Positions 1-64,000 of a stretch of 64,000 nucleotides of DNA are shown piece after piece. The notes under the pieces are model-generated. The model was given only the letters and a program-made list of their open reading frames with translations. It did no database searches and was not told the DNA's origin. The position numbers were made by a program, and so were the translations under genes. Each line of letters opens with the position of its first letter. Position 1 is the stretch's first letter. Source of the stretch: Hemileia vastatrix (lineage: Eukaryota; Basidiomycota; Pucciniomycetes; Pucciniales; Zaghouaniaceae). Location: assembly GCA_030280995.1 (NCBI GenBank), contig JASXTE010000001.1:15583106-15647105 (forward strand), in the 5' to 3' direction.

Positions 1-1102
1 GCTTTTAATATTTTGTTTAAATTCATTAAAAATACCATAGGTTTGTCACCATTCAACGGATTATACCTAGTCTTCTCATACAGTCTCTGCTGAGTAAGCC
101 TGAATTTAGAACCTCCAAATTGTTTTTCAATAAGTTGTTTCCATTCAGCCCAAGAGTAGTCTCTACCCTCACTTAAGACAGCTTCAAACCATAATAAAGC
201 AACATCCTTAAATAAAGAAATTAATTTTGATGTTATCTCTTCATCTGGTAACTTATATGAGAATTTCAAGTTGTCAATTCTTTGAATAAAATGTTGCCAA
301 TCAGAGCTGGCTTCCCCATCATAAGTTGGGTACTGATCTATCTTAGGCCAGTTCTTCTGATTGGATTTTATCTCACTAATCTTAGGTAAATTCAACAACT
401 CATTCAATTTTGATAAATGGTCTTGTATTTCTTCCTGCACGGATTTGTGACTTACATTTTCAGATTTGACACTACCACCAGATGGTTTCAATTGTGGTGG
501 TATAGGGAAGGAATGAGATTCACTTTTGCCAATGAAAGTATTATTATTATATTGATTATACTTATGATTATCCTGGTTCATTAGTAGATTGGCAGTTTCA
601 ATCTCAACTTTAGTTAATCTTTGTAGCAACTCAGAGACACTTTGATTTGTCTGTGCAAAAGATAACTTTGTTCTTGATTCAGTCTTTAATAAGTGTGTTT
701 CATATAATGTTTCTAACTCACAAAATTTGTTTGAAAGGTCATTATATTTATTACTCAATGAATCATATTTAAGAGTTAGAGACAAATGTTCTTTCTCTAA
801 TTCTTTATTACGTGTTGCTAATTGAGAAATGTTCAATGTTAAGGATGAAATTGTATCACTAGTGAGTTTAACTGTCTGTTCCTCACAATCAGTCATTCTA
901 TTCCACAATGCTGAAACAATTCTATGGACAGTTGGATTATTGTTAAAATATTCCATGTCCTCCTTTTCAATTCTCTCACTCTCCTGTGAACTTCTCATCT
1001 CACTAGTAGGTGGTTGCAACTGAGGATTAACTGTATTATCATTGTATATAGTACTGTTATTATGGACAAAAGACAAGTCAGGTGTATCTACTCTAAAACC
1101 TT
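1..1102 (-). CDS. Gag (capsid) of element A, 3' end outside the window
   Basis: A frame open from about 1102 to the window edge; the first Met is at 998. The N-terminal half is hydrophilic with heptad-like Leu/Glu/Lys patterning (coiled coil, about 790-650). The region around 410-1 carries the retrotransposon gag capsid pattern, including WPKIDQYPTYDG, SSDWQHFIQRIDNLKFSYKL and QLIEKQFGGSKFRLTQQRLY. The same stretch is found in element B at 12922-13320 with close spacing. Gag would assemble the virus-like particle around the element RNA in the cytoplasm. No stop codon interrupts the visible part, unlike B, so A may be the younger copy. Whether a zinc knuckle follows cannot be seen. Confidence 0.75.
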
Positions 1103-1204
1103 AATTTCTTAAATCCTCCTCTATTTTTTGTACAGATTTAACATCAATAGAATTACCTATATTGTAATTATCAGTATTATGTCTAATCTGAGAGGGTAAG
1201 TTAC

Positions 1205-1751
1205 TTACCAAGGGATGGTTGCCAGTCCTGATTTTTGGCGCTTTTTTCCCTTGTAAGGGTGAGCTGAGGAAGTCAGATGAGGGGGTGGATCCCTGTTGCA
1301 ACTGTGGCTTGTCCACTGTTGGTGAAACCAGTCCCATTTCCATTTGTCTACCAGGATTTTCTCCTGGGAGTGAGTGGACCCTCCTTGGATAGGGGGTTGC
1401 TGATTTGATTGACTGGGCTGGCCTCCCTTTAATTCTGCCATTGCCTGATTCATCTGCTGAAATCCTACCTTGCAATTGTTTTGCAACTGCTCTACCTCTT
1501 TGAACATGAGAGATTTTGATTCCTCTAGCTTCAGAACCTGTTTGGCCAGGTGGGAAAGTTGATCCTGAAGAGGAGGAGACGTCTTTTTGATAGTTATCTT
1601 TTTTAATAGGGCGTCCTTTTCCTCTATACTCATGCTTTCTGGCTGGGGGTACTGTTGTCCCTCCATGGTGATGTCCTGGAAAGTTTTTATTAGCTTTAGA
1701 CCTGGTATTATAAGCAGGCTGTTCACTTACACTATCCTGGGGAGCACTCAT
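1205..1751 (-). pseudogene. ORF1 upstream of gag in element A (coiled-coil protein, frameshifted)
   Basis: Begins at 1751 with MSAPQDS and soon has the YNTRSK motif common near the N-terminus of gypsy Gag proteins. The reading frame then has to shift near 1650-1690 to continue into a helical segment rich in Leu, Lys and Glu (QLSHLAKQVLKLEESK), then a Gln/Pro-rich tail with KWKWDWFHQQW. The same order (coiled coil, Gln/Pro tail, QWKWDYLMNNYQ, HPYQG) occurs in element B at 14315-14788. Both copies end at a shared CCTTGGTAAGTAA string, which may be a splice donor joining ORF1 to gag. Function is unknown; an N-terminal Gag domain is the simplest guess. Confidence 0.5.
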
Positions 1752-1761
1752 ATTGTTCAGA

Positions 1762-3439
1762 ATAACAATATTTTACGTCTACAAAAGGAAAAAACTCTGT
1801 GGAATTAGTAGACAAATAATATTAGCAATTATATTACTAATAAAAAAGCAATGGAGCTTACCCTGAATTTATATCTTTATTTATTTAAATAAAATATAAG
1901 AAAAATTCGAAAAAATCTGTTAAAAATATAATAATAAGTTTAACTAGACCTCTATAAGGTTGAATAATTATCTTACCAAGCTTTAGCCAAATACCAATTT
2001 AATTGGATGTTATATTGGTGTCCAAATACCAAGTGAAATTGGGTTTATATTGGGTACAGTTACTACTGTAAATATCTAATTTTTATGATAAAAAATTAGT
2101 ACAATTATTATAAGGGTTCTTTTCCGCAATCAATGAGCTATGATGACCCACTAATATGCCGCAGACCCAAATATTTGGTTAATTTTGAGTTGTACTAAGG
2201 TAAAAATCACGTCCCAAGGCTTATACTAAATAATAAGTAAAATATAAGGAAAGACCCCCAATTGTCAGTATAGTCTAGTATATAAGTATGATATAATAAT
2301 GTTATTTTATGGTCCTACTACTTATTAATAAATGATTTAGTGATTAAACCTCAGGGGAAGACTAATAGAATAGTTATACTCAAATAAAACTCACAATACT
2401 TGGATTTAAATGCGTGCTAGTGGTGGAAAATAGAAGAATAAAATATAGTTATAGCTTTTATAAAGATAATATCAATTTATAAGGGCTTTATAATATATTT
2501 CTGAATGTTAATAATTGTAGTGTAATGTTTGTTTGAAGTGTAGTAATTGAATGATGATAATAAACCGTCAAAATCCCTCCTTACTTATACCCAAATCCAC
2601 TGGAGTGCACAGACCTTCAATCCAGATGATGTCACTGCTATCCCCGGCAATTACAGCACTGTGAGGGCCCATCACCTCCCCATGGCGTCCACTTCAAGCA
2701 GTTTCAACACCCAGACCTCCAGTAAGGACCCTCCATCACTATTAATAATAACACAGAGTCATACCATAAATAGAAATCCCAGATAAAAGCGGATACCATA
2801 AAGAAACAGGTAAAATAAATAATCAAAAAGAGATTTAATGAAACTAAAAGCATATAAAGGAAACAAATAAAATGTCCAAGCCCCCAATAACATCCCCAAG
2901 CATCCACATTAACGCAAAAACATATTTCCAACCCATAAATCCGTGAATAACCATCCAAGGAAGTAACTTTAGTTGTCCAAACTGGGTGTATGCGCCTGAT
3001 ATAGGTGTCTATGCTTCTGTAGGTGTTGTGAGTCCACTGATTTCGTCCATATGACCTAAAATAAGCAGAAAAACAAAGGTTATAGGCTATTAAGGGGCTA
3101 AAACCCACTTATATACCTAAATATACATAATATACTGCATATTTCACTGAATATGAGATTTATGTATACATATAAGCTTATGTATGTCAATAATTACTTC
3201 ATATCACTTAAGATAAGTATATTATGACTCCATTAACACCTTAATAAGTATTATTAGGCCATGGATAAGCTATTTAAACTATTATAAATTATATAATAGA
3301 ATAATAATTATATATATATATAATAAAATAATATATATTATTATTTTAACCTTATTTTTAAGATATAAGCTTAATCTAGTTAAGGTTATCTTATTTTAAG
3401 CATAAGAAATACTCAGTCCTAAGGATATTTAGGCTGACA
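1762..3439 (-). repeat. 5' LTR of element A (inner boundary uncertain)
   Basis: Noncoding stretch between ORF1 and the outer end TGTCAGCC at 3439. Positions 2985-3439 align with 16899-17357, the 3' LTR remnant of element D, which supports an LTR identity and fixes the outer end. The inner boundary is not resolved because no complete second copy is present; 1762 is simply where ORF1 stops. It includes a GC-richer block at 2570-2740 and an AT-rich palindromic run at about 3285-3345. Confidence 0.6.
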
Positions 3440-3442
3440 AGC

Positions 3443-4993
3443 TCATTGTCTGGATGATGAAGCTTCTGGAGGCTGGTCCAGATTGTGATGTTGTTTTTGT
3501 TTTTTGTTGGGATTGTGGGAAGCACTGTGTTCTTTGAAGTGCATCCTGCTGGAGAGATTATATGGATTGTAATGGGCAGGAATTGGATTAGAGGGAAGTT
3601 CAGAGGAGGAAGAAGAAGAGGCAAGAATGGAGTGCTGGAGGGTGTGCTTAATGATCCTAGACATTTTCTAGTGGTCATCCAACAGGCGCTTTCTCAGGGA
3701 TTTTTCAAAGTCATTCCAATATCCATGGAGGGAAAAGGCTTTTAGCATGTTGGAACACATGGTGCTTAGGTGTTTATTGATGTCTCCATAATCCAGGGTC
3801 AAAGAAGTTTCAAAAGGTTGGCCAGCTCCAATAGTAGATTCAGGAGGAGGGGTGCCAACTAGAAAATAAGAATTGGATCAGTAATTATTTTTGTTGAAGA
3901 AATGGGATGAATTAATTTGGTACTTACAGATTGGAAGCTCATCATATTTGTAAGCAGCCGGAATTTGGATCTCTAAAGATTCTGGAATGGTCATAGTGGG
4001 TGGATCAACCAGGGAAAGATATGGATTCTCTTGGTCTTCCTCTGAAAGATTTTGAGAAGGTGGACTAGGAGGCTGATGTTCCTGGGGCCTAGTTGGAGTA
4101 GCGGGATTTTTGTTGTTGTTGTGGTTGTTATTTCTGTTGGATTCAGCTGGAGGAGGTGCTGGTGATGGAGTACCAGGGTTGTTAAAAGATTGAGCAGGAG
4201 AGGGTGATTAGGAAGCAGATTGATCTCTTCTAGATGTAGCTTTTGAAGGGATGGAACTGTCAATAGAATAGTTGGCTGACAGAGGAGAGGTGTAGTTTTG
4301 TTGTCTTAGCTGGGGACAAAGTTGTGCTTGGGTGCAGTGTTGGGTGCTCTGGTTTCTTCTTGGGGTTCTCTGGCAGGTCTCCTAGAAGTTTGGGAAAATT
4401 TGGAGTTTTTGGACCTTGGAAGGGTGGCTGCATTGCTCTGGGAGCAGTGGGATGTGATTGCGTAGAGTTGTTTTTGTTGATTGATTGAATTTGGCTGTTT
4501 TCTGGTTATTTTTGGAGGTTTTGAGCCTGATTTTCACTGTATAGTGAGGCAGGCAGGCCGCCTGGACGCGGTCTAGAAGCCTGGGAGCTGATCTTGAAGA
4601 TTTTGGAGCTAATTTGGCAGAGATAAAAGAAGTTTCTTGGGAAGCTAAGGCTGGTCTTTTGGGAAGAGTTCTGGAAGCTGAGCTTCTGGATCTTCTGAAA
4701 GGTGCTGAAGATAAAGAGGAAGAGGAAGGACCAAGCTCTGGGAATCTGGTAGGGGATCTGGAGATGTATTTATGAGAAGGTGAAGGAGGAGGAATAGGGT
4801 AGTTGGCATCTCTGTCACATTTTTTCTTTTTGGAGTAGCAAGAATCACAAGCTCTGTTGTAGAATTTGGCTTCAGGAGTTGGAAGAGTGAATGTGCAAGG
4901 TCGGCACATGTGGATACACTGTTTGCAGGCATAATCTTTGGTAGAAGTGAAGCAAGGAAGAGTAGAAGGGTTAAAATCAGGAGATCCAGCCAT
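3443..4993 (-). pseudogene. Z1: spliced zinc-cluster-like accessory gene, broken
   Basis: The start chosen is the Met at 4993 (MAGSPDF); an upstream in-frame Met lies at 5068. The N-terminal part holds two arms of CX2CX6C spacing, CKQCIHMCRPC and CDSCYSKKKKC, the second strongly basic. A Ser/Pro-rich, probably disordered middle follows, then an intron and a C-terminal helical segment with NDFEKSLRKRLLDD. The intron is 3859-3927 (69 nt; GTAAGTACC donor, TTCTAG acceptor) and splicing keeps the frame (phase 1). Three in-frame stops (two before the intron, one after) break it. The layout matches Z2 and the antisense genes of elements 3-5. A regulator or nucleic-acid-binding protein is inferred, not shown. 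Confidence 0.6.
3859..3927 (-). other. Predicted intron of Z1
   Basis: On the minus strand it starts GTAAGTACC and ends TTTTCTAG. The flanking exons join in frame to give ...DELPIFGTPPPEST. Phase 1, like the intron in Z2. Confidence 0.6.
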
Positions 4994-5123
4994 GATCTGT
5001 GGTGAGAAAAGATGATGGAAAGGGATAGGAGGAGATTTTTTGTCAGTGATGGGTAGATGATGAAACAAAGGTGGAAGTTCAGCAGGTTGGCTGTAGAGGT
5101 GTTCTGTATGAAATTGGCTGCGT

Positions 5124-5133
5124 CTATTTTATG
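5124..5133 (-). promoter_or_regulatory. TATA-like box upstream of Z1
   Basis: Minus strand reads GCATAAAATAG about 130 bp upstream of the 4993 start, between the repeat array and the gene. It is a weak match and the area is AT-rich, so only suggestive. Confidence 0.3.
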
Positions 5134-5145
5134 CAAACTTCCGTC

Positions 5146-5651
5146 AGTCCATCAAGACTCTAAACTGAAAAATCTATGGTTCAAGATCAGTCCATCAAGA
5201 CTTTAAAATGAAATCTGGTTTCTGTTAGTCCTCAAGACTTTAAACTGGCTGGTTTCAATATTTTTTCAAGACTAGTCCTTCCAGACTTTAAACTGAACAC
5301 TGTGTTAGTCCCCCAAGACTATAAACTGAGGATTGTTGTTAGTTTAGTCCCCCAAGACTATAAAATGAGGAATGGGTTTGTTGTTGGAGTTGGTTTGAAA
5401 GATTGGTGGAGGGTATCCACAGGGGGAGCCTCCGAATTTAGTAAAGGCAAGTTTGGGGGTAATTGATGGGCTGGCAGCTCTATTTACAATTACCCCAGAA
5501 TTTTAGTTTTTTCTCTGTGTCTTAATATGGTTGATCTCTGGTTCTGGGTTTATGATTTAGGTTTTGAGTCCCCCAAGACTTTAAACTGAGGGTTTTTGAG
5601 TCCCCCAAGACTATAAAATGAGGATGGTCCCCCAAGACTTAAAACTGATGG
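5146..5651. repeat. Nine copies of a short repeat, core AGTCCCCCAAGACTWTAAAMTGA
   Basis: Copies start near 5146, 5189, 5227, 5274, 5307, 5346, 5567, 5599 and 5626, spaced about 27-47 bp apart, with a gap from 5370 to 5565. The most regular copies read GTCCCCCAAGACT followed by WTAAAMTGAGG. The array sits between the 3' end of Z2 and the 5' end of Z1, directly upstream of the Z1 start. It could be a cis-regulatory array, or simple expansion inside a retroelement. Confidence 0.7.
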
Positions 5652-5708
5652 TTGTTTGTGGTTACATCCTATAGAGGGTGTGGTCAATTTTTCTTTTCTG
5701 GATCAAAC

Positions 5709-6469
5709 TCAAGTACTAGTGGAATTACAGACGGAATCAAGAGATGAAATGAAGTGTTCAGAATTATCCTTGAACTGGTGAATGAGGTGTCTTCTGTTCT
5801 CAATGTCCTGTGGATCTCGAGCAGGAGTAGATTGGAAGTAGTGAAGCAGAAGTTGTTTCTGTTGAGATGTGTGTTGTTGGAACTTGGCCTTGATAGTGGG
5901 AAAGTGGTTTGGTGTTGGTGGTGCAATGGATTCTACATTGTTATCATCACTATCAGAAGATGGGAGAACTGAGAAGTCATCAGTTTTAAAGTTGAAGAAA
6001 GAAATGAAAGTTCTTTACCATCAGATGGACCAGTGATGGTGGATCTAGTTGTTTTATGGGTTGTGGCACTCTTCTGGGAAGGGTGAACCTTTTTGATTAA
6101 TCTGGGTATAAGGATGGATGGCCTAGATCTTTTGGTGCTGGCAGAAGATGGACCAGGTTGAGGGGGAGGTGAATCTGTTTCAGAAGATAATGGACCAGGT
6201 CGGTAGCAGGTCTTCTTTCTGGATTGGCAGACATCACAGGACAGTCTGTATGGATGGACAGGAGGTGTGATGGTGCATATTAAATTATTGTCAATGCAGT
6301 ATTGGCAAGGACCCATTTCAGAGGCAGATTTAGGAAGAAGGTTGAACATGGTGGTTTGATGAAGAAATAATGTGGACATTCTTAATTGAAGGGAGGATGT
6401 GGTCTTCCAACATTGGCAGGGGCCTTTGTTGTGTGATTTGGCAATGTTTGTGCATGTGTTAATTGACAT
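5709..6469 (-). pseudogene. Z2: spliced zinc-cluster-like accessory gene (nearly intact)
   Basis: Two possible starts: 6469, which lies inside the neighbouring LTR, or 6349 (MFNLLPK). The zinc module CQYCIDNNLIC - 12 residues - CDVCQSRKKTC has exactly CX2CX6CX12CX2CX6C spacing, as in fungal Zn(II)2Cys6 clusters. However, the basic arm that normally comes first comes second. A Ser/Pro-rich linker follows, then an intron (5969-6018), then a C-terminal part predicted helical (TIKAKFQQHTSQQKQLLLHY), ending at the TGA at 5709-5711. With the intron removed I see no internal stop, so this may be the least damaged copy of the gene type. It is the same arrangement as Z1 and the antisense genes of elements 3-5. 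Substrate or target is unknown. Confidence 0.6.
5969..6018 (-). other. Predicted 50-nt intron of Z2
   Basis: Minus strand: donor GTAAAG, branch-like CTGAT 13 nt before the acceptor, acceptor TTCTCAG. Removing it restores one frame through both exons (...GPSD-VLPSSDSDDN...). Phase 1. Confidence 0.65.
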
Positions 6470-7490
6470 CTGTTAAGGAATTGGGTATTTTTCTGGTTTT
6501 ATTCCATGGATATTGGGTCTGCGGGTATGTGGGTACTATCTTTGGATAGCCCCAGTTTTCTCTATATTTTACGTCTTGTAGACATTTTTCATATTCTAAG
6601 TTTTAAGGGGTCATTTCCTCATTTTTAATTTATAAAAGATAGCTGTTTAATTTTGTTTTTTGTGTTTTACAGGCTAACCTTAAGTCTTGGGGTTAAGTTC
6701 TTAGTACCATTGGATATAGCTAATTTTTCTCTATATTTCATGTCTCAATGTTGTTATAGTGAAATTCCATGTTTTAATGGTTTTAGTAGTTGTAGCTAAT
6801 ATTTCTAAGTAGATTAGTTGTTTTTATTGGTTTTCTGGCTTCAGGGAGGCCAGGCCGCTTCATGCGGCACCTCCAACGTTGGGCGGCCCGCCCGCCTCTG
6901 TTTTAGAAGGTTGGGGAGCGCTTCAGGAGGGTTTTTTATTCAATTTGATGGGTACAGGCGCCAGATTGGTGGGTGCGCATGGGCTCTTAGATAGTGGTCT
7001 GTGTGTACATAGTGAATAAGACAGTTTGGGGCAACCTTAATTATCATACAACCATCCGGAGGTGATATCCTTGTTCCTCACTCAGTTTTCACTGTTTTCT
7101 GGCCACAATTTGGCTGTGTTTGGTGCAAGTGAGTTCTTCATTTAACTTAACTTTGGCAACTGTTTTCTCAGTTATAGTCTTGCAAGCTATAGCAAGTATT
7201 ATTGCTGTCTCTGGTGTGGATTTTCAGCCTACATCAAGTATCTTTGCTGTCTCTGGTGTGGACATTGTTCTACATTTCAGTTCTTTGGTCTGGTAGTCTG
7301 TCTGGTGACTACTATCTTGGCTCATCAAGCAGTCAAGTGTGTTGAAAAGGTGCTTTAGCAAAACAGGAACCAACTTACTTTAGCAAGTAAATCTCACTCT
7401 ATTTTTCTAAAGAGACAGGGGATTTTCTCTCTGGTTTTTCTCCAACTCCCTTGGTCAAGGCCTATAGCTAGTACTATAGGATTGTCTACA
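6398..7490. repeat. LTR of family C (1093 bp)
   Basis: Begins TGTGGTCTTCC and ends GGATTGTCTACA. It matches the split copy at 41050-41293 plus 42785-43632 almost throughout. It contains a GC-rich inverted-repeat block (6844-6900) that stands out in AT-rich sequence, and two copies of a CTGTCTCTGGTGTGGA unit near 7210-7265. Gene Z2 starts within or right next to its left end and runs away from it. By analogy with elements 3-5 this would make it the 3' LTR of a plus-strand element whose pol has been lost, but it could also be a solo LTR. Confidence 0.75.
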
Positions 7491-7495
7491 CCGGT

Positions 7496-8760
7496 TGTCT
7501 AGAAGAAAGAGAAAAGGGAGAAGAAACTAAAAGGAACTAAGGGAAATAATAATATAGATTTTTCTAATAATTGATAGCTTAAGAAAGTAAGGGAGAAAAA
7601 TAAAGAAATGCTACAACATGATTTGAGCAATGACACAACAGTGAGGTTCAATTTATCATATTTAAATATTGTAAGTTATATAGCAGAGCGCGGTTCACAA
7701 TTATAAATATTAAAAGACTTTTAGCAACCTTAGATTATTTATTTATTTTTAAATTCAGACTTATAATGCTAAAAAAATAAAATAAACATAATATATTTAA
7801 AATTGAATTTCAGTTGAGTGTATAATAAGTAATGCAGCTACAGGGGATTATCCAAAGCCTTTTATAGGCAAAGGACCCTCTGAAGCGCCACAAATGAGTA
7901 CTTAAAAAATAGTAATAAAACGAAACAAGAATATAAAAGAATAGAATTAAAACATAGAGATTGAGAGAAAAACATGAAACAATAAACTAAACCTGTGAGT
8001 GAGTAACCAATTTTCCTACCATAAGTTCCCAAAATAATTAGTTAAAATAGTTAGTCACTAAGTAAGGCTGAAACATAAGAACAGTGAGTAAAATAACCCA
8101 AAACAGATATTACAGTGAGATGTAAAGGTTTTAATTAAAACAAATAGAATTATTTTCACACAAAAAATCCATGTAATCAATTCAATACAGTATAAAGCAA
8201 TTTAAATTAATTTTTTTAACTATGTAATTGATTCAATAACTATTTTAATTGAAACAAAAAATTAATTTAATGCTATCTCTAATTTAAAGTGAAAATTTTA
8301 ATAACATTTTATTAAATAAGTGTTATAATTTATTTAATAATTTTGCTGACACAATTAGGGGTCAAAAAAGCGCCCAATATTTTTGTTTAATAAGATTAGT
8401 ATCACCTTATTTAATATATAATTTTAATTAAATAATTTAATTACATTATAAGTTAAATTTTCATTTATAATTTATAATATATGTTTGTAATTAATTAATT
8501 ATTAATTTTTATTTATTAAATACATAGAAATACACCATAATTTATAGAATATATATCATGCTTAATTTAAATGTATAAATAATTTATATAATAATAAATT
8601 AATATAATACTTATTATATATATTTAAAAAAATAAATATATCATTTCATTATGCAATATAAGATTAATTTATATATATCATAAGCATATTTTTATGTCTT
8701 CTTTTAGTTCCAGTAATTTGATGTAAAATTTACTGGGCTCCTGGTATAGCCTGGCTGACA
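7496..8760 (-). repeat. 3' LTR of element B
   Basis: Matches 15634-16898 end to end (1265 bp each) with scattered substitutions and small indels. The outer end at 8760 reads GGCTGACA. The left boundary is placed at TGTCTAG, but a CCGGT string just left of it is also shared with the other LTR, so the edge may lie 5 bp further left. Confidence 0.85.
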
Positions 8761-8836
8761 TTCCTCACTCTAAAAAAAATTATAAAAAATGCAAAGATAT
8801 TTTCTTTTTTTACTTTTTTGACAGAGTAGGAAGATT

Positions 8837-10585
8837 TTAAATCTCCTTGCCAGGTATCCATGCATCATGTTCAGATGATTTGTTCTTATATCTCAATAAA
8901 TATTCAGTACCTCTTTCAGAAGTGATAATTCTATCATTGAGAATTTTATCAATTTCTGAAGTCTTTGTGAATTCCTGAGGGTTTTTATTAGGTCTACCTC
9001 TTCTTTTGGGGAATAAATCACTGTTGGAAGTATAAGTTTTTAGCAGGGAAATGGGGAAAACAGGATGTTTTCTATCAGATGAAGAATATAACACAACTTC
9101 AACTGCATTATCTCCAATAATTCTTTTTACAACAATGGGGCCCACAAAAGGATCTTTTAATTTGTTGTTTCCATGTAAATTGAAGTGGAAAGTAGATATC
9201 AACACTTCATCACCCTTTTAAAATGTGTATTTTTTATGGGATTTATCCCATATCTTCTTTTCATATTCAAATGCTTTATCAATACAGCTTTGAGCATGTT
9301 TTCTGCATAACTGTTGCATTTGCATAAAAGATTTTACACCAGGGTATAGTTCCAACTTAGATAATTTATTATTGAGAATTTGAGCAGGAGTATTTGGGAC
9401 ATAGCCTAACCAAAGCTCAAAAGGCTTTTTCTCAGTGAAAGGATGAACAGTGCTATTATATGAAAATTCAAGACCAGGAAATAGAGTGACTGAGTCATGA
9501 GTAAATCTGTCATTGTCTTAATATTCTAATCCAAAGGCACAATAATTTCTAATCATATCTTCCAGAGTTTGAATCATTCTTTCAGCTAGACCATCAGCCT
9601 GAGGATGGTGAACTGTAGACAACTTTAACTCACAGCCACAAATATCCATAAAAGAGGTCCAAAACTCAGAAGTAAATTTTGGATCTCTATCAGAGATAAT
9701 GGCTTTTGAAAATCCAATAATATTAAATATGTAAGTCCACCATAATAATGCTAATTACTTTGTGGATACATCTTTGTGGGTGGGAATAAACTTGCACATT
9801 TTTGTGAATCTATCCACTATTACCCAACAAGAGTTATAACTGTCTTTACCTGCTACAGGAAGACCAGTGACAAAATCCATGTTAATTATTTGCCAAGGAG
9901 CATCAGGTGCTTCAATATGTTTTAATAACACTGATCTTTTACCTGTAAACATTTTAGATTTCTGGCAGGAATCACAAGATTCAACATATAATTTTGTATC
10001 TTCAGACATATTAGCCCACCAAGCAGGGTTTTTGATTCTAATAAATGTTTTTTCAAGATCAAAATGACCAGCTAATATGTCATCATGACAAAGTTTGAGG
10101 ATAGTTTCTTTCATAGAAGGAGGAATTACAATTACATTAGTAAGCTTTCTTCTATAATATATATAACCATCTTCAATAGAAAACTTTCCCTTAAGCAAAG
10201 CATTTTGATACTTTGCAGGAAGAGTTTTAATCAATGCTTGTATTGAAGCCTTCTTAGAATCATTTAAGATATAAACTAATATATTCAAATCAGAGTCTTT
10301 ATCATATGAATGCAAAATTAATTGTAATAACTCTTCTTCCATATCAACTATAAATATACCATGGATATGAACAGTATCATCTTCAGGTACATAAGCAGGA
10401 TTGGAGTCATTATTTTTCAGAGGCAATCTGGACAGCATATCAACATTGGAATGACCATTTCCAGCCCTATGGATAATTTTCATTCTACCTCTGTACTCTT
10501 GAACAGCAATCTGCCACCTAAACATATGTCTATATGGTGTTTTTAGGTTTAAGGGGTACTTCACAGCACTACAGTCAGTTACCAA
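8837..10585 (-). pseudogene. Integrase and RNase H end of element B pol
   Basis: 10585-10430 reads as the end of RNase H and the tether (RWQIAVQEYRGRMKIIHRAG). The integrase HHCC zinc module is at about 10105-9950 (CHDDILAGHF ... CDSCQKSK), followed by the catalytic core: first Asp in INMDFVTGLPV, second in SDRDPKF and the Glu in DGLAERMIQ (positions 9690-9570, separate frames). The C-terminal GPIVVKRIIGDNAVEV and RKHPVFPISLLK is the GPY/F-type tail (9205-8837), ending in a chromodomain-like LLRYKNKSSEHDAWIP. Stops at about 9755, 9520 and 9218 split the frame. Integrase would join element DNA to the host chromosome. Confidence 0.85.
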
Positions 10586-11892
10586 TTAAATATTTTGGTC
10601 ATCCAGATTGTAATGAAGCTTCTCAAGAGCCCAAACAACTGCTAAGCACTCTAATTGAGTGGCACCATATTTCAATTCACTATTTCTAAAGGATCTTGAA
10701 ATATAACAAATTATAACCTCTGAGGATTTATCATTTATAATTTGTTTCTGGTGAAGGGCAGCACCCAGACCAACAAAGCTGGCATCTGTATACAGGACAA
10801 AAGGTTTGTTGAAATCTGGAAGAGCTAAGATAGTGGCTGTAATTAAATAACATTTTAATGCATCAAAAGCTTTTTGAAAGTCAATATTCCAGATGAATGC
10901 AACATCTTTTCTAGTTAGTTTGGTAAGAGGCAAGGCTATGATCTGATAATTTTTAATATATTGTCTATAATAGACACACATACCCAATAAAAATTTGGAT
11001 TTCTCTTACAGAAGTTGGTGCCTTCACATTTTGAATTGCAGCAACTTTGTTGTGGTCTACACAGATTTGTAGGCCTGAAACAACATGGCCAAGGACTTTT
11101 AAAGATTGAAATCCAAGTTTACACTTTTTCCAGGACAAGGTCATATTGATTTCATTCATTTTTTAAAAAAACCTATTTAAGTGAATCATATTTTCATCAA
11201 AAGTTTTCGAAAAAACTATGATGTCATTAATATACACCATGAGCCATCCTTCAATTATTTCCTGATCGAAAGTGTTATCCATGAACTTTTGGAAAACTGA
11301 AGGGGTTTTTTTAGGGCCAAATGGAATTCTAACATAATTATATATTCCCATATGAGTAGCAATAATCAAAAAAGTCTGAGAATTTTTCTCAACTGGAACT
11401 TGATGATACCCTTTATTACCATCCAGACAACTAATAAATTTTTCACCTTGCAAGGTAGGATGTATTGAATTAATTCTGGGTAAAAGATAAATATCATCAA
11501 CAGTATAAATGTTTAATGCTCGGTAATCACCACATAATCTAGCCTTATCCTTTTCATAAGAAATCAAGACTGGGGAGATGATACAATATTTGGGGGTGAC
11601 ATCCACTTTCTCAATGATTTTTATTTTTAATAAAGTGGAAATATTATCTTCAATATCCTTTCTTTTTGTTGGAGAAGAAGGATATGGTTTTTCTCTTAAG
11701 ACTAGGAGGAATATCTTCCAAGTTGCAGGATAAGGTAATTTTCATTTCTTCCTGAACACTTCCTAAGACATGAGAACTATGAGCAAAAGCCATAGGGAAA
11801 GAGGTAATTGTGGCAATTAAAGAATCCTTCTGTTCACTAATTAACAGATCATCAAAAGAAGCTGTATTTATTTCATTTAGTAAATTATCCAT
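10586..11892 (-). pseudogene. Reverse transcriptase and RNase H start of element B pol
   Basis: RT fingers/palm are read from ARLCGDYRALNIYT (about 11545) through MGIYNYVRIPFG (about 11350) to the catalytic loop MVYINDIIVFS (about 11215). The usual YIDD is YIND, so a metal-binding Asp is lost. RNase H begins at about 10830 with FVLYTDASFVGLGAAL and continues to ALEKLHYNL. Frame breaks occur at 11645, 11160 and 10980. The same YIDD form is standard in Ty3/gypsy, which makes the Asn a disabling change rather than a family trait. Confidence 0.85.
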
Positions 11893-11910
11893 TTCAATTG
11901 TTAGTCTGCC

Positions 11911-12474
11911 TTAACACTGGATCAGTGAGTTACAAGACTTTAACAGATGCCCAGAAGGTTTTATAGGGGAGGAAATTTTGAATTTTCTTATGCCATTTAA
12001 TCCCAAGGTTAAGCAATGATTAGCTGGGTCCAATTTCACACCAAACATGGTCAAAATATCATTATCCAGAATAAACCAATTGCTTAAATTATCATTTTTC
12101 ATGACAAAAAATTCACAAATAGCTCTGACAAAACCACCATCATATTTGAAGAATACAGAGGTTTTGTATTTGCCAATAGGACACAAGGTAGAACCATACC
12201 CTCTCCATTTTTCAGAAGTCATAGGTAATAATTTACTCAAATAATCCTTATCTACTGAAGCTAGGGCTCTTTCAGACACTACACTACCTCCAGCACCAGA
12301 GTCAAGAACTACATTAAAATTTTTACCATTAATGATAACAGGTGCCTTAAAAGGAGATATGGCTTTAGAATTGTTAGTAATATCTTTAATTATTTCAGCA
12401 TTTTCCACTGAAGATAAATCTAATACACACTTTTCAGATATATTATCTAAATAATGGACATCCTGTTCCAACAT
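11911..12474 (-). pseudogene. Aspartic protease region of element B
   Basis: Contains the retropepsin signature as FNVVLDSGAGGSVVSERAL, with the catalytic DSG at about 12300. A second part, NWFILDNDILTMFGVKLD, gives the ILG/D-type flap region. The protease would cut the Gag-Pol precursor. It lies between the zinc knuckle and RT, as expected. It is uninterrupted across 188 codons, but the flanking frames are broken. Confidence 0.8.
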
Positions 12475-12597
12475 TAAATCATCTTTAAAAGATTCATTGT
12501 CATAAGAGATATTACTTTCACAGTCACTAGAAGAATTATTGATATCAATTTCAGCCTCATCAGTGTCTTCATTTTGTTCAACAAGATGAATTTTCTT

Positions 12598-12660
12598 GTC
12601 ACAAACATGAACTTTTTGCCATGATTTGTTACATTTATAACAAGTATTTGTTGCATATTT
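12598..12660 (-). pseudogene. Zinc-knuckle end of Gag in element B
   Basis: The minus-strand frame upstream of the protease reads NTCYKCNKSWQKVHVC, a CX2C...C nucleocapsid-type knuckle with an unusual third position. It would bind the element RNA. The reading frame is short and broken on both sides. Confidence 0.5.
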
Positions 12661-12921
12661 TTTAGCTTAAACTGGGGAAGAGGGTTTATCAGATTTTTCT
12701 AGGGGCTTTGTAGAGAATTTATTTTGATCATGATAAGATTTTCCAATATATTTCTTTTGTTAATATCTATGGTTGAGCAGTACCTCATTACAGATATTAA
12801 TGAAAGAAGAATTTTCCCTCACATGCTCAGTTCTAGCTACAATTAAATCTTTAATAGAATTCGGTAATTTATACAAGATTTTATCTCTCCAAATATCATA
12901 ATCCAAATTTAGATCAATTGC

Positions 12922-14288
12922 TCATAGGATTTTTGTTACTTTCATAAGAAAAACAATGGGTTTTTCAACAGAGGAGGATGCATATCTAGTATTCTCATAA
13001 AGTCTCTGCTGAGCCAACCTGAATTTTGAACCACCAAACTGATTTTCAATCAAGGATTTCCAATCATTCCATGTATAATGGTTGTTATCTAATAGAAAAG
13101 ATTCATACCACATCAAGGCTACATTGGAAAATAAAGAAATTAGCTTAGAAACAATTTCATCATCAGGTAGTTTATAAGATCTCTTTAAATTATCAATTCT
13201 TTGGATAAAGTGTTGCCAATCAGATGAAGAATAATCATCAAAGGTAGAATATTTGTCTAATTTAGGCCGATTCTTCTGACTACTGGGATGGTCCATCCTT
13301 TGGTTTGAATTATTTATCATTAATAATTCCTGAAGTTTAGCCAGGTGTTCAGAAATTTCATTTTTTACAGAAAAGCTGGTACATGACCATCACAAGATTT
13401 TTTGCTAGTAGCAAAAGATTTTACAGACTAATTGTCAGTTTGTTTAATGGCTGAAATATGGGGAAGAAAAGAGGAGCTCTGTTCAGGCCCCTTTCCCTTA
13501 TTTTTATTCAGCTTATGGGCAGAATTTTCATTTATAACATAATTATTGATGGTTAAGGTTGGAAATTTTTCCAGAAGGTCAGACACATAATTTCTTATCC
13601 TTGGAATTTCAGACATCTGGTCATTTACTTTTGTAAGGGATAAAACATTTTTGTCCTCAGAAACTGTGTGTTTGGCACTTAGTGCATGGAAATCATTTTT
13701 TAGCTTTTTCAACTCATTTTGTAAAGATTTAATTTCACCTTTTAATGAATAATTTTCCTGAATAAGGGGCTTCAATTCACTAAAGGTTTTATGCAGAATG
13801 ATATTCTTATCTGAGATAGATCTATGGTCACTCCTTATTTGTTTTTGTTGGCTAATAACAATATTCAAGGTTTCTTTGATTTTAAAATAAGCTGTATCTT
13901 GTACAGAAGAGCTTACTTTACAATGCAAGTGCAAATTAATTAATCTATCACTCTCATGTATTAACACATCTCTTAAATGTTTGTCTTTCACAACATTAAA
14001 ATCAAGGGTATATTTCAATATTTCTTCAGAAGGTTTCTCAATTAAAGTATGGACTTCAGGGGAAACAGAATCATTTTTAATTTCAAGAGAAGTATTAATT
14101 TAAGAGATAGAAGTCAAATTTAAAGGTTCATCAAATGATAATTTGCTAATTACATCACTGGGGATACTCATTAAAGGAAGTTGTCTTTTTAAGGGTTTAA
14201 CTGTTCTTTCACCAGGATCCACAATATTACCATAAGAAGATTTTTTATTATACATACCAACATGTTTATCAAACAAATTACTTACCAA
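12922..14288 (-). pseudogene. Gag of element B (coiled coil plus capsid)
   Basis: Three frame pieces. 14288-14100 and 14018-13428 are hydrophilic, with a strong coiled-coil pattern (ENYSLKGEIKSLQNELKKLK). 13320-12922 is the capsid core (SSDWQHFIQRIDNLKRSYKL, IENQFGGSKFRLAQQRLYEN), nearly the same as the gag of element A. Stops separate the pieces. Compared with A's continuous frame, B is clearly inactivated. Confidence 0.8.
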
Positions 14289-14289
14289 G
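14277..14289 (-). promoter_or_regulatory. Conserved CCTTGGTAAGTAA, possible splice donor between ORF1 and gag
   Basis: The identical 13-mer occurs in element A at about 1200-1212, in both cases at the end of ORF1 and before gag in another frame. GGTAAGTAA is a good fungal 5' splice-site match. The conservation while the surrounding sequence has diverged supports a function. Splicing is not demonstrated. Confidence 0.45.
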
Positions 14290-14314
14290 GCAAGGGAGAA
14301 AACTTCCCCTGTGC

Positions 14315-14936
14315 CTACTTTCTTCTGCCTCCCTGATAAGGATGGGGCTGAGGAGATGGATGGTAGGTTGGTGTCCTGGATGGGCCAGGGTGTTGAGCTG
14401 ATGGTTGCTGAACATTATGTTGATAATTATTCATCAAGTAATCCCATTTCCACTGCTCCACCTGCAGAGTGCTTTGGTTTTGAGTGAAGGAGCTGGGTGC
14501 CTGATGGGGTTGAGTTTGAGGCTGAGAGGCTGGGAAAGGTGGAGGTTGAGCCTTCTTGGGATTTAATAAATCCTGCATCTGTTGCCAGAGTGTGTCTACA
14601 CTTGCCTTGTACTTCATACTTTCTGCCTTAAGTTCTTTGATGTGACTGGACAGGTTTTTTACTCTTTGAGTCAGTGGTATCTTTTTTATTTTTAAACGTT
14701 TGAGTGGATTTTCCTGATTTATTAGAGTTTTTACTTCTTTCAGAGGTGTTTGGTGAAGGGGGTTTGCCGATTCTCCTGCCATTTCCACATCCTGAAGGTT
14801 TTTTGTCAGCTGAATAATTTTTGTAAGTTAATTTAGAAGAACCTACAGATTCAGTGTCAACATCCACTTCAATCTCATCCACATGTAACATATCCATGAT
14901 GTTAGCCAAACTACTGGACATTGAAACTGTGAACAA
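14315..14936 (-). pseudogene. ORF1 upstream of gag in element B
   Basis: Two overlapping frames. One (14936-14628) supplies a Ser/Lys-rich N-terminus with an acidic DEIEVDVDTES stretch. The other (14788-14315) supplies a coiled coil (VKNLSSHIKELKAESMKYKA) and a Gln/Pro tail ending HPYQGGRRK. A frameshift near 14700 is needed to join them. It is the counterpart of ORF1 in element A. The shared CCTTGGTAAGTAA follows at about 14277-14289. Confidence 0.55.
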
Positions 14937-14940
14937 TGAG

Positions 14941-15633
14941 TAAATATTATTTTAATGATTCAAATTTTTATTTTCAAAATAAAATATAAATAATTGAATT
15001 TTTAACAAAACAAATTTTTTTTTCAATTTTTTATTCAAAAATCGAATAATCAACAGAAAATGTGATACAAATATATGTAATTAAAATTGTTTATTGAGAA
15101 ATAACAATAATTATAATGGGACCAACCAACAAAGGTCTTATAAGTCAACCAAAATAATAATACCAAAAATAATATATTGGCAATATTGGGACTAAGTATT
15201 TAGTACTATTATGGTCAACCAATAAATCAAGAATATTTTAATAAAATTAATTTAGTAATTTATTAAAAATTAATGATCTTCTACGACTAAGAGTATTACT
15301 CTATTATGGTCAACTAGGAATAATAAAAATATTAAAAAAATTGAAAAATTACACTTGGTGAATCAGCAATTAAGCCACAATCACTCTTATTGCAATAAAA
15401 ATTTAATAATATAAGTGAGAGGTGCAAAGGTTAACCTACTATAGTGATCTTGAAATAACTTCAAAATAATATATTATTTAATTCAATATAAACCTAAAAT
15501 ATCGAACCCAAGTTCAAAACACAGTCGCAGCAAAAATTTTCTTTTTGGCTTGGGTGGTCCATGCACAATGATGTTTGTTGCAAAGTCTTGTATCATTGTC
15601 CTCGTTTGGAAAGGCGCCCAATTATTGGCCGGT
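14941..15633 (-). other. Leader region of element B, no gene seen
   Basis: Sequence between ORF1 and the 5' LTR, very AT-rich, except near the LTR, where the minus strand reads TTGGGCGCC about 20 nt inside. That is the only candidate I see for a tRNA primer binding site, and the distance from the LTR is odd. Confidence 0.4.
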
Positions 15634-16898
15634 TCTCAAGAAGAAGGAGAAAAGGGAGAAGAAACTAAAAGGAACTAAGGGAAATAATAATATAGATTTT
15701 TATAATAATTGATCGCTTAAGAAAGTAAGGGAGAACAATAAAGAAATGCTACGACAAGATTTGAGCAATGACACAATAGTGAGGTTCAATTTATCATATT
15801 TAAATATTGTAAGTTATATAGCAGAGTGCGGTTCACAATTATAATTATTAACACACTTATAGAAACCTTAGATAATGTATTTAATTTTAAATTCAGACTT
15901 ATAATGCTAAAAAAATAAAATAAACATAATATATTTAAAATTGAATTTGAGTTGAGTGTATAATAAGTGATGCAGCTAAAGGGGATTATCCAAAGCCTTT
16001 TATAGACAAAGGACGCTATGAAGCGCCACAAATGAGTACTTAAAAATAGTAATAAAATGAAACAAGAATATAAAAGAATAGAATTAAAACATAGAGATTG
16101 AGAGAAAAACATGAAACAATAAACTAAACCTGTGAGTAAGTAACCAAATTTCCTACCATAAGTTCCCAAAACAATTAGTTAAAATAATTATTAACTAAGT
16201 AAGTTTGAAACATAAAAAAAGGTGAGTAAAATAACCCAAAACAGATATTACAGTGAGATGTAAAGGGTTTAATTAAAACAAATAGAATTATTTTCACACA
16301 AAAAATCTATGTAATTAATTCAATCAAGTATAAAGCAATTTAAATTAATTGTTTTAACTATGTAATTAATTCAATAACTAGTTTAATTGAAACAAATAAT
16401 TAATTTAATGCTATCTATAATTTAAAGTGATAATTTTAATACCATTTTATTAAATAAGTGTTATAATTTATTTAATAATTTTACTGAAACGATTAAGAGT
16501 CAAAAAAGCTCCCAATATTATTGTTTAATAAGATATGTATGGCCTTATTTAATGTATAATTTTAATTAAATAATTTAATTACATTATAAGTTAAATTTTT
16601 ATTTATAATTTATAATATATATTTTTAATTAATTAATTATTAATTTTTATTTATTAAATACATAAAAATGCACCATAATTTATAGAATATATATCATGCT
16701 TAATTTAAATGTATAAATAATTTATATAATAATAAAATTAATATAATACTTATTATATATATTTAATAAAAGAATTATATCATTTCATTATGCAATATAA
16801 GATTAATTTATATACATCATAAGCATATTTATATGTCCTCTTTAGTTCCAGTAATTTGATGTGAAATTAACTGGGCTCCTGGTATAGCCTGGCTGACA
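15634..16898 (-). repeat. 5' LTR of element B
   Basis: Partner of the 7496-8760 LTR. The minus strand starts TGTCAGCC at 16898. The inner end is eroded (TCTCAAGAAG where the other LTR has TGTCTAGAAG). Confidence 0.85.
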
Positions 16899-17357
16899 GG
16901 ATATATGTGCCAGAAATAGGTGTATATGCTTGTGTGGGCATTGTGATTCCACTAAATACATCCATATGACCTAAAACAAGCAGAATAATAAATTTTATAG
17001 GCTATTAAGAGGTTATAACTCACTTATAGACCTAAATATACATTATATAACTACATCTTTCACTGAATATGAGGTTTATGTATACATATAAGTTTTTGTA
17101 TGTCTATGATTACTTATTATTACTTAAGATAAGTACGTTATGACTCCATTATCACCTTAATAAGTATTATTAGGCTATGGATAATCTATTTAAACTATTA
17201 TAAGTCATATAATAGTGTAATAATTATATATATATGTATTATAACCATATATATATAAGTATTTTGACCTTATTTTTAAGTTATAATCTTAATGTAATTA
17301 AGGTTATCTTATTTTAAAAATAAGAATTAATCAGTCCTGGGGATAACTAGGCTGACA
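16899..17357 (-). repeat. Truncated 3' LTR of element D (A/D LTR family)
   Basis: Matches the outer 455 bp of the element A LTR (2985-3439), ending in the same GGCTGACA. The rest of the LTR is missing where it meets element B, so B or a deletion cut it. It is followed immediately by integrase-like sequence of element D. Confidence 0.65.
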
Positions 17358-20300
17358 TGTTCTCTAACTTTGTAAGGTCCATTCCACCTATTGGCAAATA
17401 TTCTTCCCCACTGACTTTCCAAACTCCTATTATACACCAACACAATATCTCTAATTTTCAAAGGTTTCCTTATCCTATGAGCCAACCTCTTATCCAAATA
17501 TCTAATGGAATGATTCCTAATATTTATAATTTTTGAATAAGCCTTTTCTATAGTTTATTCTTTCTTTTCTCACTGAACCATTCTTGCACATAATAATTTT
17601 TCAGTAGTTTTGACTATGTCCTAGTCTACTCCAAGATATGATTCAACCTTTAAATCAACTGGTAAAACTGCTTTTTTTCATAAAAATAGTTTTTATGGTG
17701 AATATTCAGTTTTCCTTTTTCAGTGATTCTGTCAGCAAATAAAACTAATGGTAAATAACTCCTCCACTTTCAGCACTTTCTCTACACAGTTTAGCCAAAG
17801 CATCCTTGATAACTTACTGCCCTCTTTCTACCATTCTTCCAGCCTCAGGATAATATGGGGTCGCTACTCTAACCTTTGATCAAACTTTTTATATAGCCTC
17901 TTTAAGCTCTGTCCCAAATTCAGGACCTCCATCAAGTGTCACCAACTTCATCACTCAATACCTATAAACCCAATTTTTCATTGTAAGTCTGTCACATTCA
18001 TGGAATTCAAGTTAATTTCTGGCCACTAAAATCTATCAGCAATTTGTCTAAAAGTTTCACCAATTCCTCTATTCCCAAGATCTTTATACAGCAATTTCAT
18101 AAACTATTCTTGCCCTTTCTTTTTTGTAATAACTAGTTGAGCATTTGGATACCTCCTCATTAATCTTCTTCCAGATAGACAAAATTCCAGTGACTTCCTT
18201 TTGATAGCCACCAGTTCATCATTATCAAAATTATCTGGCCTTTCTAATTTTAAAAAATATTTAACAATTTTATAATAAGATGCTGTCTGTCCCCAGACAT
18301 CATCTTGAAATCCATTAATTTTTTATCTAAGGGTAATTTCTAATTTCCTATCTCACCTGCACATGAATGAGCCAATAATTGTAATCCTAGACTTTGCCTT
18401 TTTATCATTAAAGATTTTGAGTTTTTCATCTTTGAACCTTTCAACCATTTACAAACCACATATTCTTATTTTCACCTTTTACTTTTTTGAGCATCATCAT
18501 CTTCATCTTCATCCAACCTCCTTTTAAAAAAATTTTTATAAACACCCAACCTCTCTTGAACCAAATTTTCTAAAACTCCAAAATGTATATCATTTACCAA
18601 ATTTTTACAATCCCACACTATTTCTCCATCCTCATCCATATACACAACAACATACTGACCTCTTTTAAACCAAAGTTATTACACCATCATTGAACCCCCC
18701 AAGCACATAATTTATCATTTTATTATTATTTTTCAGTTTATCCTCATGATGAAGTTAATCATCATATTTTTCAACAGATATTTATCAAGCCAGTTTATCC
18801 TCATGGGGGAGGTAAGGAGAGTCTTCAGAACCTTTTTTACTGGCCTTAATCACAAAAATATCTTCATCAAATTCCTCTTAGTCAGAATCCTCTTAAATAG
18901 GTGGTCTTCCTTATAATCCATCTGATATAGTAAATGTCTTTCCATACTTGTGAACTAAATAAAAAGAAGAATTCTGAATAAAAGCTACCCATCTAGTCAT
19001 GGGAACATTTGGTTAAAATGGGGAGTTGATCATTTGAATTAAAGATTTAGCATCAACATGTAATTCAAAGTGTTGTCCCCATAAGATATTTTGAAGTTTC
19101 TTTAAGATATTTTCCACACTAAAAATTTCTAATTTTGGTTGAAAATATCATAATTCAACCTCAGTAAATACTACAGATTCATACCTGACTGGTCTAATTT
19201 AACCAGTATTATTCATTTGAGACAGAAAGGCCCCAGCAGAATATGACTTGAATCCAACACTTAATAAATCTGTCCTTCATCTTTTTCATAATCTAACTTG
19301 TGCAGGAAAAAATCTTCCCCAACTACCTATTTTAATCTAAAAAATGCCTCTTCACACTCTTAATTGCACTCCTAGTCAGCATCCTTCCTAGTCAACTGTC
19401 TCAAAGGAGAAGCCAATTTAGAGATGTCCTTCATAAACATTCTAACATAAAAACACACACCTAAAATACCTCTGACTTTGGTTGTATTCTTGGGTCTTTA
19501 CCAGGACTGAATTTTATTTACTTTTGTCTTTGACATAATCCTACCCTCTTTACATGCCACATGACCTAAGATCTCCAAATCTGCAACACAATATGAAAAT
19601 TTGGAAATTTAAATAGTTAAACCAGCCTCCTCAATCCTAAAGTCCATGAAAAACATCTGGAATCTTGTAGGGATCCCCATAATAATTCTTTAACAACCCT
19701 CTCTTCTCTTCTACAAATACAATAGCCTTATCCCCATTAACCATTACATCTATCAACAAAACTTTTTCTTCACCTGACAGCCATCGTTAAGGTCTAAAAA
19801 TAACAACTTCTAATCTCTTGAAAGTGATCCCAGAAGTTTCAGAGAATTCATGCGGGTTCTTGAATAAAGGAAAGTCATATGAATCTCTTTATATATTTGA
19901 TCATCTCAAAGGAAGAGTTAATTCAGCTGTAAGTGGTTCATTGATTTGTCTAAGTTTTTTAGCTACCTTTTTATATTTTGTTGTGCAAACATCCAGTTTT
20001 ACTTGAGATACTTGATCCATTACAGTTTTTCCATTAGATAATTCATCATAAAAATTTCTTCATCTTCAGAGCCAGAATCAGAAATAGAGTTAGTTGAAGA
20101 ATAATTTGTATTTTAAATAATTTCAATACTATCATTACCACCCCCTTTTCTTTGTCTAATTTATCATATAATTTTCCAACACCTTTATCCCCTTCATCTT
20201 CAACCATGAAATCACCAGTAAATAAAGTTGGCAGTTTAAACTTGTTCTGGAGGAATGATAAAGAATCATCACAAATATTATTTTTTTGTGATTTAGTTAT

Positions 20301-20450
20301 ACTAAGATTTTTTTGTTGATTCTGAAATGATAATTTCAGTTTATCCTGTTGATGGAGGCCATAAAAAATCCTCCACTAATATCACCATAATTAACCTAAT
20401 TCCCTTTTCAACTTTTTTCCAACATAATACATCCGATTTTTTCCTTTTAG
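17358..20450 (-). pseudogene. Decayed gypsy pol of element D (RT, RNase H, integrase)
   Basis: No long open frame remains, but minus-strand translation gives recognisable stretches in order. The integrase tail is at 17360-17530 (RDIVLVYNRSLESQWGRIFA). The RNase H/RT connection is at about 19370-19560: LEILGHVACKEGRI, then SKTKVNKIQSW and SKLASPLRQLTRKDA. The RT catalytic FVDD is near 19760 with a 1-bp insertion inside it. This is a different gypsy lineage from A/B and from the chromodomain elements; the LGHxxxxEGR...LVRLTRK style is typical of a group common in basidiomycetes. A homologous Gag-Pro part lies in element E. Confidence 0.65.
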
Positions 20451-21400
20451 CCATTTTTAAATTTTATAGAAAAATTTGATAAATGTTATAAAAATAAAGA
20501 AAAATCCAACAAATAATGACAATCCAATGAAATATCAACAGAAAATAATTAATAATCCACTTTAATTATCTCCAAGTGAGCTGACCTATTGCAACCCGGG
20601 ATTACTTCTTGAGGAGAATTGCAACATTAAAGTGATAAGCCCTTTCTACCCTAAAAAATGAGGGTATTCATACTTATTTATATGAATGAATTCACCAGCA
20701 GTTGACCTTTTAATTTGCCTCTTCATGGTGCACATACAAAACTGACACATTGTGGGTAGGCTAGGTTTTTTTTCACAACCATCATCACCTGGAGGTGCTA
20801 AAAATAAATAAAGCCTTCTCATACTGTCACCATTAATCTCTAAGCTAATTCCCATACCACTCTTATAACCTATCCTAGCTAATCCACTACTTCATTAAAC
20901 TGCCTACATAATCTTTTGAAGTCCACCATATTAGAAACACCACCTTTGGCTTTACAATCACTGACAATCATACTGAGGTTCACCATAGTATACCTTATAC
21001 CCCATCTCTCAACAATCTCCTTTGAAAATTTTAATCATTTCCACTTTATATTACCATCCATTTCAATAACCTGAAATTCCACCTCTCTATCTGCAATAAA
21101 GAGCCTAACCTGCTTCACCATGTTCAAATTTGAAGCCCCATCAAAAGCAGAAGCAGCTTCATGGCAATTAAAAACCATTTAACTTCTTCCCCATTAAACC
21201 TGGTACCATCCCAAGAAACAATTCTGACCAAAGCATTTACAGGAAGAGAAACTCCAGATCCAGAAGCAGAGACATCCCAAAAGTAAAAGATAAAACCATT
21301 AAAAAGTATATAGGTGTTTGTTAAATAAGCCTCTTTGAGGCTAAGTAAGTCCAGATAATAAGTAAGATTGATCAAAAGCTAAATAATTCAAACCCCAAGT
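20450..21400 (-). pseudogene. Gag-protease region of element D
   Basis: Minus-strand pieces: 21375-21124 (NALVRIVSWDGTRFNGEEVK, a gag-like start) and 20855-20646 (GISLEINGDSMRRLYLFLAP), the latter in many frames. The second piece aligns with 23700-23890 on the plus strand in element E (DIICNEMRRLYMQLAPPED), and the identity continues over several hundred bases. Frameshifts are frequent. Function beyond Gag-Pro cannot be assigned. Confidence 0.5.
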
Positions 21401-22029
21401 TGGGTTCCACCAATTTAGAAAGAATCTTATAGCTTCCTTTCTGTAAGCAGAATCCAAGGGAGTTGGATAAAAAAAAGAAAACCCTGTCTCTTTAAGTAAA
21501 TAAAGAGTTCACAACTAACTAAGATATAGTCTCTACTTGATATGAAATGATCAATAAACTATTTATTATTAATGGTGTTGAGATGTTGAAACAGTGTTCT
21601 TTATAATGAGGTTAAGAAACACAACAGTGAAGTTGTATTTAGAAAAAATATATAAATGATTGAATAATATATTTTTATGAAGATTTTAATTTTATGATTA
21701 AGTTTTTAAAATAAGATCTCTGATTATCAGCCCTTTCAAATGGTACCTTATATGTTATCATATATGATAATGAGTGAATTTAATAAAATGTTATGTAAAA
21801 GTGTTAAATTTATAAGGATGTTACAATTTTATAATTTTTTATGTAAATAATAAAGATTTTTGTTAAATATGCATAGTTGTGGTTGTTGATTAAGTTGTTA
21901 GACTCTATATTATGCTGTCTTATTTCAAGTCTACAGGCTTTTTATGCATAGTATGTCATGTGCCCTACTTTCCCTAACCAGAGCATTCTGGAGCTCTTCT
22001 GGAGATCACCAGAGTTTTTATGGAGCTTG
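21400..22029. other. AT-rich stretch between elements D and E; possible D 5' LTR
   Basis: No gene. A CACAACAGTGAAGTT string near 21622 resembles ACACAACAGTGAGGTT in the element B LTR, so the D 5' LTR may lie here, but I cannot place its ends. Confidence 0.3.
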
Positions 22030-22032
22030 TGT

Positions 22033-22293
22033 CACTACGCAATATAGGGGGTGGACTTGCTAGCAAGTCCTCAACCTGAACTCAGATGGAACTCAGATGG
22101 AACTCAGACTGAACTCATACTGAACCCATACTGAACTCTACTTGAACACCCACCTAAAACTGTTCTTCTGAGTGGTGTTCATTCCTGATTGTATGGCTCC
22201 TTTATCAATAGCTCAATGTGTGTTCAATCTATGGTGAGTTTGGGTCCAAGGTTGCGGACTTGCTAGCAAGTCCGCCCCCCATATTGTGTGGTG
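22033..22293. mobile_element. CACTA-type MITE (261 bp) with TGT target duplication
   Basis: Terminal inverted repeats of 38 bp: the left end starts CACTACGCAATATAGGGGG and the right end, reversed, starts CACCACACAATATGGGGGG. Each inverted repeat ends in the same perfect 18-bp palindrome GGACTTGCTAGCAAGTCC (22053-22070 and 22256-22273). The element is flanked by TGT on both sides (22030-22032 and 22294-22296), the 3-bp duplication typical of CACTA/EnSpm elements. The interior has no ORF but holds short direct repeats of a GAACTCAGATG type (22078-22145). It would need a transposase in trans; the TNP2 relic at 47.4 kb is of the right superfamily. Confidence 0.8.
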
Positions 22294-22296
22294 TGT

Positions 22297-22802
22297 GGAC
22301 TTCCAGACTCAATTATAAACCTAAAATACTATTAACAAATCCAGAAAAATTTAGAAAAATTATGTATAATAGAGCTTCTTCTCCTTTATAACAAATTCTA
22401 ATCTTTGTAGGCTACTCAGCCCTATAGATCTAATAAAAAATCATCAAAGATAAGTTATATATGAAAAATCAAAAATAACCAAAAATAATTTCTAAAATTA
22501 TTAAAAATTGTACAAAAATAGTAAAGATTCCACAAAAAATTCAAAATTCTCTTGAGACTCCTGGATTTAATTTCCATGTAATTTTAGACCTATAATTGAA
22601 TTTCTTGACCATTAATTATTTGTTTAATCTTGACTTGCAAAAGTAATCCATTTTAAACCACTTTTAATACCCATTCTTCTAAATATAACCATTTTAAAAT
22701 TAGATTGGATTTTAATTCTTGATAAACATCTCCCAAAAATCCCTTTATAATAAAATTTAGTTCCCTACTAAAATTTAGACTGCTACAACAGAGATTAAAA
22801 AG
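22297..22802. other. AT-rich stretch without a gene, upstream of element E
   Basis: Polypurine and polypyrimidine runs and no recognisable coding signal. It may hold the leader or LTR of element E; no second copy lets me define it. Confidence 0.3.
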
Positions 22803-24560
22803 ATGGATAAGAAACCTTACTCTAAGGACAAAATATATAGGATGCAGAAGGGAATGCTAGATATGGGGAATCCTAATTTTGAAATGTTAGATTTAAATTT
22901 TGAGCCTAAGCCTGTTGAAAAAGAATTGGATTCTGTGGAGGATGAACCATTGAAATCTTTCCCCAGAGCAAGTTTTAGTCGTCCTACTCCTATGGAAGGA
23001 GTAAGAAGGACCAGTGATGGATCTGGATTTGGGAAAGCAGTAGGTAATGGATCTAGGGGTATTGAAGTTGAAGATGTTATTTTGGGGGGTGAAGATGGCC
23101 ATGATAATCCTCAAGAGGTTCACAGGGACAAGTTTAATAAAAATAAAGTTCATTATAAAAGGCCAGTAGTAGATGGTCAAGAAAAAGCTATGGATGTGGT
23201 GTTGGGATCAGTGAATCAACTTCAGATTCATTTATTTTAAGGATAATTATTTAAAATTAATCCAGCCCTTGCAGAAAAGCAGAAGAAGCCTCTTACAAGG
23301 ATATGGGTATCAGCTGGAGAGGTGGAATATATATTTCAAAATTTTGAGAATTTCGGAGAGGAGATGGAAACTCATTTTTCAGCTCCTTTAGGATATCTAA
23401 AAATAATTTTAAATGGTAAAGAGGTGAGGGTCCTGGTGGTTTCTTGGTCACAAATTAGTTTAATTTCATTGGATCAATAAAATTTTATAGGCTTTCCTAT
23501 TAAAACTGGTACAGGTGGTAATTTAAGAGGTATTGGTGGGCATTCCACTAAACTTATGGGAAGTTCAGAGCATGTCAAGCTATGTGTTTGTGGATCTGTT
23601 GAAGGGTGCACTTTTATATGGCCAGGGGAGATATGAAAAAAGTTCTAAGTGGATGAATTTTGATGTATTTTGAAGCATGAATATGTTAACACACTGTTAT
23701 GGGTATTACTTTAGATATTATTTGTAATGAAATGAGAAGGCTTTATATGCAGTTGGCACCACCAGAAGATAATAGATAGAAAATAGGCATGGCCTTACCA
23801 AAATGTTCCAGTGTTATGTATGCATCAAGAAGAGACAGATAAAAAGTTTAGCTTGTTGTGAATTTATTAAAAATTTTTTACAGACCCCCATTTTTTGGGG
23901 TAGGGAGGGCTGATTGCTCTAATTTTGTTTTTTCTCCTAAAAAGAGATCCCAGATTACAATAGGCAAGCTCACTTAGAGATAATTTAAGTGGATTCTCCA
24001 TTTTTTTATATTGATATATCTTTGGAATGTCATTATGTAATGGATTTTTATATGTTTATTATCTTTATCAAATTATTCTATAAAATTTAAAAATGGTTTA
24101 AAGGTAAAGAAGGGATGTATTGTTACGTATAAAAATTGGAATGGGGATTTGGATAGTAGTGTTTATATTTGTGGTGCATTGTTATATGGCCTTCATCAAG
24201 AGGATAAACTGCAATTGACACATCAAAATCAACAAAAAATCCTAGTATAACTAATTCACAAAAAATAATATTTGTGACAATTCTGTTTCTGTCCTCCAGC
24301 AAGAGTTTAAACTTCCAACTTTATTTACTAGTGATTTGGTGATGGAAAAAGGTGGAAATATTATTTTAAAATCAGATATTAAAATGGAAATTTGGGGGTG
24401 AACTTCTAGCTATTCTCCACCTTTGAAATGGTTAGGAAATAGTCAGGATTAGGTTTGTAAAATTTTGGAAAATCTGATTAAAAAAATTGAAAAAAATTGG
24501 TCAATAATTAAAAGAAGATTTACCTTACTTGAAGTCATCTTAATAAAAGCAATTAAGTTA
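22803..24560 (+). pseudogene. Gag-protease fragment of gypsy element E
   Basis: The 145-codon frame at 22803-23240 is hydrophilic and acidic. The following frames give a retropepsin-like segment (KIILNGKEVRVLVVSWSQIS, where DSGSQ would be expected, then GGNLRGIGGHSTKLMGS). 23700-24360 is homologous, in inverted orientation, to element D at about 20220-20860; for example the GAATCAACAAAAAA..AGTATAACTAA stretch at 24225. RT and integrase are missing and the satellite array begins soon after. It is truncated and carries many stops. Confidence 0.55.
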
Positions 24561-26753
24561 CATTTAAAATAATTTTAACCCAGGTTTGTCAAAAGTTAAG
24601 CACTGAGTTTAATGTTCCATATTATTCAAGCTGCTAATTTACATATATAGTTAAATTGGGTGTAGTATTCTTATTATATAAATTCCTTCATTAGTAACAA
24701 ACACATTCAATGATGATACATCATTTCATATTTAGAGGCTCCCAAAAAAAAATGACTTGAAATCAGTGATAAGTTGAATATAAAGAACTCATGAGATCTA
24801 TTTAATAATTGCAAAATGTTTACTGCAAAAAAAATTTTTATGGGTAAGGAGGATAATGTTAAAATAAATGTTGGTCCAGATGTATATGCGTGTAACATAG
24901 CTTGTATCAGTTATAAAAGTGCCTTTCAAGTGGAAACTTTATGTACTGTGTGTGACATAATCTCTTTTACCAGCCATGGTACTTCAATATTTTCTAACCA
25001 TGAAATTAATGGTATCACAGACTTTGTCAAAAGTATCCTTCTGAAGGACAGTCTGTAGCTGAGAAGGACACTTTTTTTAATGCATAAAAGATAGATAGGT
25101 ATACATAAAATACCTGTAAGATATGCATTATATAAATTTCCTTCTCAGAGATGGACTATCCTTCAGAAGGACACATATGGAAAATTCTTTAAAACCTTCA
25201 ACTTTAGGGTTAGTCAACTTTTTAGTAACAAGACAAGTAAAAGAGATCAGGTTATACACCATATCTAAATTTTCCACTTGAAATATTTTCCAACACTGAG
25301 AAGGACACTTTTATCAAGCACAAAAGTAACACTGATTATTTATTATACCTATACAATAGGTAATAAAAAATTGTCCTTCTCAGCAACAGAATATCCTTTA
25401 AGTGAACAATTTTGAACAATTCTAATGCACCTTCACTTTTAAATTTAATCAATAAACAAATACCATGGCCTTTAGAAAACTTCATTCCATCTATTTACAC
25501 ATTGAGTAAAGTGTCCTCATGAAAAATGGTACATTACTGAAAAGGACACTTTTATATAGCATAAAAGATACACATGTATACATATTATACCTAGCTGATA
25601 TTAGTTATAAATATGTCCTTATCAGCAATGGAAAATTATTCATGGAGACACTCTAGGAAATGTTTAACTAGATGGAATGAAGTTTTCTAAAGGCCACAGT
25701 ATTTGATTATTGTTTAAACATAAAATTAAAGTTGCACCATACTTGTTTAAAATTATACACTTGAAGTATGATCTGCTGCTGAGATTAACACTTTTCATAT
25801 GCATATCATCTAGGTATTATATATAAACATTATATCTATCAAAAATTATATAAATTATAATTCTCAGTGATGGACTTTTGTTCAGGTGAAAACTTCAGGT
25901 ACTGTAAATGATATGAGCTCTTTTAATAGTGTTGATACTTGAACATTGGTTCAACATTAAATTGAAGGTTTTAGAGACTTGGATAAATGTTTCCTTCTGA
26001 AGGATAGTTTGACACTCAGAAGGACACTTTTATAATGCATAAAAGATTTATATTTATACATATAATACCTAGATGATATCCATTATAAAAGTGTCCTTCT
26101 GAGTGTTGAACTATCCTTCAGAAGGACACTTTTGAAAAAGTCTGTAAGGCCTTCAGTTTTATGGTTAGAAACCATCAAATATCATTGAAATTAGCAAAAA
26201 CCTTGCCATCTTCTTGCACAGAACCTAAAGTGTCCACCTGATCAATAAAGTTTTGCTGAGAAGGACACTCTTACCATTCTAAAAACCCATGTTTCATAGA
26301 CTTATAAACTTATTTATATGCTTTATAAAAGTGTCTTCCTCAGCATCAGCCAATGCTCAGAAATACACTTGGTGCCATTTAAGGCCAGATAACACAGTTT
26401 CTCTTTAATTTTGTTTAAAATATTGATCCTATATTTTAAAAATGCATTATATCAAATTATTATTATTTAAGTAAAGAAAATCTGTCCAATATTTTTGGAA
26501 CAAAAAATAATACTACCTCAAAAATTAATAATATAATTGAAGGAATATTGCACACACACAATTATTATTAAAAGCATAGCATTAAGCTATTTGAATGTAT
26601 AAATAGCTAGAATAAAGATTTCTTAAAATATAATGAATGTATTGAACTGCCAAAAATACTTTGATCATTAGGGGGTATCAATGTTCAGGGATAGACAATT
26701 AGGGATCGGGAATGTTTTCCCCTGGTATCAGACATTATTAATTGCATAAGATT

Positions 26754-26785
26754 CTTATCCACTAGCCCCAGGGCTAGTGGATAAG
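26754..26785. repeat. Perfect hairpin inside the MITE (15-bp stems, 2-nt loop)
   Basis: CTTATCCACTAGCCC, then CA, then the exact reverse complement. Such a long perfect stem in a decayed area suggests recent or selected structure. Confidence 0.85.
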
Positions 26786-26888
26786 GAATCCACCGTAACG
26801 CAATATCCCGCCTCTTATACCTTAATTTTCATTCCTAATTCCTGATCCCAAACTCAACACATCCATTAAGCATGTCCAGAGAGTAGTT

Positions 26889-26970
26889 CAAGATGTGGTT
26901 ATGGCAGAAAGTTGTGCAACATGTGGCTATGACAGAAAGTTGTCCAAGATGTGGTTATGAAAAATTGAGT
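26889..26970. repeat. Tandem repeat, 28-bp unit, 2.8 copies, inside the MITE
   Basis: Units start at 26889, 26917 and 26945, consensus CAASATGTGGYTATGRCAGA followed by AAGTTGTS. The third unit is partial and diverges. Confidence 0.8.
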
Positions 26971-28121
26971 AGAAATATTTCAGATAAGAGGTGAACATTG
27001 ACACATAAAGTGTCTAATAACCCAATTATTAGAAAAAATATATGTGGAAGATAATTGGGGTATTAGGATTTTTATCTGCAATTAAATTAATTGTTGATCC
27101 CTGAACATTGATACCCCCTATTATAATAAAAGTATAGGATTCTTCCAGATGCATTTGGCTCACAAGATTCAAAAATACCCCAATCATAGATAATAAACTG
27201 TTAAGGACAAGCTTATTATATTATTGTTATAAAAAGAAAAATATTTTTCCATAAATATGTGGAAACTGTGATATCTAAATTTTCTTCACTTAGGCCATTA
27301 AAATGATTATGATTTAGGAAAATATATTGAGTTGTAATATAATAATGCTCAAAATTTTTCACATTTATTATTTAAATAACTTTTCCCAGGTAGCAGATTG
27401 ATTGGTTAATTAATACATAGTCTAGAACAAATACAGGTGGTAAAATAAAATTAATACCCTTACTTTTCAAAGGTTAAAAAACTTATTAATGTATGAATTG
27501 TACCTGTCACAGCATTTTTTATGCTTTATGTCACCCATCTGCACAAACATGTTGCTGAATATCAGTCAAGTACTTACTGGAAGCCAATAATCTAGAATTA
27601 AAGTGTTAGAAAAGTATCTTGTTAACCACTACACACAATATTTAATGTGGTTAGAAATAAATGTTAATAATGCATGAAATATGATAAGGTATATATATAA
27701 TACCATGATGACAGGAATTTTTAAAGTGTCCTTCTGAGAGACAGAATTTTTCTCAGGAAGACACTATAGGAAATGTGTGAGTATATGGCATGAAATTTTT
27801 TAACGGCACTGGTATTTGATTATTTTTTAAACAATAAGTTGAAGGTGCACAATACTTGTTCAAAATTATACACTTGAAAGATGGTCTGTATTTGAGAATG
27901 ACACCTTTGTGATGCATATCATCTAGGTATTATATACAACTATTTTATCTTTAAAATTTATAAAATTTTCTTTCTGAGTGATGGACCATTTTTAAGGAGG
28001 ACAGTTTAGGTACTTTAAATGAAATGAGCTCTTTTTTTAGCCTTGGTACTTGAAAATTGGTTAAACATTAAATTGAAGGTGCTAAAGACTTGGTCAAAAA
28101 TGTCATTCTGAAGGATGGTCC

Positions 28122-28931
28122 TGTCACATGCCACGTGACATTCAAGGCAAAAGCAGCTCATTAAATCAATAATATAGAGATCTAAATCCATACTCAAAGC
28201 ACAGAAAACAATTCTACATAGCAACTGCAACTTTCCTTTGTGCACTCACTATTCAACCATGCTAGTCTAAACTTTAAATCTAAATTAGTCAATCTCTCTA
28301 TAGTGTGTTTTAGTCTTTTCCTCAATAAGCGAAACACAGCGCTATAGTTAATGTAATAGTCCTCTAAAAGGTTTATTAAGTATCTGTGGGTTTTTAAAAG
28401 GGGTAGTGAGCATGGAGGGGATGGTTAGTTGAGGATTAAAGGGGTAATGGATGTTGGTGATGAGAGTCCAGGTGTAACGGGTGTATTTTTGGTGGTCTGT
28501 GGAGTGCAGAATGATGGATGGGTATGAGTTCAATGCGAGGAGGAGTAATGGATATAAAAGGGGTTGGATTGTGGCTCAATATTACTTTATTCTTAAATTA
28601 TAAAATATATATATAGTTAATAGTGGTAAAGCTTCAGGTTAAATCATTATTATTGTGTCTTTCCTTATTTTTTTCAGTAATCATTTCTAAATCATAAATC
28701 TTTGATTATTGAGTTTCCAACCCTTTGTGAGATCTTAAGAATATTAATATTACCTTTAAATTATATTAGAATTCTTATTGAACATATCTTTAAGCAGTAG
28801 CTCTTCATTTGAGTCATCTTCAAATCACTTCCTCAAACATTTTCTCTGTGCTTCAAAGAAGTTTCAAAACTACTCTCTCCATCTCACTTCCAGGAACACC
28901 CTCAAACTTGTGCCTAGGTTGTCCGGTGACT
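28122..28931 (+). repeat. 5' LTR of element 3
   Basis: Starts TGTCACATGCCACGTGACA, a terminal palindrome shared by the family, and ends GGTGAC followed by T where the 3' LTR has A. Confidence 0.95.
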
Positions 28932-29006
28932 GTATAATTAAATTCTCCGTAGTTCTCATTCTTTGGCACTACTACATCCTTTTTTCAGGTGTTTTAAATT
29001 CTTTAA

Positions 29007-30150
29007 ATGACATCAGATCAACGCACTCCTCCTATGGTCGCTACTACTAGGGCTTGCGCCAGAGGCAAGCCAACAGCCCCACAGCCTGTTTTCCGCACTC
29101 ACTCCCCGGAACATCTCCACCTTAGGGAACGGGGACACTCAGTCCAATCTGTAGAAGACATCCCCCAGGATTTTGATGATTCTAGCAATGAAGAAGAAGG
29201 AGAGGATACAATGCATGAGGCACCATCTGCCCCTGCTACTCAACCATCTGGTCAACCTTCAGAACCTGGATTATCTAATTCTCTGGAAGACTTCATGAGC
29301 CTTTTCATGAAAACCCTTTCCAATCTAACATCTTTGGAGGGATCAAAATTCAAAACTCCTTCCATGAAATCTCCTGATAAATATATGGAGAACATCCAGA
29401 CAGATTGCACCCCTTCTTGAAAACCTGCAAGCTTCTGTTCCATAACGACCAATCAAAGGTTGTTTATGCTTCTTCATTCCTAGCTGGAAAAGCAGAAAGG
29501 TGATTTGAACCTTATCTTCTCATGCTCTCTTCGACAGAAACCCATTTACTCATTATTAACTAAGAAAAATTTGAAGACCAACTCTTTACGTTGTTCAGTG
29601 ATCCTAATAAAACTGACAATGCGGAAATTGAACTTGATTTCCTTTGCATGAGTGATAATGGTAAAGCCTCTGAATATATCTCGAACTTCAGAGCACTTCA
29701 AACTCGAGTAGGTTAGAATGATGCTGCCCTCAAGTATCATTTTAAAAAGGGACTTCCTTTGAGGATTCTGGATCAATTAAATCTTCATGGTCAGAAGGTG
29801 ACTACTTTAACGGATTTAATGGATTGAACCCTTGAACTCGTTGGCTTTTACCAAGGACGACTACAAAATCTTCGATACACCAACAAATCTCAAGGCCTAA
29901 ATATTATATCCAGACCTTCTTCACACCCACAGACAACTCAATCAAAACTGAATAAGGGAAAGGACAAACCTCTATTGAAAGGCTTGACCCCAGGCAATAT
30001 CAGTAAGGTACTGGATCCAAAAGGGGAACTGAAAGAAGCTGAGATGAAGAGACGAGCAGATAATAGGCTATGTATGTATTGTGGGGGTAAGCACAAGCGA
30101 GAAGATTGTGTAAAGTTGAAGGAAAGAGAAGGTACTAGTTGAAGGTCAAA
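29007..30150 (+). pseudogene. Gag of element 3
   Basis: Starts with MTSDQRTPPMVATTRA, an Arg/Pro-rich N-terminus, then the conserved HSVQSVEDIPQDFDDSS and an acidic stretch. The capsid part (29410-29790) is in shifted frames. The CCHC knuckle CMYCGGKHKREDC is at about 30070-30110. At least three frame breaks. The counterpart in element 4 is 57087-58231. Gag would form the particle and bind RNA. Confidence 0.85.
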
Positions 30151-33100
30151 AAACTAGTAGATAGTTTACTTTTGTGCAAAGCAAACTATCTTATCTCTCA
30201 CAGCACACAGAATCTCCATGTCTTAAGGACAGGAGTTGCCTTAAACCACTTGAGATTCATTCTTTTCAAGGAGGATACCAACTTCAGTTGTCGTATAGAC
30301 TCTGGAGCTTCAATTTGTTTTGTCAGTTTATATTTTTCAGAGAAGTTAAACCTGACATTCACAGATATTGATTGAACTCCAATTTATTTGGTCGAATCAG
30401 AGGAACCCAAATATTGGGTAAGTAAGAAAGTTTTATGGGTTTTCAACTTTCCAAATTTTCCCCCTTCAAGTGGTAATTATCAGTCTTGGACGCCCCACAA
30501 ATAGAGAATACCATCATTGGCCATGACTTTTTAATGCATTGGAATCCTGAAATTGATTCGTGACAGGGATTGATCACCCCACACACTAAGTATATTTCTA
30601 ATTCTTCAATGCAGGTCAATAGGGAGTTAAACAACCCGCCTGACAATGTCCTGCTAGAGGGAAAATCTCTTCCAGATGGCTTGCAAGCATCTGATCTTTC
30701 TATAAATGAGCAATTGGATAACTCTTCTAGCTCAATCACTTCACTCAAAGAGGATTTAAATTGCCTAAAAGTAGTTGAATTATGCTCTCTCAATTCTGGT
30801 CTTCCCTTGACAGATACTCTTGAAGATGATGAGGACAACAAAATCAACATTGAAGCCATTATATCAACTCTATCGGAAATATATCATGATTTCATCAATG
30901 TTTTCTCAATCAGAAAGGCCGATAAGTTACCACCTCATCAAACCTTCAACCATCAAATAGAGTTAATAGGTCTAGTACCTCCTGCAGGTCCTGTCTATTC
31001 TTTATTGAAGGATGAATCTCAAGTTCTTCAAGAATACATTTCAGAGAATGTAGCCAAAGGTTTCATAAGAGCCAGTAAATCTCCAACCGGCTCCCCTGTT
31101 CTTTTTAAAAAGAAAAAAGACAGTAGCCTTAGTTTGTGTGTTGACTATAGAAAGCTCAACACAGTTACAAAGAAGATAGCATATCCAGTTCTTCCTATGT
31201 CATTGCTTCTTACCTTTTTTAATGGTGCTAATTTCTTTTCTAAAATTGATCTTAGAGGCTCTTAAAATCTTGTTTGCATTGCAGAAGGTCATGAACCACT
31301 GACTGCAATGCGCACTCTATTTGGTTGTTTTGATTATTTAGTCATTCCGTTTGGATTATGTAACGCACCATCTACTTTTCAGACTTTTGTTAATGACATC
31401 TTCAAGATGTTGTCAAACAATATGTTGTTGTATACTTAGACAATATTTTAATTTTCTCAAAGACACTAGATGAACATATTCATCATGTTTGACAGGTTCT
31501 AAATTGCCTTCAAGATCACGCTCTCTAGGCCAAGCACAATAAATGTAAATTTCATCTTAAATATTTTGATTTTTTGGGGTTTACCTTGTCCACTGATGGT
31601 TTAGTCATGGACAACAAAAAGGTCCAAAAAATCCTGGAATGGCCTGAGCCCAAAACCGTTAAATCCATCCAAGGAATTTTGGGTTTTGCCAATTTCTATA
31701 GATGATTTATTAAAGATTACTCTAAAACTATTTCCAATCTTACTTCTCTTATTAGAAAAGACAATCTTTTTGTTTTAACTTCTACAGCACAAAAGGAATT
31801 CGAAGCATTGAAGACTGCATTCACCACAGCTCCAATTCTTTGACACTTTAATCCTTCTGCTTTGACAATAGTCGAGACAGAAGCTAGCAATTATGCTATC
31901 GCAGGGGTCATTTCTCAATTCAATCCTGAAACAAAATTGTTTCATCCTGTTGCTTTTAAGTCACGCAAACTCATTGAGGAAGAATTAAATTATGAAATTC
32001 ATGACAAGGAGCTTTTAGCTATTATTCATTGTCTTAAAAAATGGCGCTCTTTTCTTCTCAGCCTAGATATTTTTTTTAAATCCTGACTGACCATAATTCT
32101 TTGAAATACTTTATGTCTTCTAAAGTGTTAACCAGGCATCAAGCCAGGTGGGCTGAATTTTTGTCTGAATTTCCTTTTTCTATTTCCTATTGCCCAAGTA
32201 AGAACTGCATTGTCCCAGATATCCTGTCACGTCAGGACAATGTTTACCCACAGCGGGGGGACACATTTGCTGACAAAAACCCAGCAAATGTGAAATCAAT
32301 TTTCAACAAATCAATGTTAATGGCACATCAACTTAATTCAATGACAATTCAATCTTTTCAAAATCCACTATCCAACATCCTCGAAGCTCAGTCAAAGGAC
32401 AATTATTGTTTAGGGAAAAAAGACAAAATACTCTCAAAGAAAGGGGCCAAAAGATTTAGTATTGAATCAGGTCTATTAGTTTTCAAAGGTAGAGTAGTCA
32501 TACCCAACAATAATAAAATAAAAGTTTGGATTTTAAATAGTTGACATGATTCTCCATTAGCTGGTCATTTTGGGGTTGATAAAACCTACCAGTTAATAGC
32601 AAGGGATTTCTTCTGGCCAGGAATGACCAGAAAAATCAAGGCCTATATTAGATCTTGTTACAAATGTAATAGGAATAAGGCTCTGCGTCACTGGAAGCAT
32701 GGGTTGCTTCAACCCCTTCCTATTCCTTCTAAACCTTGGGAATCTTTATCAATAGATTTTATTTCTTAACTTCCTCTTTTTAATAATTTTCATGCTATAT
32801 TAGTAATAGTAGATAGATTTTCAAAAATGTCTATTTTCATTAAAACCACTACTACTGCTACAGCAGAAGATTAGTCAAAATCGTTTCTAGAATATGTATT
32901 TTCCAAACATGGCTTAACTAATGATATTATTTCAGATAGAGGATCATTGTTTGTATTTACATTCTGCACTCATTTTTGTTGATAACTCAATATCATGAGG
33001 AATCTCTCCACAGCCTATCATCCTGAAACTGATAGGAAAACGGAAAGTGCCAACCGAATCCTCAAAAATACCTTTGAATGTATTTAAGTTACCAACAATA

Positions 33101-33800
33101 CAATTGGACCACATGGTTACCATTGGCCAAATTGGCTTATGATAACTTGACTCATTCTTTAACACAACAATCTCCTTTTGAAACTGTTTATGGAAGACAT
33201 CCTTGATTTAACTCAATCCATGTAGGAACTAGTCATCCTGCGGAACATTATCTTCGAACCATATCACCACTCCAAGAAGAACTTAAATAAAACTTTGAAT
33301 TAGAAACTCAAAGGTAAAAGGAACAGGCCAAAAAACATCAACAATCTGCTCCTTCCTTTAAACCAGGCAACAAAGTATGTCTCAACGCACAAAACATTTG
33401 AACAACTCGACCATCAAAGAAACTGTCTGAAAAATGCTTGTGACCATTCGAAATTGACTCCAAAGTCTCTAAAACTGCATTTCAACTCAAACTACCTCCT
33501 AAATGGCAGGCTATTCACCCTGTTTTCCACCTATCTCTCCTGGAACTGTCTCAAGAAACATACCTGGGTAGGAACCAACCTCCTCCTGAACTGGTTGAAG
33601 TAGAAGACCATCTAGAGGGGGAAGTAAGCTGTATCCTTGATTCAAGAATGTGCAAGGGGAAACTTCAATACCTCATGGAATGGGAAGGCTTCCTCGATGA
33701 CTCAGATAAAACATCCTGGTAACCAGCCGTCAATGTTTATAAGGCCCCTGAACTCCTAAAATCTTTTCATCTTAAATATTCTTTGAAACCAAAACCTTAG
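30139..33800 (+). pseudogene. Pol of element 3 (protease, RT, RNase H, integrase, chromodomain)
   Basis: Protease CRIDSGASICFVS is at about 30290. RT is read from [14 protein letters not shown] (31133) through [14 protein letters not shown] (31350) to VVVYLDNILIF (about 31430), where the second catalytic Asp of YLDD is Asn. RNase H is at 31862-32086 (AVAFKSRKL, HDKELLAII). Integrase has its zinc finger at about 32560-32670 (H, H, CYKCNRNK) and core Asp residues near 32755 and 32937. The chromodomain is at 33600-33770 (DSRMCKGKLQYLMEWEGF), which in chromoviruses targets integration to marked chromatin. Broken by more than ten stops and frameshifts. Confidence 0.9.
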
Positions 33801-34696
33801 AACTCTCTTTTATTTTTTCTCTTCTCTTCCCTATTCTCTTTTCTCTTCTCTTTCTTATTTCTATTCTTTTCTTAATATTCTAAAACTTCTTCTCTTCTAA
33901 AAAATCCTTACTCTGTTTTCTCTTTTCTTTATTCTTCTTCTCAAAAGCTTTTTTCAACCTTCTTTAAAAATAAATAAATAAATTAAATAAAATCAAATCA
34001 AATAGAATAAACTAAAATTAAATTAAATTAAAAAGTTAAAATTAAAAAATAAAATTAAATAAAATAATAAAAATAAAAATCTTAAAATTCATTAAAATAA
34101 AATCTTAAAAATCAATAATTCCTTTAATTTTCTTTTTTTTCTCCTTTCAAACTTTTCTTTATTTACCATACTTCTTTTTCTTCGAACTAACAAATAATTA
34201 CATGAACTCAATACGACAATCTTTCTCAAATATCACTCCAACCTTTAAATCTCTCTTTTAAAATTCTTTGAACAAGTTACTTCTTTCTTTCAAATTCTTT
34301 TTTTTTCAAAACAATTTTTCTTCTTTCTTATTCAAATAATCAAAATTCCTCCAAAACTTCAATAAATAAACTTTCACGAATAAGAAATTATTCTCTCATT
34401 AAATTTTAATTTCAAACAAAATTGTTTCAATCAACTATTTTTTTTCTTACATAAATTTTTCTATTCAAAACTTAAACTAAAATTTCCTTGGTTGAAAATT
34501 CTTTCTTTTCTTCTTTTGAAATTTAAAACAAAATTTTATTTATATCTTTTCTTTTTTCCTTTTTTCTTTTTCTTTCTCAAAATCTAATAAAATATATATA
34601 TCAAAATTCCAATTAAACAACAACAAAAAAAATAAATACACAAATTGCTTTCTACTTTTTTCCTTCCTGCTTTCTTTCTTTTTTTCTTTTTCCATT
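33801..34696. repeat. Polypyrimidine spacer between pol and the antisense gene, element 3
   Basis: About 900 bp almost wholly C/T-rich or A/T-rich on the pol strand (TTTTCTCTTCTCTTCCC-type runs), with no gene. The same kind of tract lies at the same place in elements 4 (52608-53396) and 5 (61332-62220). It separates two convergent 3' ends. Confidence 0.8.
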
Positions 34697-35634
34697 TCAA
34701 ATTTTCTCCTGTATTTTCTCCTGAAACAATTTCTTCATTTTTTCCAAAACCACCCTTACTTCCTTCATGCATTTCTCAAATACCTCCTCCTCTCCTACCG
34801 GTACCACTTCTCCAATCTCCAGTAATTCTTCTGCCACATTGAAGGAGGTGGCATCGACAATCTTGTCAACCTCACCGCTTAAATCTTCAATAAATCTAGC
34901 TTGTTGACCCTGCCAAGGTTTCTTCCACCATACCTGGTCAAGAGTTTCCTCGTTGTCCTCCCTTGAATCAATCACTGGTTGATTTTCCTTAACTGGAAGC
35001 AATGGCGCAGCTTACACAATTTGAGCTTCTGCAATGATATCTGAATTCTAAAACATATGGTCATCTGTAACAAAAATTTTTAAAAATAAAAGAAAAGCAG
35101 ACTTACTTCAAAAAATGGGTCAGCCTCTAAAAATAACTTCAGGGTGACCTCCACCTTCACTTCCTTCTCCTCTTCATCATCTTTGATGACCATCGGCTGC
35201 TTCTTTGGTATCTGCCTCAAGAGGGGGACTTCATCCTCATCCTCTTCCACCCCTTGTTTTTTACCAGTGGCCTGGCTTACCCAGGCTGCCACAGTATCCT
35301 CGACCTCCTCCTCAATCTCTTCCACCGACAGATTGTCCCAAACCAATACGTCCCAGATATCTTTGACCACCTCTTTGGTCCTTGGGATTACCCAGTATTT
35401 AGTTTTTGTAAATTGTTGTTCGATGTCCGCGTTTTTTTATAGGGCATCACATGTCACCTGTCTCCAGCCGCAAAACTTGCATTTCTGGAAAGGACCTTGT
35501 GTAGCCGTGCTTTCAACGTAAAAATATTCCATCGATTTTCAGGCCGTGCAGGCTTGAGAATATTGCTGGGTAACTATTCCACCATCTGCTTTGGGGTGTG
35601 GAGGCGTGGGAGTTGGGATAGCGCAAGTCGACAT
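34697..35634 (-). pseudogene. Antisense zinc-cluster-like gene of element 3
   Basis: Runs opposite to gag-pol from just inside the 3' LTR. ATG at 35634 (MSTCAIPTPTPPHPKADGG). The zinc module is CTAC...; the next arm is CKFCGWRQVTC, preceded by the TATQGP motif. It continues with a conserved FTKTKYWVIPRTKEVV box, an acidic stretch (EEIEEEVEDT), an intron (35048-35106), and a C-terminal helical domain with SGEVDKIVDATSFNVAEELL and FEKCMKEVRVVLEKMKK. Breaks: a TGA after CTA in the first arm and a TAA before KNADIE. A TATA box lies upstream at 35715-35721. Homologues with other breaks are in elements 4 and 5. The role is unknown; regulator of the element or of the host is inferred. Confidence 0.7.
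35048..35106 (-). other. Predicted intron of the element 3 antisense gene
   Basis: Minus strand GTAAGT...TTTTAG, 59 nt, phase 0, in exactly the same place as in elements 4 and 5. Confidence 0.65.
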
Positions 35635-35714
35635 AATAAATATAAAATAATTAAAAGAAGAGTTGAGAGAAAGTAGTGTGGAAAGAATATGTCTCACACT
35701 CAACAAAGCTTGCG

Positions 35715-35721
35715 TTTTATA
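35715..35721 (-). promoter_or_regulatory. TATA box of the antisense gene, element 3
   Basis: TATAAAA on the minus strand, 11 bp inside the 3' LTR and about 80 bp upstream of the ATG. The matching boxes are at 51543 (element 4) and 60309 (element 5). Confidence 0.65.
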
Positions 35722-35731
35722 CCTGGGCATC

Positions 35732-36541
35732 TGTCACGCGCCACGTGACACTAGAGGCAAAAGCAGCTCATTAAATCAAAAATATAGAGATCTAAATCCA
35801 TACTCAAAGCACAGAAAACAATTCTACATAGCAACTGCAACTTTCCTTTGTGTACTCACTATTCAACCGCGCTAGTCTAAACTTTAAATCTAAATTAGTG
35901 AATCTCTCAATAGTGTGTTTTAGTCTTTTCCTCTATAAGCAACACACAGCGCAATAGTTAATGTAATTGTCCGCTAAAAGGTTTTTTAAGTATCTGTGGG
36001 TTATTAAAAGGGGTAGTGACCATGGACGGGATGGTTAGTGGGGGATTAAAGGGGTAACAGATGTTAGTGAGGAGGGTCCAGGTGTAACAGGTGTATTTTT
36101 GGTGGTCTGTGGAGTGTGGAATGATGGATGGGTATGAGGTCAATGTGAGGAGGAGTAACGGATATAAAAGGGGTTGGATTGTAATTTGATATTCCTTTAG
36201 AATTAAATTATAAAACATATATTTAGTTAATAGTGGTAAAGCTTCAGGTTAAATCATTATTATTGTATCTTTCCTTATTTTCTTCAGTAATCATTTCTAA
36301 ATCCTAAATCTTTGATTATTGAGTTTCCAACCCTTTGTGAGATCTTAAGAATATTAATATTAACTTTAAATTATATTAGAATTCTTATTGAACATATCTC
36401 AAAGCAGCAGCTCTTCCTTCGAGTCATCTTTGAATCACTTCCTTGAACATTTCCTCTGTGCTTTGAAGAAGTTTCTAAACTACTCTCTCCATCTCACTTC
36501 CAGGAACACCCTCAACCTTGTGCGTAGGTTATCTGGTGACA
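35732..36541 (+). repeat. 3' LTR of element 3
   Basis: 810 bp, paired with 28122-28931. It starts with the terminal palindrome TGTCACGCGCCACGTGACA (35732-35750), which contains CACGTG, and ends GGTGACA before the GGTCC duplication. Confidence 0.95.
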
Positions 36542-39050
36542 GGTCCAACACTCCAAAGGGCACTTTTATAATTCATAAAAGACAGATATGTATACATATA
36601 ATACCTAAATGATTTAAATTATAAAAATGTCCCTCTGCTTGTTGGACCATCCTTCAGAAGGAAACTTTTGATCAAGTCTGTAACGCCTTTACTCTCATGG
36701 TTAGCCAACACTCAGATACCATGGAAATTAGCAAAAACTTTTCCATCCTATTTCACATAACCTAAAGTGTTCACTTGAGTAATAGTCAATTTTTGAGAAT
36801 GACACTTTAATAATTACAACTACCCAACTTTCACAGATTTATACCCTAACTGATAGGCTTTATAAAAGTGTCATCCTTAGCATTAGCCAATGCTCAGAAG
36901 GACACTGGGTTTCATGTAAAGCCAGATACCACTGTTTTTGTTAATTGTATTTAAAAAATTAATCTCATATTTTAAAAATGTATTTTATTGAATTATCATT
37001 CTTCAAGGGAGAAAATTCTGGCCAATGCCTTTGGATGTCAAAAGAACACTAACTCAAAAAAGAATAATATAATTAAAAAAAATTCAAGGCACAATCATTG
37101 TTAAAAACAAATCATTAGGCCATGGGAATATATAAAAACCAAGATTAATATTTTCTTAACATACAATAGATGTATTGAACTTCCAAATATCCTTTTATTA
37201 TTATGATCAAAGTATAGCATTCTGCCAGATGCATTTAGCACACAAGATTCAACAATACCCCATTATAGATAATAAAATGGTAAGGAAAAGCTCATTATAT
37301 TATTATTATGAAAAGAAAAATATTATCCCATAAATTTGTGAAAAGTGTGATATCTCAATTTTCTTCATTGAGGCCATTAACATGGAAATAATTTCAGAAA
37401 ATCAAAAAATTTATAAAATAATAATGATCCAAATTTCATCACATTTCTATTTAAAATAATTCCTTTAAGAAACAGATTGGTTGATAAATCAATACATACT
37501 CAAGCAGAAATATAGGTGGGGAAAAAAATTATTGCCATTGCTGTTCAAAGGTTCAAAAACCTATTAATGAAAAAATTGGACCTTTCACAGCCTTGTTGAT
37601 GCTTCATCTCACACACTGGCACAAATAATTTTCTGACCATCTGTCAAGTACTTTTGGAAAGCCAATAATCTAAAATTGAAGGGGTTAAACAAAAATCTTA
37701 TTAACCAGTCCACACAATATTTATGAGGTGTAAAATTATTTTTTATAATGCATAAAAGATACACATATATACATTTAATACCAAGATGATATGCCTTTTA
37801 AAATTTTCCTTCATAGCAATGACCCATTTCTCAGGTTGACAGTTTAGGTTCTTTGCAATAGAATGGTAAGAATTTTTCTAATACCCATGGTATTTGATTG
37901 TTGGATTATCATTAAAGTGAAGGTGTTTAAAAATTGGTCAAAAGTGTCCTTCTGATGGACAGTCTGATGCACAGCAGGACACTTTTATATTGCATATCAT
38001 ATAGGTATAATATATAACCATTTTATAATTAAAGTTTATAAATTTTTCTTTCCTAGTGATGGCCAAATATTAAGGAGAAAACATTAAGTACTGTAAATTA
38101 AATGAGCTCTTTTTATAGCATTGGTACATGAACATTAGTTAAACATTAAATTTAAGGTGTTACAGAAATGGTCAAAAATGTCCTTCTGAAGAACTGTACA
38201 GCTCTCAGAATCAGACTTTTATAATGCATAAAACACAGATATGTATACATTTAACACCTAGATAATATGCATTATAAATGTGTCTTTCTAAGAGTCAGGC
38301 TGCCATTCAGAAGGATACTTTTGACTCAGTCTGTAACACCTTCACTTTCATGGTTAGCCAACAATCAAATACCATGAACATTAGCAAAAAACTTACCATC
38401 CTATTGCACAGAACCTTTAGTGTCCACCTGAGCAATATTCCATTTCTGAAATATGCTTTATACTAGTATCTTCCTCAACATCAGCCAATTCTCAGAAAGG
38501 TACTTGGTTCCATGTAAATCCAGATACCACTGTTTATTAAATTGTATTTAAAAAATTATTCTAATATTTGAAAAATGCATTTTATTAAATTATCATTATT
38601 CAAGGTAAAAAATTCTGGCCAATTTCTTTGGAAAACAAAATAATACTACCTCAAAGATAATAAATGGAAAGCATATTTCAGACACATTTATTATTAAAAA
38701 CATAGAATCAAGCCATTTAATATATGAAAAGTAAGAATTATATTTTCTTAACATATAATTAATATATTGAACTGCCAAATATCCTTTTATTATTATGATC
38801 AAATTATAGCATTCTTTCAGATGTATTTAACACATGAGATTCAAAAATACTCCAATAATAGATAATAAACTTGTAAAGATAAGTTCATTATATTATTATT
38901 ATGTATAAAAATTAATATTATCCAGCAAATATGTGGAAAGTGTGATATCGGAGTATCTACAATGCAGGCAATCAACATGAATATGATTTAGGGAAATATA
39001 AAAATTTGTAAAATATACATTACAGAAAATTTGGGGGAATATTGCTAGCA
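36542..39050. repeat. Higher-order palindromic array, right part
   Basis: Continues the left array exactly where element 3 split it (GGTCCAACACTCC...). Further palindromic units lie near 36770, 37720, 37940, 38180 and 38400. Copies of the long non-palindromic block start at about 36900 and 38480 and share GCCAGATACCACTGTTT and the AATAGATAATAAA region. It fades out by about 39050. Confidence 0.75.
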
Positions 39051-40330
39051 ATAACCCTCATTTAAAAATGTTGAGAAGTGGTTGAAAATCTGTTGGGAAT
39101 TCATTGTGAAACCAGATTTAAATCAATTGGACAATGATTTGGTAATCAGTTAGACCTAGGCTCAGCCCAGCCCAATCACAGGTCTCTTGGAGCTTGGTGA
39201 TTACTTTGATCTTCAGCTGAGCACAGATTGAGCAAAACTTAAACATATCAATTAACATATCATAATACTCACTTTCCCATCTTGTGGAAAGCAAAATTTG
39301 ATATTGGGTCTAAGAATATCTACAGATATTTTCTTGCCAATTTGGTAACAGAAGTTTAAACTTTAGTATCTTAATTATTACATTAGACAACATAGATATT
39401 TGTTAAAACATACAATTCAAATCAATTTTAATATTATTGAGATCACCATAAGTGTCTGTCCAAAGACTTACAAAAAATATGTTAGTATCAAGACATTGTT
39501 CCAGGTAGTAGTTTCAATTTGGATTTTGAACTGCCATCTAAAGCATTTTACTATTAGACAGAAACATAAATAAATGTAATAAGAGTGAAATTATTCTATT
39601 TTGTGATTATAATGTAACAATAAAGCTCATTTTTATTAAGAAAATTTTTCTTCTTCCACAAACCCAAATTTACTCTATAGGCTCAAGATTTATTTTTAAG
39701 CCATATTATTCATTTCAGTTATCATTGGTTTACTTCCAATATTTTTTAAAAAGATAATAATAATACATGTGAAAGAATTATGAGCTTAGGGTAGCATATG
39801 CTAAAAAGTTATTTTGTCATTTTATTCAAAACTGATTATTCATTTTTCGCTTCAATTCATCTTTTAAAAACCAATATCTTTGGATACTATTCTTAAATAA
39901 TTTGTCAAGTCTCAGATGTGTTTCACAGTTCTCAATAACAATTGGTCAAATTTATATAAATGTAATTTCAAGATTTAAAAACTCACCGACCCCCATGGTT
40001 TTACAGTGAGGCCATTTGAATGTTCATATTTTTGGACTATTTGAAGAAAGAAAACCAACCCTTGTTGGTAATCTTTCTCAAGTTCAGAGTAAGAACATTG
40101 GGTCCGGATCTCACCATTAAAACCAAAGAAGTGCCTTGAATCCTATGAAGCCATTCTATTTTCATGCTTACTTGATTCCAGTTTTTGCTAATCAGTATCA
40201 ATTTTGGAGATGCCTATTTTCTTAAAGTACACTAATCAGTCTTGCTAAAGAAGAATTTTCTTCTGCTTAAATCAATTTATTTTCAATCCCTAACTATGAC
40301 TCCACTTTCTTTTTTAATATCCCTCATGTA
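39051..40330. other. AT-rich stretch with no recognised gene
   Basis: Both strands are closed by frequent stops. It may include the 5' exons of the SNF2 gene, but I see no recognisable motif before about 40330. Confidence 0.4.
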
Positions 40331-41049
40331 ATTTTTGAAGGCTCTTTCCAAATATCTCAGAGTACTCAAGATTGGAAATCTGAATAACTTATCCAAGGAA
40401 TAAAAACAGTTCTCAAAAAACATCAACTTCAAGCAATAAATTTTATGATTGACAATGAACAAATGTTAAAGGAAAAGTTGGATATCATGTGGAGGCACCA
40501 GGACAACCATTGGCTTAAAACTGTATTTGATGAGTATAAAGATCAGTTTCCTAACAATCAATTAACCCCTGAAGGAAACAGGTCAATACTCGCTGATGAT
40601 ATGGGGTTGGTAAAGACGCTTTCAACTCTTTCTCTTATTAGTGCAACTAAAAGTGAAGCAAGACAATTCAAGGCATCAGAGAATCAAGAAGGTATTAATT
40701 GGAGTTCAGACACACTGATTATATGCCCACTTGCAACACTATTAAATTGGATCAATGAAATAAGTGTGCACTTTGAAGATAATGCTCTTCCTTTCAAAGT
40801 TTTTTATGGGAAGGATATTAAAAATACTAAAGTCAATGAACTACAGGACATTGCTATTTTTTTAACAACCAATGAAACAGCTAAACCAACAATGTCAAAA
40901 AATCACAGCCAAAAAAAGATACCGGTGACTCAAAAGCTCTTTTGGTATAGAGTTGTTTTAGATGAAGCTCCGTTAGTGCCCATTTCTATATCTAAAACTT
41001 AAAACTTAATTCTTATAATCAATTTTTATAAATATTATTTTAGTTATGT

Positions 41050-43632
41050 TGTGGTCTTCCAACATTGTCAGGGGCCTTTGTTGTGTGATTTGGGGCTGTT
41101 TGTGCATGTCTTAGTTGACATCTGTTAAGGATTTGGGTATTTTTCTGGTTTTATTCCGTGGATATTGGGTCTGCGGGTATGTGGGTACTATCATTGGATA
41201 GCCCTGGTTTTTCTCTATATTTTATGTCTTCTAGACATTTTTCATATTCTGAGTTTTAAGGGGTCATTTCCTCATTTTTCATATATAAAAGATTTTTCAG
41301 CCTGTATATCTCCAGGACTGAGTAAAAAGTAACTATAAGTTATGTTAAACACATGAACTATACATGGGAATAATAAATGAGAGTACACAAATAGTATACA
41401 TAAGTAAAATTATGATAATACACAAAAAATGCCATTATAACACCTTATATACACGCATATATCCACCTTTTATAGGTCTTATGTACTTAATATTAAGTTG
41501 GAGTATGTTAGGGTAATCTTAAGATCCTTAAGTATAAGGCTACATAATTTTTAAGTACACTTAAAGCTGTTATATTCATTGTTTTATGCAAAAAACAAGA
41601 AATGTGCTTTATTTCACTTAAAAGTTGACTATATGCGCTATAAAATTGAGAATATCAAAATTGCGCTTTGACAGATCAATTGGGCTCATTTAGAACTATT
41701 GATTTGGCTATTTAAATGCATAAAAATAACACTTTTCAAATTTGGTGTTTTTTATGCCAGAAATGGCTTCTGTGTACTGGCCACATACTGCCTGCTTTTT
41801 TCCCGTGTGAATAGCTTCATTTTTAGCAAATTCAGATTTTTTCACACTATAATTACCCCACATTCTACGCCCACTGTGGGGAAACACACTAAAATAGGCG
41901 ACAGGCGCTTATTTAGTGTCCTAGCTTAATTAATAATGCATTGACCTTATTTATATGCACTAATTTCATTAATAACCTCACTCTTGGCACTTTATTTCAT
42001 CACCACGCTTAAATTCGCCTAATTTTAGTCAAGGATTTACCCGTGCAAGAGCCTGCCAAGAACTGCATGTAGTTACCCCACATCTCATGCTCTTTTTTAA
42101 GTTTTTGGGTGGTTTCTCAGTCAATTTTGGTTATTTTTGAATGGGAATTTCACGTAGTATAATGTCAGGATTAGCCCCATTATTTCTACAGTCAATCCCC
42201 CTTATTATTAAGCTATTATTAACCTTAAAAAGTCTCCTTTAGTCTTTAATATTATTGTTTTATACGCATATACTCTCTTTTTGTCTTTTTCTTTAATTTT
42301 GATGGATTTCCCTTATTATTACAGGATTTTGGCTGTTGTTACTCTTATAATTATGTCATGGGTTACTGGAAATGTTGATGGGCTTAGAGGCGTCATTAAC
42401 TGTGTATTGGGTGGTATATCAAGGGAATCATTGGGGAACTCAGTGTTTATAAAAGGAGGAGGTTTTTGGGTTGTATTTCTTCATTCCTTATCATTACAAT
42501 TTAACCAATATAACCAAATAAATTACAATACATATCAATTAGTACTTTTATAAGACTTTTGAATAGTATCTGAATTATAAAATCTATTTTTCTACCAACT
42601 ACAAAGATTGTAAGCCATATATAAAATTAGTGAGAATTATATTACTGAGACCTTTATATTTGATTATATTTTACAACTTAGTGGATTAGTACTACAGTAT
42701 TCATACAGGACCATTTAAATCTTCTAGACAACTGACCATTCAAGCTAGTTCACGTCTTTGTACTTGACCTTAGCCTGACAAGATTGCTGTTTAATTTTGT
42801 TTTTTGTGTTTTACGGGCTAACCTTAAGTCTTAGGGTTAAGTGCTTAGTACCATTGGATAGAGCGAATTTTTCTCTATATTTCATCTCTCAATGTTGTTA
42901 TAGTGAAATTCCGTGTTTTAAAGGTTTTAGTAGTTGTAGCTAATTTTTCTAAGTAGATTAGTTGTTTTTTTTGGTTTTCTGGCTTCAGGGAGGCCGGGCC
43001 GCTTCAGGCGGCACCTCCAACGTCGGGCGGCCCGCCCGCCTCTGTTTTGGAAGGTTATGGAGTGCTTCAGGAGGGTTTTTTAATCAATTTGGTGGGTACA
43101 GGCACCAGATTGGTGGGTGCTCATGGGCTCTTAGTTAGTGGTCTGTGTGTACATAGGAATAAGACAGTTTGGGGCAACCTTAATCATCATACAACCATCC
43201 GGAGGTGATATCATTGTTCCTCACTCAGTTTTCACTGTTTTCTGGCCACAATTGGCTGTGTTTGTTGCAAGTAAGTTCTTCATTTAACTTAACTTTGGCA
43301 ACTGTTTTCTCTGTTATAGTCTTGCAAGCTATAGCAAGTATTATTGCTGTCTCTGGTGTGGATTTGAAGCCTACATCAAGTATCTTTGCTGTCTCCGGTG
43401 TGGACATTGTTCTACATTTCAGTTCTTTGGTCTGGTAGTCTATCTGGGGACTACTTTCTTTGCTCATCAAGCAGTCAAGTGTGTTAAAAAGGGGCTTTAG
43501 CAAAACAGGAACCAACTTACTTTAGCAAGTAAATCTCACTCTATTTTTCTAAAGGGACAGGGGATTTTCTCTCTGGTTTTTCTCCAACTCCCTTGGTCAA
43601 GGCCTATAGCTAGTACTATAGGATTATCTACA
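41050..43632. mobile_element. Family C solo LTR inside the SNF2 pseudogene, itself interrupted
   Basis: 41050-41293 plus 42785-43632 match the LTR at 6398-7490 end to end (TGTGGTCTTCC to TCTACA). No internal region is present, so it is a solo LTR. Flanks ATGTT and ACGTT are possible remains of a 5-bp duplication with one change, if the first base of the LTR is counted in the duplication. Confidence 0.8.
41294..42780. mobile_element. Second insertion nested in the C-family LTR (1.49 kb)
   Basis: Absent from the 6398-7490 copy, where AAAGATAGCTG is continuous. Bounded by AAGAT on both sides (41289-41293, 42780-42784, overlapping the end by one base). The right end TTAGCCTGACA resembles the outer ends of the A, B and D LTRs, so it may be a solo LTR in minus orientation. 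It holds no convincing gene; the small frames at 41699 and 42281 are unsupported. Confidence 0.6.
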
Positions 43633-44515
43633 ACGTTAAAAATCCTTACTTGCAGAGGGCTCAAACAATATTTGACTTGGAATCCAAACACCAACTATTC
43701 TTGACCAGAACTCCACTTCAGAACAGGCCCAATGACCTTCAAAGTCTCATATTTTTTCTTAGAATCAAAAAGTTGCAAGAAGACTGGCTATGGAAGAATT
43801 TCCTTTTTCCAGGTTTGTAAAATAGAAAGGCTAATTCTATTAAATCAATCAATCACTTAATGAAAGTCATAAGCCTATGTAGAACAAAAGATGTAATTTT
43901 TTCTCTTTCAAAAAATATTCAATGGGGGATATTGGTTCAATTAGCAGATCCATGGAGGTCTAAAGTTGATGTGCTTCAAGAAGGAATCACTGAGAAATAT
44001 GGGCCCTCCAGAAGCACCAACTTCCCTTGGGACTCATCTGAGTTTCTTAGAGAGCTGATGATTTTAAGAAAATTCTGCAACCATCCAATCTACAAAAAAC
44101 TGTATGAAGCTCCAACTTTTGATTTCACCTGGAAGCATTCTGCAAAGATTTGTCATCTTATAGGCCACTTGAAAAACTTTTTTTCTGGTGAAAGGGGTAT
44201 AAATTTTCCAAAAGCTGTTATATTCTCCAACTTTGCAGACTTTTTGCAGATGCCAGTGATTCTGTAATGAATTGTTTTACAAAACTGTGTTGGCTTATTA
44301 AAATCAATATTCTAATATTTCAAAATAGAATAAAAATGGCTCTAGATGACCACAATATTAGGTATACCTAGCTTATGGGTGAACTCAGTAGGACAAAGTG
44401 AGACAAAAATATGCATGAATTCCATTTTAATAAAAATTGCCAAGCTTTAATTGGAACAATGCTGGCTGCAGGAGTGGGTATAGATCTCAGGTGTGCTCAA
44501 AATGTATATATAATG

Positions 44516-44588
44516 GTGAGCTCAATGTCTTATATTTCATATTAAGAACAAAAATATTAAATTTTTTATATGTTCAATGTTGAAATAG
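44516..44588 (+). other. Intron in the SNF2 pseudogene between motif V and VI
   Basis: GTGAGC donor after ...CAQNVYIM and AATAG acceptor before EPNWNPEVEQQAVDRLY; the frame is kept. Confidence 0.7.
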
Positions 44589-44745
44589 GAGCCGAATTGG
44601 AATCCAGAAGTTGAGCAGCAGGCTGTTGATCGGCTGTATAAAATGGGGCAGCAAAATGAAGAAAATGTTTTGAATTATTTTGTACATGGAAGTATAGAAT
44701 TCAGCATGTATAAGATTCAAAGGAAAAAATGTAGCTAACAATGTA

Positions 44746-46984
44746 AGCTGAATTCAAATTCTATAAATTTTAATGATAATAGTAATCGTTAAAATTATGT
44801 TTTTGCTTTCAAGGCTAAGTGTCCCAAACAGTGGAAATGAGGAGTATGAGTGTGAAAAACTATTATGAAGGGAGTTTTTCAATCACTCACATTAGAGGAA
44901 CCAAGAACTTCAATGAGAGCAGGTAAATTTATGGGATTTTGAGGCTTTTAATGTCTGAGTTGCTGAGGATTTAGAGATGCAAGATAATTGGGAGAATAAC
45001 AGTTATTCGGCAAGCCCCAGGGGACATGAGAAGGATTAAGTTTAGGTGATAATGTTGAAACCAAACTGATTCTTTTGTACAAGTCCAAGTCCTTTAGCAC
45101 AATTCCAGAGTATGTCAAAGTATTTCAAATATAAAAGTGTTGTTGGTCAAGATATTGTGCAACTTTAGAAAAATCTTCAGACCTCCATTGCATTAAGATA
45201 CGTCTTAACAATCCATCATTATCAATTTTGGTGTCTGAAAAACACTTGATGTTTGTGAAAAGGTTGTGATAAGTTTCACAATGTGGAATTTGTTTAAGAA
45301 GTATAGTTCAGTTAACTGAATTCTAAGAATCTTTGTTATTTGAAATAAAGGTCACAAATAAAAATAGTTGAAAAAAAGGGGATTTTCATACTTTTTTTTA
45401 TTCTTTTTTTATGCTTTCTCACTTTGATTATTTCTTGAGAGCTATCATAATCCTTCCCAAGTCTTAATTTATCAGCATGACCTAAAAACCAACGGTGAAG
45501 AACTTGCATTTGATTTGAGAAGCTAATTTTAGTTGAGTCAATTTGTATGCAATTAAATTATTGGTTTTTAAGGCATTGTCCCAGTGTTTAATGAGAATAT
45601 TTTGCAAAACCTGGTTCAATTTGTCAAACCAATCTAGGTTCCAAGAAAAAGTTGACCCTAGAAAACCTCACATGTGAAGGTGGTCAATAAAAGATTCACA
45701 GAAAATTAGTGGAAACGTTTCCGAAACAGCTGAATTTGATTCTGAATGAAGTAGCTCAAAGGCAATGTTGCAAGAATTCATTTTGAATGATTAAAATATG
45801 TCTAATTGCTCTTCAGTAGGTTTTTATTTCCATACATTTGATTCTGGTGACATATCCAAAAGTGAATGACAAAAATTGTGTATAGATCTAAAAAAGTGAG
45901 AATTTGATGGAGTCAAAGTCTCATTAAAAATTATATTAAGTGTTCATGTGTTTGGGGGCAGGTTTCCATTAGGAAAGTAAGAGCTACTAGGGTTCATAAA
46001 CAATTAGATTAAGAAAGTGTTCAATAAAATTTAAAAAAGGGGAAGGATAAATTGTGGAGCTCCAAAACTTTATGATCAAAGTTGATTTAAGGAGAAATAT
46101 CACAGAAATTAAAAATAAGAAATATTTCAACTTTATGGAATTATAATATGCATAAATTATATTTTTATATGCAATTTGAACTCAAAAGGAATGGCACAAA
46201 AGGTAGAGAATGATTATGTGATAAAAGTGGACTCATTTGAGAAAAGGTTTTTTTCTTTTCAAAAAATTTTTCCACAAAAATAATTTGATAAATGTGAGGC
46301 TATGTTTATTTTTTGATTACCAAAAAATTATTTTTGGTCCAATATGATAGTAATACATATTCCATTGAGTAATTTTTGTTCAACCTGAATAAAAAGACTA
46401 GAGTGTAACTTTATCACATTTATGTATGAAAATTTATACAAAGGTTCAGCTTTTTTGTAATGCTTTGAGGTTTACCCTTTGTAGCATCTATTATTTGAGT
46501 ATTTTTGATTATTTCTTTATGGAAAATTATAAATAGTACAGACCAATTTTTGAAGTGAAGGAAATATGTTTGTGATTGTTTTTTTACAAAATATTAACCT
46601 TATTTTTGGGTTTAACTTTGTTTTTTGGGGTAAATTTTTAAATAATTATGTTAAAAATATGGATTAATTTTCTTATAGTCCATAACTAAAAAATTTTATT
46701 AAAATCAAATAAATATAGGGTAGTTAGATATAACTCAGAAGGCATTTGATAGAAAAAAATTAAGATGCTTGTGTGTACAATAGAGTTTTTTCTATGATAG
46801 AAAATATTCTGATAAACATGCATGCATTGTTTTACAAATGCAGAGAGTGTACAGAATACAAATAAAGTAGGCTGAATAGCTTTTAATTAATATATAATTT
46901 ATCTGATTAAAAAGAAAACATTTAAACTTAAATAATTTCAACACATATTCCATCATATTCTTTTGATAAAAAATGTAGCTTATA
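44746..46984. other. AT-rich stretch with no recognised gene
   Basis: No frame over about 60 codons with a plausible composition, and no repeat shared with the rest of the window that I could see. Confidence 0.4.
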
Positions 46985-47360
46985 TTAGCTATTGCCTTGC
47001 AAAAAAAGGAATAGCTTCAATTGGTAACTTCCAACAGCTAACTTATTCCTACATTTATCACAATTACAATGCCTCCATTTTTTCATGTATGTCATTGTCA
47101 AGAGCTTGGATGTTTCTATAGAAATTATAAAACTTTTTCTGGGTCCTTTGAAGTTGGTATGGCTTTCAAAAGCTCTAATTCTTATGCAAAACATTGAGAG
47201 GAAGGAAATAGGAAGGCACAGATGGTTATTTCTTCCAACAATCCACTTAACATTGGAAGTTCCAGCTCCACAAAAACAGTAAGCTGTATATCTATAGTTC
47301 AAAGCTGGAATAAAAGTCTTTATGATTTTGTGATGATTTATTACATTAGGGCATTCGCTA

Positions 47361-50300
47361 TTGGGGGCAGAATTATCTTCAAAAGTCTCTAGAAACTCAA
47401 ATCTTGGGGAACAGTATAGCCAAATAATTATGTGGCAGGCAGAAAAGCTTTCTCTGATTCATCATTTGAGCAAAGAAAGTTGTACTCAATTTTTGGATGA
47501 AGAAATTAAGAGGCTCAAACTTCTAGGTGATAGTGGAAGACTGGATTCTTATAGCCTTGTCCGCTTTATTCCATGCTCAATAGATACAGTTTTTAGTTGA
47601 TTAAAGCTCAAGCAATCATTTTTTACAAAAAATTCTATCCTAAATGCTTTGCTCTTAATGAGTATAACTTTGAATCTCCACCATCTATATTATCTTGCAA
47701 TCAACCGTTTTTTTCATCATCAAAGCACTATTTAAAAATTTTTGGAGCAGGACAAATTTATAGTTAAATTTGATGAATGTCTGTATTTTATGGAGGAACA
47801 TCAAGAACTTGTAAAATACTATTCTCTTAAAACATTTCATCACAATTGTTATATTGACTGGCTTAAGGAAGAGATCAAACTGTTCAAATTTGAGCTTCTG
47901 ATTGAGAATAAAACCCCTGTGGCAGACAATGTAGAGTGTGATTTGATGAAGGATGTTTGTGATGGTCCAATTTGTAAAACTTTTCCATTACCACTCCAGC
48001 TCTGGGTGGCAATGTTGACAAATATAGGATAAATTCAGGCAACTTTATGTTTACTTTATATGTCGACTGGTTTAGGCCTAGTGGTAAAAGGATTGGAGGT
48101 CATCAGAAGTCTGTAGGCAATATTTTAATGTTGTGTATGAACCCATCTCAAGAAGATAGATACAAGATGGAAAATATTTTTTTGTATGCTATTATACCTG
48201 GACCAACAGAACCCACAAGTGAACAGCTTAATCACCTTCTTAAACCGCTGGTTAATGATCTACAAGCTCTATGGGATGGTATATTTATTGAAAAGACGCA
48301 TCTTTATCAAAGAGGCCACAAATTAAGAGTTTCATTTTTCTCCTTGATAAGTAACATTCCTGCAATACAAAAATTGGCTGGCTTTTTGAGTCACTCTGCC
48401 AGAATGTTCTGCTCTTTCCGCAATATTTCTAAAGATGAAGTTAGTGAAAAGAATGTGGTAAATTTTTCATTAAGGAATTATGAGGATCATATGTTCTAGG
48501 AAACAAAGTGGAAAAATTCTAAGTCACATTGGGAGCACATATCAATTGTTCAGAATCATGGGGTACAATGGAGTGAGCTGAATAACCTTGAATATTGGAG
48601 TCCAACTGAATATTGCTCAATTGATGTTATGCATTCACATATGCTTGGCAACCTAAATAATCACAGTATAAGTTATTTTCAAATCCAAATTGCAGCAAAA
48701 GATGTAGAAAGAAAGCTGTAAAAGGATAAAAATTGGTATGTAAGAGAAGAAGATGACAATTTATTTTATGATACTTCACTGCATAAACATTCTAATAAAT
48801 GTAGAAGTAGCTTAAGCACCACAAAAAATGATGATGATGATACAGGACACACGAGACAGCACAAGCGGCAAAGACTTACAAGTTCAAGAAAGTCATCAAG
48901 TCATCATTGAATAGATAGTGAAGGATTGGGAACAAATTGATCAAGAAGCCAGAGTAGTTCATCCAGCTCCAAATTTATTCCTCCATATAGCAATTTGGCC
49001 TCATTACAGTCTTACAGAAGTGGCAGTAGGAATTCATTGTATAACTTAAGGCAACAGAGCATTAGCATATTAAAGAGTGAAGGATTTCACTTATCAAATG
49101 AGACAGCTAGAGATGATCAAAATAAAAGGAAAGGTAAAGAGAAATAGAAAGAACATGAAGTTAGTAGTAATCCACAAATCACAGTAGCAGAGCTACAGGT
49201 TGTATGGAAGATAATTGATCAAGTAAGAATAACTTCCTGGCTAACAAAAGTTCCAAAATCAGTAGGATCTAAAAAGGCAGGATCCCTCAAGGCAGCAGAA
49301 TGGCAGATGCTGTATACTATCTACTTCCCTTTGTTACTTATACCCCTTTGGTTTGAAAAATTTAAAGAATCTGAATCTTCAGCTTCCTCAGCTGAAAAAC
49401 TAAAAGAATATTATCTTCTCAAGTAACTTGTAACATTATGTTTGATCACCAATTTTTGACATTAAAAAATATACAGACTAATGAGATTAAAGATCTAGAT
49501 CAATTTCTGTTAGAGTATCGTGAGTTCCTGGAAGAGGTTTGGAAGAATATTAACGCAAATCCAAATCTGCATATCACTCAACATTATCCTGAAATGATAA
49601 AGCGTATTGGTCCACCATCAGGTACAGCTACTCGGTCTGGAGAGCAGGTGAATCATATATTATCTGAATTTCCAAACAATCACCATCCATGCATGTAATT
49701 TTTGAAAGCAATGATTTAAAAACTCAGCTGTGCTGATTTATTAATATTGAACACAGGAGAGATATTGCTAACAATGATAAAACATTGGTATTGGAAGTCT
49801 AGGGTATTAGATCTTGGTGAAGCTGAAGATAATGATCAATGTGAGACTAAAAAAATTTATATTGATCTTGATAAACAAAACAAATGGATTCATCTAAGTA
49901 TGGCATTATTTACTATATGGGTAAGGGCACAAATGGGAAAAGAAACTTCAAGATGAGCTTTGAAACCATTAGAGAAAAGTGGGGATCTGGTAGTTGAAAA
50001 TGTAGCAAGCATATTGATACATAGAAAGAGGTTTACTAGTTGCCATTGACACATTGCTAATTCAAAAATTGAATTCTACTATGGAAAAGATAGCCAGTTA
50101 GGGAAAATTGATGATCTTTTCAGGTCAAAGGAAGAGAATGATCAAATCTATTTAATAGTAAGTTCTTTCAAGGAGCTTCCTCCAGAAAAAAAATCAAGGA
50201 TCCTTATGAGCTTTTCCCACAAGTGCATTTTCAGTTAGTAAGAGTAGCCAAATTAACTCAAATTGTGATTAAGAAAGATGCAATAATTGTAAATGCAGCT

Positions 50301-50450
50301 ACTTTCAAGCACAAAATAGGAATTTTTGGAATCAAAGAGGAGGTTTTCACTGCCATTGGACTGCAGACAGTAGTGAGTAAAGAAACTAATCAAATTTATT
50401 TTCTGTTGACTAACATCTTTGTGTTAATTTGGGATTGGAAAAAATTTTAG
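47361..50450 (+). pseudogene. TNP2-type transposase (CACTA superfamily), decayed
   Basis: Recognisable blocks in order: MFTLYVDWFRPSGKRIG (48047), the SVGNILMLCMNPSQEDRYK block, NIFLYAIIPGPTEPTSEQLN with LKPLVNDLQALWDG (48170-48280), the AIQKLAGFLSHSARMFCSF block (48360), LEYWSPTEYCSIDVMHSHML (48590), and a C-terminal ITSWLTKVPKSVGSKKAGSL (49230). These match the tnp2 transposase family, a DDE enzyme that cuts at CACTA ends. A Ser/Arg/His-rich insert lies at 48780-49150. The conserved parts are split over six or more frames by stops, and the 50451-50638 stretch behind it holds nothing clear. No CACTA ends were found around it, so element boundaries are unknown. Confidence 0.8.
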
Positions 50451-50638
50451 GATTGGTGATGTTTGTAAATGGTAAAAGAAATATTTCAATGCTCAGTTAA
50501 AAAATGCAATGCATCCAACTTAACTTATCTTAAATCAGTGAACAATTACATCGGTTGCTTTTATTGGGAGAGAACCCATGCTTTCAATGAGTCATTATAA
50601 TCTTAAATGTAACAATGGAAGAAAGAAAATCATGATAA

Positions 50639-50728
50639 TGTCACTGGAAGACCTACTCACAAGGTCGAGGGTTTTCCTAGAAAGTGAGATGGAGGGAGGA
50701 GTTTAGTGACTTCTTTGAAGTACAGGGG
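50639..50728 (-). repeat. Old LTR X, first fragment
   Basis: Starts TGTCACTGGAAGACC and resembles the first 90 bp (plus-strand order) of the element 4/5 LTRs, then stops at AGGGG, where element 4 is inserted. The rest of the LTR resumes at 59114. Confidence 0.75.
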
Positions 50729-51532
50729 TGCCACCGGATGACCTGCGCACAAGGTTGACGATGTTCCTGCAAGTGAGATAAAAGATTCAGATACTTCTTT
50801 GAAGCACAGAGGGATTGTTTGAGGAAGTGATTCGAAGATGACTCGAAGGAAGAACTACTTCTTCGAGTTATGTTCCAGAAGGATTCTAATATATTTAAAC
50901 GGTAATATTAAAATTCTTAAGATCTCACAAAGGGTTGGAAACTCTACAATTAAAGATTTAGGATTTAGATATGATTATTGAGAAAATAAAGAAAGATACA
51001 ATAATAATGATTTTCACTTAGAGTTGTATCACTATTAACTTATAAATACATTTTATACTTTAATTCTAAGGAATGTCGAACCAAAAACGCAGCCCCTTTT
51101 ATATCCTTTACTCCTTCTCACATTGACCTCATACTCATCCACCATTCCGCACACCACAAACCATTTAAAATATATCTGTTACACCTGGACCCTCCTCACT
51201 AACATCCGTTAACCCCTTAATCCTTCACTAACCATTCTGTCCATGCTCACTACCCCTTAATAACCGCAGACATTTCATTAACCCTTTTAATGTACTATTA
51301 TATTAACTATTGCACTGTGAGTCGCTTATTGGGAAAAAGACTAAGACACACTATTGAGAGATTGACTAATTTAGATTTAGAGTTTTAGGCTAGCTCGATT
51401 GAATAGCGAGTACACAAAGGATAGTCGCAGTTGCTATGGAGAGTTGCTTTGTGCGCTTCGAGTATGGGTTTTGACCATTTAGTATTGATTTAATGAGCTA
51501 CTTTTGCCTCGAGTGTCACGTGGCGCGTGACA
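50729..51532 (-). repeat. 3' LTR of element 4
   Basis: The outer end is altered to TGCCACC from TGTCACC. The inner end carries the palindrome TGTCACGTGGCGCGTGACA at 51514-51532. Confidence 0.95.
51514..51532. promoter_or_regulatory. LTR-edge palindrome with CACGTG, upstream of the antisense TATA box
   Basis: TGTCACG-TGGCG-CGTGACA: 7-bp arms around a 5-bp centre, with an E-box-like CACGTG inside. The equivalent sits at 28122-28140, 35732-35750, 59095-59113 and 60280-60298. It is at once an integrase-recognised LTR end and, for the 3' LTR, the sequence about 30 bp upstream of the antisense start region. Confidence 0.6.
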
Positions 51533-51542
51533 GATTCCGGGG

Positions 51543-51548
51543 TATAAG
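51543..51548 (+). promoter_or_regulatory. TATA box of the antisense gene, element 4
   Basis: TATAAG, 10 bp inside the LTR and about 95 bp upstream of the ATG at 51639. Confidence 0.6.
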
Positions 51549-51638
51549 AACGTGAGCTCCGTTGAGCGTAAAACATATTTCCCACACTAATTTCCCTTCC
51601 TCTTTACTTAATTATTAATTTTATTACTTTGAATCACT

Positions 51639-52607
51639 ATGACGGATTTCCCTACACCAACTCCCACGCCTCCACACCCTAAAGTGGATGGGGGTGTTGT
51701 CACACGGCAATTTTCGAAGACTTGCACGGCTTGCGAGTCGATGGAGTATTTTCGCGTGGAGAGCACGGCAACACAAGGGCCTCACCAGAAGTACAAGTTT
51801 TGCCGATGGAGAAGAGTGGCATGTGACGCCTTAGCAAAGAATGCCAACATTGAGAGTCGGTTTACGAAGACAAAGTATTGGGTGATCCCTAAAACAAAGG
51901 AAGTAGTCGAGGACATTTGGGATGTGTCCATTGGGGACGATCAATCGGTGGGGGAAAATGAGGAAGAAGTTGAAGATGATGTGAACATCTGAGTGGCTAG
52001 GTCTGCGAACAAGAGGGGGGTTGTTGAGGAGGAAGAAGAAATTCCCATCTCGAGGAAAACCCTGAAAAAGCAACGGGTGGTCATTGAAGATGACAAAGAG
52101 GAAAGGGAGGTGGCAGAGAAGGTCACTCCTAGATTGTTTTTGGAGCCTGACCCAGTCTTCAAAGTAAGTTCACCTTTTTATAATTTATAAATTTAATTAC
52201 TGATGATTCTGTTTTAGAATTCAGACGTCATCATCGAGGTCCCTACAACAGAAGCTTCAAATGTGGAAGCGACCCTTGTGGGACCCACTGCGGTGGAAGT
52301 GGCAATGTTGGTGGAGGATAGATTACCAACTGTTACCTCCAGGGAGGAAATTGAAGAAACCCTCAATCGAGTATGGTTGAAGAAACCTCGTCAGGTTCGA
52401 CGAGCAAAATATATTGAAGAATTGAGCAGCGAGATTGATAAAATTGTCGATGCCGCTTCCTTCGACGTAGCCGAGGAGTTACTTGAACTTGGGGAATTGA
52501 TTCCGGTAGGAGAGGGGGAGAACTTTGAGAAATGTAGAAAGGAGATTAGGGAAATTTTGGAGAAGATGAAAGGATTGGTTCGGGAGAAGATAAAAGATAA
52601 AATTTAA
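51639..52607 (+). pseudogene. Antisense zinc-cluster-like gene of element 4
   Basis: MTDFPTPTPTPPHPKVDGGV start; first arm CTACESMEYF followed by Arg where element 5 keeps Cys; second arm Y-KFCRWRRVAC with one Cys changed to Tyr. Then FTKTKYWVIPKTKEVV, an acidic stretch, a TGA at 51990-51992 where element 5 has Trp, and the intron at 52164-52217. Exon 2 (52218-52607) reads through EIEETLNRVWLKKPRQVRR, SSEIDKIVDAASFDVAEELL, GENFEKCRKEIREILEKMKG to the stop, with no break. Comparison with elements 3 and 5 shows the same domains but different lesions. Likely a nuclear, zinc-dependent regulator; unproven. Confidence 0.75.
52164..52217 (+). other. Predicted 54-nt intron of the element 4 antisense gene
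   Basis: GTAAGT donor, CTGAT branch-like site, TTTTAG acceptor; joins ...DPVFK to NSDVII in frame (phase 0). Confidence 0.7.
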
Positions 52608-53396
52608 AATAAAAAGAGAGAAGGAAAAAAGAATGTAGAAACAATTTGTATTTAATTATTTTACTTTGTTATTTTATTTTATTTTATTATTTTTTTTTAT
52701 TATTTTATTTTATTATTTTTTATATAAGATTTTGAGAGAAAGAAGGAAAAGACAGAAAAAAGATTTAAATAGAATTTGTTTTAAGATTTTGAAAGAAGAA
52801 GTTTAAATGAGAAAAAAAAAGAAAGAATATTTGATTAAGAAGAAAGAAAGAAGAAATAAATAATTGATTGAGATAATTTAAGAGAGAAAAAATAAAATAA
52901 ATTGTTATTTAAGTTTGGTAATTGAAGATTTGAGGGATTTTAGTTATTTGAAAGAAGAAAAGAAAGAAAAGAAGAGACAAAATAAAAATTCTGAGAGGAT
53001 TTTGAAGAAAGAAGTAATTTGTTTCAAAGAATTTAAAAAGGTGATTTGGAAGTTAAAGTGAAGTTCGAAAAAGATGATAGTGTAATGTTCGTGAAGAATT
53101 TTGATAGTTCTAGGAAAATAAAATTTTAAAGAAGGATGTATATAGAAAACTGAGAAGAAATTTTTTTTATTTTTTATTTGTTTTATTTTTATTTTATTTT
53201 AATTTTGTTTTTATTTTATTTTATTATTTTTATTTTATTTTATTTTACTTTTATTTTAATTTAATTTAATTTAATTTTTTTTATTTTTTTATTTTTATTT
53301 TATTTTATTTTTTTTAAAAAGAAGGTTAAAGGATTTTGAAAAGAGAAAGAATAAAGAAGAAAACAAAAGGATTTTTTAGAAATAAAAATGTTTTAG
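52608..53396. repeat. Polypurine/polypyrimidine spacer, element 4
   Basis: On the plus strand dominated by GAAAGAAGAAA and ATTTTATTTT runs, counterpart of 33801-34696. It contains no gene and lies between the converging ends of pol and the antisense gene. Confidence 0.8.
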
Positions 53397-56300
53397 ATTT
53401 TTAAAAAAAAGAAAAAAACAGAGAAAAGATAAAGAGAGTTTTGAGGTTTTGGTTTTAAAGGGTATTTAAGTTGATAAGATTTTAGGAGTTCAGGGGCGTT
53501 AGAAACATTGATGGCTGGTTCCCAGGATGTTTTGTCTGAGTCATCGAGGAAGCCTTCCCATTCCACGAGGTATTGAAGTTTCCCCTTGCACATTCTTGAA
53601 TCAAGGATACGGCTTACTTCCCACTCTAGATGGTCTTCTACTTCGACCGTTTCCAGAGGAGGTTAGTTCTTGCCGGGTATGTTTCTCGAGCTAGTTCCAG
53701 GAGAGATACCTGAAAAACAGGGTGAATAGCCTGCCATTTAGGAGGTAGCTTGAGTCGAAATGCAGTTTTAGAGACTTCAGAGTCGATTTTGAATAGCCCC
53801 AAGCGTTTTTCAGCCAGTTTCTTTGATGGTCAAGTTGTTTGAATGTTCCGTGCGTCAAGCCATATTTTATCACCTGGTTTAAAAGGAGGAGCAGTTTGTC
53901 AATGTTTGTCAGCCTCTTCCTTGTACCTTCGAACCGCTAATTACAGATTTGATTTAAGTTCCTCTTGGAGTTGTGATATGGTTCGAAAATGATGTTCCGC
54001 AGGATGATTAGTTCCTACATGTATGGAATTGAATCGAGGATGTCTTCCATAAACAGTTTCAAAAGGAGATTTTTGTGTCAAAGAATGAGTCGAGTTATTA
54101 TAAGCAAATTTGGTCAATGGTAGCCATGTGGTCCAATCGTCTTGTGGGTAACTGACATACATTCGAAGGTATTGTTCGAGGATTTGGTTGACCCTTTCTG
54201 TTTTCCCGTCGGTTTTGGGATGATAGGCTGTGGGGAGGTTCCTCGTGATACTGAGTTGTCAACACAGTTGAGTCCAGAATGTGGATACAAAAAATGAGCC
54301 TCTATCTGAAATAATATCATTAGGTAAGCTGTGTTTGGAAAATACATATTTGAGAAACAATTTTGACAGACCTTCTGCAGTAGCAGTAGTAGTGGTTTTA
54401 ATGAAAGTAGACATTTTTGAGAATCTATCTACTATTACTAATATAGCATCAAAATTATTAAAAAGAGGATGTTGAGAAATAAAATCCATTGATAAAGATT
54501 CCCAAGGTTTAGAGGGAATAGGAAGTGGTTGAAGCAACCCATACTTCCGGTGACGGGGAGCCTTATTCCTATTACATTCGTAACAAGCTTTTATATAGGT
54601 CTTGATTTCCCTGGTCATACCTGGCCATAAAAAATCCCTCGCTATTAACTGGTAGGTTTTATCAACCCCAAAATGAACAGCTAATGGAGAATCATGTTGA
54701 CTGTTGAAAATCCATAATTTTATCTCATTATTGTTGGGTATGACTACTCTACCTTCGAAGACTAATAGACCTGATTCAATACTAAATCTTTTGGCCCCTT
54801 TCTTCAAGAGTATTTTGTCTTTTAACCCTAAACAATAATCGTCCTTCAACTGAGCTTTGATGATGTTGGATCGTGGATTTTGAAATGATTGAATTGTCGT
54901 CAAATTAAGTTGATGTGTCGTTAAAATTGATTCATTGAAGATTGATTTCACATTTGCTGGTTTTTTGTCAGCAAATGCGTCCCCCCGCTGTGGGTAAATG
55001 TTGTCCCGACGTGACAAGATATCTGGGACAAAGCAGTTCTTACCTGGGCGATAGGAAATAGAAAAGGGAAATTTAGACAGAAATTAAGCCCTACTTGCTT
55101 GAAGCCTGGTTAAAACTTTGGAAGACATAAAGTATTTCAAAGCATTATGGTCTGTTAAAATTTGAAAAGGACTATCTAAGCTGAGAAGAAAAGAGCGCCA
55201 TTTTTTAAGACAGTGAATAATAGCTAAAAGCTCTTTGTCATGAATTTCATAATTTAACTCTTCTGAAAAGAGTTTGTGTGACTCAAAAGCAACAGGATGA
55301 AACAGTTTTGTTTCCGGATTCAATTGAGAAATGACACCTGCGATAGCATAATTGCTTCCATCTGTCTCGACTATTGTCAAAGCAGTAGGATCAAAGTGTT
55401 GAAGAATTGGAGCTGTGGTGAATGCCGTCTTCAATGCTTCGAATTCCTTTCGTGCTGTAGAATTAAAAAAAAAAGGAATATCTTTTCTAAGAAGAGAAGT
55501 AAGATTGGAAATAGTTTTAGAGTAATCTTTAATAAATCTTCTATAGAAATTTTCAAAACCCAAAAATACTTGGAGTGATTTAACAGATTTGGGCTCAGGC
55601 CATTCCAGGACCTTTTGAACTTTTTTGTTGTCCATGACTAAACCATCAGTGGATAATTTAAAACCCAAAAAATCAATAGATTTAAGATAGCATTCGCATT
55701 TATTATTCTTGGCGTAGAGTCCATGACCTCAAATTAGATTTAAAACCTGTCGAACATGATGAATATGTTCATCCAGTCTCTTCAAGAAAATTAAAATATC
55801 ATCTAAATAGACGACAACAAATAGTTCAACAACATCTTGAAAGATGTCATTGACAAAAGTTTGAAAAGTAGATGGTGCGTTACACAATCCAAAAGGCATA
55901 ACTAAATATTCAAAACTACCAAATCTAGTGCGCATTTCAGTCAGTGGTTCATGACCTTCCGCAGTGCGAATAAGATTGTAAGCGCCACTAAGATCAATTT
56001 TAGAAAAGAAATTAGCACCATTAAAAAGGGTAAGAAGCAATGAAATAGGAGGAACAGGATATGCATTCTTCTTAGTGACTGTGTTGAGCTTTCTATAGTC
56101 AACACACAACCTAAGACTACCATCCTTCTTTTTTACAAAGAGGACAGGGGAGCCGGTTGGAGATTTACTGGCTTTGATGAAACCTTAGGCTACATTCTCT
56201 GCAATGTAGTCTCGAAGAACTTGAGATTCGTCCTTCGACAAAGAATAGACAGGACCTGCCAGAGGTACTGGACCTATTAACTCTATCTGATGGTCGTAGG

Positions 56301-57072
56301 GTCAATGAGGTGGTAACTTATCAGCCTTTTGGATTGAAAAAACATTGAGGAAATCATGATAGATTTCTGGTAGAGTCAATTTAATGGCTTCAACGTCAAT
56401 TTGTTCATCCTCATCATCTTCAAGAGAATCTGTTGAGGGAAGACCAGAATTGAGAGCGCATAATTCGATTACTTTGAGGCAATTTAAATCCACTTCAAGT
56501 GAAGTCATCGAGCTAGAAGGGTTAGCCAATTGCTCATTTAAAGAAAGGTCAGATGCTTGCAAGTCATCTGGCAGAGATTTGTCCTCTAGCAGGACATTTT
56601 CCGGCGGGTTTTTTAATTCCCTATTGACATGCATTTAAGAATCAGAAATATACTTAGTGCATGGGGTGATCAATCCCTGTGTCCAACCAATTTCAGGATT
56701 CCAATGCGTTAAAAAGTCATGGCCAAGAATGGTATCGTCCATCCTTGGGGCGTCCAAGACTGATAATTACCACTCGAAGGGGGGAAAGTTCGGAAAGTTG
56801 AAAACCCATAAAACTTTCTTCCTTACCCAATATTTGGGTTTCTCTGATTCGACCAAATAGATCGGAGTTTGATCAATATCTGTAAATGTTAGTTGAAGCT
56901 TCTCAGCAAAAGATAAACTAGCAAAAGAAATTGAAGCTCCAGAGTCTATAAGACAACTGAAGGGGATATCCTCCTTAAAAAGAATGAATCTCAAGCGGTT
57001 TAAGGAAACTCCAGTCCTTAAGACATGGAGGTTCTGTGCACTGGGAGAGATAAGATAGTTTGCTTTGCACAC
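53397..57072 (-). pseudogene. Pol of element 4
   Basis: Protease CLIDSGASISFAS at about 56965. RT from [14 protein letters not shown] (about 56110) through [15 protein letters not shown] to [11 protein letters not shown] (YLDD at 55798-55809, intact). RNase H at 55300-55200 (HDKELLAIIHCL) with tether PGKNCFVPDILSRRDN. Integrase zinc finger HDSPLAVHFGVDK...CYECNRNK (about 54700-54560), core Asp in SMDFISQ and SDRGSFF, Glu in GKTERVNQ. Chromodomain at 53590 (MCKGKLQYLVEWEGFLDDSD). Stops at about 56764, 56637, 56300, 56188, 55727, 55081 and 54257 break it. Confidence 0.9.
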
Positions 57073-57086
57073 AAGTAAACTATCTA

Positions 57087-58231
57087 CTAGTTTTTTGGCT
57101 TTGAACTAGTACCTTCTCTTTCCTTCAATTTTACACAATCTTCCAGCTTGTGCTTACCTCCACAATACATACATAACACATTATCTGTTCGCCTCTTCTT
57201 CTCAGCTTTTTTAAGTTCCCCTTTAGGATCCAGTACTTTACTGATATCGCCTGGGGTCGAGCGTTTCGGTCGAGGTTTGTCCTTTCCCTTAATAGCTTTG
57301 GATTGAGTCAAGGAGGATTGAGTTGTTTGTGGGTGTGAAGAAGGACCCAATTTGTTGGTGTATTGACGATGTTGAAGTCGTCCTTGGTAAAGGCCGTCAA
57401 GTTTGAGAGTTTGATACATTAAATCTGTTAAAGTAGTCATCTTCTGACCGTGAAGATTTAACTGATACAGAATCGTCTAAGGAAGTCCTTTTTTGAAATG
57501 ATACTTAAGGGCAGCATCATTCCAACCTACTCGAGTTTGAAGCACTCTGAAGTTCGAGATATATTCAGAGGCTTTCCCATTATCACTCATGTAAAGGAAA
57601 TCAAGTTCAATTTCTGCGTTGTCAGTTTCATTAGGGTCACCAAACAACGTGAAGAGTTTGTCTTTGAACTTTTCCCAGTTATTAATGAGTAAGTGGGTTT
57701 CGGTTGAAGAGAGCATGAGAAGATAAGGTTCAAACCATCTTGCTGCTTTTCCGACCAGGAATGAAGAAGCTTAAACAACATTTTATCGGTCATTATGGAA
57801 CAGGAGCTTGCATGTTTGCAAGAAAGGTTGCAATCTGTCTGGATTTTCTCCATTGAATTTATCAGGAGATTTCATAGTAGGAGTTTTGAGTTTAGATACC
57901 TCTGAAGACGTTGAATTTGAAAGGGTCTTCATGAAAAGTCTCATGAAATCTTCCAGAGAATTGGATGGTCTAGGTTCTGAAGGTTGACCAGAAGGTGGTT
58001 AGCAGGGGCGGATGGTGCCTTGTGCACTGTATCCTCTCCTTCTTCATCATCACTAGAATCATCGAAATCTTGTGGGATGTCTTCTACCGATTGGACTGAA
58101 TGTTGCCGTTCCCTAAGATTGAGTGGCTCCAAGGAGTGAGTGCGTGAAACAGCCCTAGTGGCTGTTGGCCTGCCTCTGGCGCGAGCTCTAGTAGTAGCGC
58201 CTGTAGGAGGAGTGCGTTGAACAGGTGCCAT
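57087..58231 (-). pseudogene. Gag of element 4
   Basis: MAPVQRTPPTGATTRARARG start; HSVQSVEDIPQDFDDSSDDE; capsid core with FKDKLFTLFGDPNETDNAEI and YISNFRVLQTRVGWNDAALK; CCHC knuckle CMYCGGKHKLEDC near 57150. A frameshift near 57990 and a TAG near 57478 interrupt it. Confidence 0.85.
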
Positions 58232-58308
58232 TTTAAGAATTTAGAGAAAACACCTGAAAAGGGACATAGTAGTGCAAAGAATGAGAGCTACGGAGAATTA
58301 AATAATAC

Positions 58309-59113
58309 TGTCACCGGACAACCTATGCACAAGGTCTAGGATGTTCCTGCAAGTGAGATAAAAGATTCAGATACTTCTTCAAAGCATAGAGGGATTGTTT
58401 GAGGAAGTGATTCGAAGATGACTCAAAGGAAGAACTACTGCTTCGAGTTATGTTCGAGAAGGATTCTAATATATTTGAACGGTAATATTATAATTCTTAA
58501 GATCTCACGAAGGGTTGGAAAATCAAAAATCAAAGATTTAGGATTTAGATATGATTATTGAGAAAATAAAGAAAGATACAATAATAATGATTTTCACTTA
58601 TAGTTGTATCACTATTAACTTATAAATACGTTTTATAATTTAATTCTAAGGAATGTTGAACCAAAAACCCAGCCCCTTTTATATCCTTTACTTCTCCTCA
58701 AATTGACCTCATACTCATCCACCATTCCGCACACCACAAACCATTTAAAATATATCTGTTACACCTGGACCCTCCTCACTAACATCCGTTAACCCCTTAA
58801 TCCTTCACTAACCTTTCCGTCCATGCTCACTACCCCTTAATAACCCACAGACATTTCATGAACCCTTTTAATGTACTATTATATTAACTATTGCGCTGTG
58901 AGTCGCTTATTGGGAAAAAGACTAAGACACACTATTGAGAGATTGACTAATTTAGATTTAGAGTTTTAGGATAGCTCAATTGAATAGCTAGTACACAAAG
59001 GAAAGTCGCAGTTGCTATGGAGAGTTGCTTTCTGCGCTTCGAGTATGGGTTTTGACCCTTTAGTATTGATTTAATGAGCTACTTTTGCCTCGAGTGTCAC
59101 ATGGTGCGTGACA
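58309..59113 (-). repeat. 5' LTR of element 4
   Basis: Partner of 50729-51532, differing by a few tens of substitutions by eye, many of them CG against TG or CA. Confidence 0.95.
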
Positions 59114-59493
59114 AGGGGAAATATTCGAAGAAGTGACTCAAAGATGAGTCGAAGGAGGAGTTGCTTCTTTGAGATATGTTTGATATGAATCTCAATATAA
59201 TTTAAAGGTAATATTAATATTCTTAGAATCTCACAAAGGGTTGTAAACTCAATAATCAAAGATTTAAGTTTTAGAAATGATTACTGAGAAAATAAGGAAA
59301 TGTACAATAATAATGATTTAACTTGAAGCTTTACCACCATTAACTATATATATGTTTTATAATTTGATTCTAAAGAATTTTGAACCAAAATTTAATACCT
59401 TTTATATCCACTACTACTCCTCGCATTGACCTCACACCCATCCATTATTCTGCACACCAAAGACCTCCAAAAAAACACCTGTTACACCTGGAC
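59114..59493 (-). repeat. Old LTR X, second fragment
   Basis: Resumes with AGGGGAAATATTCG where 50728 stopped and runs to TACACCTGGAC, where element 5 starts. The remainder lies beyond element 5, outside the window. Confidence 0.75.
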
Positions 59494-60298
59494 TGTCACC
59501 AGAAGACCTAGGCACAAGGTCGAGAGAGTTCCTGGAAGTGAGATGGAGAGAGTTTAGAAATTCTTCAAAGCACAGAGGAAATGTTTGAGGAAGTGACTTG
59601 AAGATGACTTGAAGGAAGAGCTACTGCTTTGAGATATGTTCGATAAGAATTCTAATATATTTTAAGGGTAATATTAATATTCTTAAGATCTCAAAAAGGG
59701 TTGGAAACTCAATAATCAAAGATTTAAGATATAGAAATGATTACTGAGAAAAGTAAGGAAAGATACAATAAAAATGATTTAACCTAAAGCTTAACCACTA
59801 TTAACTATGTATACGTTTTATAATTTAATTCTAAAGAAATATCAAACCACAATCCAACCCCTTTTGTATCGATTACTCCTCCTTGCATTGACCTCATACC
59901 CATCCATCATTCCCCACACCACAGACCACCAAAATACACCCGTTACACCTGGACCCTCCTCACTAACATTGGGTAACCTTTTAATCCTCCACTAACCATC
60001 CCGTCCATTCTCACTACCCCTTTTAATAACCCACAGATACTTAATAAGCCTTTTAGCGGACTATTACATTAACTATTGTGCTGTGTGTTGCTTTTTGAGG
60101 AAAAGACTAAAACACACTATTGAGGGATTGACCAATTTAGATTTAAAGTTTAGACTAGCCCTGTTGAATAGTGAGTACACAAATGAAAGTTGCAGTTGCT
60201 ATGTAGAGTTGTTTTCTGTGCTTCGAGTATGGATTTAGACCTCTGTATTATTGATTTAATGAGCTGTGTTTGCCTCGAGTGTCACGTAGCGCATGACA
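59494..60298 (-). repeat. 3' LTR of element 5
   Basis: TGTCACCAGAAGACC to GCGCATGACA; the inner-edge palindrome at 60280-60298 has its CACGTG decayed to CACGTA. Confidence 0.92.
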
Positions 60299-60308
60299 GA
60301 TGCACGGG

Positions 60309-60316
60309 TATAAAAG
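60309..60316 (+). promoter_or_regulatory. TATA box of the antisense gene, element 5
   Basis: TATAAAAG, 10 bp inside the LTR, about 90 bp upstream of the former start codon. Confidence 0.65.
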
Positions 60317-60396
60317 TGCAAGCTCCTTTGAGTGTGAGACATATTCTTCCCACACTACTCTCTCTTAACTCTTCTTTTAATTATATTATATTTATT

Positions 60397-61331
60397 ACGT
60401 TGACTTGTCCTACCCCAACTCCCACGCATCCACACCCCAAAGCAGATGGTGGTATGGTTACCCAGAAATATTCTCAAGCCTGCACAGCCTGTGAATCAAT
60501 GGAATATTTTTGCATCTAAAGTACGGCTACACAAGGTCCTTGCCAGAAATGCGAGTTTTGCCGCTGGAGATGAGTGACGTGTGATTCCCTATCAAAAAAC
60601 ACGGACATCAAACAACAATTTACAAAAACTAAATACTGGGTAATCCCAAAGACCAAAGAGGTGGTCAAAGATATCTGGGACGTATTGGTTTGGGACAATC
60701 AGTCGGTGGAAGAGATTGAGGAGGAGGTCGAGGATACTGTGGCAGCCTGGGTAACCCAGACCACTGGTAATAAACAAGGGGTGGAAGATGAGGTAGATGA
60801 GTTGGTTGAAGAGGATGAGGATGAAGTCCCCATCTTGAGGCAGAAGCCAAAGAAGCAGCCAATGTTCATCGAAGATGATAAAGAGGAGAAGGAAGTGACA
60901 GTGAAAGTCACACTAAAGTTATTTATAGAGGCTGACCCATTTTTTGAAGTAAATCTGCTTTTATTTTATTTTAAAAAAATTTGTTACTGATGACCATATG
61001 GTTTAGAATTCATATTTCATCGCAGAAGCTCCAATTTTGAAAGCTGCACCATTGCTTCCAGTTGAGGAAAATCAAACAGTGATTGATTTGGGGGAGGAAA
61101 ACGAAGAAACACTTGACCAGGTATGGTCGAAGAAATCTTGGCAGGGTCAACGAGCTAGATTTATCAAAGATTTAAGTGGTGAGGTTGACAAGATTGTCGA
61201 TGCCACCTCCTTCAATGTGGCAGAAGAATTAAGGAGAGGGGGAGGCATTTGAGAAATTCAGAAAAGAAATAAGGGTGGTTTTGGAAAAAATGAAGAAATT
61301 GGTTCAGGAGAAAATACAGGAGAAAATTTGA
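60397..61331 (+). pseudogene. Antisense zinc-cluster-like gene of element 5
   Basis: The start codon is ACG at 60397-60399 where elements 3 and 4 have ATG. First arm complete, CTACESMEYFC; a stop follows two codons later, then CQKCEFCRWR with a TGA. The FTKTKYWVIPKTKEVV box, a long acidic stretch (EEIEEEVEDT, VDELVEEDEDEVP) and the intron (60949-61006) follow. Exon 2 starts like element 3 (VEENQTVIDLGEENEETLDQ) but has a deletion near 61230 that shifts the frame before the conserved FEK...LEKMKK helix. This copy best preserves the cysteine pattern. Confidence 0.7.
60949..61006 (+). other. Predicted 58-nt intron of the element 5 antisense gene
   Basis: GTAAAT donor (weakened), CTGAT near the end, TTTAG acceptor; same position and phase 0 as in elements 3 and 4. 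Confidence 0.6.
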
Positions 61332-62220
61332 AATGGAAAGAGAAAAAAAGAAAGAAAGAGGGGAGGAAGAAAAGTAGAAAGCAATTTGTGTATTTATTTG
61401 TTTATTTTATTTTTTTGTTTAATTGAAATTTTGATATATATTTTATAAGATTTTGAGAAAGAAAAAGAAAAAAGGAAAAAAGAAAAGATTTGAAAAAACT
61501 TTTGTTTTTAATTTTGAAACAAGGAAAGAGAGAATTTTTAACTGAGGAAATTGTAGTTTAAGTTTTGAAAAGAAAAATTTAAGTAAGAAAAAAAATAGTT
61601 GATTGAAACAATTATGTTTGAAACAAAAATTTAATGAGAGAAAAATTTATTATTGGTGAAAGTTTATTTATTGAATTTTTTGAGGGATTTCGGTTATTTG
61701 AAAAAGAAAGAAGAAAAATAGTTTTGAAAAAAGAATTTTAAAGAAAGAAGTAATTTGTTCGAAGAATTTTAAAAGAGAGATTTAAAGGCTGAAGTGAAGT
61801 TTGAGAAAGATTGTCTTATTGAGTTTGTGAAAAAAACTGATAGTTTGAAGAAAAAGAAATAAGGGAAAAGAAGAAAAGTTTGAAAGGAGAAAAGAAAAAA
61901 AATAAAGAAATTATAAATTTTTTAAGATTTTATTTTAATGAATTTTAAAATTTTTATTTTATCATTTTATTTTATTTCACTTTTTAATTTTAACTTTTAA
62001 TTTAATTTAATTTTAGTTTATTTTATTTCATTTATTTAATTTATTTATTTATTTTTAAAGAATGTTGAAAAAAGCTTTTGAGAAGAAGAAAGAAGAAAAG
62101 ATAAAACAGAGTAAGGATTTTTAGATGATAAGGAGTTTTAGTACTTAAAAAGATGAAAGGAAAAGAGAAAGAAGAGAAAATATAAAAGAGAGTTTTAAGG
62201 TTTTGGTTTTAAAGGATATT
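61332..62220. repeat. Polypurine/polypyrimidine spacer, element 5
   Basis: GAAAGAAAAAG and TTTATTTTATTT runs, no gene; counterpart of the tracts in elements 3 and 4. Confidence 0.8.
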
Positions 62221-62221
62221 T

Positions 62222-64000
62222 AAGATGAAACAATTTTAAGAGTTCAGGGGCATAAAAAAAATTGATGGCTGGTCCCAGGATGTTTTGTCTGAGTCATCAA
62301 AGAAGCCTTCCCATTCCACAAGGTATTGAAGTTTCCCCTTGCACATTCTTGAATCAAGGATATGGCTTACTTCCCACTCTAGATGGTCTTCTACTTCGAC
62401 CAGTTCAGGAGGAGGTTGGTTCCTTCCCAGGTATGTTTCTTGAGCCAGTTCCAGGAGAGATAGGTGGAAAACAGGGTGAATAGCCTGCCATTTAGGAGGT
62501 AGTTTGAGTTGAAATGCAGTTTTAGAGACTTTGGAGTCAATTTCGAATGGTCCCAAATGACTTTCAGCCAGTTTCTTTGATGGTTGAGTTATTCAAATTT
62601 TTTGTGAGTCAAGCCACACTTTCTCGCCTGATTTAAAGGAAGGAGCAGATTGTCGATATTTGATGGCCTGTTCCTTGTAACTTCCAATTGCTAATTCAAA
62701 GTTTGATTTAAGTTCTTCTTGGAGTTGTGATATGTTTTGAAGATAATGTTCCGCAGGATGACTAGTTCCTACATGGATTGAGTTGAATTGAGGAAGTCTT
62801 CCATAAACAGTTTTGAAAGGAGATTGTTGTGTTAAAGAATGAGTTGAGTTATTTTAAGCAAATTTGGTCAATGGTAACCATGTGGTCCAAATGTCTTGTT
62901 GGTAACTGACATACATTTGAAGGTATTGTTCAAGGATTAGGTTGACCCTTTCTGTTTGCCCATCGGTTTCAGGTTTTTAGGCCGTGGAGAGATTCTTCGT
63001 GGTATTGAGTTGTCAACAAAATTGAGTCCAGAATGTGGATACAAACAATGAGCCTCTATCTGAAATAATATCATTAGGTAAGCCATGTTTGGAAATTACA
63101 TATTCTAGAAAATTTTTTGACAAATCTTCTTCTGAAGCAGTAGTAGTGGTTTTAATGAAAATAGACATCTTTGAAAATCTATCTACTATTACTAATATAG
63201 CATCAAAATTATTAGAAAAAGGAAGTTGAGAAATAAAGTCCATCGATAAAGATTCCCAAGTTTTAGAGGGAATAGGAAGGGGTTGAAGCAACCCATGCTT
63301 CTAGTGACGCAGAGCCTTATTCCTATTACATTTTTAACAAGATCTAATATAGGCATTGATATTTCTGGTCATTCCTGGCCAGAAGAAATCCCTTGCTATC
63401 AACTGGTAGGTTTTATCAACCCCAAAATGACAAGCTAATGGAGAATCATGTCAACTATTAAAAATCCAAGATTTTATTTCATTATTGTTGGGTATGACTA
63501 CTCTAACTTTGAAAACTAATAGACCTGATTAAATACTAAATCTTTTGGCCCCTTGCTTTGAGAGTATTTTTTCTTTTATCCCAAAACAATAATTGTCCTT
63601 TGACTGAACTTTGAGGATGTTGGATAGTGGATTTTGAAAAGATTGAATTGTCATTGAATTAAGTTGATGAGTTTTTAACATTGATTCATTGAAAATTGAT
63701 TTCACATTTTCTAGGTTCTTGTCAGCAAATGCGTCCCCCCGCTGTGGGTAAACATTTTCCCGACATGAAAGGATATCTGGGACAATGCAGTTCTTACCTG
63801 GGCAATAGGAAATAGAAAAAGGAAATTAAGACATAAAATTAGCCCACCTGGCTTGAAGCCTGGTTAACACTTTGGAACACATAAATTATTTCAAAGTGTT
63901 ATGGTGAATTAGGATTTGAAAAGGACTATCTTGGTTGAGAAGAAAAGAGAGCCATTTTTTAAGACAATTTTTAGTAGTTAAAAGCTCCTTGTCATGAATT
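62222..64000 (-). pseudogene. Pol of element 5 (chromodomain, integrase, RNase H end)
   Basis: The chromodomain and the integrase tail are in one frame at 62236-62556 (GPFEIDSKVSKTAFQLKLPP, then AIHPVFHLSLLEL and DSRMCKGKLQYLVEWEGF). The integrase core is at 63291-63013 (SMDFISQLP, SDRGSLFVSTFW). Zinc finger remnants lie near 63330-63450. RNase H/tether sequence from about 63750 onward, without an open frame. Cut by the window end. Confidence 0.88.

What the first reader, a model, noticed from the sequence alone, without database searches (positions are those of the whole stretch)
51514..52607. A spliced gene for a zinc-cluster-like protein carried antisense inside a chromodomain gypsy family
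Seen: three independent copies (34697-35634, 51639-52607, 60397-61331) lie between chromodomain and 3' LTR, opposite to pol, with a shared TATA box, one intron at the same place and the same domain order. Lesions differ among copies, so the shared frame is ancestral. Known: antisense ORFs between integrase and the 3' LTR are reported for some plant Ty3/gypsy elements (Grande, Tat lineage), and antisense proteins exist in some retroviruses. Inference: this is a fungal case with its own promoter and a DNA-binding-like product, perhaps controlling the element or silencing.
Basis: partly seen in the sequence, partly recalled or inferred. Interest (0 to 1): 0.87.

Follow-up and report, generated by a model that had tools for sequence, protein, structure and literature searches.

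The report
Spliced antisense gene in rust retrotransposons
A family of jumping genes that is very numerous in a rust fungus carries, on its opposite strand, a small gene with an intron that natural selection keeps working and whose DNA block has a different history from the element around it, most likely a control gene for the element itself.

Summary
The focal Ty3/gypsy chromodomain element (50729-59113, minus strand, LTRs of 804/805 bp, AGGGG on both sides) carries an antisense gene: TATA at 51543, exon 1 51639-52163, a 54-nt intron, exon 2 52218-52607. The window has three damaged copies; the 747-Mb host genome, a rust fungus by its nearest named relatives, has thousands of candidate places. 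Of 20 copies picked only by an LTR-edge/TATA 22-mer, 20 carry the gene, 19 keep GT and 20 keep AG. In those 20, pN/pS is 0.22 (exon 1) and 0.37 (exon 2), against 0.9-1.4 in the shifted same-strand frames, and a strand test shows that the antisense frame is the constrained one. Intact copies encode about 300 aa with six cysteines in Zn2Cys6-like spacing, but Pfam's zinc-cluster cut-off is not met and no homologue was found. New here: gene, intron, leader and spacer form a cassette far more diverged between element types than LTR or pol. Antisense accessory genes are known (plant Grande/Retand, fungal Boty brtn, HTLV HBZ), so this is a new variant. A regulatory role is inferred; transcription was not testable.

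The parts
50729..59113 (-). Ty3/gypsy chromodomain LTR retrotransposon, focal copy (gag-pol on minus strand)
   Evidence: LTR pair 94.7% identical; Chromo E 1.2e-13, Integrase_H2C2 E 2.7e-18; AGGGG at 50724-50728 and 59114-59118, read from the sequence
50729..51532 (-). 3' LTR (sense TATA near 51100; the U3 part lies between the sense TATA and the antisense TATA)
   Evidence: sense TATA at LTR position 431 of the 5' LTR
58309..59113 (-). 5' LTR
51543..51548 (+). TATA box of the antisense gene, 10 bp outside the 3' LTR
   Evidence: 22-mer spanning LTR edge and TATA: 3066 places with up to 1 mismatch, reversed control 0; conserved columns
51639..52163 (+). antisense gene exon 1 (six-cysteine region; this copy has TGA at 51990-51992 and lacks two of the six cysteines)
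   Evidence: pN/pS 0.22 in 20 copies picked without reference to the gene
52164..52217 (+). intron (GTAAGT...TTTTAG); unspliced, this copy's frame stops inside it
   Evidence: GT in 19 of 20 and AG in 20 of 20 of those copies
52218..52607 (+). antisense gene exon 2, with stop
   Evidence: pN/pS 0.37 in the same 20 copies; mostly helical in a low-confidence model
51555..53430 (.). cassette: leader, exons, intron and AT-rich spacer, between the antisense TATA and the end of the chromodomain frame; edges approximate (left 51554-51614, right 53420-53450)
   Evidence: identity between types steps down inside; between/within divergence 4.5-11.2 inside against 1.24-2.4 outside
53393..53662 (-). chromodomain end of pol
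   Evidence: Pfam Chromo
34697..35634 (-). second copy of the antisense gene (type B) in the element at 28121-36541
60397..61331 (+). third copy of the antisense gene (type B; start codon lost, stops and a frameshift), next to the LTR at 59494-60299

Best explanation
It is a true accessory gene of this chromovirus family. It is read antisense to gag-pol from a TATA promoter beside the 3' LTR (with the U3 of that LTR as upstream region: inferred), spliced once (inferred from conserved sites), and translated into an acidic protein of about 300 aa with a six-cysteine putative zinc motif, a PKKRRV-like basic patch and a probably helical C-terminus. Shown: the gene's anatomy, its presence in the copies sampled, protein-level purifying selection, the coding strand, and the different divergence of the cassette. 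Inferred: a nuclear nucleic-acid-binding regulator of the element, most likely one that limits or times sense transcription from the LTR, working like HTLV HBZ or as proposed for Grande gene23. The intron can survive retrotransposition because it is spliceable only from the antisense RNA, which is not the genomic RNA (inference).
For: pN/pS 0.218 (95% codon bootstrap 0.18-0.26) in exon 1 and 0.366 (0.30-0.44) in exon 2 over 20 copies picked without reference to the gene. Type A-B dN/dS 0.075 and 0.175. Type C copies, picked by pol only: 0.190 and 0.193, against 0.291 or 0.395 for pol of the same copies in two delimitations. Exon-2 variants seen in a single copy are near neutral in A and B (0.97, 1.13) while shared variants are not (0.47, 0.38). 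Changes silent in the antisense frame but altering the open reverse frame occur at 0.388 per opportunity; the opposite class at 0.052. TATA and splice sites largely kept.
Against: No transcript data could be searched. No homologue among 5.8 billion proteins (word-limited search), PDB or viral contigs, so function rests on anatomy. Zn_clus is far below its cut-off. Structure models are of low confidence (mean pLDDT 44.7 and 35.7). The direction of any control is unknown. Within type A, A-A exon-2 dN/dS is as high as 0.695, which I read as decay after insertion.
Confidence: 0.55

Rival explanations
1. The protein is a real accessory factor but not a transcription regulator: a nucleic-acid chaperone, nuclear-import or integration-site factor that helps the element jump.
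For: Same selection data; the motif could as well bind RNA (inference).
Against: A structural factor needed in particles would usually be read from the sense RNA with gag-pol; a separate antisense promoter and intron fit a regulator made from resident copies better (inference).
Confidence: 0.27
2. The antisense RNA itself is the agent (dsRNA, small RNAs, interference), and the protein matters little.
For: PMC7264820 raises this for plant elements (passages); an antisense transcript over the 3' region would pair with genomic RNA.
Against: Protein-level, frame-specific selection in both exons and on the antisense strand in exon 1; an RNA role would not keep reading frame and codons.
Confidence: 0.08
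3. The conserved frame is on the sense strand; the antisense frame is its shadow.
For: A sense-strand frame of up to 218 aa overlaps exon 1 in type C copies; that reverse frame has A-B dN/dS 0.167 and only 23 stops in 20 copies, against 18 in the antisense frame.
Against: Class test: silent-in-antisense changes 0.388 per opportunity against 0.052 for silent-in-sense; start, TATA, intron and exon 2 fit the antisense strand.
Confidence: 0.02
4. The between-type divergence of the 3' block reflects a higher mutation rate there, not a different history.
For: Within types the gene also has 2-3 times the synonymous diversity of pol; third positions are richer in GC than in pol (0.47-0.51 against 0.32-0.35).
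Against: The between/within ratio, in which a constant rate cancels, is 11.1 (95% bootstrap 7.4-18.2) for the gene and 1.75 (1.0-3.7) for pol at 4-fold sites using transversions only, which CpG decay does not make; intron and spacer give 8.8 and 4.9, LTR 1.8, or 2.4 without one rearranged copy.
Confidence: 0.1

Closest known systems
brtn of Boty-like elements, Botrytis cinerea (Zhao et al. 2011; original not held, seen only as cited in passages of PMC7264820, PMC8365987 and PMC4227169)
   Same: Fungal element whose gag-pol bears a CHROMO domain (PMC4227169 passage), with an extra gene antisense between pol and 3' LTR (PMC7264820 section 5)
   Different: Ascomycete host; sequence not compared here; splicing, promoter and domains of brtn not seen by me
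Antisense aORFs of plant elements: Grande gene23, RIRE2, Retand TRP28
   Same: Antisense between pol and 3' LTR; for Grande a promoter upstream of gene23 and a nuclear protein (review passages and cited title); for Retand present in 97% of clusters, suspected DNA binding (PMC11963269 passages)
   Different: Plant elements (Retand is a non-chromovirus lineage); TRP28 domain not found here; no cassette exchange in the passages read
HBZ / APH-2 of HTLV
   Same: Spliced antisense transcript starting at the 3' LTR; HBZ down-regulates sense transcription (PMC3185765 passages)
   Different: Retrovirus; bZIP protein (APH-2 without); starts in R/U5 of the LTR, whereas here the TATA lies just outside the LTR; function here not shown
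Fungal Zn2Cys6 transcription factors (PF00172)
   Same: Six-cysteine spacing
   Different: Score below cut-off; first half lacks the usual basic residues (consensus recalled)

Membership tests
LTR retrotransposon with chromodomain (chromovirus) | Two LTRs, target-site duplication, pol with integrase followed by chromodomain | tested here: met
[quoted passage not shown]
   20 of 20 (conditional on the LTR-edge/TATA 22-mer) and 8 of 8 sampled copies
[quoted passage not shown]
   no RNA data or cell assay
Boty brtn | Sequence homology to brtn | not tested
   brtn sequence not at hand; the profile search of proteins found nothing at E<=1, but whether brtn was among them is unknown
Retand/Grande TRP28 proteins | PF04195 domain | tested here: not met
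   no such match among Pfam hits up to E 10 in 4 proteins
Zn2Cys6 binuclear cluster (PF00172) | Profile score above the gathering cut-off of 21 bits | tested here: not met
   9.9 and 10.1 bits in two exon-1 proteins, no hit in the third
Zn2Cys6 binuclear cluster (PF00172) | Six cysteines in the family's spacing (spacing rule recalled) | tested here: met
   invariant in 10 of 10 aligned exon-1 proteins; 17-19 of 19 readable random copies at each position; whole pattern in 47 of 68 loci, decayed ones included
HBZ-type regulators | Spliced antisense transcript from the 3' LTR that represses sense transcription | not testable with these tools
   only anatomy agrees (intron, position)

The most novel reading that the evidence does not exclude
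The 3' block is an immunity-like cassette: a self-regulator with its own control sites, which element lineages replace as a unit, so that a backbone with a new cassette escapes the control set up by resident copies and founds a new family, as heteroimmune phages do with repressor and operators.
Probability: 0.12. Interest if true: 0.88.

Novelty: new variant of a known kind. Interest (0 to 1): 0.66.

Why it matters
Antisense accessory genes of LTR elements have been noted in plants and a few fungi without a known function. Here is a system with thousands of candidate copies in one genome, at least three deeply diverged versions of the gene on nearly the same backbone, and measurable selection, in which the question can be tested: which sites each version binds, and whether versions cross-regulate. 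It also suggests a simple way in which a retroelement can keep an intron-bearing gene: put it on the strand that is not the genomic RNA. If cassette replacement founds new families, it bears on how rust genomes were repeatedly flooded by retrotransposons.

Tried and rejected
Sense-strand coding was considered because a reverse frame is open and shows low dN/dS; the class test rejected it. A claim that B and C backbones descend from A (A paraphyletic in the FastTree) was dropped: holding A together is not rejected (p-AU 0.50). Type labels agree with the pol tree, so the discordance is in depth, not in branching; repeated cassette swapping was not seen in the 28 pol rows kept.

Structure prediction from three window sequences per exon gave unusable models, so no fold search was run. 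Homologue searches found nothing. An early guess that the host is Gigaspora was dropped when the nearest named integrases were those of Puccinia sorghi and Austropuccinia psidii; the species is not identified.

Limits. Types A (30 loci) and B (30 loci) were picked by protein likeness, which lowers dN within them; L001 and L031 are the window's own copies. The C set and the 20 random copies were not picked by the gene, but the 20 depend on the LTR-edge/TATA 22-mer; they come from the first 100 listed of 3066 places, 18 on one contig and 2 on another. Pol rows lost: B_L046 had no hit; B_L032 and B_L048 (181 and 97 bp only) were left out; L032 and L048 were also left out of the gene set (11 A, 10 B, 8 C). 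L032 was kept although its LTR side is rearranged, which lowers BB and AB there near the LTR; L068, also odd on its LTR side, was kept and taken out in a repeat. The pol frame (A, B and second C row), 44 and 77 has 196 codons, of which 16 lie past the usual stop; its A and B ratios are high (0.617, 0.595), and in A shared pol variants give 1.24 (7 silent, 31 altering), opposite to the gene. Exon-1 singletons give 0.41 (A) and 0.75 (B), not 1. Among the random copies L092 lacks the gene start and L099 looks chimeric or truncated; both were kept. Codon pairs with a stop or gap were skipped in dN/dS counts.

Full report
WHAT IS THERE. The focal feature lies in a chromodomain Ty3/gypsy element at 50729-59113 with pol on the minus strand. 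LTRs at 50729-51532 and 58309-59113 are 94.7% identical; AGGGG stands on both outer sides. Pfam finds Chromo and integrase domains on the minus strand. On the plus strand, between the chromodomain and the 3' LTR, are a TATA box (51543), an ATG (51639), exon 1 to 52163, a 54-nt intron with GTAAGT and TTTTAG, and exon 2 to the stop at 52605-52607. This copy has TGA at 51990-51992 and lacks two of six cysteines. Two other copies lie in the window at 35634-34697 (minus) and about 60397-61331 (plus); tblastn finds no fourth.

HOST AND COPY NUMBER. The window is part of a 747.6-Mb genome of 791 contigs. The nearest named integrases are from Puccinia sorghi (53% identity) and Austropuccinia psidii (47%); some unnamed entries are nearer (58% over the whole query). 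So the host is very probably a rust fungus; the species was not determined. Exon-1 queries of types A, B and C gave 6039, 5852 and 6897 candidate places (overlapping, only the best 150 scored each). The 22-mer across LTR edge and TATA occurs 1564 + 1502 times with up to one mismatch; the reversed control 0. For type C, about 140 of the 150 listed places have no stop in the 183-aa exon 1 (counted by eye; these are the best scoring, so biased).

SAMPLES NOT PICKED BY THE GENE. Eight elements chosen by integrase match and long pol frame all carry the gene (8 of 8), as a third type, C, with the six-cysteine pattern in 7 of 8. Twenty places of the 22-mer all carry it (20 of 20); donor GT in 19, acceptor AG in 20. 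They fall into A, B, C and further types. Of the 60 type A and B loci, 57 have the LTR end 60-160 bp before the expected gene start; donor GTAA is kept in 59 of 60 and acceptor AG in 54 of 60 (counted by eye).

SELECTION. In the 20 random copies pN/pS is 0.218 for exon 1 (codon bootstrap 0.18-0.26) and 0.366 for exon 2 (0.30-0.44); the shifted same-strand frames give 0.91-1.41. Between types A and B dN/dS is 0.075 and 0.175, with dS near saturation; within A and B it is 0.17-0.28 in exon 1 and 0.41-0.70 in exon 2. In the C set it is 0.190 and 0.193, against 0.291 or 0.395 for pol of the same copies in two delimitations. Exon-2 singletons are near neutral in A and B (0.97, 1.13), shared variants are not (0.47, 0.38); exon-1 singletons give 0.41 and 0.75, shared 0.20 and 0.37. 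In the C set singletons too are below one (0.22-0.26), as expected if these are young copies. One reverse frame also has low A-B dN/dS (0.167) and few stops (23 against 18 in 20 copies). The class test separates the two: changes silent in the antisense frame and altering in that reverse frame 909 per 2341 opportunities (0.388), the opposite class 272 per 5226 (0.052), counted over pairs of the 20 copies in exon 1.

THE PROTEIN. Intact exon 1 gives about 183 aa with a conserved PTP-rich start, six cysteines (C-x2-C-x6-C-x12-C-x2-C-x6-C), a conserved tryptophan-bearing middle, acidic stretches and a PKKRRV patch that resembles a nuclear signal (recalled, not tested). The six cysteines are invariant in 10 of 10 chosen undamaged proteins. 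Pfam Zn_clus reaches only 10 bits against a cut-off of 21, on a half-motif, so membership in Zn2Cys6 is not met. No homologue was found among 5.8 billion proteins (the second search scored the 7988 candidates sharing most words), in PDB, or in viral contigs. AlphaFold models from three window sequences are of low confidence; exon 2 looks helical.

THE CASSETTE. Types A, B and C share pol closely (chromodomain and integrase part on average 87-90% identical between types), but between a point just beyond the TATA and the chromodomain end identity between types is mostly 0.6-0.75. Between-type over within-type divergence, transversions only: gene 4-fold sites 11.2, intron 8.8, spacer 4.9, leader 4.5; pol 4-fold 1.75, LTR 1.8, TATA region 1.24; bootstrap 7.4-18.2 for gene and 1.0-3.7 for pol. 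Without one copy with a rearranged LTR side (L068) the LTR value is 2.4 and the spacer still 4.9. A different constant rate would cancel in this ratio. So cassette and backbone have different ages: either cassettes were brought in from distant elements, or backbones were homogenised between types. The pol tree groups by type, so any exchange would predate the spread of each type; repeated exchange was not seen.

MECHANISM. Shown: a selected antisense gene with conserved splice sites, in a block with its own history. Inferred: U3 of the 3' LTR lies between the sense TATA (LTR position 431) and the antisense TATA, and could serve both directions; the product would be a nuclear regulator. The intron can persist because the genomic RNA carries it in the unspliceable sense. 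By analogy with HBZ, which down-regulates sense transcription (PMC3185765, passages), and with Grande gene23, I hold a regulator of sense transcription most likely (0.55), other accessory roles next (0.27).

RELATION TO WHAT IS KNOWN. [quoted passage not shown] PMC11963269 (passages) finds antisense TRP28 genes in 97% of Retand clusters and suggests DNA binding. PMC12210899, on rust transposons, holds none of the terms antisense, chromodomain or chromovir- in its main text. Searches for antisense with retrotransposon, rust fungi and chromodomain gave one paper, on Leptosphaeria effectors by its listing; for fungal LTR retrotransposon with antisense, open reading frame and zinc finger none; for modular recombination with antisense and accessory gene one, on non-coding RNAs by its listing. 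Only open-licence full text was searched, so absence from print is not established. Verdict: new variant of a known kind.

Noticed in passing
window 51533-51560 and the same place in the copy at 28121-36541: No purine-rich tract on the sense strand directly before the 3' LTR (last 12 nt 50% purine in two copies); the antisense TATA sits there instead. How plus-strand DNA is primed is unexplained.
   Followed up: partly
window 58262-58308 and LTR position 467: The sequence after the 5' LTR shows no plain tRNA primer site; 10 nt of it in the focal copy complement the LTR 36 nt after the sense TATA, as in self-priming elements. The second copy has only a 7-nt match.
   Followed up: partly
G000:C34:28896407-28920417: Four integrase hits at 7730-7731-bp spacing with the same score, which suggests a head-to-tail array of whole elements; other close pairs occur at 7.9, 8.6 and 15.4 kb.
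   Followed up: no
window 59124-60299: A partial LTR (59124-59493) and a full LTR (59494-60299) follow the focal element directly: nested or abutting insertions.
   Followed up: no
window 47978-48499: Fragment of a tnp2-type (Transposase_21) DNA transposase.
   Followed up: no
window 51514-51532: The edge of the 3' LTR is an inverted repeat, TGTCACG-N5-CGTGACA; well conserved among 51 LTRs compared. A possible binding site.
   Followed up: no
G000: 39033 candidate integrase places, and among the 141 scored several pol frames open over 900-1237 aa: the family looks recently active.
   Followed up: no
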